Shown: in pieces, positions 1 to 64,000 of the stretch
Layout of the letters: each line of letters begins with the position of its first letter
How positions within the stretch are numbered: position 1 is the first letter of the stretch
Assembly (NCBI RefSeq): GCF_900117395.1
Contig: NZ_FPEG01000001.1
Span: 186,001-250,000 of the forward strand
DNA from: Agrococcus sp. Marseille-P2731
Lineage (GTDB): Bacteria; Actinomycetota; Actinomycetes; Actinomycetales; Microbacteriaceae
Length of the DNA stretch: 64,000 nucleotides
Direction of reading: 5' to 3'
Notes under the pieces: generated by a model
The model's database searches: none
What the model saw: the letters and a program-made list of their open reading frames with translations, nothing else
What the model was told of the DNA's origin: nothing
Position numbers and translations under genes: made by a program

Positions 1-322
1 CGATCATCTTCTTGGGGGTGCGCTGCGAGTAGTCACGCGGCGTCGGGCCGTGGACGATGCCACCGCCGGTCATCTGGGGTGCGCGGATCGAGCCCTGACG
101 GGCGCGGCCCGTGCCCTTCTGCTTGAAGGGCTTGCGGCCGGCGCCGGAGACCTCGCCACGACCCTTGGTCGAGTGCGTGCCCTGGCGTGCAGCTGCGAGC
201 TGCGCGACGACCACCTGGTGGATCAGCGGAACGTTCGTCTGGACGTCGAAGATGCTGGCGGGCAGCTCGACCGAGCCTGCCTGCTTGCCCTTCGCGTCGA
301 CGATGGCGACCTGTGCAGTCAT
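1..322 (-). CDS. rplD: Ribosomal protein L4, left-arm copy, truncated at window edge
   Basis: This is the first 107 codons of L4, identical to 21669-21990 in the right arm. Its 3' part lies beyond base 1 or does not exist, because the repeat reaches the window edge here. It is probably a duplicate made by the fold-back and not a second functional gene. Confidence 0.85.
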
Positions 323-324
323 GC

Positions 325-975
325 TCAGGCTCCCTTCACAGCGTTGCGGACGTACACGAGACGACCGCGAGCACCGGGGACGGCGCCCTTGACGAGCATG
401 AGACCCTGCTCGACGTCGATCGAGTGGATCGTGAGGTTCAGCGCCGACACGCGGTCGGTGCCCATGCGGCCGGCCATGCGCATGCCGCGGAAGACGCGGC
501 TGGGCGTGGACGAGGCACCGATCGAGCCGGGCTTGCGGTGGTTGCGGTGCGCACCGTGCGATGCCGAGACACCAGCGAAGTTGTGGCGCTTCATGACACC
601 TGCGAAGCCCTTGCCCTTCGAAGTGCCGACGACGTCGACCTTCTGGCCGGCGGCGAACAGGTCGACCGCCAGCTCCTGGCCGAGCTCGTAGGCATCGGCG
701 TTGTCGGTGCGGACCTCGGTGAGGTGGCGGCGCGGCGTGACGCCAGCGGCCTCGAAGTGACCGGCTGCCGGCTTGTTGACCTTGCGCGGGTCGATCTGGC
801 CTGCGGCGATCTGGATGGCTGCGTAGCCGTCCTTCTCGGGCGTGCGGATCTGCGTGACCACGTTCGGCGTGATCTCGAGCACCGTGACGGGGACGAGCTT
901 GTTCTGCTCATCCCACACCTGGGTCATCCCGAGCTTCTTGCCGAGCAGGCCGCGAGTCGTCGTGATCTTCGACAT
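325..975 (-). CDS. rplC: Ribosomal protein L3, left-arm copy
   Basis: Complete 216-residue L3 (starts [20 protein letters not shown]), exact mirror of 21016-21666, two bases from rplD. The copy is intact, but two L3 genes in divergent S10 operon heads would be very unusual, which supports an artefactual left arm. Confidence 0.9.
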
Positions 976-983
976 GGCGTTCC

Positions 984-1291
984 TTAGAGCTTGATCTCGA
1001 TGTTGACGTCAGCGGGCAGGTCGAGGCGCATGAGCGAGTCGACTGCCTTCGGCGTCGGGTCGATGATGTCGATGAGTCGCTTGTGCGTGCGCTTCTCGAA
1101 GTGCTCGCGGCTGTCCTTGTACTTGTGAGGTGAACGGATCACCACGACCACGTTCTTCTCGGTCGGCAGCGGCACAGGGCCCACCACCGTCGCGCCCGCA
1201 CGGGTCACGGTGTCGACGATCTTGCGCGCCGACGAGTCGATGACCTCGTGGTCGTACGACTTCAGTCGGATGCGGATCTTCTGTCCCGCCA
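984..1291 (-). CDS. rpsJ: Ribosomal protein S10, left-arm copy
   Basis: Exact mirror of 20700-21007. The protein begins [19 protein letters not shown], the standard S10 start, and is about 102 residues. It is the first gene of the S10 operon; the divergent hutG lies across a roughly 300-base gap. Confidence 0.9.
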
Positions 1292-1595
1292 TGGCTGACT
1301 CTCTTCCTGTCGACGCAGCCGTTCTAGGCTGCTCGCAACGCACTCTCGAGTGCACCGCTGTTCTTCTGTCAATGCCCGCATGGGGCGCGCACCGACGTCG
1401 CGCACGGCGATACCGCGCTCGGCTTCGGTGAAGTTCTGTTGGAGCTGCCCGCGGCCCAGGATCGATCTCGAACCTGTGCACAGCCAGAGCAGTGAGCGAC
1501 GTGGAATCGTCGCGTTTGCAACCTGAAGAGTCTCTCACGGATGTCGACACCCGTGCAACCCGGGCGTGTCGCGCCGCGCTTGCTAGCGTCGCGGC
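1292..1595. promoter_or_regulatory. rpsJ-hutG divergent intergenic region, left copy
   Basis: This 304-base gene-free stretch mirrors 20396-20699. It should hold the S10 operon promoter and long leader (minus strand) and a hutG promoter (plus strand: TAGCGT at 1584-1589, six bases before the hutG ATG). No further small gene was recognised. Confidence 0.6.
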
Positions 1596-2549
1596 ATGGC
1601 TCCCTCGTCGTCCTCCGTCCCCTCCGGGGGCCTCCCGCATGACCCGTCCTGGCCGCGCAGCGGTGACTGGCCGAGCCTGGCGGATGCGCCTGGTCGCCTC
1701 GACGCGGTGCTGGTCGGGCTCGGCACCCACGAGACCTCGCTCAGCCCGACGAGCGCACACACGACACCCGCTGCGGTGCGGGAGGCGCTGCGCCGCTCCT
1801 CGCCGCACGCCTACGCCACGGCCGCGCCGGTCGGCGGACTGCGCGTCGCCGACGCCGGGGACGCATCCGACCCCGACGGCGACGAGGAGGGCGCCACTGC
1901 GCTCGTCGCCCGCGCCGCCGCTCGCGCGCGGTTCGTGATCGTGCTCGGCGGCGACAACGCGGCCACGGTGCCCGCGGCGCTCGGCAGCTGGGGAGCGTCG
2001 ATCGAGACCGCCGGACTGATCACGCTGGATGCGCACCACGACCTGCGCGACGGCCGCTCGAACGGCTCGCCCGTGCAGCGGCTGCTCGACGCCGGCCTGG
2101 ACGGCTCGCGAGTGGCGCAGATCGGGATCCAGGACTTCGCGAACTCCCGCGCCTATGCCGAGCGGGCGCGGCAGGCGGGGATCAGCGTGTTCCTGCGCGA
2201 CGACCTCGAGCAGCGTGGCCTGCACGAGGTCGCTGCCGAGGCCGTCCAGGTCGCGCGGGCGGCCGGCGGGCCCGTGCACCTCGACGTCGACGTCGACGTC
2301 TGCGACCGCTCGGTGGCGCCCGGCTGCCCCGCCTCGGTGCCCGGCGGCATCAGCGCGTGGCAGCTGCGGGCGCTGATCCGCGCCATCGTCGCCTACGACG
2401 AGGTCACCTCCATCGACTTCACCGAGGTCGACGCCGCGGCCGACGCGGCCGACGGTCGCACCGTGCGGCTGACGGCCCTCGGCGTGCTCGAGGCGCTCGC
2501 AGCGCTCGCCGATCGCGACGACCGCTTCCCCAAGCTGCGGGCGGTCTGA
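1596..2549 (+). CDS. hutG: Arginase-family formimidoylglutamase, left-arm copy
   Basis: Mirror of 19442-20395, 317 residues. It shows the ureohydrolase metal motifs: LGGDN near residue 118, DAHHDLRDG near 145 and an aspartate-rich DVDVCD motif near 232. The assignment as HutG rests on the hut genes nearby. See the right-arm entry for the unusual asparagine in the first motif. Confidence 0.8.
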
Positions 2550-2563
2550 CGCGGCCGCTGCGC

Positions 2564-3742
2564 TCAGAGCCCGCGCATCGTGAACGCTGCGACGAGCGCT
2601 GCCCTGCTCGGCGGCAGCACGAGGGTGCGCGCGAGCGTCAGCCGAGCGGCGTGCAGCACAGGGCCCGCCGGTGCGCCCATCGCCATGTTCCACGCGGCGC
2701 GACGCATCGCGAGGGCGGCGGCGCGGCGACGCTCCCTCGCATAGCGGCCGAAGGGCGCTGGGACGTCGTCGACCCACGCGTCGGCGATCGCTCGGTCGAG
2801 CGCGAGGGCGTCCAGCCAGCCGAGGCTCATGCCCTGGCCCCCGATCGGGCTCACCTCGTGCGCGGCGTCGCCCGCGAGCGCCACCCGGCCGCTCTCGAAC
2901 CGCTTCGCCATGCGCTGCCGAGCGCGGAAGGCGCTGGGCACCGTGCCCTCCGGCAGCCGCTCGACCGCCCGCCCGCCACCCGGCATCGACAGCCGCTCGC
3001 CGAGGATCTGCTCGAGCCGTCCCGCCGACACCTCTTCCTCGGGCGATGCGAGCCGCGCCACCCACCGTCGCCGACCCCCCGGCAGCGGCAACGACTCGAT
3101 GACGCCGCCGGGCTCCAGGTGCAGCAGCGCGGAGGCCCCGGTTGGATCCGCGTCCCCAGCGGCTTCGGGCGCGTCGACATCGGCCATCGCATAGCCAGCG
3201 CCCCCGCGCCGCTCGGTGCGCTCGATGTGCAGCAGGTCGCGGACCCGGCTGTGCACGCCATCGGCGCCGACCGCCCAGCGCGCATCGACGCGTCCGCCCG
3301 ACGCCAGTGCCAGCTCGACGCCCCGGGGGTGCTGCTGCAGCGCGGTGACCTCGGCGCCCGCGCGCAGCGCCGCGGGCGCGAGCGCCGCCAACCGCTCCCG
3401 CAGCAGCGCCTCCGTGCGCTCCTGCGGGAGCGCGTGGATGGCGCGGTCGCCGAAGTCGAGGCGCCCCAGCCGGCGGCCGCCGCTGAGCGCCGCACCCGAT
3501 CGGATCACGAGCGCCTCCGCCCGCACCGCATCGCCGACGCCGGCGGCGTCGAGCGCCAGCATGCCGGGCGGGTGGATGCCGAACGCGCGCGAGACCGATG
3601 CGGGCTCGGTGCGGCGCTCGAGCACGACGACGTCGAGCTGGCGCTGCGCGAGCAGGCAGGCCAGCAGCAGGCCGACCGCACCGGCACCGACGATCGCGAC
3701 ATCGTGCCGCGAGGCCGGCGCGCTCGCGCGCCGGCCCGTCAC
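2564..3742 (-). CDS. FAD-dependent oxidoreductase, left-arm copy
   Basis: Exact mirror of 18249-19427 (392 residues, GTG start). It has an N-terminal GAGAVG dinucleotide motif and the C-terminal [15 protein letters not shown] motif of PHBH-type flavin monooxygenases. It is the last gene of the polyketide operon and overlaps the methyltransferase by 4 bases. Confidence 0.8.
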
Positions 3743-4470
3743 GGCGCGCGCCAGCTGAGCTCGAGGCGCGCCGGCGGTCGCGAGCGCGCCGTCCAGCCAG
3801 GCGGCATGGCCGGCGCGAGCTCCGCCGCCGTGTGGCTGCGCCGGATGGACGCGAGCCCGTCGACGCGGATGAGCGTGTCGCGCAGCAGCGTGGGCTGCAG
3901 CGGCAGCGTCGCCGCGGCGAAGGCCGCGTACGCGAGCGGCGAGCGCGCGATGTCGCCGTGCACGACCGCGCCACCGGGCGCCGTCAGCCGCTCGGAGTCG
4001 ACCAGGATGCTGCCGAGCTCTGCTGCCGTCAGGTGATGCAGCACGTGGTTCGAGACGACGAGGTCGAAGCGCTCGCCGGTCGCGACGAGCTCGCGGGTCG
4101 AGACCCGGCGCAGCTCGAGCCCCGCGAGCGGCGGCTGCGCGCGAGCAGCGGCGATCGCACGCTCATCGGGATCGATGCCGACCGCCGTCAGCCCGCCGCC
4201 GTCTCGCTCGGCCCAGCGCAGCATCCGACGCGGGAGGTCGCCGCCCCCGGTGCCGACGTCGAGCAGGCGGAGGGCCTCGCCGCCCCTCAGCCGCGGCCGG
4301 ATCCAGCGACGGTACAGCGAGCGCTGGTCGGAGACGACCGCGTTCACGATCGCGAAGCGGTCGAAGGTGCGGGCGAGCGTCACGGGGTCGCAGTCCGCGT
4401 CGTCCATCAGCTCGTGCGCGCCCGGGTCGCGCTCCCGCAGGCTCGACAGCATCCGCATGCCCGAGAGCAT
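3739..4470 (-). CDS. SAM-dependent methyltransferase, left-arm copy
   Basis: Exact mirror of 17521-18252 (243 residues). The class I SAM-binding motif [12 protein letters not shown] is at about residue 69. It lies between the type III polyketide synthase and the flavoprotein. Confidence 0.8.
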
Positions 4471-4477
4471 CGCCAGC

Positions 4478-5623
4478 TCAGGCCCGGACGGTCAGCAGCG
4501 CCGACTCGACGGTGAGCCCCGGCCCGAAGGCCATCGCCGCCACCCGGTCGCCGTCCTGCGCGGACTCGTCGCTCAGGATGCGCTGCAGCACGAACAGCAC
4601 GGTGGCGCTCGACATGTTGCCGTAGTCGCGGAGCGTCTCGCGGGCGGGCACGAGCTGCGCCTCGGTGAGGCCGAGCGTCGCCTCCACCTTGTCGAGGATG
4701 CTCCGGCCGCCCGGGTGGATCGCCCAGTGCTCGATCGGCTCGCCCGCGCGACCCTCGGCGAGCGCGGCGCTCAGCTGCGGCTCTGCCTCGAGCAGCGGCG
4801 CGATCGCACCGGTGACGTGCTCGCCGATGAGCGACGGCACGGCGTTGGAGAGCACCATCTCGAAGCCGTGGTCGCCGATCTTCCACGCCATGTCGCCCTC
4901 GCCCCGGGGCGTCGTGCGGGTCGCGAACCCGTCGAGCTGCAGCGCGCGCTCCCCGTCCTGCGGCGGCCGCGCGGTGACCAGGGCCGCGCCGGCGCCGTCG
5001 CCGAAGAGCGAGGTCGCGACGATCGTGTCGGGGTCGTTCGACGTGCGCAGGTGCAGCGTGCACAGCTCGACGCTGATGACCAGCACCACCGCCGCGGGAT
5101 CGGCTTCGCAGAGCTGGCTCGCCAGGCGCAGCGCAGGCAGCGAGGCGTAGCAGCCCATGAAGCCCAGGTGGTAGCGCTGCACGCCGGGGCGCAGGCCCAG
5201 GTCGCGCGCGACCACGAAGTCGGGACCGGGCGCGTAGAAGCCGGTGCACGAGACGGTGATGACGTGCGTGACGTCCTTGGCCGCCACATCCGGCACCGCA
5301 TCGAGCGCCGCGCGACCGGCGCCGACGTAGAGCTTGGTCGCCTCGAGCGCGTAGCGGTCGTTGCGCAGGCGCGTGCCCGGATCGAGCAGCAGGCCCGACT
5401 CGCGGTCGAAGAACTCGGGCTCGGAGGCCACGGGCCCGTCGAAGGTCAGCTCGTCGATCACCGTGTAGCGGCGCTCGATGCCCGAGACGCCGAAGGACGT
5501 GCTCACGAGTCGCTGCCCGAGCCGGGTGAGCCCCGGCTGCGCGGCGAACACCTCCGCGACCTCGGGCTGCGAGAGCCCCGTCGTAGGCACCAGCGTCGAG
5601 AGGCCTCGGATCGTCACCGTCAT
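4478..5623 (-). CDS. Type III polyketide synthase, left-arm copy
   Basis: Exact mirror of 16368-17513 (381 residues). It carries the Cys-His-Asn triad of chalcone-synthase-like enzymes at Cys158, His303 and Asn336. Confidence 0.85.
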   Translation of the reverse strand: MTVTIRGLSTLVPTTGLSQPEVAEVFAAQPGLTRLGQRLVSTSFGVSGIERRYTVIDELTFDGPVASEPEFFDRESGLLLDPGTRLRNDRYALEATKLYVGAGRAALDAVPDVAAKDVTHVITVSCTGFYAPGPDFVVARDLGLRPGVQRYHLGFMGCYASLPALRLASQLCEADPAAVVLVISVELCTLHLRTSNDPDTIVATSLFGDGAGAALVTARPPQDGERALQLDGFATRTTPRGEGDMAWKIGDHGFEMVLSNAVPSLIGEHVTGAIAPLLEAEPQLSAALAEGRAGEPIEHWAIHPGGRSILDKVEATLGLTEAQLVPARETLRDYGNMSSATVLFVLQRILSDESAQDGDRVAAMAFGPGLTVESALLTVRA

Positions 5624-5704
5624 GAGGCGAGGCTATTGGGGGACACTGTGCGTTTCCCACAGCGCGGCCCCTCCGCGGCGCCGCACCGCGAGGTGGACGA
5701 GCGC

Positions 5705-6913
5705 TCAGAACGCACGCGCACCTGCGCGCCACACCGCGTGCACGAGCGGCACGCCGGGGCGATAGGCCAGGTGCGAGACCGAGGGCGCGTCGAGCACCTG
5801 CACATCGGCCCTGGCACCGGGTCGGATGCGCCCCACCGGCAGCAGGGCACGTCCCGATCGGTCGGTGCTCGGCTCGTCGAGGCCGAGCGCGATCGCGCCG
5901 CCCAGCGTCGCGGCGCGCACCGCCTCCTCGATCGTCAGGCGCATCTGCAGCACGGCGGTCGCGACGCAGAACGCCATCGACGTCGTGTAGCTCGTGCCGG
6001 GGTTGCAGTTGGTGGCGATCGCGACGACAGCGCCGGCGTCGAGCAGGCGCCGCGCCGGCGCGAGCGGCATGCGCGTCGAGAGGTCGCACGCGGGCAGCGC
6101 GGTGGCGACCGTGCCACGTCGGCCCGCCGCCGCGCCGTCCCAGGTCGCCGCGAGCATCCGCACCTCGTCGTCGTCGAGGAACGCGACGTGATCGACGCTC
6201 GCCGCGCGCAGCTCGACGGCGAGCCGCACGCCCGGGCCGGGCCCCAGCTGGTTGCCGTGCACGCGCAGCGCCAGTCCGCGGGCCCGCGCCGCCTCGAGCA
6301 CCCTGCGCGACTGCGACTCGTCGAACGCGCCGCGCTCGCAGAAGACGTCGACCGCGTCGACGTGCGGCTCTACCGCGTCGAGCATGTCGCCGGTCACCAG
6401 GTCGAGGTAGTCACCGGGCTCGGAGCCCTCCGGCACGAGGTGCGCGCCGAGGAACGTGACCGAATCGGCGCGCGCGCCGGCGAGCCGGGCGCTCCGCAGC
6501 TCGTCGGCGACGGTCAGCCCGTAGCCCGTCTTCGTCTCGAACGCGGTCGTGCCGCCGCGCAGCATCTCATCGGCCAGGCGATCGAGGTTGGCCGCGAGCG
6601 CCTCGTCGCTCGCCGCTCGCGTCGCGGCGACCGTCACCCCGATGCCGCCGGCGGCATAGGGCTCGCCCGCCATGCGCGCCTCGAACTCGGCGGAGCGATC
6701 GCCGGCGAAGAGGAGGTGCGTGTGGCTGTCGACCCATCCGGGCAGCACCGCCCGCCCGCCCACGTCGACCGAGACGTCGGCGGCCGGGGCGGCCCTCGCC
6801 TCGCCGACCCACGCGATCGCGTCGCCCTCCATGACCAGCGCGGCGCCGTGCATCCGCCCCCGGTCGTCGTTCGTCGTGAGCTCGCCGATGCCGGTGAGCA
6901 GCGTGGACGCCAC
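5705..6913 (-). CDS. hutI: Imidazolonepropionase, left-arm copy
   Basis: Exact mirror of 15078-16286 (402 residues, GTG start). It is an amidohydrolase with [12 protein letters not shown] at residues 62-73. It follows hutU by one base. Confidence 0.85.
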
Positions 6914-6914
6914 C

Positions 6915-8570
6915 TCAGCCCCGCCGCATGGGGATCGCCACGTCGTGGGCCTCGGCGAAGGCGGTCGCCTCGTCGTAGCCGGCGTCCACGTGGCGGATCA
7001 CGCCCATCTCCGGATCGTTCGAGAGCACGCGCGCGAGCTTCTCGGCGGCGAGCGGCGTGCCGTCGGCCACCGTCACCTGGCCGGCGTGGATCGAGCGGCC
7101 GATGCCGACGCCCCCGCCGTGGTGCAGCGACACCCAGCTCGCGCCGGACGCCGTGTTGACGAGCGCGTTGAGCAGCGGCCAGTCGGCGATCGCGTCGGAG
7201 CCGTCGCGCATCGCCTCGGTCTCGCGGTATGGGCTCGCGACCGAGCCCGAGTCGAGGTGGTCGCGGCCGATCACGATCGGCGCGCTCAGCGTGCCGTCGG
7301 CGACCATCTCGTTGAAGCGCAGGCCCGCGCGGTGGCGCTCGCCGGCGCCCAGCCAGCAGATGCGGGCGGGCAGGCCCTGGAACTGCACGCGCTCCTGGGC
7401 AAGGCGGATCCAGCGGTGCAGGTGCGCGTCGTCGGGGAAGAGCTCGAGGATCGCCTCGTCGGTGCGACGGATGTCCTCGGGGTCGCCGGAGAGCGCCACC
7501 CAGCGGAAGGGACCCTTGCCCTCGCAGAAGAGCGGGCGGATGTAGGCGGGCACGAAGCCGGGGAAGGCGAAGGCCTCGTCGAAGCCGCCGAGCTTGGCCT
7601 CTGCGCGGATCGAGTTGCCGTAGTCGAAGACCTCGGCCCCCGCCGCCTGGAAGCCCACCATCGCCTCGACGTGGCGCGCCATCGATGCTCGAGCCCGCTC
7701 GGTGAAGCCGTGCGGATCGCGCTCGCGCTCGGCGTGCCAGTCGTCGAAGGCGACGCCGCTGGGCAGGTACGCCAGCGGGTCGTGCGCGCTCGTCTGGTCG
7801 GTCACGATGTCGATCGGCGCACCCATCGCGAGCAGCTCCGGCACGACGTCGGCCGCGTTCGCGTGCAGGCCGATGCTCAGCCCGCGGCCCGCGTCCCGCG
7901 CCTCGACGGCGCGCGCCAGCGCATCCGCCACGTCGCTCGCCTCGACGTCGAGGTAGCGGTGCTCGATGCGCCGCTGGATGCGGCTGCGGTCGACCTCGAC
8001 GCAGATCGCGACGCCGTCGTTCATGGTGACCGCGAGCGGCTGCGCCCCACCCATGCCGCCGAGGCCCGCGGTGAGCGTGATGGTGCCGGCGAGGCTCTCG
8101 CGGCCGAGCTTCGTGGCCACCGCCGCGAAGGTCTCGAAGGTGCCCTGCAGGATGCCCTGCGTGCCGATGTAGATCCAGGAACCGGCGGTCATCTGTCCGT
8201 ACATGGTGAGGCCAGCGGCTTCCAGCCGCCGGAACTCGGGCCACGTCGCCCAGTCGCCCACGAGGTTCGAGTTCGCGATCAGCACGCGCGGTGCCCACGG
8301 GTTCGTGCGCATGACGCCCACCGGGCGACCCGACTGCACCAGCAGCGTCTCGTCGTCCTCGAGGTCCCTGAGCTCGCGGACGATGGCCTCGAAGCTCGCC
8401 CAGTCGCGCGCCGCCTTGCCGGTGCCGCCGTAGACGACGAGCTCGTCGGGGTGCTCGGCGACCTCGGGGTCGAGGTTGTTCATGAGCATCCGCAGCGCGG
8501 CCTCCTGCTGCCAGCCCTTCGCCGTCAGCTCGCTGCCGCGCGCTGCGCGGACGGTGCGTGCGCCTTCCAT
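6915..8570 (-). CDS. hutU: Urocanate hydratase, left-arm copy
   Basis: Exact mirror of 13421-15076 (551 residues). It has the glycine-rich GLGGMGGAQ motif near residue 169. It overlaps the hutH stop codon by one base. Confidence 0.88.
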
Positions 8571-10201
8571 CATCGGTCTCCTTCGGTCTGCGCCGACGAC
8601 GTCGTCGTCTCGGCGGTGTGCGTGCGGTCGCGGCGAGCGGCCCAGGCCTCGACGGTGTCGAGCAACCCCGCCTCGATGAGCGCAGCCCCGCCGACGGTGA
8701 AGGCGAGGGATGCCTCGATGTCGCGGGCGAGGAACCGGTCCGGCCCGATGCCGGGCACCAGCGCGCGCAGGCCCGCGATCACGCGTCCCGTGCGGGGGCC
8801 CGGTGGTGCGTCGCGCAGCTCGATGCCGCGCGCCGCCGTCATCAGCTCGATCGCGAGCACCCGGCCGAGCCCGTCGACTGCGCGGCGCAGCTTGCGGGCG
8901 GCGCCCCAGCCCATCGACACGTGGTCCTCCTGCATGGCGCTCGAGGGGATCGAGTCGACCGATGCCGGTGCCGCGAGCCGCTTGAGCTCTGAGACGATGC
9001 CGGCCTGCGTGTACTGCGCGATCATGAGTCCGGAGTCGACGCCCGGGTCGTGGGCGAGGAACGGCGGCAGGCCGAAGCTGCGGGCCGGGTCGAGGAAGCG
9101 GTCGCTGCGGCGCTCGCTCATGGAGGCGACGTCCGCGATCGCGATGGCCAGGAAGTCGAGCACGGCCGCGATGGGCGCGCCGTGGAAGTTGCCGTTCGAG
9201 ACCACCCGGCCGTCGGCGAGGACGACGGGGTTGTCGATGGCGCTCGACAGCTCGATCTCCGCCACGCGCGCCGCGTGCGCCGCGGTGTCGCGGGCGGTGC
9301 CGTGCACCTGCGGGGCGCAGCGGAGCGAGTAGGCGTCCTGCACCCGGGTGTCCTGCGGACCCTTGTGGCTCGCGACGATCGGGCTGTCGGCGAGCAGCGC
9401 TGCGATGTTCGCCGCGCTGGCGACCTGCCCGGGGTGTGGCCGCAGCGCCATGAGCTCCGGCGCGAAGGGCGCATCCGTGCCGAGCAGTCCCTCGACGCTC
9501 ATCGCGGCGGTGAGGTCGGCGGTGTCGAGCAGCTTGTCGAGGTCGGCGAGCGCGAGGCACAGCATCGCGAGCATGCCGTCGGTGCCGTTGACGAGCGCGA
9601 GGCCTTCCTTCTCGGCGAGCACGACCGGCGTGAGGCCGGCCTCCGCGAGCGCCGTGGCCGCATCCATCGTCACCACCTCGCTCGTGCCGGGCTCCGCGCC
9701 CGCGCGGTCGACCTGCACGATGCCCTCCCCCATCGCCGCGAGCGCGACGTGCGAGAGGGGCGCGAGGTCACCGGAGCAGCCGAGCGAGCCGTACTCCCCC
9801 ACGATGGGCGAGATGCCGGCGTTGAGCATGCCGGCGTAGAGCTCAGCCGTCGCGCGGCGGATCCCCGTGCGGCCCGTCGCGAGCGTCTGCAGCCGCAGCA
9901 GCATGAGGCCTCGCACGACCTCGCGCTCGACCGCCTCGCCGCTCGAGGCGGCGTGCGAGCGGATGAGCGACTGCTGCAGGCGGGTGCGGTCGGCGGGAGC
10001 GATCGCGGTGTTCGCGAGCGCACCGAAGCCGGTCGAGATGCCGTAGTGCGGATGCGGGTCGGCGGCGAGCCCGTCGATCACCCGACGTGCGTCGTCGATG
10101 CGGGCGAGCGCGGTGGCACTGAGCTCGACGCGCGCGTCGAAGCGTGCCACCTGCACCACGTCGTGGCGGGTGAGCGGGGAGTCTCCGATGACCACTGGCA
10201 T
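8570..10201 (-). CDS. hutH: Histidine ammonia-lyase, left-arm copy
   Basis: Exact mirror of 11790-13421 (543 residues). The electrophilic MIO cofactor would form from Cys142-Ser143-Gly144, and Tyr53 lies in YGISTGFG. It diverges from iclR across a 16-bp palindrome. Confidence 0.88.
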
Positions 10202-10255
10202 GGCCCCATTCCACCGCTCGGGCCGTGCCGACGCATCCGCCTGCGCCATACTCAT

Positions 10256-10271
10256 GTCTGAGATCTCAGAC
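10256..10271. promoter_or_regulatory. hutH-iclR palindromic operator, left copy
   Basis: The perfect 16-base palindrome GTCTGAGATCTCAGAC lies between the divergent hutH and iclR genes, 54 bases from the hutH start and 22 bases from the iclR start. It suits a dimeric IclR-type regulator. The binding assignment is inference. Confidence 0.65.
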
Positions 10272-10293
10272 GAGGCGGACGAGGGGCGGGCGC

Positions 10294-10995
10294 ATGGCGG
10301 TGCCGCGGATGCCCGCAGCGCGCAGCGCACTGCGGGTGCTGTCGCTGCTGGCGGAGCAGGCGGGGCCGGTGCGCGCCTCGACCATCGCGCGCGAGCTCGG
10401 GCTGCCGCGCTCGAGCGCCTACCAGCTGCTGCAGGTCATGCGGGACGAGGGCTTCCTGGTGCACTACCCAGAGCTGGGGGCATGGGGCCCGAGCGCCCGC
10501 GTGCAGCAGATCGGCTCGCGCGTCGCCGCCGCGACGAGGCTCGAGCGGCTCGCCCAGCCCGTGCTCGACCGGCTCGTGCGAGCGTCGCCGGTGCCGGCCA
10601 CGAGTCATCTCGCCGTGCTCGCCGGCAGCGACGTCGCCTATGCGGGGCGCGGCGCCGGGCCACGCTCCCCGGCGACCGTGTCGCGCGTCGGGGTGCGGCT
10701 CCCCGCGGTGCGCACCGCGACGGGCAGGGCGATGCTCGCAGCGCTCGGGCCCGACCAGGTGCGCGCGCTGATCCCCCACGACCGCGACCTGGTGGGTGAG
10801 CAGCCCTCGACGCGCGCCGCGCTGGCGTCGATGCTCGCCGCCGCGCGCCGCCGCGGCTGGGCGGTCGAGGACGGCGAGGTGGATCCCGCCTACGCGTCGG
10901 TCGCGGCCGCTGCTCGTGACGCCGCGGGCCAGCCGGCCGCAGCGATCGGACTGACGTTCCGCATCGCGGACCTCGCGCCCGACGCGCGCGCCGAG
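10294..10995 (+). pseudogene. IclR-family regulator, cut at the palindrome axis (left copy)
   Basis: Residues 1-234 of an IclR-type repressor can be read: an N-terminal winged helix (ALRVLSLLAEQAGPVRASTIARELG, about residues 10-35, with the recognition helix after it) and an effector-binding domain with the VGVRLPAVRTATGRAMLAAL segment. At 10995 the reading frame runs into its own antisense strand. Family members are about 250 residues, so only some 15-25 C-terminal residues seem lost. It probably regulates the divergent hut genes. Confidence 0.8.
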
Positions 10996-11010
10996 CTCGG
11001 CGCGCGCGTC
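10981..11010. repeat. Axis of the inverted repeat
   Basis: The 15-base half-site gacgcgcgcgccgag is followed directly by its reverse complement, so the axis has no loop. The native gene could already have held a short GC-rich palindrome here that seeded template switching, but the true sequence past 10995 is not visible, so this cannot be decided. Confidence 0.9.
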
Positions 11011-11697
11011 GGGCGCGAGGTCCGCGATGCGGAACGTCAGTCCGATCGCTGCGGCCGGCTGGCCCGCGGCGTCACGAGCAGCGGCCGCGACCGACGCGTA
11101 GGCGGGATCCACCTCGCCGTCCTCGACCGCCCAGCCGCGGCGGCGCGCGGCGGCGAGCATCGACGCCAGCGCGGCGCGCGTCGAGGGCTGCTCACCCACC
11201 AGGTCGCGGTCGTGGGGGATCAGCGCGCGCACCTGGTCGGGCCCGAGCGCTGCGAGCATCGCCCTGCCCGTCGCGGTGCGCACCGCGGGGAGCCGCACCC
11301 CGACGCGCGACACGGTCGCCGGGGAGCGTGGCCCGGCGCCGCGCCCCGCATAGGCGACGTCGCTGCCGGCGAGCACGGCGAGATGACTCGTGGCCGGCAC
11401 CGGCGACGCTCGCACGAGCCGGTCGAGCACGGGCTGGGCGAGCCGCTCGAGCCTCGTCGCGGCGGCGACGCGCGAGCCGATCTGCTGCACGCGGGCGCTC
11501 GGGCCCCATGCCCCCAGCTCTGGGTAGTGCACCAGGAAGCCCTCGTCCCGCATGACCTGCAGCAGCTGGTAGGCGCTCGAGCGCGGCAGCCCGAGCTCGC
11601 GCGCGATGGTCGAGGCGCGCACCGGCCCCGCCTGCTCCGCCAGCAGCGACAGCACCCGCAGTGCGCTGCGCGCTGCGGGCATCCGCGGCACCGCCAT
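10996..11697 (-). pseudogene. IclR-family regulator, cut at the palindrome axis (right copy)
   Basis: Mirror image of 10294-10995 and equally truncated at the axis. The start ATG (complement of 11695-11697) is followed by AVPRMPAARSALRVLSLL. In the real chromosome the gene presumably continues for about 20 more codons toward sequence missing from this window. The helix-turn-helix and most of the ligand domain are intact. It faces hutH across a 16-bp palindrome, so regulation of hutHUI by histidine or urocanate is the natural guess. Confidence 0.8.
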
Positions 11698-11719
11698 GCG
11701 CCCGCCCCTCGTCCGCCTC

Positions 11720-11735
11720 GTCTGAGATCTCAGAC
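11720..11735. promoter_or_regulatory. hutH-iclR palindromic operator
   Basis: Perfect 16-base palindrome GTCTGAGATCTCAGAC in the divergent hutH/iclR gap, 54 bases upstream of the chosen hutH ATG. An upstream in-frame ATG at 11736 abuts the palindrome; if that were the true hutH start, the site would cover the promoter of a leaderless message. Binding by the adjacent IclR protein is inferred from position and symmetry. Confidence 0.65.
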
Positions 11736-11789
11736 ATGAGTATGGCGCAGGCGGATGCGTCGGCACGGCCCGAGCGGTGGAATGGGGCC

Positions 11790-13421
11790 ATGCCAGTGGT
11801 CATCGGAGACTCCCCGCTCACCCGCCACGACGTGGTGCAGGTGGCACGCTTCGACGCGCGCGTCGAGCTCAGTGCCACCGCGCTCGCCCGCATCGACGAC
11901 GCACGTCGGGTGATCGACGGGCTCGCCGCCGACCCGCATCCGCACTACGGCATCTCGACCGGCTTCGGTGCGCTCGCGAACACCGCGATCGCTCCCGCCG
12001 ACCGCACCCGCCTGCAGCAGTCGCTCATCCGCTCGCACGCCGCCTCGAGCGGCGAGGCGGTCGAGCGCGAGGTCGTGCGAGGCCTCATGCTGCTGCGGCT
12101 GCAGACGCTCGCGACGGGCCGCACGGGGATCCGCCGCGCGACGGCTGAGCTCTACGCCGGCATGCTCAACGCCGGCATCTCGCCCATCGTGGGGGAGTAC
12201 GGCTCGCTCGGCTGCTCCGGTGACCTCGCGCCCCTCTCGCACGTCGCGCTCGCGGCGATGGGGGAGGGCATCGTGCAGGTCGACCGCGCGGGCGCGGAGC
12301 CCGGCACGAGCGAGGTGGTGACGATGGATGCGGCCACGGCGCTCGCGGAGGCCGGCCTCACGCCGGTCGTGCTCGCCGAGAAGGAAGGCCTCGCGCTCGT
12401 CAACGGCACCGACGGCATGCTCGCGATGCTGTGCCTCGCGCTCGCCGACCTCGACAAGCTGCTCGACACCGCCGACCTCACCGCCGCGATGAGCGTCGAG
12501 GGACTGCTCGGCACGGATGCGCCCTTCGCGCCGGAGCTCATGGCGCTGCGGCCACACCCCGGGCAGGTCGCCAGCGCGGCGAACATCGCAGCGCTGCTCG
12601 CCGACAGCCCGATCGTCGCGAGCCACAAGGGTCCGCAGGACACCCGGGTGCAGGACGCCTACTCGCTCCGCTGCGCCCCGCAGGTGCACGGCACCGCCCG
12701 CGACACCGCGGCGCACGCGGCGCGCGTGGCGGAGATCGAGCTGTCGAGCGCCATCGACAACCCCGTCGTCCTCGCCGACGGCCGGGTGGTCTCGAACGGC
12801 AACTTCCACGGCGCGCCCATCGCGGCCGTGCTCGACTTCCTGGCCATCGCGATCGCGGACGTCGCCTCCATGAGCGAGCGCCGCAGCGACCGCTTCCTCG
12901 ACCCGGCCCGCAGCTTCGGCCTGCCGCCGTTCCTCGCCCACGACCCGGGCGTCGACTCCGGACTCATGATCGCGCAGTACACGCAGGCCGGCATCGTCTC
13001 AGAGCTCAAGCGGCTCGCGGCACCGGCATCGGTCGACTCGATCCCCTCGAGCGCCATGCAGGAGGACCACGTGTCGATGGGCTGGGGCGCCGCCCGCAAG
13101 CTGCGCCGCGCAGTCGACGGGCTCGGCCGGGTGCTCGCGATCGAGCTGATGACGGCGGCGCGCGGCATCGAGCTGCGCGACGCACCACCGGGCCCCCGCA
13201 CGGGACGCGTGATCGCGGGCCTGCGCGCGCTGGTGCCCGGCATCGGGCCGGACCGGTTCCTCGCCCGCGACATCGAGGCATCCCTCGCCTTCACCGTCGG
13301 CGGGGCTGCGCTCATCGAGGCGGGGTTGCTCGACACCGTCGAGGCCTGGGCCGCTCGCCGCGACCGCACGCACACCGCCGAGACGACGACGTCGTCGGCG
13401 CAGACCGAAGGAGACCGATGA
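11790..13421 (+). CDS. hutH: Histidine ammonia-lyase
   Basis: Deaminates L-histidine to trans-urocanate and ammonia, the first step of histidine breakdown, in the cytoplasm. The 543-residue protein is full length. Tyr53 (YGISTGFG) matches the catalytic tyrosine of the family, and the MIO cofactor triad is at residues 142-144 ([14 protein letters not shown]). Here it is Cys-Ser-Gly where the classical Pseudomonas enzyme has Ala-Ser-Gly. The ATG at 11790 gives the usual HutH N-terminus; in-frame ATGs at 11736 and 11742 would add up to 18 residues of low-complexity sequence. hutU starts within its stop codon, so hutH, hutU and hutI form one operon. Confidence 0.92.
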
Positions 13422-15076
13422 TGGAAGGCGCACGCACCGTCCGCGCAGCGCGCGGCAGCGAGCTGACGGCGAAGGGCTGGCAGCAGGAGGCCGCGCTGCG
13501 GATGCTCATGAACAACCTCGACCCCGAGGTCGCCGAGCACCCCGACGAGCTCGTCGTCTACGGCGGCACCGGCAAGGCGGCGCGCGACTGGGCGAGCTTC
13601 GAGGCCATCGTCCGCGAGCTCAGGGACCTCGAGGACGACGAGACGCTGCTGGTGCAGTCGGGTCGCCCGGTGGGCGTCATGCGCACGAACCCGTGGGCAC
13701 CGCGCGTGCTGATCGCGAACTCGAACCTCGTGGGCGACTGGGCGACGTGGCCCGAGTTCCGGCGGCTGGAAGCCGCTGGCCTCACCATGTACGGACAGAT
13801 GACCGCCGGTTCCTGGATCTACATCGGCACGCAGGGCATCCTGCAGGGCACCTTCGAGACCTTCGCGGCGGTGGCCACGAAGCTCGGCCGCGAGAGCCTC
13901 GCCGGCACCATCACGCTCACCGCGGGCCTCGGCGGCATGGGTGGGGCGCAGCCGCTCGCGGTCACCATGAACGACGGCGTCGCGATCTGCGTCGAGGTCG
14001 ACCGCAGCCGCATCCAGCGGCGCATCGAGCACCGCTACCTCGACGTCGAGGCGAGCGACGTGGCGGATGCGCTGGCGCGCGCCGTCGAGGCGCGGGACGC
14101 GGGCCGCGGGCTGAGCATCGGCCTGCACGCGAACGCGGCCGACGTCGTGCCGGAGCTGCTCGCGATGGGTGCGCCGATCGACATCGTGACCGACCAGACG
14201 AGCGCGCACGACCCGCTGGCGTACCTGCCCAGCGGCGTCGCCTTCGACGACTGGCACGCCGAGCGCGAGCGCGATCCGCACGGCTTCACCGAGCGGGCTC
14301 GAGCATCGATGGCGCGCCACGTCGAGGCGATGGTGGGCTTCCAGGCGGCGGGGGCCGAGGTCTTCGACTACGGCAACTCGATCCGCGCAGAGGCCAAGCT
14401 CGGCGGCTTCGACGAGGCCTTCGCCTTCCCCGGCTTCGTGCCCGCCTACATCCGCCCGCTCTTCTGCGAGGGCAAGGGTCCCTTCCGCTGGGTGGCGCTC
14501 TCCGGCGACCCCGAGGACATCCGTCGCACCGACGAGGCGATCCTCGAGCTCTTCCCCGACGACGCGCACCTGCACCGCTGGATCCGCCTTGCCCAGGAGC
14601 GCGTGCAGTTCCAGGGCCTGCCCGCCCGCATCTGCTGGCTGGGCGCCGGCGAGCGCCACCGCGCGGGCCTGCGCTTCAACGAGATGGTCGCCGACGGCAC
14701 GCTGAGCGCGCCGATCGTGATCGGCCGCGACCACCTCGACTCGGGCTCGGTCGCGAGCCCATACCGCGAGACCGAGGCGATGCGCGACGGCTCCGACGCG
14801 ATCGCCGACTGGCCGCTGCTCAACGCGCTCGTCAACACGGCGTCCGGCGCGAGCTGGGTGTCGCTGCACCACGGCGGGGGCGTCGGCATCGGCCGCTCGA
14901 TCCACGCCGGCCAGGTGACGGTGGCCGACGGCACGCCGCTCGCCGCCGAGAAGCTCGCGCGCGTGCTCTCGAACGATCCGGAGATGGGCGTGATCCGCCA
15001 CGTGGACGCCGGCTACGACGAGGCGACCGCCTTCGCCGAGGCCCACGACGTGGCGATCCCCATGCGGCGGGGCTGA
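13421..15076 (+). CDS. hutU: Urocanate hydratase
   Basis: Converts urocanate to imidazolonepropionate with tightly bound NAD+. The 551-residue product is of family length and has the glycine-rich GLGGMGGAQ segment at about 169-177 plus characteristic stretches such as [11 protein letters not shown] and [17 protein letters not shown]. Two ATGs are in tandem (13418 and 13421). I prefer 13421 because the AAGGAG at 13408-13413 then lies seven bases upstream; it overlaps the hutH stop by one base. Confidence 0.93.
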
Positions 15077-15077
15077 G

Positions 15078-16286
15078 GTGGCGTCCACGCTGCTCACCGG
15101 CATCGGCGAGCTCACGACGAACGACGACCGGGGGCGGATGCACGGCGCCGCGCTGGTCATGGAGGGCGACGCGATCGCGTGGGTCGGCGAGGCGAGGGCC
15201 GCCCCGGCCGCCGACGTCTCGGTCGACGTGGGCGGGCGGGCGGTGCTGCCCGGATGGGTCGACAGCCACACGCACCTCCTCTTCGCCGGCGATCGCTCCG
15301 CCGAGTTCGAGGCGCGCATGGCGGGCGAGCCCTATGCCGCCGGCGGCATCGGGGTGACGGTCGCCGCGACGCGAGCGGCGAGCGACGAGGCGCTCGCGGC
15401 CAACCTCGATCGCCTGGCCGATGAGATGCTGCGCGGCGGCACGACCGCGTTCGAGACGAAGACGGGCTACGGGCTGACCGTCGCCGACGAGCTGCGGAGC
15501 GCCCGGCTCGCCGGCGCGCGCGCCGATTCGGTCACGTTCCTCGGCGCGCACCTCGTGCCGGAGGGCTCCGAGCCCGGTGACTACCTCGACCTGGTGACCG
15601 GCGACATGCTCGACGCGGTAGAGCCGCACGTCGACGCGGTCGACGTCTTCTGCGAGCGCGGCGCGTTCGACGAGTCGCAGTCGCGCAGGGTGCTCGAGGC
15701 GGCGCGGGCCCGCGGACTGGCGCTGCGCGTGCACGGCAACCAGCTGGGGCCCGGCCCGGGCGTGCGGCTCGCCGTCGAGCTGCGCGCGGCGAGCGTCGAT
15801 CACGTCGCGTTCCTCGACGACGACGAGGTGCGGATGCTCGCGGCGACCTGGGACGGCGCGGCGGCGGGCCGACGTGGCACGGTCGCCACCGCGCTGCCCG
15901 CGTGCGACCTCTCGACGCGCATGCCGCTCGCGCCGGCGCGGCGCCTGCTCGACGCCGGCGCTGTCGTCGCGATCGCCACCAACTGCAACCCCGGCACGAG
16001 CTACACGACGTCGATGGCGTTCTGCGTCGCGACCGCCGTGCTGCAGATGCGCCTGACGATCGAGGAGGCGGTGCGCGCCGCGACGCTGGGCGGCGCGATC
16101 GCGCTCGGCCTCGACGAGCCGAGCACCGACCGATCGGGACGTGCCCTGCTGCCGGTGGGGCGCATCCGACCCGGTGCCAGGGCCGATGTGCAGGTGCTCG
16201 ACGCGCCCTCGGTCTCGCACCTGGCCTATCGCCCCGGCGTGCCGCTCGTGCACGCGGTGTGGCGCGCAGGTGCGCGTGCGTTCTGA
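15078..16286 (+). CDS. hutI: Imidazolonepropionase
   Basis: Hydrolyses 4-imidazolone-5-propionate to N-formimino-L-glutamate. It is a 402-residue amidohydrolase with the metal-binding [12 protein letters not shown] at 62-73 and further HutI-like segments: [31 protein letters not shown] and [14 protein letters not shown]. The GTG start is one base after the hutU stop, so translation is probably coupled. The next gene (polyketide synthase) starts 81 bases later with its own promoter-like box. Confidence 0.92.
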
Positions 16287-16355
16287 GCGCTCGTCCACCT
16301 CGCGGTGCGGCGCCGCGGAGGGGCCGCGCTGTGGGAAACGCACAGTGTCCCCCAA

Positions 16356-16361
16356 TAGCCT
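16356..16361 (+). promoter_or_regulatory. Candidate -10 box of a leaderless polyketide-synthase transcript
   Basis: TAGCCT lies six bases before the ATG at 16368 and no Shine-Dalgarno sequence is present. This is the spacing of actinobacterial leaderless mRNAs that start at or next to the start codon. No convincing -35 was found. Confidence 0.4.
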
Positions 16362-16367
16362 CGCCTC

Positions 16368-17513
16368 ATGACGGTGACGATCCGAGGCCTCTCGACGCTG
16401 GTGCCTACGACGGGGCTCTCGCAGCCCGAGGTCGCGGAGGTGTTCGCCGCGCAGCCGGGGCTCACCCGGCTCGGGCAGCGACTCGTGAGCACGTCCTTCG
16501 GCGTCTCGGGCATCGAGCGCCGCTACACGGTGATCGACGAGCTGACCTTCGACGGGCCCGTGGCCTCCGAGCCCGAGTTCTTCGACCGCGAGTCGGGCCT
16601 GCTGCTCGATCCGGGCACGCGCCTGCGCAACGACCGCTACGCGCTCGAGGCGACCAAGCTCTACGTCGGCGCCGGTCGCGCGGCGCTCGATGCGGTGCCG
16701 GATGTGGCGGCCAAGGACGTCACGCACGTCATCACCGTCTCGTGCACCGGCTTCTACGCGCCCGGTCCCGACTTCGTGGTCGCGCGCGACCTGGGCCTGC
16801 GCCCCGGCGTGCAGCGCTACCACCTGGGCTTCATGGGCTGCTACGCCTCGCTGCCTGCGCTGCGCCTGGCGAGCCAGCTCTGCGAAGCCGATCCCGCGGC
16901 GGTGGTGCTGGTCATCAGCGTCGAGCTGTGCACGCTGCACCTGCGCACGTCGAACGACCCCGACACGATCGTCGCGACCTCGCTCTTCGGCGACGGCGCC
17001 GGCGCGGCCCTGGTCACCGCGCGGCCGCCGCAGGACGGGGAGCGCGCGCTGCAGCTCGACGGGTTCGCGACCCGCACGACGCCCCGGGGCGAGGGCGACA
17101 TGGCGTGGAAGATCGGCGACCACGGCTTCGAGATGGTGCTCTCCAACGCCGTGCCGTCGCTCATCGGCGAGCACGTCACCGGTGCGATCGCGCCGCTGCT
17201 CGAGGCAGAGCCGCAGCTGAGCGCCGCGCTCGCCGAGGGTCGCGCGGGCGAGCCGATCGAGCACTGGGCGATCCACCCGGGCGGCCGGAGCATCCTCGAC
17301 AAGGTGGAGGCGACGCTCGGCCTCACCGAGGCGCAGCTCGTGCCCGCCCGCGAGACGCTCCGCGACTACGGCAACATGTCGAGCGCCACCGTGCTGTTCG
17401 TGCTGCAGCGCATCCTGAGCGACGAGTCCGCGCAGGACGGCGACCGGGTGGCGGCGATGGCCTTCGGGCCGGGGCTCACCGTCGAGTCGGCGCTGCTGAC
17501 CGTCCGGGCCTGA
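16368..17513 (+). CDS. Type III polyketide synthase (alkylresorcinol/alkylpyrone synthase type)
   Basis: Condenses an acyl-CoA starter with malonyl-CoA units on a single active-site cysteine. The 381-residue protein has the full Cys158 (FMGCYAS), His303 (AIHPGGRSILD) and Asn336 (YGNMSSATV) triad and the FGDGAGAALV segment of the chalcone-synthase fold. It is followed by a methyltransferase and an FAD oxidoreductase, the same three-gene order as srsABC of Streptomyces griseus, which makes methylated phenolic lipids and quinones. A similar lipid product is a reasonable inference, but chain length and starter cannot be read from sequence. Confidence 0.9.
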   Translation: MTVTIRGLSTLVPTTGLSQPEVAEVFAAQPGLTRLGQRLVSTSFGVSGIERRYTVIDELTFDGPVASEPEFFDRESGLLLDPGTRLRNDRYALEATKLYVGAGRAALDAVPDVAAKDVTHVITVSCTGFYAPGPDFVVARDLGLRPGVQRYHLGFMGCYASLPALRLASQLCEADPAAVVLVISVELCTLHLRTSNDPDTIVATSLFGDGAGAALVTARPPQDGERALQLDGFATRTTPRGEGDMAWKIGDHGFEMVLSNAVPSLIGEHVTGAIAPLLEAEPQLSAALAEGRAGEPIEHWAIHPGGRSILDKVEATLGLTEAQLVPARETLRDYGNMSSATVLFVLQRILSDESAQDGDRVAAMAFGPGLTVESALLTVRA

Positions 17514-17520
17514 GCTGGCG

Positions 17521-18252
17521 ATGCTCTCGGGCATGCGGATGCTGTCGAGCCTGCGGGAGCGCGACCCGGGCGCGCACGAGCTGATGGACGACGCGGACTG
17601 CGACCCCGTGACGCTCGCCCGCACCTTCGACCGCTTCGCGATCGTGAACGCGGTCGTCTCCGACCAGCGCTCGCTGTACCGTCGCTGGATCCGGCCGCGG
17701 CTGAGGGGCGGCGAGGCCCTCCGCCTGCTCGACGTCGGCACCGGGGGCGGCGACCTCCCGCGTCGGATGCTGCGCTGGGCCGAGCGAGACGGCGGCGGGC
17801 TGACGGCGGTCGGCATCGATCCCGATGAGCGTGCGATCGCCGCTGCTCGCGCGCAGCCGCCGCTCGCGGGGCTCGAGCTGCGCCGGGTCTCGACCCGCGA
17901 GCTCGTCGCGACCGGCGAGCGCTTCGACCTCGTCGTCTCGAACCACGTGCTGCATCACCTGACGGCAGCAGAGCTCGGCAGCATCCTGGTCGACTCCGAG
18001 CGGCTGACGGCGCCCGGTGGCGCGGTCGTGCACGGCGACATCGCGCGCTCGCCGCTCGCGTACGCGGCCTTCGCCGCGGCGACGCTGCCGCTGCAGCCCA
18101 CGCTGCTGCGCGACACGCTCATCCGCGTCGACGGGCTCGCGTCCATCCGGCGCAGCCACACGGCGGCGGAGCTCGCGCCGGCCATGCCGCCTGGCTGGAC
18201 GGCGCGCTCGCGACCGCCGGCGCGCCTCGAGCTCAGCTGGCGCGCGCCGTGA
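17521..18252 (+). CDS. SAM-dependent methyltransferase of the polyketide operon
   Basis: 243-residue class I methyltransferase. Motif I is [12 protein letters not shown] at about 69-80, an acidic motif II follows at GIDPDE, and the SNHVLHHL segment fits the post-motif of small-molecule methyltransferases. It starts seven bases after the synthase stop and overlaps the flavoprotein start by 4 bases (GTGA). By analogy with SrsB it may methylate the polyketide ring; substrate and position are inferred from context only. Confidence 0.82.
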
Positions 18253-19427
18253 CGGGCCGGCGCGCGAGCGCGCCGGCCTCGCGGCACGATGTCGCGATCG
18301 TCGGTGCCGGTGCGGTCGGCCTGCTGCTGGCCTGCCTGCTCGCGCAGCGCCAGCTCGACGTCGTCGTGCTCGAGCGCCGCACCGAGCCCGCATCGGTCTC
18401 GCGCGCGTTCGGCATCCACCCGCCCGGCATGCTGGCGCTCGACGCCGCCGGCGTCGGCGATGCGGTGCGGGCGGAGGCGCTCGTGATCCGATCGGGTGCG
18501 GCGCTCAGCGGCGGCCGCCGGCTGGGGCGCCTCGACTTCGGCGACCGCGCCATCCACGCGCTCCCGCAGGAGCGCACGGAGGCGCTGCTGCGGGAGCGGT
18601 TGGCGGCGCTCGCGCCCGCGGCGCTGCGCGCGGGCGCCGAGGTCACCGCGCTGCAGCAGCACCCCCGGGGCGTCGAGCTGGCACTGGCGTCGGGCGGACG
18701 CGTCGATGCGCGCTGGGCGGTCGGCGCCGATGGCGTGCACAGCCGGGTCCGCGACCTGCTGCACATCGAGCGCACCGAGCGGCGCGGGGGCGCTGGCTAT
18801 GCGATGGCCGATGTCGACGCGCCCGAAGCCGCTGGGGACGCGGATCCAACCGGGGCCTCCGCGCTGCTGCACCTGGAGCCCGGCGGCGTCATCGAGTCGT
18901 TGCCGCTGCCGGGGGGTCGGCGACGGTGGGTGGCGCGGCTCGCATCGCCCGAGGAAGAGGTGTCGGCGGGACGGCTCGAGCAGATCCTCGGCGAGCGGCT
19001 GTCGATGCCGGGTGGCGGGCGGGCGGTCGAGCGGCTGCCGGAGGGCACGGTGCCCAGCGCCTTCCGCGCTCGGCAGCGCATGGCGAAGCGGTTCGAGAGC
19101 GGCCGGGTGGCGCTCGCGGGCGACGCCGCGCACGAGGTGAGCCCGATCGGGGGCCAGGGCATGAGCCTCGGCTGGCTGGACGCCCTCGCGCTCGACCGAG
19201 CGATCGCCGACGCGTGGGTCGACGACGTCCCAGCGCCCTTCGGCCGCTATGCGAGGGAGCGTCGCCGCGCCGCCGCCCTCGCGATGCGTCGCGCCGCGTG
19301 GAACATGGCGATGGGCGCACCGGCGGGCCCTGTGCTGCACGCCGCTCGGCTGACGCTCGCGCGCACCCTCGTGCTGCCGCCGAGCAGGGCAGCGCTCGTC
19401 GCAGCGTTCACGATGCGCGGGCTCTGA
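18249..19427 (+). CDS. FAD-dependent oxidoreductase (PHBH-type hydroxylase)
   Basis: 392 residues, GTG start overlapping the methyltransferase stop. The N-terminus carries the FAD-binding GAGAVG at 19-24 with an acidic end of the second strand (VVVLER). Near residue 290 is the [19 protein letters not shown] motif that contacts the FAD ribityl chain in aromatic hydroxylases. By analogy with SrsC it could oxidise a resorcinol ring to a quinone. It ends 14 bases from the convergent hutG. Confidence 0.83.
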
Positions 19428-19441
19428 GCGCAGCGGCCGCG

Positions 19442-20395
19442 TCAGACCGCCCGCAGCTTGGGGAAGCGGTCGTCGCGATCGGCGAGCGCTGCGAGCGCCT
19501 CGAGCACGCCGAGGGCCGTCAGCCGCACGGTGCGACCGTCGGCCGCGTCGGCCGCGGCGTCGACCTCGGTGAAGTCGATGGAGGTGACCTCGTCGTAGGC
19601 GACGATGGCGCGGATCAGCGCCCGCAGCTGCCACGCGCTGATGCCGCCGGGCACCGAGGCGGGGCAGCCGGGCGCCACCGAGCGGTCGCAGACGTCGACG
19701 TCGACGTCGAGGTGCACGGGCCCGCCGGCCGCCCGCGCGACCTGGACGGCCTCGGCAGCGACCTCGTGCAGGCCACGCTGCTCGAGGTCGTCGCGCAGGA
19801 ACACGCTGATCCCCGCCTGCCGCGCCCGCTCGGCATAGGCGCGGGAGTTCGCGAAGTCCTGGATCCCGATCTGCGCCACTCGCGAGCCGTCCAGGCCGGC
19901 GTCGAGCAGCCGCTGCACGGGCGAGCCGTTCGAGCGGCCGTCGCGCAGGTCGTGGTGCGCATCCAGCGTGATCAGTCCGGCGGTCTCGATCGACGCTCCC
20001 CAGCTGCCGAGCGCCGCGGGCACCGTGGCCGCGTTGTCGCCGCCGAGCACGATCACGAACCGCGCGCGAGCGGCGGCGCGGGCGACGAGCGCAGTGGCGC
20101 CCTCCTCGTCGCCGTCGGGGTCGGATGCGTCCCCGGCGTCGGCGACGCGCAGTCCGCCGACCGGCGCGGCCGTGGCGTAGGCGTGCGGCGAGGAGCGGCG
20201 CAGCGCCTCCCGCACCGCAGCGGGTGTCGTGTGTGCGCTCGTCGGGCTGAGCGAGGTCTCGTGGGTGCCGAGCCCGACCAGCACCGCGTCGAGGCGACCA
20301 GGCGCATCCGCCAGGCTCGGCCAGTCACCGCTGCGCGGCCAGGACGGGTCATGCGGGAGGCCCCCGGAGGGGACGGAGGACGACGAGGGAGCCAT
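19442..20395 (-). CDS. hutG: Arginase-family hydrolase, probable formimidoylglutamase
   Basis: Would hydrolyse N-formimino-L-glutamate to glutamate and formamide, completing histidine breakdown. The 317-residue protein shows DAHHDLRDG (145-153) and the aspartate metal cluster DVDVCD (about 232-237). The first metal motif reads GGDN (Asn121) where arginases and agmatinases have GGDH, so one expected Mn ligand is replaced. It is separated from hutHUI by the three-gene polyketide operon and is on the opposite strand. The identity rests on hut context; agmatinase or another ureohydrolase is possible. Confidence 0.78.
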
Positions 20396-20401
20396 GCCGC
20401 G

Positions 20402-20407
20402 ACGCTA
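20402..20407 (-). promoter_or_regulatory. Candidate -10 box of a leaderless hutG transcript
   Basis: TAGCGT on the minus strand ends six bases before the hutG start codon, and there is no ribosome-binding site between them. Confidence 0.4.
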
Positions 20408-20432
20408 GCAAGCGCGGCGCGACACGCCCGGG

Positions 20433-20462
20433 TTGCACGGGTGTCGACATCCGTGAGAGACT
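20433..20462 (+). promoter_or_regulatory. Candidate S10-operon promoter
   Basis: TTGCAC (20433-20438), an 18-base spacer, then GAGACT (20457-20462). The -35 and spacing are good; the -10 departs from TANNNT at its first base. The same TTGCAC with an 18-base spacer occurs before infA. Confidence 0.4.
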
Positions 20463-20699
20463 CTTCAGGTTGCAAACGCGACGATTCCACGTCGCTCACT
20501 GCTCTGGCTGTGCACAGGTTCGAGATCGATCCTGGGCCGCGGGCAGCTCCAACAGAACTTCACCGAAGCCGAGCGCGGTATCGCCGTGCGCGACGTCGGT
20601 GCGCGCCCCATGCGGGCATTGACAGAAGAACAGCGGTGCACTCGAGAGTGCGTTGCGAGCAGCCTAGAACGGCTGCGTCGACAGGAAGAGAGTCAGCCA

Positions 20700-21007
20700 T
20701 GGCGGGACAGAAGATCCGCATCCGACTGAAGTCGTACGACCACGAGGTCATCGACTCGTCGGCGCGCAAGATCGTCGACACCGTGACCCGTGCGGGCGCG
20801 ACGGTGGTGGGCCCTGTGCCGCTGCCGACCGAGAAGAACGTGGTCGTGGTGATCCGTTCACCTCACAAGTACAAGGACAGCCGCGAGCACTTCGAGAAGC
20901 GCACGCACAAGCGACTCATCGACATCATCGACCCGACGCCGAAGGCAGTCGACTCGCTCATGCGCCTCGACCTGCCCGCTGACGTCAACATCGAGATCAA
21001 GCTCTAA
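20700..21007 (+). CDS. rpsJ: Ribosomal protein S10
   Basis: 30S head protein, also the transcription antitermination factor NusE. It is 102 residues, starting [19 protein letters not shown] and ending in DVNIEIKL as is usual for S10. First gene of the S10 operon, eight bases before rplC. An identical copy in the left arm is considered artefactual. Confidence 0.97.
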
Positions 21008-21015
21008 GGAACGCC

Positions 21016-21666
21016 ATGTCGAAGATCACGACGACTCGCGGCCTGCTCGGCAAGAAGCTCGGGATGACCCAGGTGTGGGATGAGCAGAACAAGCTCGTCC
21101 CCGTCACGGTGCTCGAGATCACGCCGAACGTGGTCACGCAGATCCGCACGCCCGAGAAGGACGGCTACGCAGCCATCCAGATCGCCGCAGGCCAGATCGA
21201 CCCGCGCAAGGTCAACAAGCCGGCAGCCGGTCACTTCGAGGCCGCTGGCGTCACGCCGCGCCGCCACCTCACCGAGGTCCGCACCGACAACGCCGATGCC
21301 TACGAGCTCGGCCAGGAGCTGGCGGTCGACCTGTTCGCCGCCGGCCAGAAGGTCGACGTCGTCGGCACTTCGAAGGGCAAGGGCTTCGCAGGTGTCATGA
21401 AGCGCCACAACTTCGCTGGTGTCTCGGCATCGCACGGTGCGCACCGCAACCACCGCAAGCCCGGCTCGATCGGTGCCTCGTCCACGCCCAGCCGCGTCTT
21501 CCGCGGCATGCGCATGGCCGGCCGCATGGGCACCGACCGCGTGTCGGCGCTGAACCTCACGATCCACTCGATCGACGTCGAGCAGGGTCTCATGCTCGTC
21601 AAGGGCGCCGTCCCCGGTGCTCGCGGTCGTCTCGTGTACGTCCGCAACGCTGTGAAGGGAGCCTGA
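21016..21666 (+). CDS. rplC: Ribosomal protein L3
   Basis: 50S assembly-initiating protein, 216 residues. It has the N-terminal [13 protein letters not shown] and the [16 protein letters not shown] loop that reaches toward the peptidyl-transferase centre. It is 2 bases from rplD. Confidence 0.97.
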
Positions 21667-21668
21667 GC

Positions 21669-22400
21669 ATGACTGCACAGGTCGCCATCGTCGACGCGAA
21701 GGGCAAGCAGGCAGGCTCGGTCGAGCTGCCCGCCAGCATCTTCGACGTCCAGACGAACGTTCCGCTGATCCACCAGGTGGTCGTCGCGCAGCTCGCAGCT
21801 GCACGCCAGGGCACGCACTCGACCAAGGGTCGTGGCGAGGTCTCCGGCGCCGGCCGCAAGCCCTTCAAGCAGAAGGGCACGGGCCGCGCCCGTCAGGGCT
21901 CGATCCGCGCACCCCAGATGACCGGCGGTGGCATCGTCCACGGCCCGACGCCGCGTGACTACTCGCAGCGCACCCCCAAGAAGATGATCGCCGCAGCGCT
22001 GCTCGGCTCGCTCTCGGACCGCGCTCGCGGTGGCCGCCTGCACGTCATCGAGGCGTTCCCGGCCGATGCTCCCAGCACTCGCGTCGCGGTCGACACCTTC
22101 GCGGTGCTCGGCGTGGCCAAGAACGTGCTGCTCGTGCTCGACCGCTCCGAGGAGACCGCGCTGCTGTCGGTGCGCAACCTCCCCGAGGTCCACGTGCTGC
22201 CCTGGGACCAGCTCAACGCCTACGACGTGCTCGTGAGCGACGACATCGTGTTCTCGAAGCCGGCCTACGAGGCGTTCGTCGCCGCGAAGACGGGTTCGAC
22301 GGTCGAGGTCGTCTCCGAGGAGCCCAAGGCTGAGAAGCCGGCGAAGGCTGAGAAGCCCGCCAAGGCACCGAAGGCCGAGAAGGCAGAGAAGGACAACTGA
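21669..22400 (+). CDS. rplD: Ribosomal protein L4 with Lys/Ala/Glu-rich C-terminal tail
   Basis: 243-residue L4 with the conserved loop [20 protein letters not shown]. The last about 25 residues are a low-complexity tail of repeated KAEKPA units ending KAEKDN, beyond the usual L4 end. In bacteria where it has been studied, L4 regulates its own operon; nothing here tests that. The inverted repeat covers its first 322 bases (through 21990). The stop overlaps the rplW start. Confidence 0.97.
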
Positions 22401-22699
22401 TGAGCGGCTACAACAAGGACCCTCGCGACATCATCATCCGACCGATCGTGTCCGAGAAGAGCTACGCGCTCATCGACATGGGCAGCTACACCTTCGAGGT
22501 CGACCCCCGCGCCTCGAAGACCGAGATCAAGCTCGCGATCGAGAAGATCTTCGGCGTCAAGGTGGAGCGCGTCAACACCCTCAACCGCGTCGGCAAGACG
22601 CGCCGCACCCGCTTCGGCACTGGCAAGCGCAAGGACACCAAGCGCGCCATCGTGAAGCTGAAGTCCGGTTCGATCGACATCTTCACGGCTGTCGGCTGA
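22400..22699 (+). CDS. rplW: Ribosomal protein L23
   Basis: 99-residue 50S protein at the exit tunnel, docking site for trigger factor and SRP. It has the typical [14 protein letters not shown] start region and [21 protein letters not shown] loop. The start overlaps the rplD stop by one base. Confidence 0.97.
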
Positions 22700-22718
22700 G
22701 GACTGAAGGAACGAGAAC

Positions 22719-23558
<840 letters not shown>

Positions 23559-23570
23559 TAGGAGAGTCCG

Positions 23571-23852
23571 ATGCCCCGCAGCCTCAAGAAGGGTCCGTTC
23601 GTCGACGACCACCTCCTCACCAAGGTGGTTCGGCAGAACGAGGCCGGCAGCAAGAACGTCATCAAGACGTGGTCGCGCCGTTCGATGATCGTGCCGGCCA
23701 TGCTCGGCCACACGATCGCCGTCCACGACGGTCGCAAGCACATCCCGGTCTTCGTCACCGAGACGATGGTCGGCCACAAGCTGGGCGAGTTCGCGCCCAC
23801 CCGCACCTTCCGCGGCCACGTGAAGGACGACAAGAAGGGCCGTCGCCGCTAA
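23571..23852 (+). CDS. rpsS: Ribosomal protein S19
   Basis: 93 residues beginning [19 protein letters not shown], with the conserved [16 protein letters not shown] near the C-terminus. It binds the 16S head together with S13. Confidence 0.97.
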
Positions 23853-23879
23853 GCGCGGTGACGGAAGAAGGAGAAGGCA

Positions 23880-24248
23880 ATGGTTGAGTCGATCGCTCGC
23901 GTTCGTCACATCCGCGTGACCCCTCAGAAGGCCCGCCGTGTCGTCGACATGATCCGCGGCAAGCAGGCCGAAGAGGCCCTCGCGATCCTGAAGTTCGCCC
24001 CGCAGGGCGCCTCGGAGCCCGTGTACAAGCTCGTCGCCTCGGCGGTGGCCAACGCTCGGGTCAAGGCAGACGCTGCGAACGAGTTCCTCGACGAGCAGGA
24101 CCTGTACGTGGCCCGCGCGTTCGTCGATGAGGGCACCACGCTCAAGCGGTTCCGACCGCGTGCACAGGGTCGCGCGTTCCGCATCAACAAGCGGACGAGC
24201 CACATCACCGTCGTGCTCGCGACGCCGACCACGGAGGACGAGAAGTAA
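23880..24248 (+). CDS. rplV: Ribosomal protein L22
   Basis: 122-residue tunnel-wall protein ([21 protein letters not shown] at the N-terminus, [20 protein letters not shown] at the C-terminal hairpin). It is shorter than homologues with long acidic tails. Its stop overlaps the rpsC ATG. Confidence 0.97.
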
Positions 24249-24991
24249 TGGGACAGAAGGTCAACCCGTACGGCTTCCGCCTCGGCATCACCACCGACCA
24301 CGTGTCGCGCTGGTTCGCCGAGTCGACGAAGCCGGGACAGCGCTACGCCGACTACGTGGCTGAGGACATCCGCATCCGCAAGATGCTGACGACCAGCCTC
24401 GACCGCGCAGGCGTCGCACGCATCGAGATCGAGCGCACCAAGGATCGCGTGCGCGTCGACATCCACACCGCCCGTCCGGGCATCGTGATCGGCCGCCGCG
24501 GCGCCGAGGCCGAGCGCATCCGTGCCGACCTCGAGAAGCTCAGCGGCAAGCAGATCCAGCTGAACATCCTCGAGGTCAAGAACCCCGAGGGCTCCGCGCA
24601 GCTCGTCGCGCAGGGCATCGCCGAGCAGCTCAGCGCTCGCGTGGCGTTCCGCCGCGCGATGCGCAAGGGCCTGCAGTCGGCGCAGCGCGCCGGCGCCAAG
24701 GGCGTCAAGATCAAGGTGTCGGGTCGCCTCGGCGGCGCCGAGATGAGCCGCAGCGAGCAGTACCGCGAGGGCCGCGTGCCCCTGCACACGCTGCGCTCGA
24801 ACATCGACTACGGCTTCTACGAGGCCCGCACGACCTTCGGTCGCATCGGTGTCAAGGTCTGGATCTACAACGGTGAGCTCACCAACCGCGAGCTCGCTCG
24901 CGAGCAGGCGAACCAGAAGTCGCCGCAGCGCGAGCGTCGTGGACCCCGTCGCGACGCAGCTCCGGCCGCAGCAGGATCAGAGGCGAAGTAA
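24248..24991 (+). CDS. rpsC: Ribosomal protein S3
   Basis: 247 residues: KH domain with [19 protein letters not shown], then the C-terminal domain with [20 protein letters not shown], then a basic/Ala tail. It is part of the mRNA entry helicase. It overlaps both neighbours by one base. Confidence 0.97.
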
Positions 24992-25410
24992 TGCTCATTC
25001 CCCGTCGAGTCAAGCACCGCAAGCAGCACCACCCGAAGCGCCGTGGCCAGGCCACCGGCGGCACGGCGGTGTCGTTCGGTGAGTACGGCATCCAGGCCCT
25101 GACGCCTGCCTATGTCACGAACCGTCAGATCGAGGCCGCACGTATTGCCATGACGCGCCACATCAAGCGCGGCGGCAAGGTGTGGATCAACATCTACCCC
25201 GACCGTCCCCTCACGAAGAAGCCCGCTGAGACCCGCATGGGTTCCGGCAAGGGCTCGCCCGAGTGGTGGGTCGCGAACGTCAAGCCCGGCCGCGTCCTCT
25301 TCGAGGTCGCCGGTGTCGACGAGCAGCTCGCGCGTGAGGCGATGACGCGAGCCATCCACAAGCTGCCGCTCAAGGCACGCATCATCAAGCGCGAGGAGGC
25401 TGACGCATAA
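24991..25410 (+). CDS. rplP: Ribosomal protein L16
   Basis: 139 residues starting [19 protein letters not shown], with the [19 protein letters not shown] segment that contacts tRNA near the A site. One-base overlaps join it to rpsC and rpmC. Confidence 0.97.
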
Positions 25411-25718
25411 TGGCGATCGGTTCCAAGGAGCTCATGCCCGCCGAGCTCGCCACCCTGGATGACGAGCGTCTCGTCGTCGAGCTGAAGCGGGCCAAGGAAG
25501 AGCTGTTCAACCTGCGCTTCCAGTCGGCCACCGGCCAGCTGGAGTCGCACGGCCGCCTGCGGGCTGTCAAGCGCGACATCGCGCGGCTGTACACCGTGAT
25601 CCGCGAGCGCGAGCTCGGCATCAGCGCCTCGCCGGCGCCGGTCGAGAAGGCTGCGGACAAGAAGAAGTCGAAGAAGGCCGACCAGGCCGAGAAGGCTGAG
25701 AAGGCTGAGGACAACTGA
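25410..25718 (+). CDS. rpmC: Ribosomal protein L29 with Lys/Ala-rich tail
   Basis: 102 residues, where L29 is usually 60-75. The core is [33 protein letters not shown]. The extra about 30 residues are a charged low-complexity tail ([21 protein letters not shown]), similar in style to the L4 tail. Confidence 0.95.
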
Positions 25719-26002
25719 TGGCTACTGAGCAGCCCAAGGACGAGACCGTCCAGCGCGGCTACCGCAAGTCGCGCATCGGCTACGTCACCTCCGACAAGAT
25801 GGAGAAGACCGTCGTCGTCGAGGTCGAGGACCGCGTCAAGCACCCGCTCTACGGCAAGGTGCTCCGCAAGACCTCGAAGGTGAAGGCCCACGATGAGCAG
25901 AACGCCGCCGGCATCGGCGACCGCGTCCTGATCGCAGAGACCCGTCCGACGTCCGCCACCAAGCGGTGGCGCGTCGTCGAGATCCTCGAGAAGGCCAAGT
26001 AG
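25718..26002 (+). CDS. rpsQ: Ribosomal protein S17
   Basis: 94 residues. It has the S17 core [27 protein letters not shown] and the C-terminal [18 protein letters not shown]. It starts at the rpmC stop. Confidence 0.97.
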
Positions 26003-26029
26003 GCCTCGGCCTCGAAGGAGATCTAGACA

Positions 26030-26398
26030 ATGATCCAGCAGGAATCCCGCATCAAGGTGGCCGACAACACCGGCGCCAAGGAGCTCCTGACCATTCGCGT
26101 GCTCGGCGGCTCCGGCCGTCGCTACGCCGGCCTCGGTGACACCATCGTGGCCACGGTCAAGGACGCCATCCCCGGCGGCAACGTGAAGAAGGGCGACGTG
26201 GTCAAGGCCGTCGTCGTCCGCACGGTGAAGTCGACGCGCCGTCCCGACGGCTCGTACATCAAGTTCGACGAGAACGCAGCCGTCATCCTGAAGACGGATG
26301 GCGACCCTCGCGGCACTCGCATCTTCGGACCCGTCGGTCGCGAGCTCCGCGACAAGCGCTTCATGAAGATCGTGTCGCTCGCACCGGAGGTGATCTGA
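26030..26398 (+). CDS. rplN: Ribosomal protein L14
   Basis: 122 residues beginning [19 protein letters not shown], ending [12 protein letters not shown]. First gene of the classical spc segment. A 27-base gap holds a strong AAGGAG ribosome site. Confidence 0.97.
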
Positions 26399-26401
26399 CC
26401 C

Positions 26402-26773
26402 ATGGCCAGCATCAAGAAGGGCGACCTCGTCGTCGTCATCGCCGGAGCGCGCGAGTCGCGCGGCGGCGACCGGGGCAAGACCGGTCGCGTCATCGAGGTC
26501 CTGCGCGAGCAGAACCGCGTGATCGTCGAGGGCGTCAACCTCGTCACCAAGCACATCAAGGTCGGCCAGACCAACCGCGGCACCCGCACGGGTGGCATCG
26601 AGACCCACGAGGCCCCGATCCACGTGTCGAACGTCGCGCTCGTCGACCCCGAGTCGAAGAAGCCCACGCGCGTCCGCGCCGAGGTCAAGACCGTCGAGAA
26701 GAACGGCGTCTCGATCCCGCAGAAGGTCCGCGTCGCGACGAAGTCGGGCAAGGAGATCAAGAGCAATGACTGA
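26402..26773 (+). CDS. rplX: Ribosomal protein L24
   Basis: 123 residues. The KOW motif ([26 protein letters not shown]) is at the N-terminus, followed by [20 protein letters not shown]. It overlaps rplE by 8 bases. Confidence 0.96.
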
Positions 26774-27326
26774 CACCGCAGTGCGCCTGCCGAGGCTCAA
26801 GCAGCAGTACCGCGAGACGGTCCTGAAGCAGCTCCAGGAGGAGTTCGGCTTCTCGAACGTCATGCAGGTGCCCGGCCTGACCAAGATCGTCGTCAACACC
26901 GGCGTCGGTGAGGCCGCGCGCGACTCGAAGGTGATCGAGGGCGCTGTGCGCGACCTCACGCTGATCACCGGCCAGAAGCCGAAGGTCACGGCCGCCAAGA
27001 AGTCGATCGCGCAGTTCAAGCTGCGCGACGGGATGCCGATCGGCGCGCACGTCACGCTGCGCGGCGACCGCATGTGGGAGTTCCTCGACCGTCTGCTGAC
27101 GCTCGCGCTCCCGCGCATCCGCGACTTCCGCGGCCTGAGCCCCGAGCAGTTCGACGGCAACGGCAACTACACGTTCGGCCTCTCGGAGCAGTCGGTGTTC
27201 CACGAGATCGACCAGGACAAGATCGACCGCGTCCGCGGCTTCGACATCACCGTCGTCACGACGGCGAAGTCGGATGACGAGGGTCGCGCGCTGCTCAAGG
27301 CGCTCGGCTTCCCCTTCAAGTCCTGA
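26766..27326 (+). CDS. rplE: Ribosomal protein L5
   Basis: 186 residues binding 5S rRNA. The core reads [43 protein letters not shown] and [20 protein letters not shown]. The ATG at 26766 lies inside the rplX end. The usual next gene, rpsN (S14), is absent. Confidence 0.97.
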
Positions 27327-27331
27327 CCCCA

Positions 27332-27387
27332 TCGGCGCCGCCGGCGCCGAGCTGAATTCAAGGTCGCTGCCCGCGGAACGGGCAGCG
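27332..27387 (+). other. Two hairpins in the rplE-rpsH gap, where S14 usually lies
   Basis: A 9-bp stem (27332-27340 with 27342-27350, one-base loop) is followed by a second 9-bp stem (27365-27373 with 27379-27387, five-base loop). No S14 coding frame is present in the 81-base gap. Neither hairpin has a U-tract, so they look like processing or pausing elements rather than terminators. Confidence 0.5.
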
Positions 27388-27407
27388 AAACCAGAACGGA
27401 GAACACC

Positions 27408-27806
27408 ATGACGATGACCGATCCGGTCGCCGACATGCTGACGCGTCTGCGCAACGCCAACACGGCGATGCACGACGAGGTCACGCTGCCGTCGTCGAAC
27501 CTCAAGGCGAGCATCGCCGAGATCCTCGAGCGCGAGGGCTTCATCTCGGGTTGGAAGATCGAGGACGCTCGCGTCGGCAAGTCGCTGACGCTGAACCTCA
27601 AGTACGGCCCGAACCGCGAGCGCGCGCTCGCCGGCCTGAAGCGGGTCTCGAAGCCCGGTCTGCGCGTCTACGCGCGATCGACCGAGATCCCCCAGGTGCA
27701 CGGCGGCCTCGGCGTCGCCATCCTGTCCACGAGCTCTGGGCTCCTCACCGACCGTGAGGCCGAGCAGAAGGGCGTGGGCGGGGAAGTCCTCGCCTACGTG
27801 TGGTGA
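27408..27806 (+). CDS. rpsH: Ribosomal protein S8
   Basis: 132 residues, [20 protein letters not shown] at the start and the conserved [26 protein letters not shown] at the end. In E. coli S8 regulates the spc operon. Confidence 0.97.
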
Positions 27807-27812
27807 TCTGAC

Positions 27813-28349
27813 ATGTCACGAATCGGACGTCTCCCCATCGACATCCCCTCGGGTGTCGACATCTCGGTGAACGACGACGTCGTCACCGTCAAGGGCCCCA
27901 AGGGCGAGCTCACGACCCGCATCGCGAAGCCGATCCAGGTCGAGGTCGCCGACGGCCAGGTGCAGGTCACCCGGCCCGACGACGAGCGCGAGTCGCGTTC
28001 GCTGCACGGCCTCACCCGCACCCTGATCGCCAACGACATCGTCGGCGTGACGGACGGCTACTCGAAGTCGCTCGAGGTCGTCGGCACCGGCTACCGCGTG
28101 GCGGCGAAGGGCACGGGCCTCGAGTTCGCGCTCGGCTACTCGCACCCGATCAACGTCGAGCCGCCTGCCGGCATCACGTTCGTGGTCGAGGGCAACAACA
28201 AGGTCACCGTCAGCGGCATCTCGAAGCAGGCCGTCGGCGAAGTGGCCGCGAATCTCCGCAAGCTGCGCAAGCCCGAGCCCTACAAGGGCAAGGGTGTTCG
28301 CTACGCAGGCGAGCAGATCCGCCGCAAGGCTGGAAAGGCTGGTAAGTGA
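27813..28349 (+). CDS. rplF: Ribosomal protein L6
   Basis: 178 residues with the two-domain L6 pattern ([18 protein letters not shown]-terminal [18 protein letters not shown]). Confidence 0.97.
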
Positions 28350-28720
28350 TGGGCATCGGTACCCGAGGCAAGAGCAAGTCGGCTGCCCGCGGCCGTCGTC
28401 ACGCACGCCTCCGCAAGAAGGTCGTCGGCACCGCTGTGGTGCCGCGCATGGTCGTCACCCGTTCGGCACGTCACGTCTTCGTGCAGGTCGTCGACGACTC
28501 GCAGGGCATCACCGTCGCCTCGGCGTCGACCATGGAGGCTGACCTCCGCGGACACGACGGCGACAAGACGGCCAAGGCCAAGCGCGTCGGCGAGCTCATC
28601 GCTGAGCGTGCGAAGGCTGCAGGCGTCGAGTCGGTCGTCTTCGACCGCGGCGGCAACCGCTACGCCGGTCGCGTCGCCGCGATCGCCGACGGCGCACGAG
28701 AGGCAGGGCTGGGACTGTGA
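28349..28720 (+). CDS. rplR: Ribosomal protein L18
   Basis: 123 residues from the ATG that overlaps the rplF stop. It has the L18 core [24 protein letters not shown] and [24 protein letters not shown] and binds 5S rRNA. Confidence 0.96.
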
Positions 28721-29439
28721 GCGAAGAGAACAAGGACACGCAGGTGACGGACACCACGCAGCAGGCTGCTGGTGCTCCCGCGGCTGAGGCCGGCCAGTCG
28801 GCCGACCACCGCGACGAGCCCCGCGAGCAGCGTCGCGGCAGCCGCGACCGCGGCACGCGCAACGAGCGCGGCCGTCGCGACGACCGCACGGAGAACCAGT
28901 TCCTCGAGCGCGTCGTGACGATCAACCGCGTCTCGAAGGTCGTTAAGGGCGGTCGCCGCTTCAGCTTCACGGCCCTCGTGGTCGTGGGTGATGGCGACGG
29001 CATGGTCGGCGTCGGCTACGGCAAGGCGCGCGAGGTCCCGACGGCCATCTCGAAGGGCGTCGAGGAGGCGAAGAAGAACTTCTTCCGCGTTCCGCGCATC
29101 GCTAAGACGATCCCGCACCCGGTGCAGGGCGAGGCCGCCGCTGGCGTCGTGCTCCTGCGTCCCGCTGCCGCCGGTACCGGCGTCATCGCGGGCGGCCCGG
29201 TCCGCGCCGTCCTCGAGTGCGCCGGCATCCACGACGTGCTGAGCAAGTCGCTGGGCTCGTCGAACTCCATCAACATCGTCCACGCGACGGTGGAGGCGCT
29301 GCGCATGCTCGAAGAGCCGCGCGCCGTCGCTGCCCGTCGTGGTCTCGACGTGGACCGCGTCGTGCCGGAGCGCCTGCTCCGTGCCGAGGCGGAGCACACG
29401 AAGCACGAGGCCGAGATCGCGAAGGCGGCATCCAAGTGA
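28717..29439 (+). CDS. rpsE: Ribosomal protein S5 with long charged N-terminal extension
   Basis: 240 residues; the conserved S5 core starts near residue 60 ([21 protein letters not shown]). The first about 60 residues are a low-complexity acidic then Arg-rich region ([20 protein letters not shown]). The GTG start overlaps rplR by 4 bases. Confidence 0.96.
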
Positions 29440-29624
29440 GCAAGCTGAAGATCACGCAGACGAAGTCCGTGATCAGCGAGAAGCAGTACCAGCGCGACAC
29501 GCTGCGTTCGCTGGGCCTCAAGCGCATCGGCCAGTCGGTCGAGCGCGAGGACAACCAGCAGAACCGCGGCTACGTCAACACGGTGCGGCACCTCGTCAAG
29601 GTCGAGGAGATCGAGAATGACTGA
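29436..29624 (+). CDS. rpmD: Ribosomal protein L30
   Basis: 62 residues, [20 protein letters not shown] then [15 protein letters not shown], the standard L30 pattern. The GTG start is within the rpsE stop (GTGA), and the end overlaps rplO by 8 bases. Confidence 0.95.
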
Positions 29625-30081
29625 CAAGAACGAGTCGGCCGAGCTGCCGTCGCTCAAGGTCCACCACCTCCGGCCGGCGCCGGGCGCGAAGACCGCCCGC
29701 ACGCGCGTCGGTCGCGGTGAGGCATCGAAGGGCAAGACGGCCGGTCGAGGCACCAAGGGCACGAAGGCCCGCTACTCCGTGCGTCCCGGCTTCGAGGGCG
29801 GCCAGCTGACGAGCGTCATGCGCGCTCCGAAGCTGCGCGGCTTCAAGAACCCGTTCCGCACCGAGTACCAGGTCGTCAACGTGGGCCAGCTGAGCGAGCT
29901 GTTCCCCGGCGGCGGCGAGGTCACCGTCGCGGATCTGGTCGCCAAGGGCGCGGTCCGCAAGAACCAGCTGGTCAAGGTGCTCGCCGGTGGCGAGCTCACG
30001 GTGGCGCTCACGATCACGGTCGACAAGGTGTCGGCCGCGGCTGAGCAGAAGATCGTGGCCGCAGGCGGCTCGGTCAAGTAA
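29617..30081 (+). CDS. rplO: Ribosomal protein L15
   Basis: 154 residues with [27 protein letters not shown] at the start and the glycine-rich [20 protein letters not shown]. The stop codon is followed by a terminator-like hairpin before secY. Confidence 0.97.
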
Positions 30082-30090
30082 GTAGGCTGA

Positions 30091-30116
30091 GGGGCGGTCC
30101 GTGCGCGGACCGCCCC
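30091..30116 (+). terminator. Hairpin between rplO and secY
   Basis: 11-bp perfect GC stem (30091-30101 with 30106-30116) with a TGCG loop, followed by gattgcc rather than a clear U-tract. It may be a partial terminator or attenuator that lowers secY-adk-map expression relative to the ribosomal genes. Confidence 0.6.
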
Positions 30117-30142
30117 GATTGCCATTCTCTGGAAGGCTGCAC

Positions 30143-31474
<1,332 letters not shown>

Positions 31475-32056
31475 ATGCCGAACCTCCTCATCGTGGGCCC
31501 GCCCGGGGCTGGCAAGGGCACGCAGGCCGCTCGGATCGCCGACACGCTCGGGATCCCCGCCGTGTCGACCGGCGACATCTTCCGCCAGAACATCAAGGAG
31601 CAGACCGAGCTCGGTCAGCGCGTCTCCGCCATGCTCGATGCGGGGGAGTACGTGCCCGACTCGCTGACGAACGAGCTGATCGACGACCGCCTCGCGCAGA
31701 CCGACGCTGAGGGTGGCTACCTGCTCGACGGCTACCCCCGGACTGCCGGTCAGGTGGAGTTCCTCGACGGCGTCAACCTGCGTCGCGGTGAGCAGCTCGA
31801 TGGCGTCGTGCGCCTGGTCGCAGACACCGACGAGGTCGTGCGCCGCCTGTTGGCGCGAGCACAGGAGCAGGGGCGCAGCGATGACAGCGAAGAGGTCATC
31901 CGCCACCGCCTCGAGGTCTACGAGCGCGAGACGGCGCCCCTCATCGCCATCTTCGGCGAGCGCGGCCTCGTCGTCGAGGTCGACGGCATCGGTGCCGTCG
32001 ACGAGGTGACCGAGCGCATCCTCGCCGGCCTCGCCGAGCGAGGCATCTCCGCCTGA
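31475..32056 (+). CDS. adk: Adenylate kinase (short LID form)
   Basis: 193 residues; P-loop [10 protein letters not shown] at 7-16, LLDGYPRT near residue 86. The LID is the short, zinc-free type usual in actinobacteria. It starts on the base after the secY stop and its stop overlaps the map ATG. Confidence 0.96.
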
Positions 32057-32886
32057 TGCTCCGACGCGGGCTCTACAAGTCGCGCCGCGAGCTCGCCTCG
32101 ATGCGCGAGCCCGGGCGCATCACCGCACTGGCGCTCGCAGCCGTCGAGCGCGAGATCGCTGCGGGCGTCACGCCGCTCGCGCTGGACGCGCTCGCGGAGC
32201 GCGTGATCCGCGAGCACGGCGCGGTGCCGAACTTCCAGCTCGAACCCGGCTACCAGCACACGCTCTGCGTCAACATCAACGATGTGGTGGTGCACGGCAT
32301 CCCGGATGCGCGCCCCATCGAGCCGGGCGATCTCGTCACCGTCGACTGCGGCGCCACGATCGGCGGCTTCCACGGCGACGCTGCCATCACCGTGCTCGTG
32401 CCCGGGGGCGACCCAGCGGTCGCGCATGCGCGCGCCCACCTGAGCGAGGTCACCGAGGGGGCGCTCTGGGACGGGATCGCCGCCCTGGCCTCTGCCAAGC
32501 AGCTCGGCGCCGTCGGCGCCGCGGTCGAGGATCACGTCGAGGCGAACAGCGACTTCGGCATCAGCGACGACTACATCGGCCACGGCATCGGGCGGGCGAT
32601 GCACGAGGAGCCGCCGGTCTTCAACTACCGCACGCGGGTCGTGGGTCCCGCGGTCAAGCCTGGCCTGTGCGTCGCGGTCGAACCCATCATCCACGCCGGC
32701 TCCACGGGATCGGCGACGGATGCGGACGGCTGGACCGTGCGGACCGCCGACGGCAGCGACGCCTGCCAGTGGGAGCACTCCGTCGCGGTCCACAGCGACG
32801 GCATCTGGGTGCTCACGGCGCTCGACGGCGGCCTGGCGGGCCTCGCGCCCTACGGGATCGTGCCGGTGCCGATCCCCGAGCGCTGA
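32056..32886 (+). CDS. map: Type I methionine aminopeptidase
   Basis: Removes N-terminal methionine. 276 residues; the metal ligands are visible as D (VTVDCGA), D (FHGDAAI), H (GHGIGRAMHEEP), E (VAVEPIIH) and E (WEHSVAV). In related genomes infA usually follows; here an 11-kb accessory block intervenes. It converges on the ImmA-like gene with a 4-base gap. Confidence 0.95.
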   Translation: MLRRGLYKSRRELASMREPGRITALALAAVEREIAAGVTPLALDALAERVIREHGAVPNFQLEPGYQHTLCVNINDVVVHGIPDARPIEPGDLVTVDCGATIGGFHGDAAITVLVPGGDPAVAHARAHLSEVTEGALWDGIAALASAKQLGAVGAAVEDHVEANSDFGISDDYIGHGIGRAMHEEPPVFNYRTRVVGPAVKPGLCVAVEPIIHAGSTGSATDADGWTVRTADGSDACQWEHSVAVHSDGIWVLTALDGGLAGLAPYGIVPVPIPER

Positions 32887-32890
32887 GCGA

Positions 32891-33313
32891 CTACGCCGCG
32901 GTACGACCTCCCAGCACGAGATCGCGATAGGCGCGGAGCACGTCGGCCGTCACGCCGAGCTCCTCCGCGAGCTCCTGATCATCGTGCGCCCACGTGCACG
33001 CTGCAGCCAGCTGCTGCGGGTCGATGAGGACGCGCGCCGCGAAGCGCTCCGCGGCCCGCTCGCCTGCCGCGGAGGTGCCAGCATGCATGAACACGGCGTG
33101 GCCGAGCTCGTGCGCCAGCACCGAGCGCTGCTCGATGGGAGTCAGGCCGCGGGCGAGCAGGATGCGTCGGCGCGGGTGGTCGTAGGCGCCGAGCCAGTCG
33201 GCCGGCAGGGGAGCGCAGGTGACATCGACCTGGAGCTGACGGCACAGCCGCAGCAGCTCAGTCAGCGTGGGGCTGCTCCCGTCGAGGGACGCCACGCCGA
33301 GCCGCAAGTCCAC
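32891..33313 (-). CDS. ImmA/IrrE-type zinc metallopeptidase
   Basis: 140 residues with the gluzincin motif HELGH at 68-72 and a downstream ERAAERFAARVLI segment (Glu85/Glu89) that supplies the third ligand in this family. Such proteases cleave or relieve a partner XRE repressor (ImmR-ImmA, DdrO-IrrE). The partner here is directly upstream. The GTG start at 33313 lies 56 bases inside the XRE gene but has an excellent AGGAGG six bases upstream, which supports this long overlap. It is divergent from the bacteriocin operon, so it may control it. Confidence 0.85.
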   Translation of the reverse strand: MDLRLGVASLDGSSPTLTELLRLCRQLQVDVTCAPLPADWLGAYDHPRRRILLARGLTPIEQRSVLAHELGHAVFMHAGTSAAGERAAERFAARVLIDPQQLAAACTWAHDDQELAEELGVTADVLRAYRDLVLGGRTAA

Positions 33314-33731
33314 GGACGTCCTCCTCGCTGATGCCTTCCTGGTGGATGGCGGTCACCGTAGCCCCACCCGGTGACACCGCGCCGGCGCGCACGTGCGCTG
33401 CGAGCGTCGCGATCGCCGCATCCGCTGCGAGGTGCCTGCGATCGCCCGGCACGTGCGAGAGCAGCTCGGCCATGACCGCCGTCCACAGCTCGATCTCGGG
33501 ATCGAGCTGCTGCGCGTCGGTCGCGAGCCCGAGCGCGGAGAAGAGGCGGCGCAGGACGTCCTCCTGCGGAGCACCCGCCCCGCGCTCGATGTTGCTGACC
33601 GTCGTGCGATCGACGCCGGCGAGCTCCGAGAGCGCCTTCTGGCTGAGGCCGCGTCGAAGCCGCGCGGGCCGGACGAGGGCTGCGTAGTGGGCGCGCTCGG
33701 CTGCGCTCGCGCCCCGTAGGTGGATGGACAT
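33258..33731 (-). CDS. XRE-family transcriptional regulator paired with ImmA-like protease
   Basis: 157 residues. The N-terminal helix-turn-helix is at about 23-70 (LRRGLSQKALSELAGVDRTTVSNIERGAGAPQEDVL). The C-terminal half is helical and of unknown role, perhaps the substrate of the overlapping protease gene. The ATG at 33731 has GAGG seven bases upstream. It faces the small HTH/bacteriocin operon across a 155-base gap with repeats. Confidence 0.85.
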   Translation of the reverse strand: MSIHLRGASAAERAHYAALVRPARLRRGLSQKALSELAGVDRTTVSNIERGAGAPQEDVLRRLFSALGLATDAQQLDPEIELWTAVMAELLSHVPGDRRHLAADAAIATLAAHVRAGAVSPGGATVTAIHQEGISEEDVRGLAARRGVPRREQPHAD

Positions 33732-33792
33732 CCGTCAGCCTCGTCTCTCTCGTGCCTAGGTTATCCGCACGCTGATGGGTGTCCGCGGGCAC

Positions 33793-33812
33793 TCTTCGAC
33801 AGATCTTCGACA
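33793..33812. repeat. Direct repeat TCTTCGACA x2, one helical turn apart
   Basis: TCTTCGACA occurs at 33793-33801 and 33804-33812, an 11-base period, in the divergent gap between the XRE gene and the bacteriocin operon. Same-face spacing suggests a cooperative regulator site; the binding protein is unknown. Confidence 0.55.
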
Positions 33813-33862
33813 TAACGCCGTGATATCTGGAGCCAACTGTGGAGAACTCCTGGCGCGTGCGT

Positions 33863-33883
33863 GGAAAACGTGGCACTGTTTCC
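33863..33883. promoter_or_regulatory. Imperfect 21-bp palindrome before the bacteriocin operon
   Basis: The arms GGAAAACGTG and CACTGTTTCC (8 of 10 pairs) surround a central G and end three bases before the ATG of the small HTH gene. This is a likely operator for one of the two adjacent XRE-type proteins. Confidence 0.5.
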
Positions 33884-33886
33884 GAC

Positions 33887-34171
33887 ATGACGGTCGAATC
33901 GCGCATCGGTGCCTCGCTCGCCGCGCTTCGGCGCAGCGCCGGAGTCAGCGCAGCCGAGCTCGCCCAGCGAGCCGCGCTCCCGGAATCGATCGTGCACAGC
34001 ATCGAGCAGGGGGCGGTCGTCCCGTCGCCCGAGCTCGTCGCCCGACTGACAGGCATCCTCGCGACCAGCCTGCGGGATGCAGATGAGGCCGCCGTCGCAC
34101 GCGACGCGCACCGACCTCGCTCCGAGCGGAGCGAGCGCCCGACGCTCGGGCGAGACACAGAAGGAGCATGA
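33887..34171 (+). CDS. Small XRE-type HTH protein, first gene of the bacteriocin operon
   Basis: 94 residues. An HTH of the Cro/XRE fold covers about residues 7-60 (IGASLAALRRSAGVSAAELAQRAALPESIVHSIEQGAVVPSPELV); the rest is a charged tail. The ATG at 33887 follows a 21-bp imperfect palindrome. No good ribosome site is seen, so the message may be leaderless or poorly translated. Its stop overlaps the bacteriocin precursor start, and the end of the gene encodes two RNA hairpins. It probably regulates this operon. Confidence 0.75.
   Translation: MTVESRIGASLAALRRSAGVSAAELAQRAALPESIVHSIEQGAVVPSPELVARLTGILATSLRDADEAAVARDAHRPRSERSERPTLGRDTEGA
34116..34152 (+). other. Two tandem hairpins just before the bacteriocin precursor
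   Basis: Stem 1: 34116-34123 with 34128-34135 (8 bp, loop gagc). Stem 2 follows at once: 34136-34142 with 34146-34152 (7 bp, loop cgc). The precursor ribosome site begins nine bases later (34161). No U-tract follows. They lie inside the HTH gene's end and could protect a processed 5' end, boosting precursor mRNA, or attenuate. Confidence 0.6.
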
Positions 34172-34449
34172 TGGAGATCAAGACCAAGAAGGGGCGCGCC
34201 GCGGTCTGGAGCGCCTCCGCAGCCGTCAGCATCGTCGGCATCGCGATCGCGGGATTCTCGCTCGCGTGGGTGGCTGGATCGCTCGGGATCTCCGGCGCGG
34301 CAGCGTCGCAGATCGTCAGGGCGATCGAGATCGGCGGGGCGGCGCTCGCCGTCGTCATCGCCATCTTCGGTGGCGGCGTCATCAGCGCAATCGCCGGGGT
34401 GGTGGCCGCATACCTGAGGAAGAAGCTGCGCGCAGTGGCGATCGCCTGA
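34171..34449 (+). CDS. Probable circular bacteriocin precursor (AS-48/circularin type)
   Basis: 92 residues from the ATG at 34171 (AAGGAG at 34161-34166; an ATG at 34168 would add one Met). A basic N-terminus (MEIKTKKGRA) and a hydrophobic segment form a leader of about 33 residues, close to the 35 of AS-48. The likely core is residues 34-92, about 59 residues: VAGSLGISGAAASQIV near 34-49, GG at 55-56, GGG at 67-69 and a basic C-terminal helix AYLRKKLRAVAIA. From memory it lines up with AS-48 in the leading G-I-xx-A-A pattern, the E-x-GG turn, and an AYLKK...RAVIA end. The cleavage point and head-to-tail ring closure are inferred. The downstream SpoIIM/DUF95 and ABC genes support the call. 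A plain small membrane protein is the alternative. Confidence 0.8.
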   Translation: MEIKTKKGRAAVWSASAAVSIVGIAIAGFSLAWVAGSLGISGAAASQIVRAIEIGGAALAVVIAIFGGGVISAIAGVVAAYLRKKLRAVAIA

Positions 34450-34450
34450 C

Positions 34451-35041
34451 ATGGACGCGGTCGACGGCGGGGAGAAGGCGCGCACGATGCGCGGATCGAT
34501 CGCGCTGTCGGCCGCGCTCGTGACCGGGCTGCTCGCCGGCGTCGCCTGCGTCGCATGGCTGGCATCGGGAGCGCTGACGTCGCTGAACGTCGCGGCAGTC
34601 GCGGCTGGCGACGTCGACATCGGCCCGCTGGTCGAAGACCCATCGTTCCTGGGCATCGCCGCGCGCAACCTGTCGGTCGCGGGGCTGCTGACCGCAGGCA
34701 TCCCGCTGCTGGGCATACCGACGCTGCTCTCGCTGCCGGTCAGCGCGATGATCGTCGGTTTCACCGGGGCGTCGGTCGTCGCGTCGCTGGGCCTCCCGCT
34801 GACCCTCGATCGCGTGAGTGCGTACATCGTGTTCGAGCTCGCCGGCATCGTGATGGCAGCGACGGCAGGCGTGCTGCCGACGGTGCACGCATGCCGCCAG
34901 GTGCTGGGCCGGCCTCGGGCGCGGTTCGCCCACGGGTACACCGTCGCCATCCCGCCTGCGCTCGGCGTCGGGCTGATCGGCGCAGCGCTCATCCTGCTCG
35001 GCGCCGCGATCGAGACCGCGGCAATCTCCGCACTCACCTGA
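34451..35041 (+). CDS. SpoIIM/DUF95-family membrane protein of the bacteriocin cluster
   Basis: 196 residues with about five membrane segments. Motifs of the SpoIIM family are visible: ARNLSVAGLLTAGI near 71-84 and FELAGIVMAATAGVLP at 128-143. DUF95 proteins are a hallmark of circular bacteriocin clusters, where they are needed for maturation, secretion or immunity. It starts one base after the precursor stop, so the two are co-translated. Confidence 0.75.
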   Translation: MDAVDGGEKARTMRGSIALSAALVTGLLAGVACVAWLASGALTSLNVAAVAAGDVDIGPLVEDPSFLGIAARNLSVAGLLTAGIPLLGIPTLLSLPVSAMIVGFTGASVVASLGLPLTLDRVSAYIVFELAGIVMAATAGVLPTVHACRQVLGRPRARFAHGYTVAIPPALGVGLIGAALILLGAAIETAAISALT

Positions 35042-35102
35042 TGACGGCCCAGCTGGCGCGCGGCTGCCGTGCAGCTCCGATCCGACCGAGACCGACCCGT
35101 AC

Positions 35103-35124
35103 AGGGCACGCCCTCGCGTGCCCT
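35103..35124 (+). other. Intercistronic hairpin in the bacteriocin operon
   Basis: 8-bp stem (35103-35110 with 35117-35124) with a six-base loop in the only sizeable gap (97 bases) of the operon, just before the AGGAGG of the next gene. It may separate precursor plus DUF95 expression from the transport genes. Confidence 0.45.
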
Positions 35125-35138
35125 TCCTGAGGAGGACC

Positions 35139-35681
35139 ATGATCACCGACCACCTGTCCCAAGCGCAGCCCATCGCGCGCAGGCGAACGACGTCCGCCGG
35201 CGCCTGGGCGATCATCCTCGGCATCGCGGCAGCGCTGCTGCTGCTGCGGTTGCCGGCGGCCATCGCGATGGCGGAGACCCTGCTGAGCGAGCAGGTGACC
35301 GAGCTCGACGATCCGGCCATGGCTGGCATGGCGGTCTCCATGGGCGCTGTCGGAGCCCTCGCGCTGCAGCTGTTCGTCCTGGTCCTGCTGGCGGTGCTCG
35401 CGAGCGTGCTCGAGCGGCTGCTCGGCCCAGCCGCCATCGGTGGAAGGCTTCGAGTGGGTGTCGCCGGGATCGTCTACGGTGCCCTCGTGCTCGGTCAGCA
35501 GGCGTGGGCCCTGGCGTCCGGCGTCGTGGCCGTGGAACGATCCTGGCCGCTCTGGATCATCGCGCTCGTGGTCGCCGCGGCGGCCCCTGCTGCCTTCAGC
35601 GCTGCGCGCTCCTCGTGGCGCGCGTACCTGCGAGCCGCGGTTCCCGGGATCATCATCGGGGGGCTGCTGTGCCTCGGGTAG
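35139..35681 (+). CDS. Membrane protein of the bacteriocin cluster, function unknown
   Basis: 180 residues starting at the ATG preceded by GAGGAGG (35129-35135). Predicted membrane segments lie at about 22-46, 66-92, 105-130, 137-157 and 165-180; the N-terminal 20 residues are basic and cytosolic. No family was recognised. By position it is a candidate maturation or immunity protein. It overlaps the next gene by 13 bases. Confidence 0.7.
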   Translation: MITDHLSQAQPIARRRTTSAGAWAIILGIAAALLLLRLPAAIAMAETLLSEQVTELDDPAMAGMAVSMGAVGALALQLFVLVLLAVLASVLERLLGPAAIGGRLRVGVAGIVYGALVLGQQAWALASGVVAVERSWPLWIIALVVAAAAPAAFSAARSSWRAYLRAAVPGIIIGGLLCLG

Positions 35682-36067
35682 CCAAGCTGTTCGGCCTCTT
35701 CCCGTACACCGCGACCGGCGTCAGGCTGCTGGCGGCGGGCTCCCTCGTCCTGAGCGCGGCCGTGCTCGCCGGCATCGCGGTGTCCGACCTGCCCGCTGGT
35801 CGCGTCTGGTTCGCGACCGCGCTGTCGATCGCGCTGGGCGCGCTCGCGCTGGCCGCCGCGCTGCCGGCGATCGTCAGCGGCCGGCTGCGCCTGATCGGCA
35901 CCGGCATCCCCACGATGGCGCTCAGCCTCGTGGCATCCGCCGCGATCGGTCTGGGGCTCGTGGAGTGGGCGACGGCCTGCGCGGGCTTCCTCTTCCTCGG
36001 TTCGATCCTCACGGTCGTCTACCACGGCATGGGCTGGGAGCGCAGACCCGCTCGCTCGAGCCGATGA
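35669..36067 (+). CDS. Small four-helix membrane protein of the bacteriocin cluster
   Basis: 132 residues from a GTG with a G-rich site five bases upstream (35658-35663). Membrane segments lie at about 19-39, 47-69, 77-97 and 101-120, with a basic tail. Size and topology are in the range of small immunity or accessory proteins of circular bacteriocin clusters, but no family is recognisable. Confidence 0.65.
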   Translation: MPRVAKLFGLFPYTATGVRLLAAGSLVLSAAVLAGIAVSDLPAGRVWFATALSIALGALALAAALPAIVSGRLRLIGTGIPTMALSLVASAAIGLGLVEWATACAGFLFLGSILTVVYHGMGWERRPARSSR

Positions 36068-37164
36068 CGGCGCCCGGCCTCATGCGGGTCCCATGGCGAC
36101 AGGGCGAGGCCGCGCGCACGGTCGAGGTCATCCTCGTGAGCACGATGCCCGCATGGTTGCCTCCGGCCCTGCTGTGGCAGCTCCGCGCGCCGATCGTCGT
36201 CGCTGCCGTCACGGGTGGCGGCGGAGTCGCTCTCCTGGTCGCCGTCGCGCTCGACACCGCGACCCGCGCGTGGGGTGCAGGAGCGGTGGCAGCAGCAGTG
36301 GGCGCGGCGGTCGCGGTGCTGCCGAGCCTGTGCCAGCTGCTCGGCGGTCCGTCAGGGTTGGCCGCTGCGCTGCTGAGGGAGCGCGCGCTGCTGCACGCGC
36401 TCGGCCTCGAGCGCGGGATAGAGCGACGCGCGTCGTTGCTCACAGCGGCACCCGGTGCGCTCCTGGCCGCCCTGGTCGGGCTGCTCGCATCCCTCGTGCT
36501 GGGCGTGCGCGGTGCGTCGTCGGCGTCGCTGACCGTCCTCTCCGCGACCCTCGTCGGCGCACTGGCCGCCGTCGCCCTGGCTCGAGCACTCGCGCGAACC
36601 GCATGGGCGCGACGGCCGCTCGTCCGGGCGGCGACCAAGCTGGCGGCGGTGTGTGCGCTGTGCGGCGCTGGGGTCGCGGTGCAGGAGTCGCTGGCCGCTC
36701 CGGCTGTGCCTGCCCAAGCGGTCCACCTCGCGGTCTTCGCGATCGCCGTCTGGTGCAGCGGCGATGTCCTGCTCCTCGATGGGAGGCCCGGCCTCAGGCT
36801 CGGCCGGGCGCTCTGCTCGGTGGGAGCACGGCCGTGGGTGCTGAGCGCGAGCGCCGTCGGTGGGCTGCTGCTGATCGCGGTGCCGGTCGGGGCAGCGGTC
36901 GGTGCGGTGCTGGGCGGCGTGCTCGACGAGGAACTCGCGTGGCCGTCGGGTGCGATCGTCAGCTGCGCGCTGCTCGCCGCTGGCATCGCGGTGATCCTCG
37001 AACCCGTCCCGACGGACGCGCTCGCGCGGCTGCTCGTCTACGGTGCGTGCGCGACGCCCGCGCTGGTGGTCGCGACGCAGCAGGTGCCAGACGCGCTCCA
37101 GCTGCTGGTGCTCGCGGTCCTGGTGGGCGCCGTGCACGTCGTGCTCGTCCGGCGGCTGCGGTGA
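36064..37164 (+). CDS. Large membrane protein, possible ABC permease partner
   Basis: 366 residues, roughly eight to ten hydrophobic segments rich in Ala/Leu/Val. No motif beyond membrane topology was recognised. It overlaps the previous stop (ATGA) and the next ATPase start (GTGA). Because it directly precedes an ABC ATPase lacking an obvious permease of its own, it is likely that ATPase's membrane partner. Confidence 0.65.
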   Translation: MTAPGLMRVPWRQGEAARTVEVILVSTMPAWLPPALLWQLRAPIVVAAVTGGGGVALLVAVALDTATRAWGAGAVAAAVGAAVAVLPSLCQLLGGPSGLAAALLRERALLHALGLERGIERRASLLTAAPGALLAALVGLLASLVLGVRGASSASLTVLSATLVGALAAVALARALARTAWARRPLVRAATKLAAVCALCGAGVAVQESLAAPAVPAQAVHLAVFAIAVWCSGDVLLLDGRPGLRLGRALCSVGARPWVLSASAVGGLLLIAVPVGAAVGAVLGGVLDEELAWPSGAIVSCALLAAGIAVILEPVPTDALARLLVYGACATPALVVATQQVPDALQLLVLAVLVGAVHVVLVRRLR

Positions 37165-37799
37165 GCGAGCTCGAGGTGCAGGGCGCGGGAACCCTGCCAG
37201 GGCGAGCGCGCGCGGTCGCCTTGCCCGACCTGCGCGTCGACGCGCCGGGGCTCGTGCTCGTCGAAGGCCTGAACGGTTCGGGGAAGTCCACGCTCATCGA
37301 TGTGCTCGCGGGTTCCCTCCTGCCGCGCGCCGGCTCGGTCCGCGTCGGCGGCTGGCCCGCGGGGAGCGACGAGGCGCGTCGCGCTCGGGCCGTCACTCGC
37401 TGCGCCGTCTCGTTCCTCGCTCCCGTGACGCTTCGCGTGCACGCCGGTCTCTTCGCGCGAGCAGCAGGGGTCTCAGCGGGCGCGGCGATCCAGGCCCTCG
37501 ACCTGGAGGGTCTGCGGCCGCTGCTGGCTGAGCCTGCGGGGCGGATGTCGACCGGAGAGGCCCGGCGGGCGTGGAACGCGCTCACCACGTTGGGCGACCG
37601 GCGCGTGCTGCTGCTGGACGAGCCGTTCCTCGGCCTCGACTCCGCCGCGGCTGCACGGCTCGCGGCGAGGATCGAGGCATGGTCGGCCACCCGCGTCGTG
37701 CTGCTCGTCGATCATGCGCAGCGCTCGTGGCGTGCGCGGCCTATCCGAGTGGCCATGCCGGAGCCAGCCTCGTCGCCGAGCGCAGGAGGGCACGCGTGA
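37161..37799 (+). CDS. ABC transporter ATP-binding protein with altered signature
   Basis: 212 residues. Walker A GLNGSGKST at 36-44, Walker B VLLLDEPFLGLD at 149-160 and the H-loop histidine at 185 are intact. The signature reads MSTGEA (129-134) in place of LSGGQ. Co-translated with its neighbours by GTGA overlaps. Probably powers bacteriocin export or self-protection with the 36064 membrane protein. Confidence 0.82.
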   Translation: MSELEVQGAGTLPGRARAVALPDLRVDAPGLVLVEGLNGSGKSTLIDVLAGSLLPRAGSVRVGGWPAGSDEARRARAVTRCAVSFLAPVTLRVHAGLFARAAGVSAGAAIQALDLEGLRPLLAEPAGRMSTGEARRAWNALTTLGDRRVLLLDEPFLGLDSAAAARLAARIEAWSATRVVLLVDHAQRSWRARPIRVAMPEPASSPSAGGHA

Positions 37800-38686
37800 G
37801 ACCGGCGATAGAGGTGGAGGAGCTCAGCATGCGCTACGACCATCGCGTCGTCCTCGACGAGGTGTCGTTCCACGCACCCTGGGGCGCGGTGACGGGCTTC
37901 ATCGGTGTGAACGGCTCTGGCAAGACCACGACGATCCGATGCATGCTCGGCCTCGAGCGCGGTGGAGGACGCACGCGGATGGCGGGCGTCCCGTACGCAG
38001 AGCTCGACGAGCCTCTGCGCACCGTCGGGTTCTGCCCCGACTCGCTCGGGGCGGCCCCGTGGGTGACCGCGCAGCAGCACATCCGCACGCTCGCGCTCCG
38101 CGCGGGTGCTGACGCGACCGCAGCAGCGAGCGTGCTCCAGAGCGTCGGCCTCACCGCGGTGTCCCAGCCGGTGCGCGCCTACTCGCTCGGCATGCGACGA
38201 AGGCTCGCGATCGCCGGAGCACTCGTGGCGAGCCCCGGCATCCTGGTGCTCGACGAGCCCTTCGACGGGCTCGATCCCGAGGGCAGGCGATGGTTGGCCG
38301 AGCTGCTGCGCGCGCATGCCGACGACGGCGGCGCGGTGCTGCTGTCTGCCCATGCACTCGACGAGATCGAGCCCCTGCTCGATCGTGTGGTGTGCCTGCA
38401 CGAGGGCAGGGTGCGGTATGCCGGGGCGGCCGAGCCGTTCCTGCGAGCGGGCGCCGCGGAGGTCACGATCGTCCGCTCGCTCGATCAAGCCCGGCTCGCG
38501 GATGCGCTGCGCGCCGCTGGCGCGACGGTCCGGTCGCGCGCATCAGGAGCCGTCGCCGTCCGGGCGCTGACACCCGAGCAGATCGCGAGGGTGGCGTCCG
38601 ACGCCGCAGTGCTGGTCACCGAGCTCACTCCCAGGCGCACGACGCTGAGCGCGGCGTTCGCGACGGCGATCGAGGCGGCGCCGTGA
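37796..38686 (+). CDS. ABC transporter ATP-binding protein
   Basis: 296 residues. Walker A GVNGSGKTT at 37-45, signature YSLGMRRRL at 129-137, Walker B ILVLDEPFDGLDP at 149-161 and H-loop LLSAHALDE follow the pattern of bacitracin/ABC-2-type exporters. The C-terminal 90 residues form an extra domain as in BcrA-like ATPases. Pairs with the permease directly downstream. Confidence 0.87.
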   Translation: MRPAIEVEELSMRYDHRVVLDEVSFHAPWGAVTGFIGVNGSGKTTTIRCMLGLERGGGRTRMAGVPYAELDEPLRTVGFCPDSLGAAPWVTAQQHIRTLALRAGADATAAASVLQSVGLTAVSQPVRAYSLGMRRRLAIAGALVASPGILVLDEPFDGLDPEGRRWLAELLRAHADDGGAVLLSAHALDEIEPLLDRVVCLHEGRVRYAGAAEPFLRAGAAEVTIVRSLDQARLADALRAAGATVRSRASGAVAVRALTPEQIARVASDAAVLVTELTPRRTTLSAAFATAIEAAP

Positions 38687-39489
38687 GCGCGGGCTCGCAC
38701 GACGGCCGGGCTGGGAGGCCGAGGTGGCGCAGGATGCGCGCGAGCATGACGGCCGAGCTGCGCGGCCTGCTGCGGGGGCGACGGCAGGGCTGGGTCCTGG
38801 TGTTCGCCGTCGTCGGCTCGCTGGCAGGGGGCATCACGAGCGGCGGCATCGCCACGCAGCTCTCCGGCGTCGAACCGCTCGAGCTCTCGACCATGAGCAT
38901 CTCGAGGGGCGCAGCCACACCGATCGCGGTGGCGCTGCTCGCCGCGGTCGCGATCGCCGGCCCGTATCGCGATGGCGGGTGGCTGCAGCCGGTGCTGAGC
39001 GAGCCGCGCGCGCTGCCGCGAGCGCTGGCGGGCGGGGTGCCGATGCTCGGGGCGAGCGTCCTCCTCGGCCTGCTCGCGGCCACCGTCGCCGCGGTGAGCG
39101 CGGGAGCGCTCGCAGGCTTCGACCCAGGCTCGTTCGCGCTGGCGGCGAGCGCGCACGTCGTCGTGACGGCGATCTGGGGCCTGTGGATGCTGTGCCTCGC
39201 GCACGCCACGCGCTCACCCCTGTTGACGATCGCTGTCGGCGTGGGCATGCCCGTCGTTGTCGAGCCGGCGCTCGCCGGGCTCCTGGCGCAGCTGCAGCTC
39301 GATCCAGCGCGCTGGGCGCTGCCGGGGCAGGCGCTGCGAGCGGTCGGCGAGGCGGGTGCCGGAGGCGGGGCGCTGCTGCTGCCGATCTCCGCGCAGGCCC
39401 TGGCGATCGCCGTCGCGACCATCGCCATCTGCACGCTCGCGGCGGCGCTCGCGGCGGGGCTCCGGATGCGCGCTGCTCAGCCGCGCTGA
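38683..39489 (+). CDS. ABC-2-like permease, last gene of the bacteriocin operon
   Basis: 268 residues with a basic, cytosolic N-terminus (about 35 residues) and six hydrophobic segments. The LRGLLRGRRQGWVLVFAVVGS start resembles ABC-2 permeases that work with BcrA-type ATPases. The GTG overlaps the ATPase stop. Likely an exporter or immunity pump for the circular peptide. Confidence 0.7.
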   Translation: MSAGSHDGRAGRPRWRRMRASMTAELRGLLRGRRQGWVLVFAVVGSLAGGITSGGIATQLSGVEPLELSTMSISRGAATPIAVALLAAVAIAGPYRDGGWLQPVLSEPRALPRALAGGVPMLGASVLLGLLAATVAAVSAGALAGFDPGSFALAASAHVVVTAIWGLWMLCLAHATRSPLLTIAVGVGMPVVVEPALAGLLAQLQLDPARWALPGQALRAVGEAGAGGGALLLPISAQALAIAVATIAICTLAAALAAGLRMRAAQPR

Positions 39490-39490
39490 G

Positions 39491-39523
39491 TTGACCGGAT
39501 CGCACCCCCGCCGGTGGTAGCGT
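39491..39523 (+). promoter_or_regulatory. Weak promoter candidate for ptsH
   Basis: TTGACC (39491-39496) and TAGCGT (39518-39523) stand before ptsH, but the 21-base spacer is longer than usual, so only one of the two may be used. Confidence 0.3.
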
Positions 39524-39568
39524 GACTCGCACTACGGGCCGCCCGGCCCTGATCTTCGAAGGAGCACC

Positions 39569-39823
39569 ATGGCTGAGCGCACCGTCACCGTCGAGTCTGC
39601 CAACGGCCTGCACGCACGCCCTGCTTCGCTGTTCGCGCAGGCGGCGGCGAAGGCCGGCAGCCCCGTCACGATCACGAAGGGCGAGAAGCAGGTCAACGCG
39701 GCCAGCATCCTCTCGGTCATCTCGCTGGGCGTCAGCAAGGGCGACACGGTCACGATCGACTCCGACGACGAGTCGGCGCTCGACGAGCTCGAGCAGCTGC
39801 TCGCGACCGACCACGACGCCTGA
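39569..39823 (+). CDS. ptsH: Phosphocarrier protein HPr
   Basis: 84 residues, passes phosphate from enzyme I to sugar-specific IIA proteins. The active-site His15 is in GLHARPAS and Ser46 in AASILSVISLG matches the regulatory serine of Gram-positive HPr. Strong AGGAG ribosome site. It heads the mannitol PTS operon. Confidence 0.95.
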   Translation: MAERTVTVESANGLHARPASLFAQAAAKAGSPVTITKGEKQVNAASILSVISLGVSKGDTVTIDSDDESALDELEQLLATDHDA

Positions 39824-39869
39824 CCACCTCGGCATCACCCCGCATCACCCACCCAGCACGGAGTCATCG

Positions 39870-41447
39870 ATGACCACCACGGCAGCACCGACCTCGGGTG
39901 GCGCTCGCGTCGCCATCCAGAAGTTCGGCACGTTCCTCTCTGGCATGATCATGCCCAACATCCCCGCGCTGATCGCCTGGGGCATCATCACGGCGCTCTT
40001 CATCGATGTCGGTCCGTTCCCGAACGCCGACCTCGCCTCCATCGTCGGCCCGACGATCCATTACCTGCTGCCGATCCTGATCGCCGGCACCGGTGGCCGG
40101 ATGGTGTACGACACGCGAGGCGCCGTTGTCGGCGCGTTCGCCGTCATGGGCGCGATCGCGGGCTCCGACCTGCTCATCGCCGCCTTCAACGAGGCCAACC
40201 CGCCCGCTGAGGGTGCCGCGGAGCTCGGCCAGGTCCACATGTTCATCGGCGCGATGATCCTCGGCCCGCTGTCGGCCTGGGTCATGAAGCAGCTCGACAA
40301 GCTGTGGGACGGCAAGGTCAAGGCCGGCTTCGAGATGCTCGTCAACATGTTCTCGGCCGGCATCGTGGCGTTCCTCATGGGCCTGTTCGGCTTCTACGTC
40401 GTCGCTCCGGTCGTCAACTGGATCATGACGGTCGTCGGCGGGGCAGTCGGCTGGCTGGTCGAGACGGGCCTGCTGCCGATCGCGTCCCTGCTGATCGAGC
40501 CCGCGAAGGTCTTCTTCCTCAACAACGCCATCAACCACGGCGTCCTCACGCCACTGGGCACGACCGACGTCGCCACCGACGGCAAGTCGATCCTGTTCCT
40601 GCTCGAGGCGAACCCCGGCCCGGGCCTGGGGCTGCTGCTCGCCTTCGCCGTCTTCGGCGTCGGAGCAGCGAGGGCGACCGCACCGGGCGCCGCGATCATC
40701 TCGTTCGCGGGCGGCATCCACGAGGTCTACTTCCCCTACGCGCTGATGAAGCCGACGCTCATCATCGCGCTCGTGCTCGGCGGCGCCTCGGGCGTCGCGA
40801 CGAACATGCTGCTCGGCACGGGCCTCGCGGGCCCGGCCGCCCCTGGCAGCATCTTCGCGGTCGGCGTCCAGGCAGCGCTGGTCGGCGGCGGCAACCTCGT
40901 CGGCGTGCTGCTCTCGGTCGTCATCGCGACGGCCGTCACCTTCGCGGTCGCGGCCGTCATCCTGCGCGCCTCGCGCAAGCGGGACCTCGAGCGCGAGGGC
41001 GCCGGTGACCTCTCGGCGGCCATCGCCAAGACCGAGGCGGCGAAGGGCCGGAAGTCCGAGCACCTCTCGAACCTCGCGGCGGGTGGCGCTGCCGCCGGCG
41101 GCGCGGCGGCAGCCACGGCGGTCGAGACGAACGAGCCCGCGGTCGCGGCCGAGCCGATCCGCAGGATCGTCTTCGCGTGCGACGCAGGCATGGGCTCGAG
41201 CGCGATGGGCGCGAGCGTGCTGCGCAGCAAGATCAAGAAGGCGGGCATCGAGGGCGTCGACGTGACGAACGTCTCGATCGCGAACCTCGACGGCACGGAA
41301 GACCTGATCGTCACGCACCAGGACCTCACCGCCCGCGCTCGTCAGCGCAACGACCACGCCACCCACGTGTCGGTCGACAACTTCATGAACAGCCCGAAGT
41401 ACGACGACGTCGTCAAGCTCGTCGGCGAGTCGAACCAGAGCGAATAG
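39870..41447 (+). CDS. mtlA: Mannitol-specific PTS enzyme IICB
   Basis: 525 residues: IIC membrane domain (about 15-360) with the substrate motif GGIHEVYFPY (Glu285), an Ala-rich linker, and a IIB domain with the phosphocysteine CDAGMGSS (Cys437). The IIA domain found in E. coli MtlA is absent and is encoded separately downstream. The ATG has GGAG at 39860-39863. Confidence 0.93.
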   Translation: MTTTAAPTSGGARVAIQKFGTFLSGMIMPNIPALIAWGIITALFIDVGPFPNADLASIVGPTIHYLLPILIAGTGGRMVYDTRGAVVGAFAVMGAIAGSDLLIAAFNEANPPAEGAAELGQVHMFIGAMILGPLSAWVMKQLDKLWDGKVKAGFEMLVNMFSAGIVAFLMGLFGFYVVAPVVNWIMTVVGGAVGWLVETGLLPIASLLIEPAKVFFLNNAINHGVLTPLGTTDVATDGKSILFLLEANPGPGLGLLLAFAVFGVGAARATAPGAAIISFAGGIHEVYFPYALMKPTLIIALVLGGASGVATNMLLGTGLAGPAAPGSIFAVGVQAALVGGGNLVGVLLSVVIATAVTFAVAAVILRASRKRDLEREGAGDLSAAIAKTEAAKGRKSEHLSNLAAGGAAAGGAAAATAVETNEPAVAAEPIRRIVFACDAGMGSSAMGASVLRSKIKKAGIEGVDVTNVSIANLDGTEDLIVTHQDLTARARQRNDHATHVSVDNFMNSPKYDDVVKLVGESNQSE

Positions 41448-41454
41448 GAGCACC

Positions 41455-41886
41455 ATGGCCGTCCTCACCCTCGAGCAGATCACCACGACCCCGAAGGCCT
41501 CGACGAAGGACGAGGCGATCCAGGAGGCGGCCGACATGCTCGTCGCCGCGGGCGCCGTGACCCCGGAGTACGCGGACGCCATGCGCGAGCGCGAGCAGAG
41601 CGTGTCCACGTACATGGGCAACCTGCTCGCCATCCCGCACGGCACGAACGAGTCGAAGGACTCCATCCTCGACTCGGCGCTGTCCGTCGCTCGCTACGAG
41701 ACGCCGATCGACTGGGACGGCAACCCGGTGAAGTTCGTGATCGGCATCGCAGGCAAGGACGGCGGCCACCTAGAGATCCTGTCCAAGATCGCGATCGTGT
41801 TCGCCGACGAGGACGAGGTGGCGAAGCTCGAGCAGGCGGCCGATCCCGCAGCGATCCTCGAGCTGCTCGGCGACGTCAACGAGTGA
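41455..41886 (+). CDS. mtlF: Mannitol-specific PTS enzyme IIA
   Basis: 143 residues. The phosphorylated histidine is His62 in LLAIPHGTNESKD, the motif of mannitol/fructose IIA proteins. Good ribosome site (AGGAG). Its stop overlaps the mtlD start by one base. Confidence 0.93.
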   Translation: MAVLTLEQITTTPKASTKDEAIQEAADMLVAAGAVTPEYADAMREREQSVSTYMGNLLAIPHGTNESKDSILDSALSVARYETPIDWDGNPVKFVIGIAGKDGGHLEILSKIAIVFADEDEVAKLEQAADPAAILELLGDVNE

Positions 41887-43004
41887 TGCGGGCCGTCCAC
41901 TTCGGCGCGGGCAACATCGGCCGCGGCTTCGTCGGGCTGATCCTGCACCGCGCCGGCTACGAGGTCACCTTCGTCGACGTCAACGCAGCGCTGATCGAGA
42001 TGCTGCAGACGGCGGATGCGTACCAGGTGCGCGAGGTCGGGCCGGATGCGACCGTGCACACGGTCACGGGCTTCACCGGCATCGACTCCAGCGCCGATCC
42101 GGAGGGCGCCGCGCGAGCCGTGGCTGAGGCCGACGTCGTCACGTGCGCCGTCGGCCCCACGGTCATGCGCTTCATCGCGCCGGTCATCCGAGCGGGGCTC
42201 GCGCAGCGCACGGGCGACCCGGTCGCGGTCATGGCGTGCGAGAACGCGATCGGCGCGACGGACACCCTGCGGGACTGGGTGCTCGAAGGAGCGCCGGAGC
42301 TGGCGGAGCGCGCGGTGTTCGCCAACACCGCGGTCGACCGCATCATCCCGCCGCAGGACCCCGCCGGTCTCGACGTCGTCGTGGAGGACTTCTTCGAGTG
42401 GTCCATCGACCGCACGCCGTTCGCCGGCGCGGCGCCGACGATCCCGGACGCGCACTTCGTCGACGACCTCGCCCCCTTCATCGAGCGCAAGCTCTTCACC
42501 GTCAACACCGGTCACGCGACGACCGCATACGCCGGCTGGAACGCCGGTGTCCCGACGATCGCCGAAGCGCTGCAGGAGCCAGAGATCCGCGCCGCCGTCG
42601 AGGCAGCGCTCGCCGACACCAGCCGGCTGCTGCTGGCGAAGTTCGGCTTCGACGCCGCCGAGCATGCCGCCTACGTGGCGCGCGCGATCGAGCGCTTCGA
42701 GAACCCGGCACTGCCCGACACCTGCGAGCGCATCGGGCGGCAGCCCCTGCGCAAGCTCTCGCGCAACGAGCGGTTCGTGCAGCCGGCCGTCGAGCTGTTC
42801 GAGCGCGGGGAGCGCGCCGACGGTCTCGTCGCCGCCTACGCCGCCGCGCTGCGCTTCGATGCCGCCGACGACGAGCAGGCCCTCGAGCTGCAGCGGCTGC
42901 TCGCCGAGCTCGAGCCGGGCGCGTTCGTCGAGCAGGTGAGCGGCGTGGAGCCGGGCGCGCTGCACGACGAGCTGACGGCGCTCGTCGCCGCCGCCAAGGG
43001 CTAG
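41886..43004 (+). CDS. mtlD: Mannitol-1-phosphate 5-dehydrogenase
   Basis: Oxidises mannitol 1-phosphate to fructose 6-phosphate with NAD+. 372 residues; the N-terminal dinucleotide motif is HFGAGNIGRGFVG, and catalytic-domain segments RKLFTVNTGHA and the lysine of LRKLSRNERF are present. The ATG overlaps the mtlF stop. Confidence 0.94.
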   Translation: MRAVHFGAGNIGRGFVGLILHRAGYEVTFVDVNAALIEMLQTADAYQVREVGPDATVHTVTGFTGIDSSADPEGAARAVAEADVVTCAVGPTVMRFIAPVIRAGLAQRTGDPVAVMACENAIGATDTLRDWVLEGAPELAERAVFANTAVDRIIPPQDPAGLDVVVEDFFEWSIDRTPFAGAAPTIPDAHFVDDLAPFIERKLFTVNTGHATTAYAGWNAGVPTIAEALQEPEIRAAVEAALADTSRLLLAKFGFDAAEHAAYVARAIERFENPALPDTCERIGRQPLRKLSRNERFVQPAVELFERGERADGLVAAYAAALRFDAADDEQALELQRLLAELEPGAFVEQVSGVEPGALHDELTALVAAAKG

Positions 43005-43010
43005 CCGAGC

Positions 43011-43913
43011 GTGCTGAGCCGCGGCACTCGGAGCCGGGGGCGCTCGAGCGCGCGCCCCCGGCAGCGACTGCTGCACGGCTGGGACTGGTCGGACCCCCGC
43101 ATCGAGCTGGAGGAGCTCGCGCCAGCCAGCCGGGTGCTCGTCTCCGGCGGCGCAGGCGAGCTGGCGGCAGCCCTCGCCGACGCCGGCCACCGGGTGACGG
43201 CGATCGGCTCCAACCACCATCAGCTGCAGTACGCGCGGCGCCGCGTCGCGGGCGCGGACTTCGAGCCGGGCGCCGCCGAGCGCCTCATCGACCTCGGACG
43301 CGGCATGATCAAGGCGGCGAGCCCGGCCTGGGCGCGGCGGCGGATGCGTCAGTTCCTGCAGGAGGGCGATCCGCTCAAGGCGGCGGAGGCGTGGAAGACG
43401 AGGCTCGACAACCGCACCCTCGCGTCGATCCTCAAGACGATGCTCGGGCCGGCGGGCACGCTCTCGGCGCTCGTCCTGCGCGACTTCGCCACGCCGATCC
43501 CGCCGCACTTCGACGAGGCGATCCGAGGGCGGATCGCCCGAGCGCTGCGCAAGCACGCGCCGAAGGAGAACCCCTTCGCCTGGAGGCTGCTGCTCGGCGA
43601 GGAGATGCCGGGGCACCAGCCGCCCAGGGTGTCGCCCGACGCGATCACCTGGATCGAGGAGCCGCTGCTCGAGCACCTCGAGCGCGTCGGTCACGGCGCC
43701 TACGACGCCGTGACGCTCTCGAACGTCATCGACGGCGCCGACGAGCGCTGGGTGCGAGACCTCCGGAAGGCGGCGCTGCGTGCCGTCGTGCCGGGCGGGC
43801 CGGTGATCGCGCGCTCCTTCGCGACCACGATGGATGACGACGCGGCGAAGCGCGCGCGGCGCGATCGCGCGATGCTCTGGGGGAGCATCGTCGTGCAGCG
43901 CTCGACCGGCTGA
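43011..43913 (+). CDS. BtaA/DUF3419-like protein, probable SAM-binding transferase
   Basis: 300 residues from a GTG six bases after mtlD. RVLVSGGAGELAAALADAGHRVTAIGSNHHQLQYARRR (about 42-80) resembles the SAM-binding start of the BtaA/DUF3419 family, and the late YDAVTLSNVID...GGPVIARSF segment also fits. BtaA makes the head group of betaine lipids; whether this one does is unknown. It has no functional link to mannitol use that I can see. Confidence 0.6.
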   Translation: MLSRGTRSRGRSSARPRQRLLHGWDWSDPRIELEELAPASRVLVSGGAGELAAALADAGHRVTAIGSNHHQLQYARRRVAGADFEPGAAERLIDLGRGMIKAASPAWARRRMRQFLQEGDPLKAAEAWKTRLDNRTLASILKTMLGPAGTLSALVLRDFATPIPPHFDEAIRGRIARALRKHAPKENPFAWRLLLGEEMPGHQPPRVSPDAITWIEEPLLEHLERVGHGAYDAVTLSNVIDGADERWVRDLRKAALRAVVPGGPVIARSFATTMDDDAAKRARRDRAMLWGSIVVQRSTG

Positions 43914-43935
43914 GCGACGCCTCGACACGCCCGGC

Positions 43936-43965
43936 TTGCACGTCAGCGCCGGATACGCGTAGAGT
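43936..43965 (+). promoter_or_regulatory. Probable infA-rpoA operon promoter
   Basis: TTGCAC (43936-43941), 18-base spacer, TAGAGT (43960-43965): good housekeeping-sigma boxes, 75 bases before the infA start. Confidence 0.6.
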
Positions 43966-44040
43966 TGACCGTTGGTGTCGTGCGCCCTCTGCGCACGTCA
44001 CTCGCATGACCGGCAACCGAGAAACTTGCAGAAGAAGGCT

Positions 44041-44262
44041 ATGGCCAAAAAAGACGGCGTCATCGAGATCGAAGGCACGGTGATCGAGGCGCTCCCCAAT
44101 GCGATGTTCCGCGTCGAGCTCTCGAACGGACACGTTGTGCTCGCGCACATCTCCGGCAAGATGCGGCAGAACTACATCCGCATCCTCCAGGAGGACCGAG
44201 TGATCGTGGAGCTCAGCCCCTACGACCTCAGTCGCGGACGCATCGTCTACCGCTACAAGTAA
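44041..44262 (+). CDS. infA: Translation initiation factor IF-1
   Basis: 73 residues of the S1/OB fold, [20 protein letters not shown] through [16 protein letters not shown], an almost invariant sequence in actinobacteria. First gene of the segment leading to rpoA. Confidence 0.97.
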
Positions 44263-44325
44263 CCGGCTGCTGGACAAGGAACGGCTCGCGCGCCGCGCGA
44301 GCACGAGGCCAGCGAGGAAGAGAAC

Positions 44326-44439
44326 ATGAAGGTCAACCCCAGCGTCAAGAGGATCTGCGACAAGTGCAAGGTGATCCGCCGGCACGGTCGCGTGATGGTC
44401 ATCTGCGAGAACCCCCGCCACAAGCAGCGCCAGGGCTGA
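44326..44439 (+). CDS. rpmJ: Ribosomal protein L36
   Basis: 37 residues, [20 protein letters not shown] and onward to NPRHKQRQG. It keeps the CxxC...C...H zinc-binding pattern (C+ form). Sits in its usual place between infA and rpsM. Confidence 0.96.
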
Positions 44440-44588
44440 CGCCCGGCGCTCGCGCCACCGGCGCGGGACACAACTGAACAACAGCACACAGCAGCGGTCA
44501 GAGTCCTCGGAAGAGGGCGACACCTTGGGGAGAGGCCCAGGCACCTCCGCTGCTCCATACCTCTCATCCACTCCTTAGGAGACACACG

Positions 44589-44966
44589 ATGGCACGCATC
44601 GCAGGTGTCGACATCCCGCGCGAGAAGCGCGTGGAGATCGCACTGACGTACATCTTCGGCGTCGGCCGCACCCGGTCGATCCAGACGCTCGAGGCCACCG
44701 GCATCGACCGCAACACTCGCGTCAAGGACCTCACGGACGAGCAGCTCGTCACGCTCCGCGACCACATCGAGGGCACGTTCAAGGTGGAGGGCGACCTCCG
44801 CCGCGAGGTGACCGCCGACATCCGTCGCAAGGTCGAGATCGGCTCGTACGAGGGCATCCGCCACCGCCGCGGCCTCCCCGTCCGCGGCCAGCGCACCAAG
44901 ACGAACGCGCGCACCCGCAAGGGCAAGAAGCAGACGGTCGCCGGCAAGAAGAAGGCCGGCCGCTAG
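44589..44966 (+). CDS. rpsM: Ribosomal protein S13
   Basis: 125 residues, [20 protein letters not shown] start and a C-terminal [24 protein letters not shown] typical of S13. The 149-base gap upstream has no gene and no obvious structure. Confidence 0.97.
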
Positions 44967-44988
44967 GCCGCGTGGAGGGTAGAACAAC

Positions 44989-45387
44989 ATGGCAGCTCCC
45001 AAGTCCGCGGTCCGCAAGCCGCGCAAGAAGGACAAGAAGAACATCGCCGTGGGCCACGCCCACATCAAGTCGACGTTCAACAACACGATCGTCTCGATCA
45101 CCGACACCACCGGGGCCGTCGTCTCGCAGGTCTCGGGTGGCGGCGTCGGCATGAAGGGCTCGCGCAAGTCGACCCCGTATGCCGCTCAGCTCGCCGCCGA
45201 GTCGGCCGCTCGCCAGGCGCAGGACCACGGCATGAAGAAGGTCGACGTCTTCGTCAAGGGCGCAGGCTCGGGCCGTGAGACGGCGATCCGCTCGCTCCAG
45301 GCCGCTGGCCTCGAGATCGGCGCGATCCACGACGTGACGCCGCAGGCCCACAACGGCGTTCGCCCGCCGAAGCCGCGCCGCAACTAG
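44989..45387 (+). CDS. rpsK: Ribosomal protein S11
   Basis: 132 residues with [21 protein letters not shown] and the C-terminal [12 protein letters not shown]. Followed by a terminator-like hairpin. Confidence 0.97.
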
Positions 45388-45396
45388 TCGTTCCCG

Positions 45397-45423
45397 CCGG
45401 GCAGGGGGCTCACCCCTGCCCGG
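45397..45423 (+). terminator. Hairpin between rpsK and rpoA
   Basis: 11-bp perfect stem (45397-45407 with 45413-45423) with a GCTCA loop and no U-tract. It is followed by a TATA-like box (TATAGC, 45453-45458) held in the loop of a 7-bp inverted repeat (CGCGAGT 45444-45450 / ACTCGCG 45461-45467), suggesting partial termination and a separate rpoA promoter. Confidence 0.5.
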
Positions 45424-45485
45424 CCATCCGCCGTCATTGAACACGCGAGTCATATAGCGGACTCGCGACCGAAAGGAACCGACAC

Positions 45486-46475
45486 GTGCTGATCGCCCAG
45501 CGCCCCACTGTCACCGAGGAGATCGTCTCCGAGCACCGCTCGCGGTTCACGATCGAGCCGCTCGAGCCTGGCTTCGGCTACACCCTCGGCAACTCGCTCC
45601 GCCGCACCCTCCTCTCGTCGATCCCCGGCGCTGCTGTCACCAGCATCCGCCTGGACGGCGTGCTCCACGAGTTCTCGACGATCGCCGGTGTCAAGGAGGA
45701 CGTCACCGAGATCATCCTGAACATCAAGCGCCTCGTCGTCTCGTCCGAGCACGACGAGCCCGTCGTCGCCTACCTCTCGCGCCAGGGCGCGGGCACGGTG
45801 ACGGCCGCCGACATCACGGCTCCGGCCGGTGTCGAGCTCCACAACCCCGAGCTCGTGCTCGCGACGCTGAACGACTCGGCGAAGCTGCAGCTGGAGCTCA
45901 CGATCGAGCGCGGCCGCGGCTACGTCTCTGCAGCGCAGAACCGCGACGAGTTCGCCGAGGCCGGCGTCATCCCGATCGACTCGATCTACTCGCCCGTGCT
46001 CAAGGTCACCTACCGCGTCGAGGCGACGCGTGCCGGTGAGCGGACCGACTTCGACTCGCTCGTCGTCGACGTGGAGGCGAAGCCGTCGATCACGCCGCGC
46101 GACGCCATCGCTTCGGCCGGCCGCACGCTCGTCGAGCTGTTCGGCCTGACGCGCGACCTGAACGCCGAGGCCGAGGGCATCGAGATTGGTCAGGCTCCGG
46201 CCGAGGCCATCGGCTCCGGCGAGCTCGCGACCCCGATCGAGGAGCTCGACCTGTCCGTGCGCTCGTACAACTGCCTCAAGCGCGAGGGCATCAACACGGT
46301 GTCCGAGCTGGTGGCGCTGAGCGAGACGCAGCTGATGAACATCCGCAACTTCGGCCAGAAGTCGGTCGACGAGGTCAAGGACAAGCTCGTCGAGCTCGGC
46401 CTGTCCCTCAAGGACGCGGTGCCCGGCTTCGACGGCGCCCACTTCTACAGCGGTTACGACGAGGACGCTCGCTGA
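45486..46475 (+). CDS. rpoA: RNA polymerase alpha subunit
   Basis: 329 residues. N-terminal dimerisation domain ([26 protein letters not shown]) and C-terminal DNA-binding domain ([22 protein letters not shown]...[17 protein letters not shown]). GTG start after AAAGGAACC. Confidence 0.97.
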
Positions 46476-46511
46476 ACGCGGGCCGACTGAAGAACTAGAG
46501 GGATACGAACC

Positions 46512-47165
46512 ATGCCCAAGCCCACCAAGGGTCCCCGCCTCGGAGGCGGTCCTGCGCACGAGCGCCTGCTGCTCGCGAACCTCGCGGCTGCGCTCTTCAC
46601 GCACAAGTCGATCAAGACGACCGAGACGAAGGCCAAGCGCCTCCGCCCGATCGCTGAGCGCCTCGTCACCTTCGCCAAGCGCGGCGACCTGCACGCTCGT
46701 CGTCGCGTGCTCGCCGTGATCGGCGACAAGGGCGTCGTGCACGAGCTCTTCACCGAGATCGCTCCGCTCGTCGCCGAGCGCGAGGGCGGCTACACCCGCA
46801 TCACGAAGCTCGGCTTCCGCAAGGGCGACAACGCCCCCATGGCGCAGATCGAGCTCGTGCTCGAGCCGGTGCAGAAGAAGGCGTCGAAGTCGAAGGCCGC
46901 CGCTGCTGCGCAGTCGGCTGCTGCCGACCAGGAGGCCGCTGAGGCCACGGCCGCTGACGCCGAGGTCGAGGAGACCGAGGCGCCCGAGGCTGAGACGGAG
47001 GCCACGGAGACCGAGGTCACCGAGCAGGCGCCCGAGGCAGAGGTCGCGGCCGACGAGGCCGCTGCCGAGGCCGCGAACGCCGAGGCCGCAGAGGCACAGG
47101 ACGTGGCGCAGGACGCCGCGACCCAGGCTGCCTCGACCGAGAACACGCAGCGCGACGGCAAGTAA
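46512..47165 (+). CDS. rplQ: Ribosomal protein L17 with long acidic tail
   Basis: 217 residues; the L17 core (about 1-120, [23 protein letters not shown] onward) is normal. The last about 95 residues are an Ala/Glu-rich, strongly acidic low-complexity tail, nearly doubling the protein. The gene ends 12 bases before a strong terminator. Confidence 0.96.
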
Positions 47166-47177
47166 GCACGTCGCCTG

Positions 47178-47218
47178 ACGACGAAGGGGCTCCGCATCGC
47201 GCGGAGCCCCTTCGTCGT
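47178..47218 (+). terminator. Strong terminator after rplQ
   Basis: 18-bp perfect stem (47178-47195 with 47201-47218) with a five-base loop. It lies between convergent rplQ and the GH15 gene, so it can serve both strands. Confidence 0.85.
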
Positions 47219-47248
47219 GTCGCGTCCGGTCGCGGACCGCGCACCGGA

Positions 47249-49030
47249 TCAGGCGGCTGAGGCCTTGGCGATCTCGGTCGCCGCGAGCACCAAGCCCAGG
47301 TGCGAGAAGGCCTGCGGGAAGTTGCCCCAGTGGTGGCCGGTGGCCGGGTCGACCTCCTCGGCGAAGAGACCCACGTCGTTGCTGAGCGCCACCAGGCGAT
47401 CCATGAGCGCGGTCGCGTCGTCGAGCCGGCCCGCCTGAGCGTAGGCGGTGACGAGCCAGAAGCCGCACAGGACGAACGGGTGCTCGTCGCCGGAGAGCCC
47501 GTCGACACCCGTCGTGCGGTAGCGCAGCGGGATGCCGTCGACGAGCAGCTCCTGCTCGATGCGAGCGATGGTGCCGAGGAAGCGCGGATCGTCGGCCGCG
47601 ACGATGCCGATGGTCGGGAGCTGCAGCAGCGAGGCATCCACCTCGCTGGTGGCGTAGTGCTGTCGGAACGAGCCGGTGGTCTCGTCGAAGCCGCGCGTCA
47701 GCACCTCCTCGCGCAGCGCATCCCTGATCTGGATCCACTGCTCGGTGTCGGCATGGCAGCCGTCCTGCTCGACGGCTCGCACGCCGCAGTCGAAGGCGGC
47801 CCACATCATCGCGCGCGAGTGGGTGAACATCTGCGGCTCGCCGCGCATCTCCCACAAACCCTGGTCGGGCTTCTGCCAGTGCGTGGCGAGCTCGTTGAGG
47901 AGCGCGCGCTGCATGTTCCAGGAGTCCTGGGAGTCGTCGAGGCCGAGCTGCCGCAGACGCTGCAGTGTCAGCATCAGCTGCCCCAGCACGTCGTGCTGGC
48001 GCTGCTCCGCCGCGCCGTTGCCGACGCGCACCGGCCGGGCGCCGCCGTACCCCGGGAGGTGGTCGAGCTCGAGCTCGGGCAGCTCGCGGCCGCCGTCGCG
48101 GCGATACATGATCCGCATGTCCTGCGGGTCGCCGGCGATCGCGCGCAGCAGCCAGTCGCGCCACAGCGCGACCTTGCCGCTCAGGCGCACCGCGAGCATC
48201 GCGTCGACGGTGAGGGATGCGTCGCGCAGCCACGTGAAGCGGTAGTCCCAGTTGCGCTCGCCACCGGGGTCCTCCGGCAGCGAGGTCGTCGGCGCCGCCA
48301 GGATGCCGCCAGTGACCTCGTCGGTGAGCGCGCGCAGCACGAGCACGCTCGTGCGCACCGCCTCGAGGTAGGGGCCGTCGTACTCGAGGGCGCGCAGCCA
48401 CTCGGACGACTCGGCGATGGTGGTCGCGACGATCTCGGACTCTCCCACCGGCGCAGCGAGCGGCAGCCAGGAGTGCTGCCAGGCCAGGTCGAGCACGACG
48501 CGGTCGCCCTCGCGCACGGTGAAGCTCGAGCGGTGGCGGTGGTCGTCGGCGAGGGGCAGCTGCGGCCCGCGCAGCACCAGGCGGTCCGGGCCGGCGATGG
48601 CGACGAGGATCTCGGCGCCGTCCTCCTCCATGCGGCGGAACCAGGGCGGCACGCTGCCGTAGCCGAAGCGCACCACGAGGCTCTGCTCGAGCTCGACCTC
48701 GCCGCTGACGCCGGTGATGACGCGCACGACGTCGGCGCGCCCATCACCCGTGGGCATCGCATCCGTCACCGTCACCGTGCCGGTCGGCGTCTCGTGCGTC
48801 GTCTCGAGCACGAGGCTGCCGGGCAGGTAGCGGCGGGTCGACGTCGCCGGCCCGATGGGGCCGATGCGCCAGTGGCCGTGCTCGCGGTCGCCGAGCAGTG
48901 CGGCGAAGCACGCGGGGGAGTCGAAGTGCGGCAGGCAGAGCCAGTCGATCGAGCCATCGCGACCGACGAGCGCAGCGGTGGTGCGGTCGCCGATCAGGGC
49001 GTAGTCCTCGATGGGAGTGGGAGTAGGCAT
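47249..49030 (-). CDS. Glycoside hydrolase family 15 protein (glucoamylase/trehalase type)
   Basis: 593 residues. The N-terminal domain IEDYALIGDRTTAALVGRDGSIDWLCLP and the catalytic domain RNWDYRFTWLRDASLTVDAML are characteristic of actinobacterial GH15 enzymes that act on alpha-glucosidic bonds, including cytosolic trehalases. No signal peptide, so an intracellular role is likely. The ATG has no ribosome site; TAGCCT (complement of 49038-49043) lies seven bases upstream, indicating a leaderless message. Confidence 0.85.
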   Translation of the reverse strand: MPTPTPIEDYALIGDRTTAALVGRDGSIDWLCLPHFDSPACFAALLGDREHGHWRIGPIGPATSTRRYLPGSLVLETTHETPTGTVTVTDAMPTGDGRADVVRVITGVSGEVELEQSLVVRFGYGSVPPWFRRMEEDGAEILVAIAGPDRLVLRGPQLPLADDHRHRSSFTVREGDRVVLDLAWQHSWLPLAAPVGESEIVATTIAESSEWLRALEYDGPYLEAVRTSVLVLRALTDEVTGGILAAPTTSLPEDPGGERNWDYRFTWLRDASLTVDAMLAVRLSGKVALWRDWLLRAIAGDPQDMRIMYRRDGGRELPELELDHLPGYGGARPVRVGNGAAEQRQHDVLGQLMLTLQRLRQLGLDDSQDSWNMQRALLNELATHWQKPDQGLWEMRGEPQMFTHSRAMMWAAFDCGVRAVEQDGCHADTEQWIQIRDALREEVLTRGFDETTGSFRQHYATSEVDASLLQLPTIGIVAADDPRFLGTIARIEQELLVDGIPLRYRTTGVDGLSGDEHPFVLCGFWLVTAYAQAGRLDDATALMDRLVALSNDVGLFAEEVDPATGHHWGNFPQAFSHLGLVLAATEIAKASAA

Positions 49031-49037
49031 CCCGGCG

Positions 49038-49043
49038 AGGCTA
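49038..49043 (-). promoter_or_regulatory. Candidate leaderless -10 box of the GH15 gene
   Basis: TAGCCT on the minus strand, seven bases before the GH15 ATG; no Shine-Dalgarno present. Confidence 0.4.
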
Positions 49044-49075
49044 GCCGCGCGGGCTGGGCGCAGTCTCCGCATCAA

Positions 49076-49081
49076 TAGGCT
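49076..49081 (+). promoter_or_regulatory. Candidate leaderless -10 box of truA
   Basis: TAGGCT, six bases before the truA ATG at 49088; no Shine-Dalgarno present. Confidence 0.4.
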
Positions 49082-49087
49082 TGCGGC

Positions 49088-49900
49088 ATGCCTCGCATGC
49101 GCCTCGACCTCGCCTACGATGGCGGCGGGTTCGCCGGCTGGGCGGTGCAGCCGGGGCTCCGCACCTGCCAGGGCGAGCTCGAGCGGGCGCTGTCGACGAT
49201 CGCGCGCGAGCCGGTGCGGGTGACGGTCGCGGGGCGCACGGATGCGGGGGTGCACGCGAGCGGTCAGGTGGCCCACGCAGACGTGCCGGAGCGCATCGCG
49301 ATCGTGCCGCAGCTCGCGCGCCGGCTGTCGAGGCTCGCGGCGCCGGAGGGTGACCTCGTGGTGCGGCAGGTGGGCGCGGCGCCAGAGGGGTTCGATGCCC
49401 GCTTCTCGGCCGTCTCGCGCTCCTACCGCTACCGGATCGTCGCGAGCCCCGCCGGTGACCCGCTCGAGCGGCGCACCGCGGCGCACGTGCCGCAGGCGCT
49501 CGACGTCGAGGCGATGCGGCGAGCGGCGGCAGCACTCGTCGGGCTGCGCGACTTCGCGGCGTTCTGCAAGCCGCGCGAGGGTGCGACGACGATCCGGGAT
49601 CTGCGCGCGTTCGCGTGGGCGGAGGAGGGCGAGGTGCTGACGGCCTCGCTCACCGCCGACGCGTTCTGCCACTCGATGGTGCGCGCGCTCGTCGCCGCGT
49701 GCGTGCGGGTGGGGGAGGGCAGGCTCGGGCTCGCGCAGGCGATCGCGCTCCTGGAGGAGCGGCGGCGCTCAGCGCTCACGGGGCTCATGCCGGCGCACGG
49801 CCTCACGCTCGTGGCGGTGGGCTATCCGCCCGACGCCGAGCTCGCGCTGCAGGCCGAGCGCGCCAGAGCGCGCCGCAGCGCATCCGACCTCAGCCGCTGA
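49088..49900 (+). CDS. truA: tRNA pseudouridine(38-40) synthase
   Basis: 270 residues. The catalytic aspartate is Asp52 in GRTDAGVHASGQVAH; RSYRYRIV and FCHSMVR segments also match TruA. In relatives truA often follows rplQ directly; here the GH15 gene intervenes on the other strand. The stop overlaps the convergent HAD gene by 11 bases. Confidence 0.93.
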   Translation: MPRMRLDLAYDGGGFAGWAVQPGLRTCQGELERALSTIAREPVRVTVAGRTDAGVHASGQVAHADVPERIAIVPQLARRLSRLAAPEGDLVVRQVGAAPEGFDARFSAVSRSYRYRIVASPAGDPLERRTAAHVPQALDVEAMRRAAAALVGLRDFAAFCKPREGATTIRDLRAFAWAEEGEVLTASLTADAFCHSMVRALVAACVRVGEGRLGLAQAIALLEERRRSALTGLMPAHGLTLVAVGYPPDAELALQAERARARRSASDLSR

Positions 49901-50549
49901 CGCGCTCGCCGGCCAGCAGTGCCGCGAGCTCGTCGACGGAGTCGACCACACGGGTCGCGCCTGCCGCCTCGAGCTCGTCGCGCCCGCCGTAGCCGTAGGC
50001 GACGCCGATCGAGGGCATGCCGAGCTCGTGCGCAGAGGCGATGTCGTTCACCCGGTCGCCGACCATGACGAGCTGCGCGTGCGGCAGGTCGATCGACGCC
50101 GCGGCGCGGGCGATGACCTCGGCCTTGGAGTGGCCGGCCTCGCCGTCGAGGCGCCCGTGCACGCCGCGGAAGCGCGGGCGCAGCGCGTAGTGCTCGACGA
50201 CCGCCTCCGCGTCGCGCTGGATCTTGTGGGTCGCCACCGCGAGCGGCGTGCCTCGCTCGTCGAGCTCGGCGATGAGCTGCGCGATGCCCGGGTAGAGCGT
50301 GGAGTCGACGAGGCCGCCGTCGGCCATCCTGCGCCGGAAGGCGAGGAGCGCCGTGTCGATCTCGTCGGGGGTGCGCCCCTCCTCGGCGAGCACCGTCACG
50401 AGCGGCGGGCCGAGCCAGCGCAGCAGCACGTCCTCCGTCGGCTGCTCCCACCCGACCGCGTCGTGCATGTGCCGCAGGCTGGCGAGCAGGCCGCGCTTGG
50501 AGTCGGTGAGGGTGCCGTCGAGGTCGAAGATGATGCCGCTGGGATTCAT
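49890..50549 (-). CDS. HAD-family phosphatase (phosphoglycolate phosphatase-like)
   Basis: 219 residues. HAD motif I is FDLDGTLTDSK, motif II is ATHK, a late GDRVNDI gives motif IV. The small helical cap suits Gph/PPase-type enzymes; substrate cannot be told. ATG at 50549 with GGAGGG just upstream. Confidence 0.82.
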   Translation of the reverse strand: MNPSGIIFDLDGTLTDSKRGLLASLRHMHDAVGWEQPTEDVLLRWLGPPLVTVLAEEGRTPDEIDTALLAFRRRMADGGLVDSTLYPGIAQLIAELDERGTPLAVATHKIQRDAEAVVEHYALRPRFRGVHGRLDGEAGHSKAEVIARAAASIDLPHAQLVMVGDRVNDIASAHELGMPSIGVAYGYGGRDELEAAGATRVVDSVDELAALLAGERVSG

Positions 50550-50656
50550 GTCCCTCCATCGTCCCAGATGTCTGATCGGCCTGGCCAGGCCTTTCGCCCG
50601 CGGCTTAGACTGGACGCCGCCGACGGGGAGCGCGGCGACGAGCCGGAGGTCACGAC

Positions 50657-52081
50657 GTGTCAGAGCAGCAGCCCGCATTCGACCAGGTCTTCCGCGGCTA
50701 CGACCGCGAGCAGGTCGACGGCGCCCTCGCAGGGCTGCGGGCGGAGCTCGACCAGGCCGAGCAGGCGAGCTCGGCCGCGGCGATCGCGACCGAGGCGCGC
50801 ATCCAGCACCTCTCCGAGGACCTCGACGCGGCCATCGCGCGCGCCGATCAGGCAGAGGCCCGCATGCTGCGCCTCGCGCAGCAGGTGCAGACCCTCGACG
50901 AGGAGGGCGACGACGAGGCGACGGATGCGGGGGATGCGGAGGAGGGCCGGCAGACACGCGTGCGCTTCGCCGAGATCCTGCGGGTCGCCGAGGATCAGGC
51001 CTCGACGCTCGTCACGAACGCGTCGAACGCATCGGAGCGGATCCTCGACGACGCCAACGAGGAGCGCGACCGCATCCGCCGGGATGCGCAGGAGGAGGCG
51101 GCTCGCGTGCTGCAGGAGGCGCAGCACGAGGCGGAGCTCACCCGCCGCCGCAGCGAGACCGAGCAGACCGCCCACCGGGCGCGCGTCGAGATCGAGCTCG
51201 GCTCGCTGGGCGAGAAGGTGTCGCAGGCCGACCGCGAGGCGCAGGTGCTGCTGGGCGAGGCCGAGCGCGCAGCCGCCGCGATGCGCGCGCAGGTGCAGCG
51301 CGAGACCGACGACCTGAAGCTCGACGCCGACCGCATCGTGCGCGAGGCGAAGGCGCGGCGGATCGAGCTCGACGCCGCGATCACGCGCCGCCAGGACGAC
51401 GCGCAGCAGGAGTTCCTGCGCCTGCACAGCCAGGCGGTCGCGCACGCGGAGCGCATCACGGCCGACGCCAACGAGAAGGTCGCGTCGGCGCTCGCGCACG
51501 CCACGCACGTCGCCGAGCAGTCGGAGGCCTACGAGCAGCTGTCGAAGGCGCAGGCGGCGCAGATCGAGGCGAGCGCGAAGGCGCGCGCGTCGTCGATGCT
51601 CGACGAGGCGCGGCAGCGCTCGCAGGCCATCGTCGACGCGGTGACGAAGCACACGAAGGATGTGCTGCGCGATGCCGAGGACCGCACGCGGTCGCTGCGC
51701 TACCAGCAGACGCAGCTGAACGGCTTCATGGCGGAGGTGCAGTCGCTCATGCACGTCGCGGACGCCGCCGACCCGCGCACCTGGTCCTCCGCGGGCGCGG
51801 CGGGCGCTGCGACGCCCGGCGCGGCGGCCCCCGACGGGCAGCGCTCGGGGGAGGAGCCGGCAGGGGCGGGCGTGCCCGCTGTGGCCGCCGAGGACCGCGT
51901 CGTCGTCCCCGACTCGCACAGCGCATCCGCCGCTGACGAGGATCCGCTCGCCGATCTCACCCTGCAGGTCGACCAGGCGCTCGAGGGCGAGCCGGTCGAG
52001 GAGCCGGCGACGCGCGAGGAGGTCATCGAGGTCGTGTGGCACGAGGATGACGAGGCCTACGACCCCTCGATCGACCGCTGA
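50657..52081 (+). CDS. DivIVA-like long coiled-coil protein
   Basis: 474 residues. The N-terminal FDQVFRGYDREQVDGALAGL resembles the DivIVA/Wag31 lipid-binding domain. Residues about 30-360 are almost unbroken heptad-rich coiled coil with many EA/AE repeats; the C-terminal 110 residues are Pro/Ala/acidic and disordered. Likely a cytoskeletal or polar-growth scaffold. GTG start with GGAGG upstream. Confidence 0.72.
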   Translation: MSEQQPAFDQVFRGYDREQVDGALAGLRAELDQAEQASSAAAIATEARIQHLSEDLDAAIARADQAEARMLRLAQQVQTLDEEGDDEATDAGDAEEGRQTRVRFAEILRVAEDQASTLVTNASNASERILDDANEERDRIRRDAQEEAARVLQEAQHEAELTRRRSETEQTAHRARVEIELGSLGEKVSQADREAQVLLGEAERAAAAMRAQVQRETDDLKLDADRIVREAKARRIELDAAITRRQDDAQQEFLRLHSQAVAHAERITADANEKVASALAHATHVAEQSEAYEQLSKAQAAQIEASAKARASSMLDEARQRSQAIVDAVTKHTKDVLRDAEDRTRSLRYQQTQLNGFMAEVQSLMHVADAADPRTWSSAGAAGAATPGAAAPDGQRSGEEPAGAGVPAVAAEDRVVVPDSHSASAADEDPLADLTLQVDQALEGEPVEEPATREEVIEVVWHEDDEAYDPSIDR

Positions 52082-52118
52082 TCCCGCCCCTCGGACCCGG
52101 ATCGCCGTGGTTCGGGGC

Positions 52119-52148
52119 TTGACCGCCGCGGTTCCGCGCGAGTATGCT
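52119..52148 (+). promoter_or_regulatory. rplM-rpsI(-glmM) promoter
   Basis: TTGACC (52119-52124), 18-base spacer, TATGCT (52143-52148): a near-ideal housekeeping promoter, leaving a leader of about 120 bases before rplM. Confidence 0.75.
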
Positions 52149-52273
52149 CGATCCTTGGTGCGTGCAGCCTGCGCGTGCCCGAATGAGCCCTCCACCGGAT
52201 CGTTCTCGCCGCATCGCGAGCAGAACACCTCGGAGTGGGATTCACGACCATCCATTCGATCAGTGAGGCATCA

Positions 52274-52720
52274 ATGACTCGCACGTATTCGCCCAAGGCG
52301 GCGGACGTCCAGCACAACTGGATCGTCATCGACGCCACCGACGTGGTGCTCGGCCGCCTGGCAAGCCACGCGGCTGCCATGCTCCGCGGCAAGCACAAGC
52401 CGACGTTCGCCCCCCACATGGACATGGGCGACTTCGTCATCATCGTGAACGCCGACAAGGTGGCGCTCACGGGCCAGAAGCTGCTCAAGAAGGTCGCCTA
52501 CCGCCACTCGGGCTACCCGGGCGGCCTCAAGGCCACCAACTACGCAGAGATGCTCGAGCGCTGGCCTGTGCGCACCGTCGAGAAGGCGATCCGCGGCATG
52601 CTGCCGAAGAACTCGCTCGGCCGCGCTCAGATCAAGAAGCTCAAGGTCTACGCAGGCCCCGAGCACCCGCACGCGGCGCAGCAGCCGACCCCCTACACGT
52701 TCGACCAGGTCGCCCAGTAG
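52274..52720 (+). CDS. rplM: Ribosomal protein L13
   Basis: 148 residues beginning [20 protein letters not shown], with [20 protein letters not shown] and MLPKNSLGR typical of L13. 20 bases before rpsI. Confidence 0.97.
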
Positions 52721-52740
52721 GGCGCGAGGAGACACCAGAC

Positions 52741-53220
52741 ATGGCGAAGATCGCAGACTCCATCGAGGCTCCCGAGAGCTTCTCGACCGAGACGCCGGCA
52801 GCTGAGGCTCCCAAGGCGCCCCGCGTCGTCAACATCGGCGGCCAGGCCGTCGGCCGTCGCAAGCAGGCCATCGCCCGCGTGCGCCTGAGCCCCGGCTCCG
52901 GCTCGTTCACCGTGAACGGCCGCTCGCTCGAGGACTACTTCCCGAACAAGCTGCACCAGCAGCTGATCAACGACCCGTTCACGCTCCTCGAGCTCACGGG
53001 CAGCTACGACGTGATCGCCCGCATCTCGGGCGGCGGCCCCTCGGGCCAGGCCGGCGCGCTGCGTCTCGGCATCGCTCGTGCGCTCAACGAGATCGACGTC
53101 GAGAACAACCGCCCGGAGCTCAAGAAGGCCGGATTCCTCTCGCGCGACGCTCGCGTCATCGAGCGCAAGAAGGCCGGCCTCAAGAAGGCTCGCAAGGCGC
53201 CGCAGTACTCGAAGCGCTGA
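52741..53220 (+). CDS. rpsI: Ribosomal protein S9
   Basis: 159 residues: a low-complexity first 35, then the S9 core [24 protein letters not shown] and the C-terminal [12 protein letters not shown] that reaches the P-site tRNA. Confidence 0.97.
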
Positions 53221-53223
53221 TCC

Positions 53224-54576
53224 ATGTCGCGCCTGTTCGGCACGGATGGGGTTCGGGGTCTGGCAGGCCTCGACATCACGGCGGAATCGGCGATGGCGCT
53301 CGCACAGGGCGCCGCTCTCGTGCTCGGGCGTCACGCCCGGCAGGATGGGCGGCGCCCTGTTGCCGTCGTCGCGCGCGATCCGCGCGTGTCGGGTGAGTTC
53401 ATCGCCGCCGCCGTCTCGGCGGGCCTCGCCTCGAGCGGTGTCGACGTGCTCGACGCCGGGGTGATCCCGACGCCGGCCGCCGCCTACCTGGTGGCGAGCA
53501 TCCACGCCGACTTCGGCGTCATGGTCTCGGCTTCGCACAACCCGGCGCCGGACAACGGCATCAAGTTCTTCGCGACGGGCGGCCGCAAGCTGCCCGACGC
53601 GGTCGAGGACGAGATCGAGACGGCGCTCGGCGGGCCTCCGCTGCGCCCGATCGGCAGCGAGGTCGGCACCATCCGTCGCTTCGCCGACGCCGAGGACCGC
53701 TACCTCGTGCACCTGCTCGGCACGCTCGACGTCAGCCTCGAGGGGCTGCACGTCGCGCTCGACTGCGCGCACGGGGCGGCTGCGGGCGTGAGCCCGCAGG
53801 CCTTCGCCGACGCCGGGGCACGGGTGACCGTGATGGGCAACGACCCCGACGGCATCAACATCAACCGCGAGGTCGGCTCGACCCACCTCGAGCAGCTGCG
53901 CGAGCTCGTCGTCTCGTCGGGCGCCGACCTCGGCATCGCCCACGATGGCGACGCCGACCGCTGCCTGGCGATCGACGCGCAGGGCACCGTCGTCGACGGC
54001 GACCAGATCATGGCGATCCTCGCCGTCGCGACCAAGCGGCGCGGCCTGCTGGCCGACGACACCCTCGTCGCGACCGTGATGTCGAACCTGGGGCTGAAGG
54101 TCGCGATGGACGAGCACGACATCTCGCTCGTCCAGACGGCCGTCGGCGACCGCTACGTGCTCGAAGCGCTCCGTGAGTACGACCTCTCGCTCGGCGGCGA
54201 GCAGTCGGGCCACATCATCTTCTCGGCGCACGCCACCACGGGCGACGGGATCCTCACCGGCCTGCAGATCGCCGCAGAGATGGCGCGCACCGGCAAGTCG
54301 CTCAGCGAGCTGGCCGCGGTGATGCAGGTCTTCCCGCAGGTGCTCATCAACGTCACCGGCGTCGACAGGCTCGGCCTTCGCGGCAACCAGCCGATCGCCG
54401 ACGCCGTCGCGCGCGCGGAGGCTGAGCTCGGTGAGCAGGGCCGCGTGCTGCTGCGCCCCTCGGGCACCGAGAAGATCGTGCGCGTCATGGTCGAGGCCTC
54501 CGAGCAGCACATCGCCGAGACCATCGCCGACGAGCTCGCCGACCTCGTGCGAGCTGAGCTGAGCGTCAGCGCCTGA
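53224..54576 (+). CDS. glmM: Phosphoglucosamine mutase
   Basis: Interconverts glucosamine 6- and 1-phosphate for peptidoglycan precursors. 450 residues; the phosphoserine is Ser104 ([16 protein letters not shown]), Mg site DGDADRC, sugar-phosphate loop [14 protein letters not shown] near the C-terminus. It follows rpsI by three bases; glmS, the enzyme upstream of GlmM in the pathway, is 4 kb away. Confidence 0.95.
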
Positions 54577-54597
54577 GCACGACTTCGCAGCGAACGA

Positions 54598-54636
54598 CGA
54601 GAGGGGCGGGGATCCACTGGATCCCCGCCCCTCTCG
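54598..54636 (+). terminator. Terminator after glmM
   Basis: 19-bp perfect stem (54598-54616 with 54618-54636) around a single C, so the top pairs probably open. It serves both convergent genes. Confidence 0.8.
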
Positions 54637-54645
54637 CTGCGTGCA

Positions 54646-56016
54646 TCACTCGAGCGGGATGCTGCGCGTCGGCTCGTTGGTGCCGGCGCGGATCGCGCGC
54701 TGCCGCGCGACGCGAGCGATGATGAACAGCACGCTGCCGACCACCACGTAGCACCCGGCGATCAGCCAGGTCTGGAGGCTCTGCTGCGTGAGCAGCGCCA
54801 CCGAGGCGATGAGCGCGAGCACCGAGACGATGCGGGGCGCCGTGAAGTGCTTGTGCGCCACCTTGTCCTTCTTCAGCACGAGCACCGAGATGTTCGCCGA
54901 GATGAACACGAGCACGAGCAGCAGCACGGTGGTGTCGGCGAGCGTGCCGACGTCGCCGACGAAGGACATCGCCATCGTCACGACGCCGACCACGACGATC
55001 GAGACCCACGGCGTGCGGCGCTTCGGGAGCACCGCGCCGAAGGCGCGCGGCAGCAGCTTGGCCTCGGCCAGGCCGTAGGTGGCGCGCGATGCCATCACCA
55101 TGAACAGCAGGGCGCCGTTGCCGATCGCGACCAGCGCGATGATGGCGAAGAGCCACGGCGGGAAGGCGAGGCCGGAGGCCTCGATGACCTCGAGCAGCGG
55201 ACCCTCGGAGTTGGCGAGCTGGTCGAGCGGCACCACGATCGCCGCGCCCAGCGCGATGGCCAGGTAGACGACCGCCGCGGTGAGGATCGCGCCGAAGAGC
55301 GCGCGGGGGTAGGAGCGGCTGGGGTCCTTGACCTCCTCGGCCATGTTCGCCGCAGCCTCGAAGCCGAGGAACGAGAAGAAGGCGGTGATGGTGGCTGCGA
55401 ACGCGCCCGTCATGGGCGGCACGCCCTCGGCGAAGGTCGTGAGGCGAGAGGGGTCGCCGCCGCCGGAGCCGAACACGATCGCGGCGACCGCGATGATGAT
55501 GATGAGACCGGTCATCTCGATCACGGTCGCGCCGACGTTGGCGATGAGCGACTCTCGCACGCCGCGCAGGTTGATGATGACGAGCAGCGCGATGAAGCCG
55601 ATCGCGACCGGGATGGTCGGGATGCCCGGCACCAGCGCCTGCAGGTAGTCGCCGGCGAACGCGTTGGCCAGTGCGGCGGAGGTCGTGATGCCCGACGACA
55701 GCATGAGGAAGCCGATGAGGAAGGTCACGAAGGGCTTGTTGAACGCGCGCTCGGCGAACCTGGCCGCGCCACCCGCGTGCGGGTACTTCGTGATCAGCTC
55801 GGCGTAGGTGCCAGCGGTCAGCAGCGCCAGGATGAGCGCGAGGCCGAGCGGGAGCCAGATGACGCCGCCGACGTCCTGCGCGATGGTGCCGACGAGTGTG
55901 TAGATGCCTGCGCCGAGCGTGTCACCGACGATGAAGAAGAAGAGCAGGAGGGTGGTGATCCCGCGCTTGAGCTTCGTGCCGGAGGGCGATGGTTCTGCGA
56001 CTGTGGACTGCGCCAT
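54646..56016 (-). CDS. APC-family amino-acid permease
   Basis: 456 residues with about 12 membrane segments. The N-terminal GITTLLLFFFIVGDTLGAGIYTLVG and FLGFEAAANMAEEVKDPSRSYPRA segments place it in the APC superfamily; the first is the unwound helix carrying the substrate backbone site. Substrate unknown. The start is ATG at 56014-56016. Confidence 0.85.
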   Translation of the reverse strand: MAQSTVAEPSPSGTKLKRGITTLLLFFFIVGDTLGAGIYTLVGTIAQDVGGVIWLPLGLALILALLTAGTYAELITKYPHAGGAARFAERAFNKPFVTFLIGFLMLSSGITTSAALANAFAGDYLQALVPGIPTIPVAIGFIALLVIINLRGVRESLIANVGATVIEMTGLIIIIAVAAIVFGSGGGDPSRLTTFAEGVPPMTGAFAATITAFFSFLGFEAAANMAEEVKDPSRSYPRALFGAILTAAVVYLAIALGAAIVVPLDQLANSEGPLLEVIEASGLAFPPWLFAIIALVAIGNGALLFMVMASRATYGLAEAKLLPRAFGAVLPKRRTPWVSIVVVGVVTMAMSFVGDVGTLADTTVLLLVLVFISANISVLVLKKDKVAHKHFTAPRIVSVLALIASVALLTQQSLQTWLIAGCYVVVGSVLFIIARVARQRAIRAGTNEPTRSIPLE

Positions 56017-56125
56017 AGTCGCTAAGAGTGGCACGGCTTCGCTGAGCGCGCGCCTATCGATTCCACAGGTTCGCGACCCGGGCCGTGAGCGTGCCGAACC
56101 CACCGCGCAGCCGGGCCCCGCGGCG

Positions 56126-56659
56126 TCAGGCCTGCCTGGCCCGGAAGGCGGCGACGTTGGTGCGCGACTGGCACGTCGTGGAGCAGAAGCGTCGAGAGCG
56201 GTTGCGCGAGAGGTCGAAGAACATCCGGAGGCAGCGATCGTCGCTGCAGCGCTTGAGCCGGGCGGTGTCCTCGGTGCGCACGAGATCCGCGAGGGCCATG
56301 GCCGCGTTCACGGCGATCGCGTCAGCGATCGGCGCGCCCGCCGGCAGCCCGTGCAGGTGCCAGTCGAAGTCGTCGTGGCGCACGAGGTGCGGGCGGGCGT
56401 CGCACTGCTTGAAGACCCGGTTCGCCGTGGCTGCGATCTCGTCTCGATCCGCGTCCCACATCGCCTCGAGGGTGCGCAGGTGCGCCCAGGCGGCCGCCGC
56501 ATCCGCCCTCGTCGCACCGCTCGCGCCCGGGAAGCGGTAGTCGGCGCACATCGCCTTCAGCGCCGCGACGGTGTCGAGCGCTCCCTCGCGGCGCCGATTG
56601 CACAGCGCGGCGGTGAACTCCAGGGTGCGCACGAGCTCTCGGGGGTGGGGAAGCGTCAC
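56126..56659 (-). CDS. CGNR zinc-finger transcriptional regulator
   Basis: 177 residues from a GTG with GAGGA just upstream. The N-terminal ABATE-like domain is followed by a C-terminal zinc finger: C(S)DDRC...NRSRRFCSTTCQSRTNVAAFRAR, the CGNR pattern in which the usual C-G-N-R is here C-Q-S-R. It diverges from the EamA transporter, which it probably regulates. Confidence 0.82.
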   Translation of the reverse strand: MTLPHPRELVRTLEFTAALCNRRREGALDTVAALKAMCADYRFPGASGATRADAAAAWAHLRTLEAMWDADRDEIAATANRVFKQCDARPHLVRHDDFDWHLHGLPAGAPIADAIAVNAAMALADLVRTEDTARLKRCSDDRCLRMFFDLSRNRSRRFCSTTCQSRTNVAAFRARQA

Positions 56660-56761
56660 GGATCGTCCTCGGTTGTGCTCATGGCCGTCAAGCCATACGG
56701 TCGTGACAACGTGCCCCGACGTGGTGAGCACGATCGTAGTCGTCCTCAGTAGCGGGTCACC

Positions 56762-57715
56762 ATGCCGTCTCGTCGCCCCGTCGGCCTCGCGCTCGCGCTC
56801 GCGAGCGCGGCCTCCTTCGCGCTCTCGGGCATCTTCGCGTCCGCGCTCCTCGACGCAGGCTGGAGCGCTGGCGCGGTCACGCTCCTGCGCATCGGCGGTG
56901 GCGCGCTCGTGCTCCTCGCGCCCACCCTGCTGCTGCTGCGCGGCAGGTGGGATGCGGTGCTGCGGTCGTGGAAGGAGGTGGTGGTGCTCGGCGTGCTGGC
57001 CGTCGCTGTCTGCCAGCTCGCGTTCTTCGCCGCGGTCGCCTACATCGATCCCTCGCTCGCCCTGCTGATCGAGTTCCTCGGCCCGGTGCTGCTCGTCTTC
57101 TTCACCTGGGCGACCACTCGCCGGGCGCCCGCGATGCTCACGCTGGCGGGCGCCGGTGTGGCGCTCATCGGCCTCGGGCTCGTCTCCGGCATCGGCGGCG
57201 AAGCGCTCCACCCGCTCGGGGTGCTGCTCGCCCTCGGCGCAGCCGTCGGCAACGCCGGCTACTGGTCCGCCGCCTCCAAGGCCGACTCGGAGCTGCCGCC
57301 CATCGCGCTCGCCGGGCTCGGCCTCATCGTGGGCGCGGTCGTGCTCGGGCTCGCCTCGGCGACCGGGCTGCTGCCCTTCGCCGCCAACGCCTCGCCGGTG
57401 GTGCTCGCGGGCGCGACGGTGCCGTGGTGGGCGGCGATGCTGATGCTCGTGCTGCTCGCGACCGCCTTCTCGTACGTGCTCGGCATCCTCGGCGCGCGGC
57501 GGCTCGGCGCGACCCTCGCGAGCTTCGTCGGCTACTCGGAGCCGATGTTCGGCATCCTCTGGACCGCGCTGCTGCTCGCCATCCTCCCGACGGGGATGCA
57601 GTGGGCAGGCGCCGCGGCGATCATCGCGGGCGTGCTGCTCGTGCGGCTCGGGCAGGTCGGGAGGCCGCGGCGGACGCGCGGGCCCGCTACCGTCGGAGGG
57701 ATCCCGCCAGCCTAG
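56762..57715 (+). CDS. EamA-family (DMT) transporter
   Basis: 317 residues, ten membrane segments in two EamA repeats (LALALASAASFALSGIFASALLDAGWSAG ... and LLVLLALLATAFSYVLGILGARRLGATLASF). Probable efflux or metabolite exporter; substrate unknown. Divergent from the CGNR regulator. Confidence 0.85.
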   Translation: MPSRRPVGLALALASAASFALSGIFASALLDAGWSAGAVTLLRIGGGALVLLAPTLLLLRGRWDAVLRSWKEVVVLGVLAVAVCQLAFFAAVAYIDPSLALLIEFLGPVLLVFFTWATTRRAPAMLTLAGAGVALIGLGLVSGIGGEALHPLGVLLALGAAVGNAGYWSAASKADSELPPIALAGLGLIVGAVVLGLASATGLLPFAANASPVVLAGATVPWWAAMLMLVLLATAFSYVLGILGARRLGATLASFVGYSEPMFGILWTALLLAILPTGMQWAGAAAIIAGVLLVRLGQVGRPRRTRGPATVGGIPPA

Positions 57716-57727
57716 GGGCCGTCGCGA

Positions 57728-58660
57728 TCACAGCTTCCGGAGCAGGACCGAGCGGATGGTGTGGTCGTCGGCCTTGCGCAGCACGAGGTCGGCCCGCGGC
57801 CTCGTCGGCAGGATGTGTTCGACGAGGTTCGGGCCGTTGATCGAGTCCCAGATGTCCTCCGAGTGGATCCGCGCGCGCTCGCGAGACATGTCCGCGAAGC
57901 GGTGGAAGTACGACTGCGGATCCTGGAACGCGCTCTGCTTGAGCGCCCAGAAGCGGTCGATGTACCACTCCCTGATCGCGCTCGTGCGCGCATCCACGTA
58001 GATCGAGAAGTCGAACAGGTCGCTGACGGCCAGGTGCGAGCCCGCGGGCGGCGGCTGCAGCACGTTGAGGCCCTCGACGATCAGGATGTCGGGCCGGCGC
58101 ACCACGATCTCGTCGCCCGGCACGATGTCGTACGTGAGGTGGGAGTAGACCGGAGCCCGCACCTCGGCCTCGCCCGACTTCACCCGCGAGACGAAGCCCA
58201 GCAGCGCTCGTCGGTCGTAGGACTCGGGGAAGCCCTTGCGCTCCATCAGCCCGCGCTCCTCGAGCACGCGGTTCGGGTGCAGGAAGCCGTCCGTGGTGAT
58301 GAGCTCGACGCGGGGCGAGCCCTCCCAGCGCCGCAGCAGCTCCTCGAGCAGCCGGGCCGTGGTCGACTTGCCGACCGCGACCGAGCCGGCCACGCCGATG
58401 ACGAAGGGGGTCGGATGCGCGGTCGCGCCCAGGAAGCCGTAGGTGTCGCGGTGGAGGCGCGCGGCCGACTCCTGGTAAAGGCTCACGAGCCGCGACAGCG
58501 GCAGGTAGACCTCTGCCACCTCGCGCAGCTCGAGCCGGTCGCCGAGACCGCGGAGCCTGCGCACCTCATCCTCGGTGAGCGGGTTCGGGGTGCGCGGCGA
58601 GAGGCGAGCCCAGTCGGCCCGCTCGATCTCGACGAACGGCGACTGGATGGGGTGTGACAC
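57728..58660 (-). CDS. coaA: Pantothenate kinase, type I
   Basis: First step of coenzyme A synthesis. 310 residues from a GTG; P-loop [15 protein letters not shown], then [11 protein letters not shown] and [11 protein letters not shown], the CoaA/PRK-fold pattern. TAGGCT seven bases before the GTG suggests a leaderless message. Confidence 0.94.
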
Positions 58661-58667
58661 GGGTGGG

Positions 58668-58686
58668 AGCCTACCGCCGGTAGGAT
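58668..58686. promoter_or_regulatory. Divergent leaderless coaA/glmS promoters
   Basis: The minus-strand TAGGCT (58668-58673) and plus-strand TAGGAT (58681-58686) are each seven bases before the coaA and glmS starts, so both -10 boxes fit in a 33-base gap. They lie within a near-palindrome (CCTACCGCCGGTAGG), and the two polymerases would compete. Confidence 0.5.
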
Positions 58687-58693
58687 CATCGGC

Positions 58694-60541
58694 ATGTGTG
58701 GAATCGTCGGGTACACGGGTCAGCGCGGCACCGTAGGGGTGCTGCTCGAAGGCCTCAGCAGGCTCGAGTACCGCGGCTATGACAGCGCGGGCATCTCGGT
58801 GCTCGACGGCGACAGCGTCGCGCTGCGCAAGAAGGGCGGCAAGCTCGCCGTGCTGCGGGGCAGCCTGGAGGATGCGCCGCTGCCCGACGAGGGCGCCGGC
58901 ATCGGCCACACCCGCTGGGCGACGCACGGCGGCCCGACCGACGAGAACGCGCATCCGCACCTGGGCGACGACGGCAGGCTCTCGCTCATCCACAACGGCA
59001 TCATCGAGAACTTCGCGGCGCTGCGCGCCGAGCTCGAGGCCGACGGCGAGACCTTCCTGAGCGAGACCGACAGCGAGGCTGCCGCCAAGCTCGTTGGCCG
59101 CGCGTTCCGCGAGACCGGTGACCTCACCGAAGCCATGCGCCGCGTCGTGCAGCGCCTCGAGGGCCAGTTCACGCTGCTCGCCGTGCACGCAGAGCAGCCG
59201 GGCGTCGTCGTCGGCGCCTGCCACAACTCGCCGCTGCTCGTCGGCTACGGCGAGGGCGAGCACTTCCTGGGCAGCGACGTGAGCGCGTTCGTCAAGTTCA
59301 CCCCCAGCGCCGCCGCCCTCGACAACGACAAGATCGTCACGATCACCGCCGACAGCGCATCCGTCACCGACTTCGACGGCGAGCCCGTCGAGCCCAAGCG
59401 CTTCGAGGTCGACTGGGACGCCTCGGCCGCAGACAAGGGCGGCTGGTCGTCGTTCATGGCGAAGGAGGTCTCCGAGGGCCCGGAGGCCGTGGCGAACACG
59501 CTCCGCGGCCGCCTGACCGACACCGGCGTCGACCTGGGTGAGCTCGGCGTGCTCGACGACGAGGCGCTGCGGGGCATCTCCCGCATCGTGATCGTCGCGT
59601 GCGGCACCGCGAACTACTCGGGCCTCGTCGGCAAGTACGCGATCGAGACCTGGTCGCGCGTGCCGGTCGAGGTCGACCTGGCCCACGAGTTCCGCTACCG
59701 CGACCCCGTGCTCGACGCCAGCACCCTCGTCATCTCGATCTCGCAGTCCGGCGAGACGATGGACACGAAGATGGCCGTGCAGCACGCGAAGGCGCAGGGC
59801 GCCCGCACGCTCTCGATCTGCAACACGCAGGGCGCGACCATCCCGCGCGAGTCGGAGGCGGTCCTCTACACGCACGCCGGCCCCGAGGTCGCGGTCGCCT
59901 CGACGAAGGCCTTCCTCGCCCAGGTCATCGGCCAGCTGCTGTTCGGCCTGCACCTGGCCAAGGTGCGCGGCACGATGACCGACGAGGCGATCGCCGAGGT
60001 CGTGCGCGAGCTCAAGGAGCTGCCCGAGGAGCTCGAGCAGGTGCTCTCGGAGCAGGCGGCGGTGCACGAGCTCGCGCACTGGATGAGCGACACCCGTTCG
60101 GTGCTGTTCCTCGGTCGCCACGTGGGCTACCCCGTCGCGCTCGAGGGCGCGCTCAAGCTGAAGGAGATCAGCTACATCCACGCGGAGGGCTTCGCCGGTG
60201 GCGAGCTGAAGCACGGCCCGATCGCGCTCATCGAGCCCGGCCAGGTCGTCTTCGTCGTGGTGCCGAGCCCGCGCAACGAGCCGCTGCTGCACTCGAAGAT
60301 CATCAGCAACATCCAGGAGATCCGCGCTCGCGGCGCCCGCGTCATCGCGGTGGCCGAGGCGGGCGACGCGGCGGTCATGCCGTACGCCGACCAGGTGCTG
60401 CGGGTGCCCCTCACGCTGCCGATGCTCGAGCCCGTGCTGCAGGTCGTGCCGCTGCACATCTTCGCGCTCGAGCTCGCGACCGCGAAGGGGCTCGACGTCG
60501 ACCAGCCGCGCAACCTGGCGAAGTCCGTCACGGTCGAGTGA
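58694..60541 (+). CDS. glmS: Glutamine-fructose-6-phosphate aminotransferase
   Basis: Makes glucosamine 6-phosphate for cell-wall sugars. 615 residues: glutaminase domain with N-terminal Cys2 ([11 protein letters not shown]) and RYDSAG-like [10 protein letters not shown], then two SIS domains ([32 protein letters not shown]) ending KSVTVE. No glmS riboswitch is visible in the short leaderless gap. Confidence 0.96.
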
Positions 60542-60601
60542 GCCCGTCGGTCTGATCGTGGCCGAGGCGAGCGTGGCCGGGCCGGGCGAGACGAGCCGGG
60601 C

Positions 60602-60967
60602 GTGATCGTCGGGCTCGGTGTCGACGTCGTCGACCTCGCGCGCTTCGAGCGCGCCATCACGCGCACGCCGCGCCTGCGCGAGCGACTCTTCGCGCGCGAG
60701 GAGCTGCTCGCCGACGGTCAACCGCGCTCGCTCGCGTCGCTCGGCGCTCGCTTCGCCGCCAAGGAGGCGGCGCAGAAGGCGATCGGCACCGCCGCGGGTG
60801 CGCGCTGGGTCGACTACGTCGTCCTGCAGGCCGCCGACGGCAAGCCCTCGCTCGAGCTGCGCGGAGCGGCCGCTGAGCGCGCGGCAGCCATCGGCGCGAC
60901 GCGGCTGCACGTCTCGATGAGCCACGACGCCGGCGTCGCGACCGCGACCGTCATCGCGGAGTCCTGA
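60602..60967 (+). CDS. acpS: Holo-[acyl-carrier-protein] synthase
   Basis: Transfers phosphopantetheine to acyl carrier protein. 121 residues, GTG start. [14 protein letters not shown] and [12 protein letters not shown] carry the Mg/CoA-binding D and E. The stop overlaps the alr ATG. The nnr (NAD(P)HX epimerase/dehydratase) gene often seen after acpS is absent. Confidence 0.92.
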
Positions 60968-62904
60968 TGCGCATCGACATCGACAGCGCGGCGATCGCCG
61001 CGAACGTCCGCACGCTCGCCGCGCGCTTCGGCGTGCCCGTCTGCGGCGTCGTGAAGGCAGACGGATACGGACACGGCATGGTGCGCGCGGCCGAGGCGAT
61101 GCTGGATGGCGGTGCTGCGATGCTCGGCGTCGTCGACCTCGCGGAGGCGCTCTCGCTGCGGCGCGCCGGCATCGACGCGCCCGTGCTCGCCTGGCTGCAC
61201 GGTGCGCGCACCGACTTCTCGCTCGCCGCCGCGCACGACATCGAGGTCGCGGTCTCGTCGCTCGCGCAGCTCGAGGCCGCCGCGGGCGCGGGCGCCCCGG
61301 TCCACCTGAAGCTGGACACCGGGCTCGGCCGCAACGGCGTGGCACGCGGCGATCGCGCCGCGGTGCTCGCGCGCGCGATCGAGCTCGCGCGCGCCGGTGC
61401 GCGCATCCGGGGCATCATGTCGCACCTCGCGGGCACCTCGCGAGAGGCCGACCTGGCGCAGCTGGCCGACTTCGCGGCGGCGCTCGTGGAGGCCGCACCC
61501 ATCGGGGCCCTGACGCGCCACCTGGCGAACTCGCAGGGCGCCCTGGCGCTGCCGGAGGCCCGCTTCGACATGGTGCGGCTCGGCATGGCGGCCTACGGCA
61601 TCGATCCCGACGGCCCGGGCGCTGGCGACGGATCGGCAGCTGCGGCGCTCGGGCTGGTGCCGGCCATGCGCGTCGCGGCGCGCTTCACCAGCGGCATCGC
61701 CGCGATCGGGCTCGACGACGGACTGCTGCCCGCGCCGGGCGCACCGGTGCTCGTCGCGGGCGAGGCGGCGCGCGTCGTCGCGATCGAGGCGGGCCGGCTG
61801 CGCATCGAGCCACCACGGTCGGGCGACGGGGTGCTGTGGGGCGACCCGGCCGAGGGGGAGCCGAGCGCCGACGCGTGGGCGCTGGCCGCGGGCACCATCG
61901 GCTACGAGACGGTCACGCGGATGGGCGCGGTGCGGCGATTCGACGCCGACGAGCGGGTGGCGGAGCAGCTCGCGGTGCCGACCCCCGATGCGAGCGCGCC
62001 ACGCCGCGTGCTCGAGCTGGGGCTCGACGGGACGCCGCAGCGGCTGCGCGGAGAGGTCGTGGGCGTCAAGCGCGTGGAGGCGGGTTTGGCCGTCTCGTAC
62101 GGCGGGGAGTACGTCACCGATCGACCGACGAGCCTCGCGCTCGTGGCGCTCGGCTACGCCGACGGGGTCGCCCGCGCTACGACCGGGCGCTCGGTGATGC
62201 TGCGCGGCGAGGCGCTGCCGATCTGCGGTCGCGTGGCGATGGATCAGCTCGTGCTCGACCTCGGCGACCACGACGCCGCCGTCGGCGATCCCGTGGAGCT
62301 CGCGCACGCGTCCGCCCCCGAGCTCACCGGCATGCTCGGTGCGCGCGTGGCGGTCGAGCTGGCCGGCTCGGTGCCTGACGCGGATGCGATGGAGGCGCTC
62401 GGCGCGAGGCTCGGCCGAGGCCTGCGCGCGGGCGACGCCGTGCTGCTCATCGGGTCGCTCGGCGCAGGCAAGACCACGCTCACGCGCGGCATCGGCGCGG
62501 CGCTCGGTGCGCGCGGCACCGTGCAGAGCCCGACCTTCGTGCTCGCGCGCACCCACCGCACGGCGGCCGGGCCCGACCTGCAGCACGTCGACGCCTACCG
62601 GCTGCTCGCCGATGCCGACGACGAGGCCGAGCTCGACGACCTCGACCTCGACCTCGACGGCGCGATCACCGTCGCCGAGTGGGGCGCGCCGCTCGAGCAC
62701 GCGCTCGAGTCATGGCTGCGGGTCGAGATCGATCGGGGTACCCCTGCGGGAGGCGACGCGGACGACGACCCGGATGCGCTCGAGTCGCCGCGCGCCGTGC
62801 GCATCAGCGGGCACGGGCCAGGGTGGCCGGCGGCGCGCGTGCGTGCGCTCGCGAGCGCGACGGCATCGGCACCTGCTGCGCAGGCAGAGGAGGGAACGGC
62901 ATGA
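60967..62904 (+). CDS. Alanine racemase fused to a second racemase beta-domain and TsaE
   Basis: 645 residues in one frame. (a) 1-205: PLP barrel of alanine racemase with Lys30 in [10 protein letters not shown]. (b) About 228-325: a degenerate beta-domain without SYG or MDQ, ending in GTIGYE (309-314). (c) About 346-445: another beta-domain segment with catalytic Tyr378 (VSYGGEY), GYADG (396-400) and MDQ (425-427) but no GTIGYE tail. (d) About 469-620: TsaE ATPase of tRNA t6A synthesis, Walker [10 protein letters not shown] (496-504), [16 protein letters not shown] and VAEWG. D-Ala and t6A functions thus share a chain. tsaB follows, overlapping by 4 bases. A fusion of normally separate genes, or an assembly error, are alternatives. 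Confidence 0.85.
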
Positions 62905-63500
62905 CCGATCGGCCCTTGATCCTCGCGATCGACACCTCGCTCGGCACCTCGGTGGCCGTGGTCGACGGCGAGGCGATCGTCTTCCGCGAGCATGCCGCCG
63001 ACACCCGTCGGCACGCCGAGCACCTCGGTGGCATGCTCGCCCGCGCGCTCGAGGGTCGACGCGCGTCGATCGGACTGGTCGTCGCAGGCATGGGGCCCGG
63101 CGCCTTCACGGGGCTGCGCGTGGGCATCGCTGCCGCGCGGGCCGCCGCGCTCGGTCTCGGCGTGCCGTGCCGGGGCATCGCGAGCCACGCCGGCGTCACG
63201 AGGGGCAGCGCCCAGGTGACGACGGATGTGCGGCGTCGCGAGCGCGCGTGGAGCATCGTGCTCGACGGGCTCGTCGTCGATGGCCCCTTCCTCGCCGCCG
63301 CCGACGCGGTGCCGCCGCCCGCGCAGGCCGGCGCGAGCGGTGCGCACGCCGACCTCGAGCGCATCGACGCGGACGCGGTGGACGCCGCGCTGCTCGCCCT
63401 CGCCGCATCCCGCGGAGCGGCCGAGGTCGTCCAGGCGCTCTACCTGCGCGAGGCCGACGCGGTGCCGTCGGCCCGCCAGAAGCGGGTGAGCCAGACGTGA
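62901..63500 (+). CDS. tsaB: tRNA t6A modification protein TsaB
   Basis: 199 residues, ASKHA-fold partner of TsaD and TsaE in threonylcarbamoyl transfer to tRNA A37. ILAIDTSLGTSVAVV and GMGPGAFTGLRVGIAAARA are typical. ATGA overlap with the upstream fusion; GTGA overlap with rimI. Confidence 0.9.
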   Translation: MTDRPLILAIDTSLGTSVAVVDGEAIVFREHAADTRRHAEHLGGMLARALEGRRASIGLVVAGMGPGAFTGLRVGIAAARAAALGLGVPCRGIASHAGVTRGSAQVTTDVRRRERAWSIVLDGLVVDGPFLAAADAVPPPAQAGASGAHADLERIDADAVDAALLALAASRGAAEVVQALYLREADAVPSARQKRVSQT

Positions 63501-63958
63501 CCGACGGGACCCCCGCGATCAGGACTGCCGGCGCATCCGACCTCGACGCCATCATGGGGCTGGAGCACGCCGCCTTCGGCCCGAGCGCCTGGGAGCGCGA
63601 GACGATGCGCGCCGAGATCGCGAGCGAGTGGGGCCGCTACGTGCTCGCCGAGGACGCCGAAGGACGGGCGCTCGGCTACGCGGGGCTGCGCGCCGTCGGC
63701 GTGGAGGGCGACATCCAGACGATCGCGGTGGCGGCCGAGGCGCGCGGGCGCGGCATCGGGCGCGCGCTGCTGGCCGAGCTGCTGGCCGAGGCCGAGCGCC
63801 GCGGAGTGCGCGAGCTGTTCCTCGAGGTGCGCGCCGACAACCCGACGGCTCGTGCGCTGTACGCCTCGGTCGGCTTCGCAGAGATCGGCGTGCGGGCGCG
63901 CTACTACCAGCCGGAGGACGTGGATGCGGTGGTCATGAAGCGGGAGGCGGAGCGATGA
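63497..63958 (+). CDS. rimI: Ribosomal protein S18 alanine N-acetyltransferase
   Basis: 153-residue GNAT protein (IRTAGASDLDAIMGLEHAAF; acetyl-CoA loop AVAAEARGRGIGRALLAELL). RimI usually sits between tsaB and tsaD in this group, which supports the name. Confidence 0.87.
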   Translation: MTDGTPAIRTAGASDLDAIMGLEHAAFGPSAWERETMRAEIASEWGRYVLAEDAEGRALGYAGLRAVGVEGDIQTIAVAAEARGRGIGRALLAELLAEAERRGVRELFLEVRADNPTARALYASVGFAEIGVRARYYQPEDVDAVVMKREAER

Positions 63959-64000
63959 GCTGGGCGAGCGCGGGTCGGGGGAGCGAGGCGCCGGTGGTGC
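63955..64000 (+). CDS. tsaD: tRNA t6A transferase TsaD, start only
   Basis: The first 15 codons (MSWASAGRGSEAPVV) overlap the rimI stop (ATGA) and run off the window. The identity rests mainly on the tsaB-rimI-tsaD order. Confidence 0.6.
   Translation, partial: MSWASAGRGSEAPVV

Follow-up and report, generated by a model that had tools for sequence, protein, structure and literature searches.

A tightly packed run of genes next to map in Agrococcus sp. Marseille-P2731 raises the question of whether ring-shaped antibacterial peptides, a type described mainly in Firmicutes, can also be encoded by a soil-type actinomycete. The figures given in a census of precursors are 2 for Actinobacteria vs. 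6,925 for Firmicutes (PMC8534725), and no report of a circular bacteriocin from Agrococcus or Cellulomonas was found in the part of the literature consulted. The window (the whole stretch of 64,000 nucleotides that was analyzed) carries a complete-looking gene set for such a peptide, and we assign a probability of roughly 0.85 to its being a circular bacteriocin operon of the AS-48/uberolysin kind, which supports the interpretation given in the original prediction. The operon and a divergent pair of genes form one island, with the following features (coordinates of the window; islands are those of the genus):

32891–33313, minus strand: M78 (ImmA/IrrE-like) metallopeptidase with HELGH motif (PF06114, 50.1 bits, cut-off 22); 8/8 islands
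33258–33731, minus strand: XRE-type HTH regulator, divergent from the operon (PF01381, 47.4 bits, cut-off 23); 8/8 islands
33732–33886, no strand: divergent control region with repeated TTCGACA-type motifs in an alignment of 8 intergenic regions
33887–34171, plus strand: small HTH_31 protein, whose gene opens the operon (PF13560, 42.6 bits, cut-off 27); 8/8 islands
34171–34449, plus strand: precursor peptide of 92 residues, leader 1–32 or 1–33, core 33/34–92 (PF09221, 26.0 bits, cut-off 23.6)
34267–34446, plus strand: proposed core starting at Trp33, 60 residues; average ring mass 5741.82 Da (monoisotopic 5738.361)
from 34270, plus strand: rival core, 59 residues; average ring mass 5555.61 Da (monoisotopic 5552.281)
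34451–35041, plus strand: SpoIIM/DUF95 membrane protein (PF01944, 29.3 bits, cut-off 26.9); 8/8 islands
35139–35681, plus strand: membrane protein m2, 180 residues, about 4 membrane segments (hydropathy); 8/8 islands
35669–36067, plus strand: small basic membrane protein m3, 132 residues, pI 11.5; match in 7/8 islands
36064–37164, plus strand: membrane protein m4, 366 residues, about 10 membrane segments (hydropathy); 8/8 islands
37161–37799, plus strand: ABC ATPase 1 (PF00005, 49.3 bits, cut-off 25; Walker A and B)
37796–38686, plus strand: ABC ATPase 2 (PF00005, 71.2 bits; Walker A and B)
38683–39489, plus strand: ABC permease-like membrane protein, about 6 membrane segments (hydropathy); 8/8 islands

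The 92-codon gene lies where it had been predicted; its start at 34171 is preferred over a possible ATG at 34168 because of the spacing of the AAGGAG motif and the length of its relatives (92 residues). The predicted parts list was likewise recovered in the run, namely SpoIIM/DUF95 and three further membrane proteins, followed by two ABC ATPases and a permease-like protein. Starting with the small HTH gene, neighboring genes share 1, 4, or 13 bases or are separated by 1 base, except for a single gap of 97 bases. The predicted location between map and infA has to be corrected, because the actual neighbors are map (32056–32886) and ptsH (39569–39823); mtlA is next after ptsH, and infA lies about 4.5 kb further on. 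The membrane segments of m2, m4, and the permease-like protein are counts from a simple hydropathy scan alone, and the TTCGACA-type motifs, recognized by eye and without statistics, are possible operators.

Among 24 genomes of the genus, 8 have the precursor, and all of these carry the island between map and ptsH; map is directly joined to ptsH in 13 of the 16 genomes without the precursor (the site could not be judged in the remaining 3). Carriers of the island include the strains A. baldri DSM 103061 and A. lahaulensis DSM 17612. The island is kept as a unit: its gene set is syntenic in all eight cases, with a match to m3 missing from one, and the distances among its genes track those of map+mtlA (rank correlation 0.51–0.89; 28 pairs, 21 for m3). 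Another family also has a syntenic cluster, found in one of its genera (2/81 genomes) and in both cases with a SpoIIM protein over the cut-off that is encoded next to the precursor. All counts of ten given below comprise the 8 clusters of the genus and these 2; the SpoIIM gene adjoins the precursor gene in every one of them, and ABC genes are also present throughout. A profile search of contigs returned two loci, in A. pavilionensis and A. lahaulensis, at the match positions of G011 and G010; further profile matches are found in G707 and G708 (E 0.005–0.007). A wider spread via weak profile matches (G613, G654, G334, G585, G825, G1054, G863, and G1024) was rejected, because the syntenic set occurs in none of these genomes, which were inspected with flanks or as short loci (the stretch of G863 sits at a contig end). 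A generic ABC ATPase match lies near the weak hits in G654, G334, G863, and G1054, and a weak m3 match near those in G613, G654, and G1054.

A second, identical copy of the cluster at C3:220171 was not counted, because the contig opens with a perfect inverted repeat. Positions 1–10995 of the window are the exact reverse complement of 10996–21990, and elsewhere on the contig all 4999 bases of C3 1–4999 match 388992–393990, as do all 4001 bases of about 153991–157991 and 236000–240000. The repeat was taken, short of proof, as an assembly fold-back.

The precursor exceeds the gathering score of the Pfam model of circular uberolysin-like bacteriocins (PF09221) but stays under the curated cut-off of the NCBIfam model for circularin A/uberolysin (TIGR03651; 18.5 vs. 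30.7). The DUF95 gene was assigned to the SpoIIM family, as listed above. Both refuting conditions that could be checked from sequence (bacteriocin models and family of the DUF95 gene) thus came out in favor of the prediction. The PF09221 cut-off is passed by 5 of the 10 precursors; one matches below it, and 4 have no match at E up to 0.1. By contrast, all ten match TIGR03651 at E up to 0.1, although none of the full precursors reaches its cut-off, which sets them apart from the members of that family. Among four bare cores tried, that of L015 reaches 30.8; in L016, L017, and L018, TIGR03651 is outscored by another family, likewise under its cut-off.

The proposed likeness to AS-48 was borne out by sequence profiles of the relatives, for which AS-48 and NKR-5-3B are the top-ranking PDB entries. 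With an E limit of 10, the profile of eight precursors finds just NKR-5-3B and two forms of AS-48 (three sequences in all), whereas the window precursor alone matches only NKR-5-3B (E 0.023), with AS-48 absent at E up to 10. The predicted core motifs are present and recur with substitutions in all eight aligned precursors of the genus, and the core of the window precursor has a pI of 11.0 and a charge of about +3.7. Mean pairwise identity is 65% in the leader vs. 69% in the core, a difference that is not decisive. AlphaFold models of precursor and core are all-helical, with three helices at low confidence (core mean pLDDT 63.9; the saposin-like fold has four to five helices), and a Foldseek search with the low-confidence core model returned no PDB fold at E up to 10.

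The core can be aligned with that of enterocin AS-48 of Enterococcus over the stretch between FGI and the basic C-terminus (AS-48, RAVIAW; here, RAVAIA), and the AS-48 cluster likewise contains a SpoIIM protein and two transporters (PMC5695211). The window peptide differs from AS-48 in the length of the core (60 or 59 vs. 70 residues), in ending with AVAIA instead of AVIAW, in the aromatic residue before residue 1, and in its actinomycete host. Enterocin NKR-5-3B aligns end to end with a rotated profile (see below), but its core ends in AAAW and its leader has 23 residues (PMC10028692). Compared with circular bacteriocins of subgroup I, which combine a basic core with an aromatic end, the core is basic but its aromatic residue stands at position −1.

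It is this residue that bears on the cut site. Alignment to AS-48 and NKR-5-3B bears out the predicted split of about 33 leader and 59 core residues, except that Trp33 may belong to the core. The last residue is Ala in 7 and Arg in 3 of the 10 precursors and never the usual Trp or Tyr, whereas the residue before that aligned with residue 1 of AS-48 is Trp in 9 and Tyr in 1. This pattern, present in all ten, suggests that cleavage takes place one position closer to the N-terminus and yields a ring of 60 residues. We therefore tentatively place the cleavage before Trp33 and the ring closure between Ala92 and Trp33, one residue off the AS-48 register, at slightly under even odds. The competing register, which we hold somewhat below that and which equally belongs to the circular bacteriocin reading, has the leader end with Trp33 as a recognition residue and closes a ring of 59 residues between Ala92 and Val34. 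It is favored by the alignment of Val34 with residue 1 of AS-48 and NKR-5-3B and by the presence of V, L, or I at this position in 10/10 precursors, but would leave the ring without the usual junction aromatic in all ten.

When the aromatic residue was moved to the C-terminus, the core profile matched AS-48 up to and including the final Trp70 (27.4 bits vs. 21.8 without) and NKR-5-3B from 1 to 64 (23.2 vs. 20.6); the first residue of the window row had been entered as M in the core alignment, since GTG was taken as start. Part of this gain reflects the added aromatic column, and it indicates equivalence within the ring, not the cut site. A pairwise test covered 8 of the 10 precursors. Its summed scores for the bare cores (AS-48, 328; NKR-5-3B, 446) rose to 369–377 and 485–493 when the appended residue came from one of 18 other positions in the leader, and to 471 and 588 with the aromatic residue, i.e., by about 40–50 vs. 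about 142. Several results count against the shifted cut: for AS-48, the pairwise sum at shift 5 is slightly above that at shift 1 (481 vs. 471); the scores gain somewhat from whatever residue is appended; the full-precursor profile reaches 23.8 bits with NKR-5-3B, no worse than the rotated profile; and moving the aromatic residue raised the TIGR03651 score in 2 of 4 cases and lowered it in 2.

Maturation of circularin A requires an aromatic last residue, and replacement of its Tyr69 by Ala, Val, Ile, Lys, Arg, or Asp stopped production (PMC10028692), which counts for the shifted cut and against the standard one. The shifted cut is also favored by the PF09221 precursors in three genomes from another class of the phylum (G772, G846, and G868; 44–46 bits), which end in Trp and, unlike the window lineage, have an NKR-5-3B-like core with an AAAW end. 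By contrast, AS-48 W70A still forms circles, together with linear and oxidized forms, which counts for the standard register and against the shifted cut. Also against the latter, 55.56% of nine short leaders have an aromatic residue at −2, and leucocyclicin Q has one at −1 in its leader MF (PMC10028692).

An exported linear or leaderless-type saposin-like bacteriocin is very unlikely. Leaderless bacteriocins share the fold, and predictions of them extend to Actinomycetota, an Agrococcus strain among them (PMC11580447), and the cyclizing enzyme of circular bacteriocins had yet to be pinned down in the part of the literature covered here (PMC6131525), but all ten precursors have a leader of 30–45 residues (one fewer with the shifted cut), the precursor matches PF09221, and SpoIIM, found beside the precursor in every cluster, is class-defining for circular and not for leaderless bacteriocins (PMC11580447). 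A small membrane protein in an ABC-type module for envelope stress or signaling is hardly to be expected either: although hydrophobic peptides may yield weak HMM matches, and the core profiles also reach pyruvate carboxylase chains in the PDB (E 0.56–1.6), all PDB matches of precursor and core profiles below E 0.1 are circular bacteriocins, and each of the ten clusters combines a precursor gene with SpoIIM and ABC genes.

In the circular bacteriocin operon, the 92-residue precursor would be cut near residue 33, and the SpoIIM protein, acting with m2, m3, m4, and ATPase 1, would join its ends in the membrane. No Pfam match for m2 was found at E up to 1; m4 is the probable partner of ATPase 1, which is encoded next door. 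The ring would be exported and then insert into the membranes of related Gram-positive bacteria. The producer may be protected by ATPase 2, whose best NCBIfam match is a lantibiotic protection ATPase (TIGR03740; 124.6 bits, under the cut-off of 309.75), and by the permease-like protein, which has no Pfam match over the cut-off. A further contribution probably comes from m3, a candidate dedicated immunity protein (GRAVY 1.07; no Pfam or NCBIfam match over the cut-off). Matches in PADLOC are limited to the two ATPases and to ATPase-type models. Expression would be controlled by the small HTH protein and the divergent XRE/M78 pair, with the metallopeptidase probably a regulatory part of the island.

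With an almost even chance, the locus represents a native actinomycete branch that cuts one residue earlier than Firmicutes, so that the core begins, instead of ending, with the junction aromatic. If so, the mature ring would have the residue order of the AS-48 type (Ala-Trp-hydrophobic) but be ligated on the other side of the aromatic residue, and evolution would preserve the position of the aromatic in the ring and not its C-terminal status. The cutting and closing of circular bacteriocins is described as unsolved, with no enzyme assigned (PMC6131525, as far as covered), and a divergent lineage with the aromatic across the cut offers a natural test of what the machinery recognizes. Since much of the lineage is missed by current models (5/10 and 0/10 over the cut-offs of PF09221 and TIGR03651), model-based surveys would undercount its actinomycete members. 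The finding also brings to light a conserved island on the chromosome, present in some genomes and absent from others, in a genus with cultured strains.

Re-reading of the sequence agreed with the open reading frames and gene order of the original prediction, which had placed the putative circular bacteriocin operon between map and infA; the right-hand neighbours, however, are ptsH (PF00381, 87.3 bits) and then mtlA, not infA. From left to right, map is followed on the minus strand by an M78 peptidase (PF06114, 50.1 bits) overlapping an XRE regulator (PF01381, 47.4 bits), and then by the plus-strand operon, which encodes a small HTH protein, the 92-residue precursor, SpoIIM, three membrane proteins, two ABC ATPases, and a permease-like protein. 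Within the operon, neighbouring genes share 1, 4 or 13 bases or have a single base between them; only SpoIIM and m2 are further apart, at 97 bases.

33732-33886, divergent control region
34171-34449, plus strand, precursor
35139-35681, plus strand, membrane protein m2
35669-36067, plus strand, membrane protein m3
36064-37164, plus strand, membrane protein m4
37161-37799, plus strand, ATPase 1
37796-38686, plus strand, ATPase 2
38683-39489, plus strand, permease-like protein

The predicted affiliations of the precursor with circular bacteriocins and of its neighbor with SpoIIM/DUF95 were both recovered with Pfam models (PF09221, 26.0 bits, cut-off 23.6; PF01944, 29.3 bits, cut-off 26.9). The precursor scored under the cut-off of TIGR03651 (18.5 versus 30.7 bits). 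Among ten precursors, eight from the genus and two from another family, five passed PF09221 and none passed TIGR03651. A search of the PDB with the single precursor sequence (E up to 10) returned one match, NKR-5-3B (E 0.023), and a profile of eight precursors matched only NKR-5-3B (4.4e-4) and two AS-48 sequences (0.002 and 0.012) at the same limit. Core-only profiles also listed pyruvate carboxylase chains (E 0.56-1.6); the rotated core profile, in which the aromatic residue preceding Val34 is moved to the C-terminus, additionally listed a peptide of the circularin/uberolysin family (E 0.3).

Outside the genus, homologs are rare. The genus profile matched 7 of 396 genomes in a sample of the order (E up to 0.01), with a single convincing match beyond the genus (G683; 2e-11), whose cluster comprises precursor, SpoIIM, m2, m3, m4, both ATPases, and permease in an order identical to that of the window. 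In the genus of G683, which we take to be Cellulomonas from an adjacent cellulase-like ORF, 5 of 81 genomes matched, two of them convincingly (G683 and G757); the cluster of G757 is likewise syntenic, and a wider search of the family returned the same two genomes (2/221). In a sample of the phylum, the profile matched 5 of 396 genomes, convincingly only that of the window, and PF09221 exceeded its cut-off in four, the window's own and three from one other family. The latter three (L088, L089, and L090), which belong to a different class of the phylum, carry NKR-5-3B-like precursors with cores ending in AAAW. In the window's family, PF09221 passed its cut-off in 2 of 299 genomes; G010, which is part of this sample, carries the precursor gene yet has no PF09221 match over the cut-off. 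Of the 111 plasmid records that carry an NKR-5-3B-like bacteriocin gene (L075:7926-8189), 110 are from Enterococcus; in the one record inspected, the gene adjoins an IS30 transposase.

The leader may be cut at the standard position before Val34 or before Trp33, which would give a 60-residue ring. Val34 aligns with residue 1 of both AS-48 and NKR-5-3B. The residue just before its equivalent is Trp in nine of the ten precursors and Tyr in one; the last residue is Ala in seven and Arg in three. The commonest residues in known members of subgroup I are Leu at position 1 (73%), Ala at position 2 (47%), Ala at the last-but-one (80%) and Trp at the last position (73%), and circularin A requires an aromatic last residue (PMC10028692). 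The rotated core profile reached the last residue of AS-48 (27.4 bits versus 21.8 unrotated) and matched NKR-5-3B end to end (23.2 versus 20.6 bits), for which the full-precursor profile already gave 23.8 bits. Pairwise comparisons used eight precursors, omitting L017 and L018, which nearly duplicate L016, and covered shifts from -2 to 6 residues. Shift 1, the cut before Trp33, ranked first against NKR-5-3B (588; next 564) and second against AS-48 (471; shift 5, 481). These shift-1 scores, obtained with the aromatic residue appended to the core, compare with 328 (AS-48) and 446 (NKR-5-3B) for the bare core and with 369-377 and 485-493 when residues at 18 other positions of the leader were appended one at a time instead. 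TIGR03651 scores of four precursors with the aromatic moved rose in two and fell in two. The residue order of the ring would therefore be that of AS-48 if the cut precedes Trp33. Such sequence evidence bears on the ring and falls short of proving the cut site; a cut before Trp33 is judged marginally more likely than one at the standard position.

The pairing of an M78 protease gene with a neighbouring XRE gene is reminiscent of the ImmA/ImmR pairs carried by mobile elements, which suggests that the two proteins would act as a switch and that the M78 peptidase would not be the leader peptidase. The control region contains repeated TTCGACA-like and GTCGAA motifs, common to most islands as judged by eye, and a GTCGAAAACxTGGCAT-like stretch directly precedes the small HTH gene. 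Described circular bacteriocin clusters comprise a precursor, SpoIIM, an ABC transporter, and an immunity gene (PMC6131525). By analogy, SpoIIM, m2, m4, and ATPase 1 probably serve export and ring closure, and m3, together with ATPase 2 and the permease-like protein, probably confers immunity; the nearest NCBIfam model of ATPase 2 is that of lantibiotic protection ATPases, under cut-off. SpoIIM may act in export rather than closure, because loss of the DUF95 gene in the leucocyclicin Q system leaves the finished ring in the cell (PMC6131525).

Predicted circular bacteriocin precursors number 6,925 in Firmicutes, two in Actinobacteria, and one in Thermotogae, one actinobacterial case named there being an amylocyclicin-like cluster of Mycobacterium abscessus (PMC8534725); another survey also describes them mainly from Firmicutes (PMC8659200), and the terms searched for on Actinobacteria are absent from the main text of two other papers (PMC7132975, PMC5695211). 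Leaderless bacteriocins of Actinomycetota include one from an Agrococcus (PMC11580447), and crude extracts of Agrococcus isolates are active against Gram-positive bacteria (PMC12222571), a report whose main text lacks the word "circular". The available portions of PMC2907837 contain no Agrococcus bacteriocin, and those of the literature on circular bacteriocins (Microbacteriaceae, Actinomycetota, Cellulomonas), Agrococcus bacteriocins, and the component genes in actinobacteria contain no report of this cluster. The genome announcement of Agrococcus baldri Marseille-P2731, which comes from permafrost with an age of around 10 million years, mentions nine unnamed bacteriocin-encoding genes (PMC5347231). 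In this assembly (3,021,022 nt, 3 contigs), window positions 10996-21990 are the exact reverse complement of 1-10995. Comparison of two more pairs of segments is consistent with contig C3 opening with a perfect inverted repeat whose arms each span about 197 kb. The repeat doubles the genes in that stretch; it is most likely an assembly fold-back and could be the source of the contamination estimate of 7.69%.

Within the genus, the precursor is present in 8 of 24 genomes (E up to 0.01; identity 56-100%), all with the same gene set at the same chromosomal place; m3 was matched in seven of these islands, with no match found in that of G007. A further precursor match in G017 (E 0.0023), outside this count, lies within a frame of 3,498 residues. 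Presence of the island was scored on the 21 of 24 genomes in which map was detected, leaving out the three without a map match. In all 13 map-bearing genomes without the precursor, ptsH directly follows map at a spacing of 61-177 bases (stop codon included); because map there runs directly into ptsH, the XRE/M78 pair belongs to the unit of gain or loss. The divergence of the island proteins tracks that of map and mtlA, a descriptive correlation over 28 non-independent pairs, which fits more with a long residence accompanied by losses or exchange within the genus than with a recent arrival of the island.
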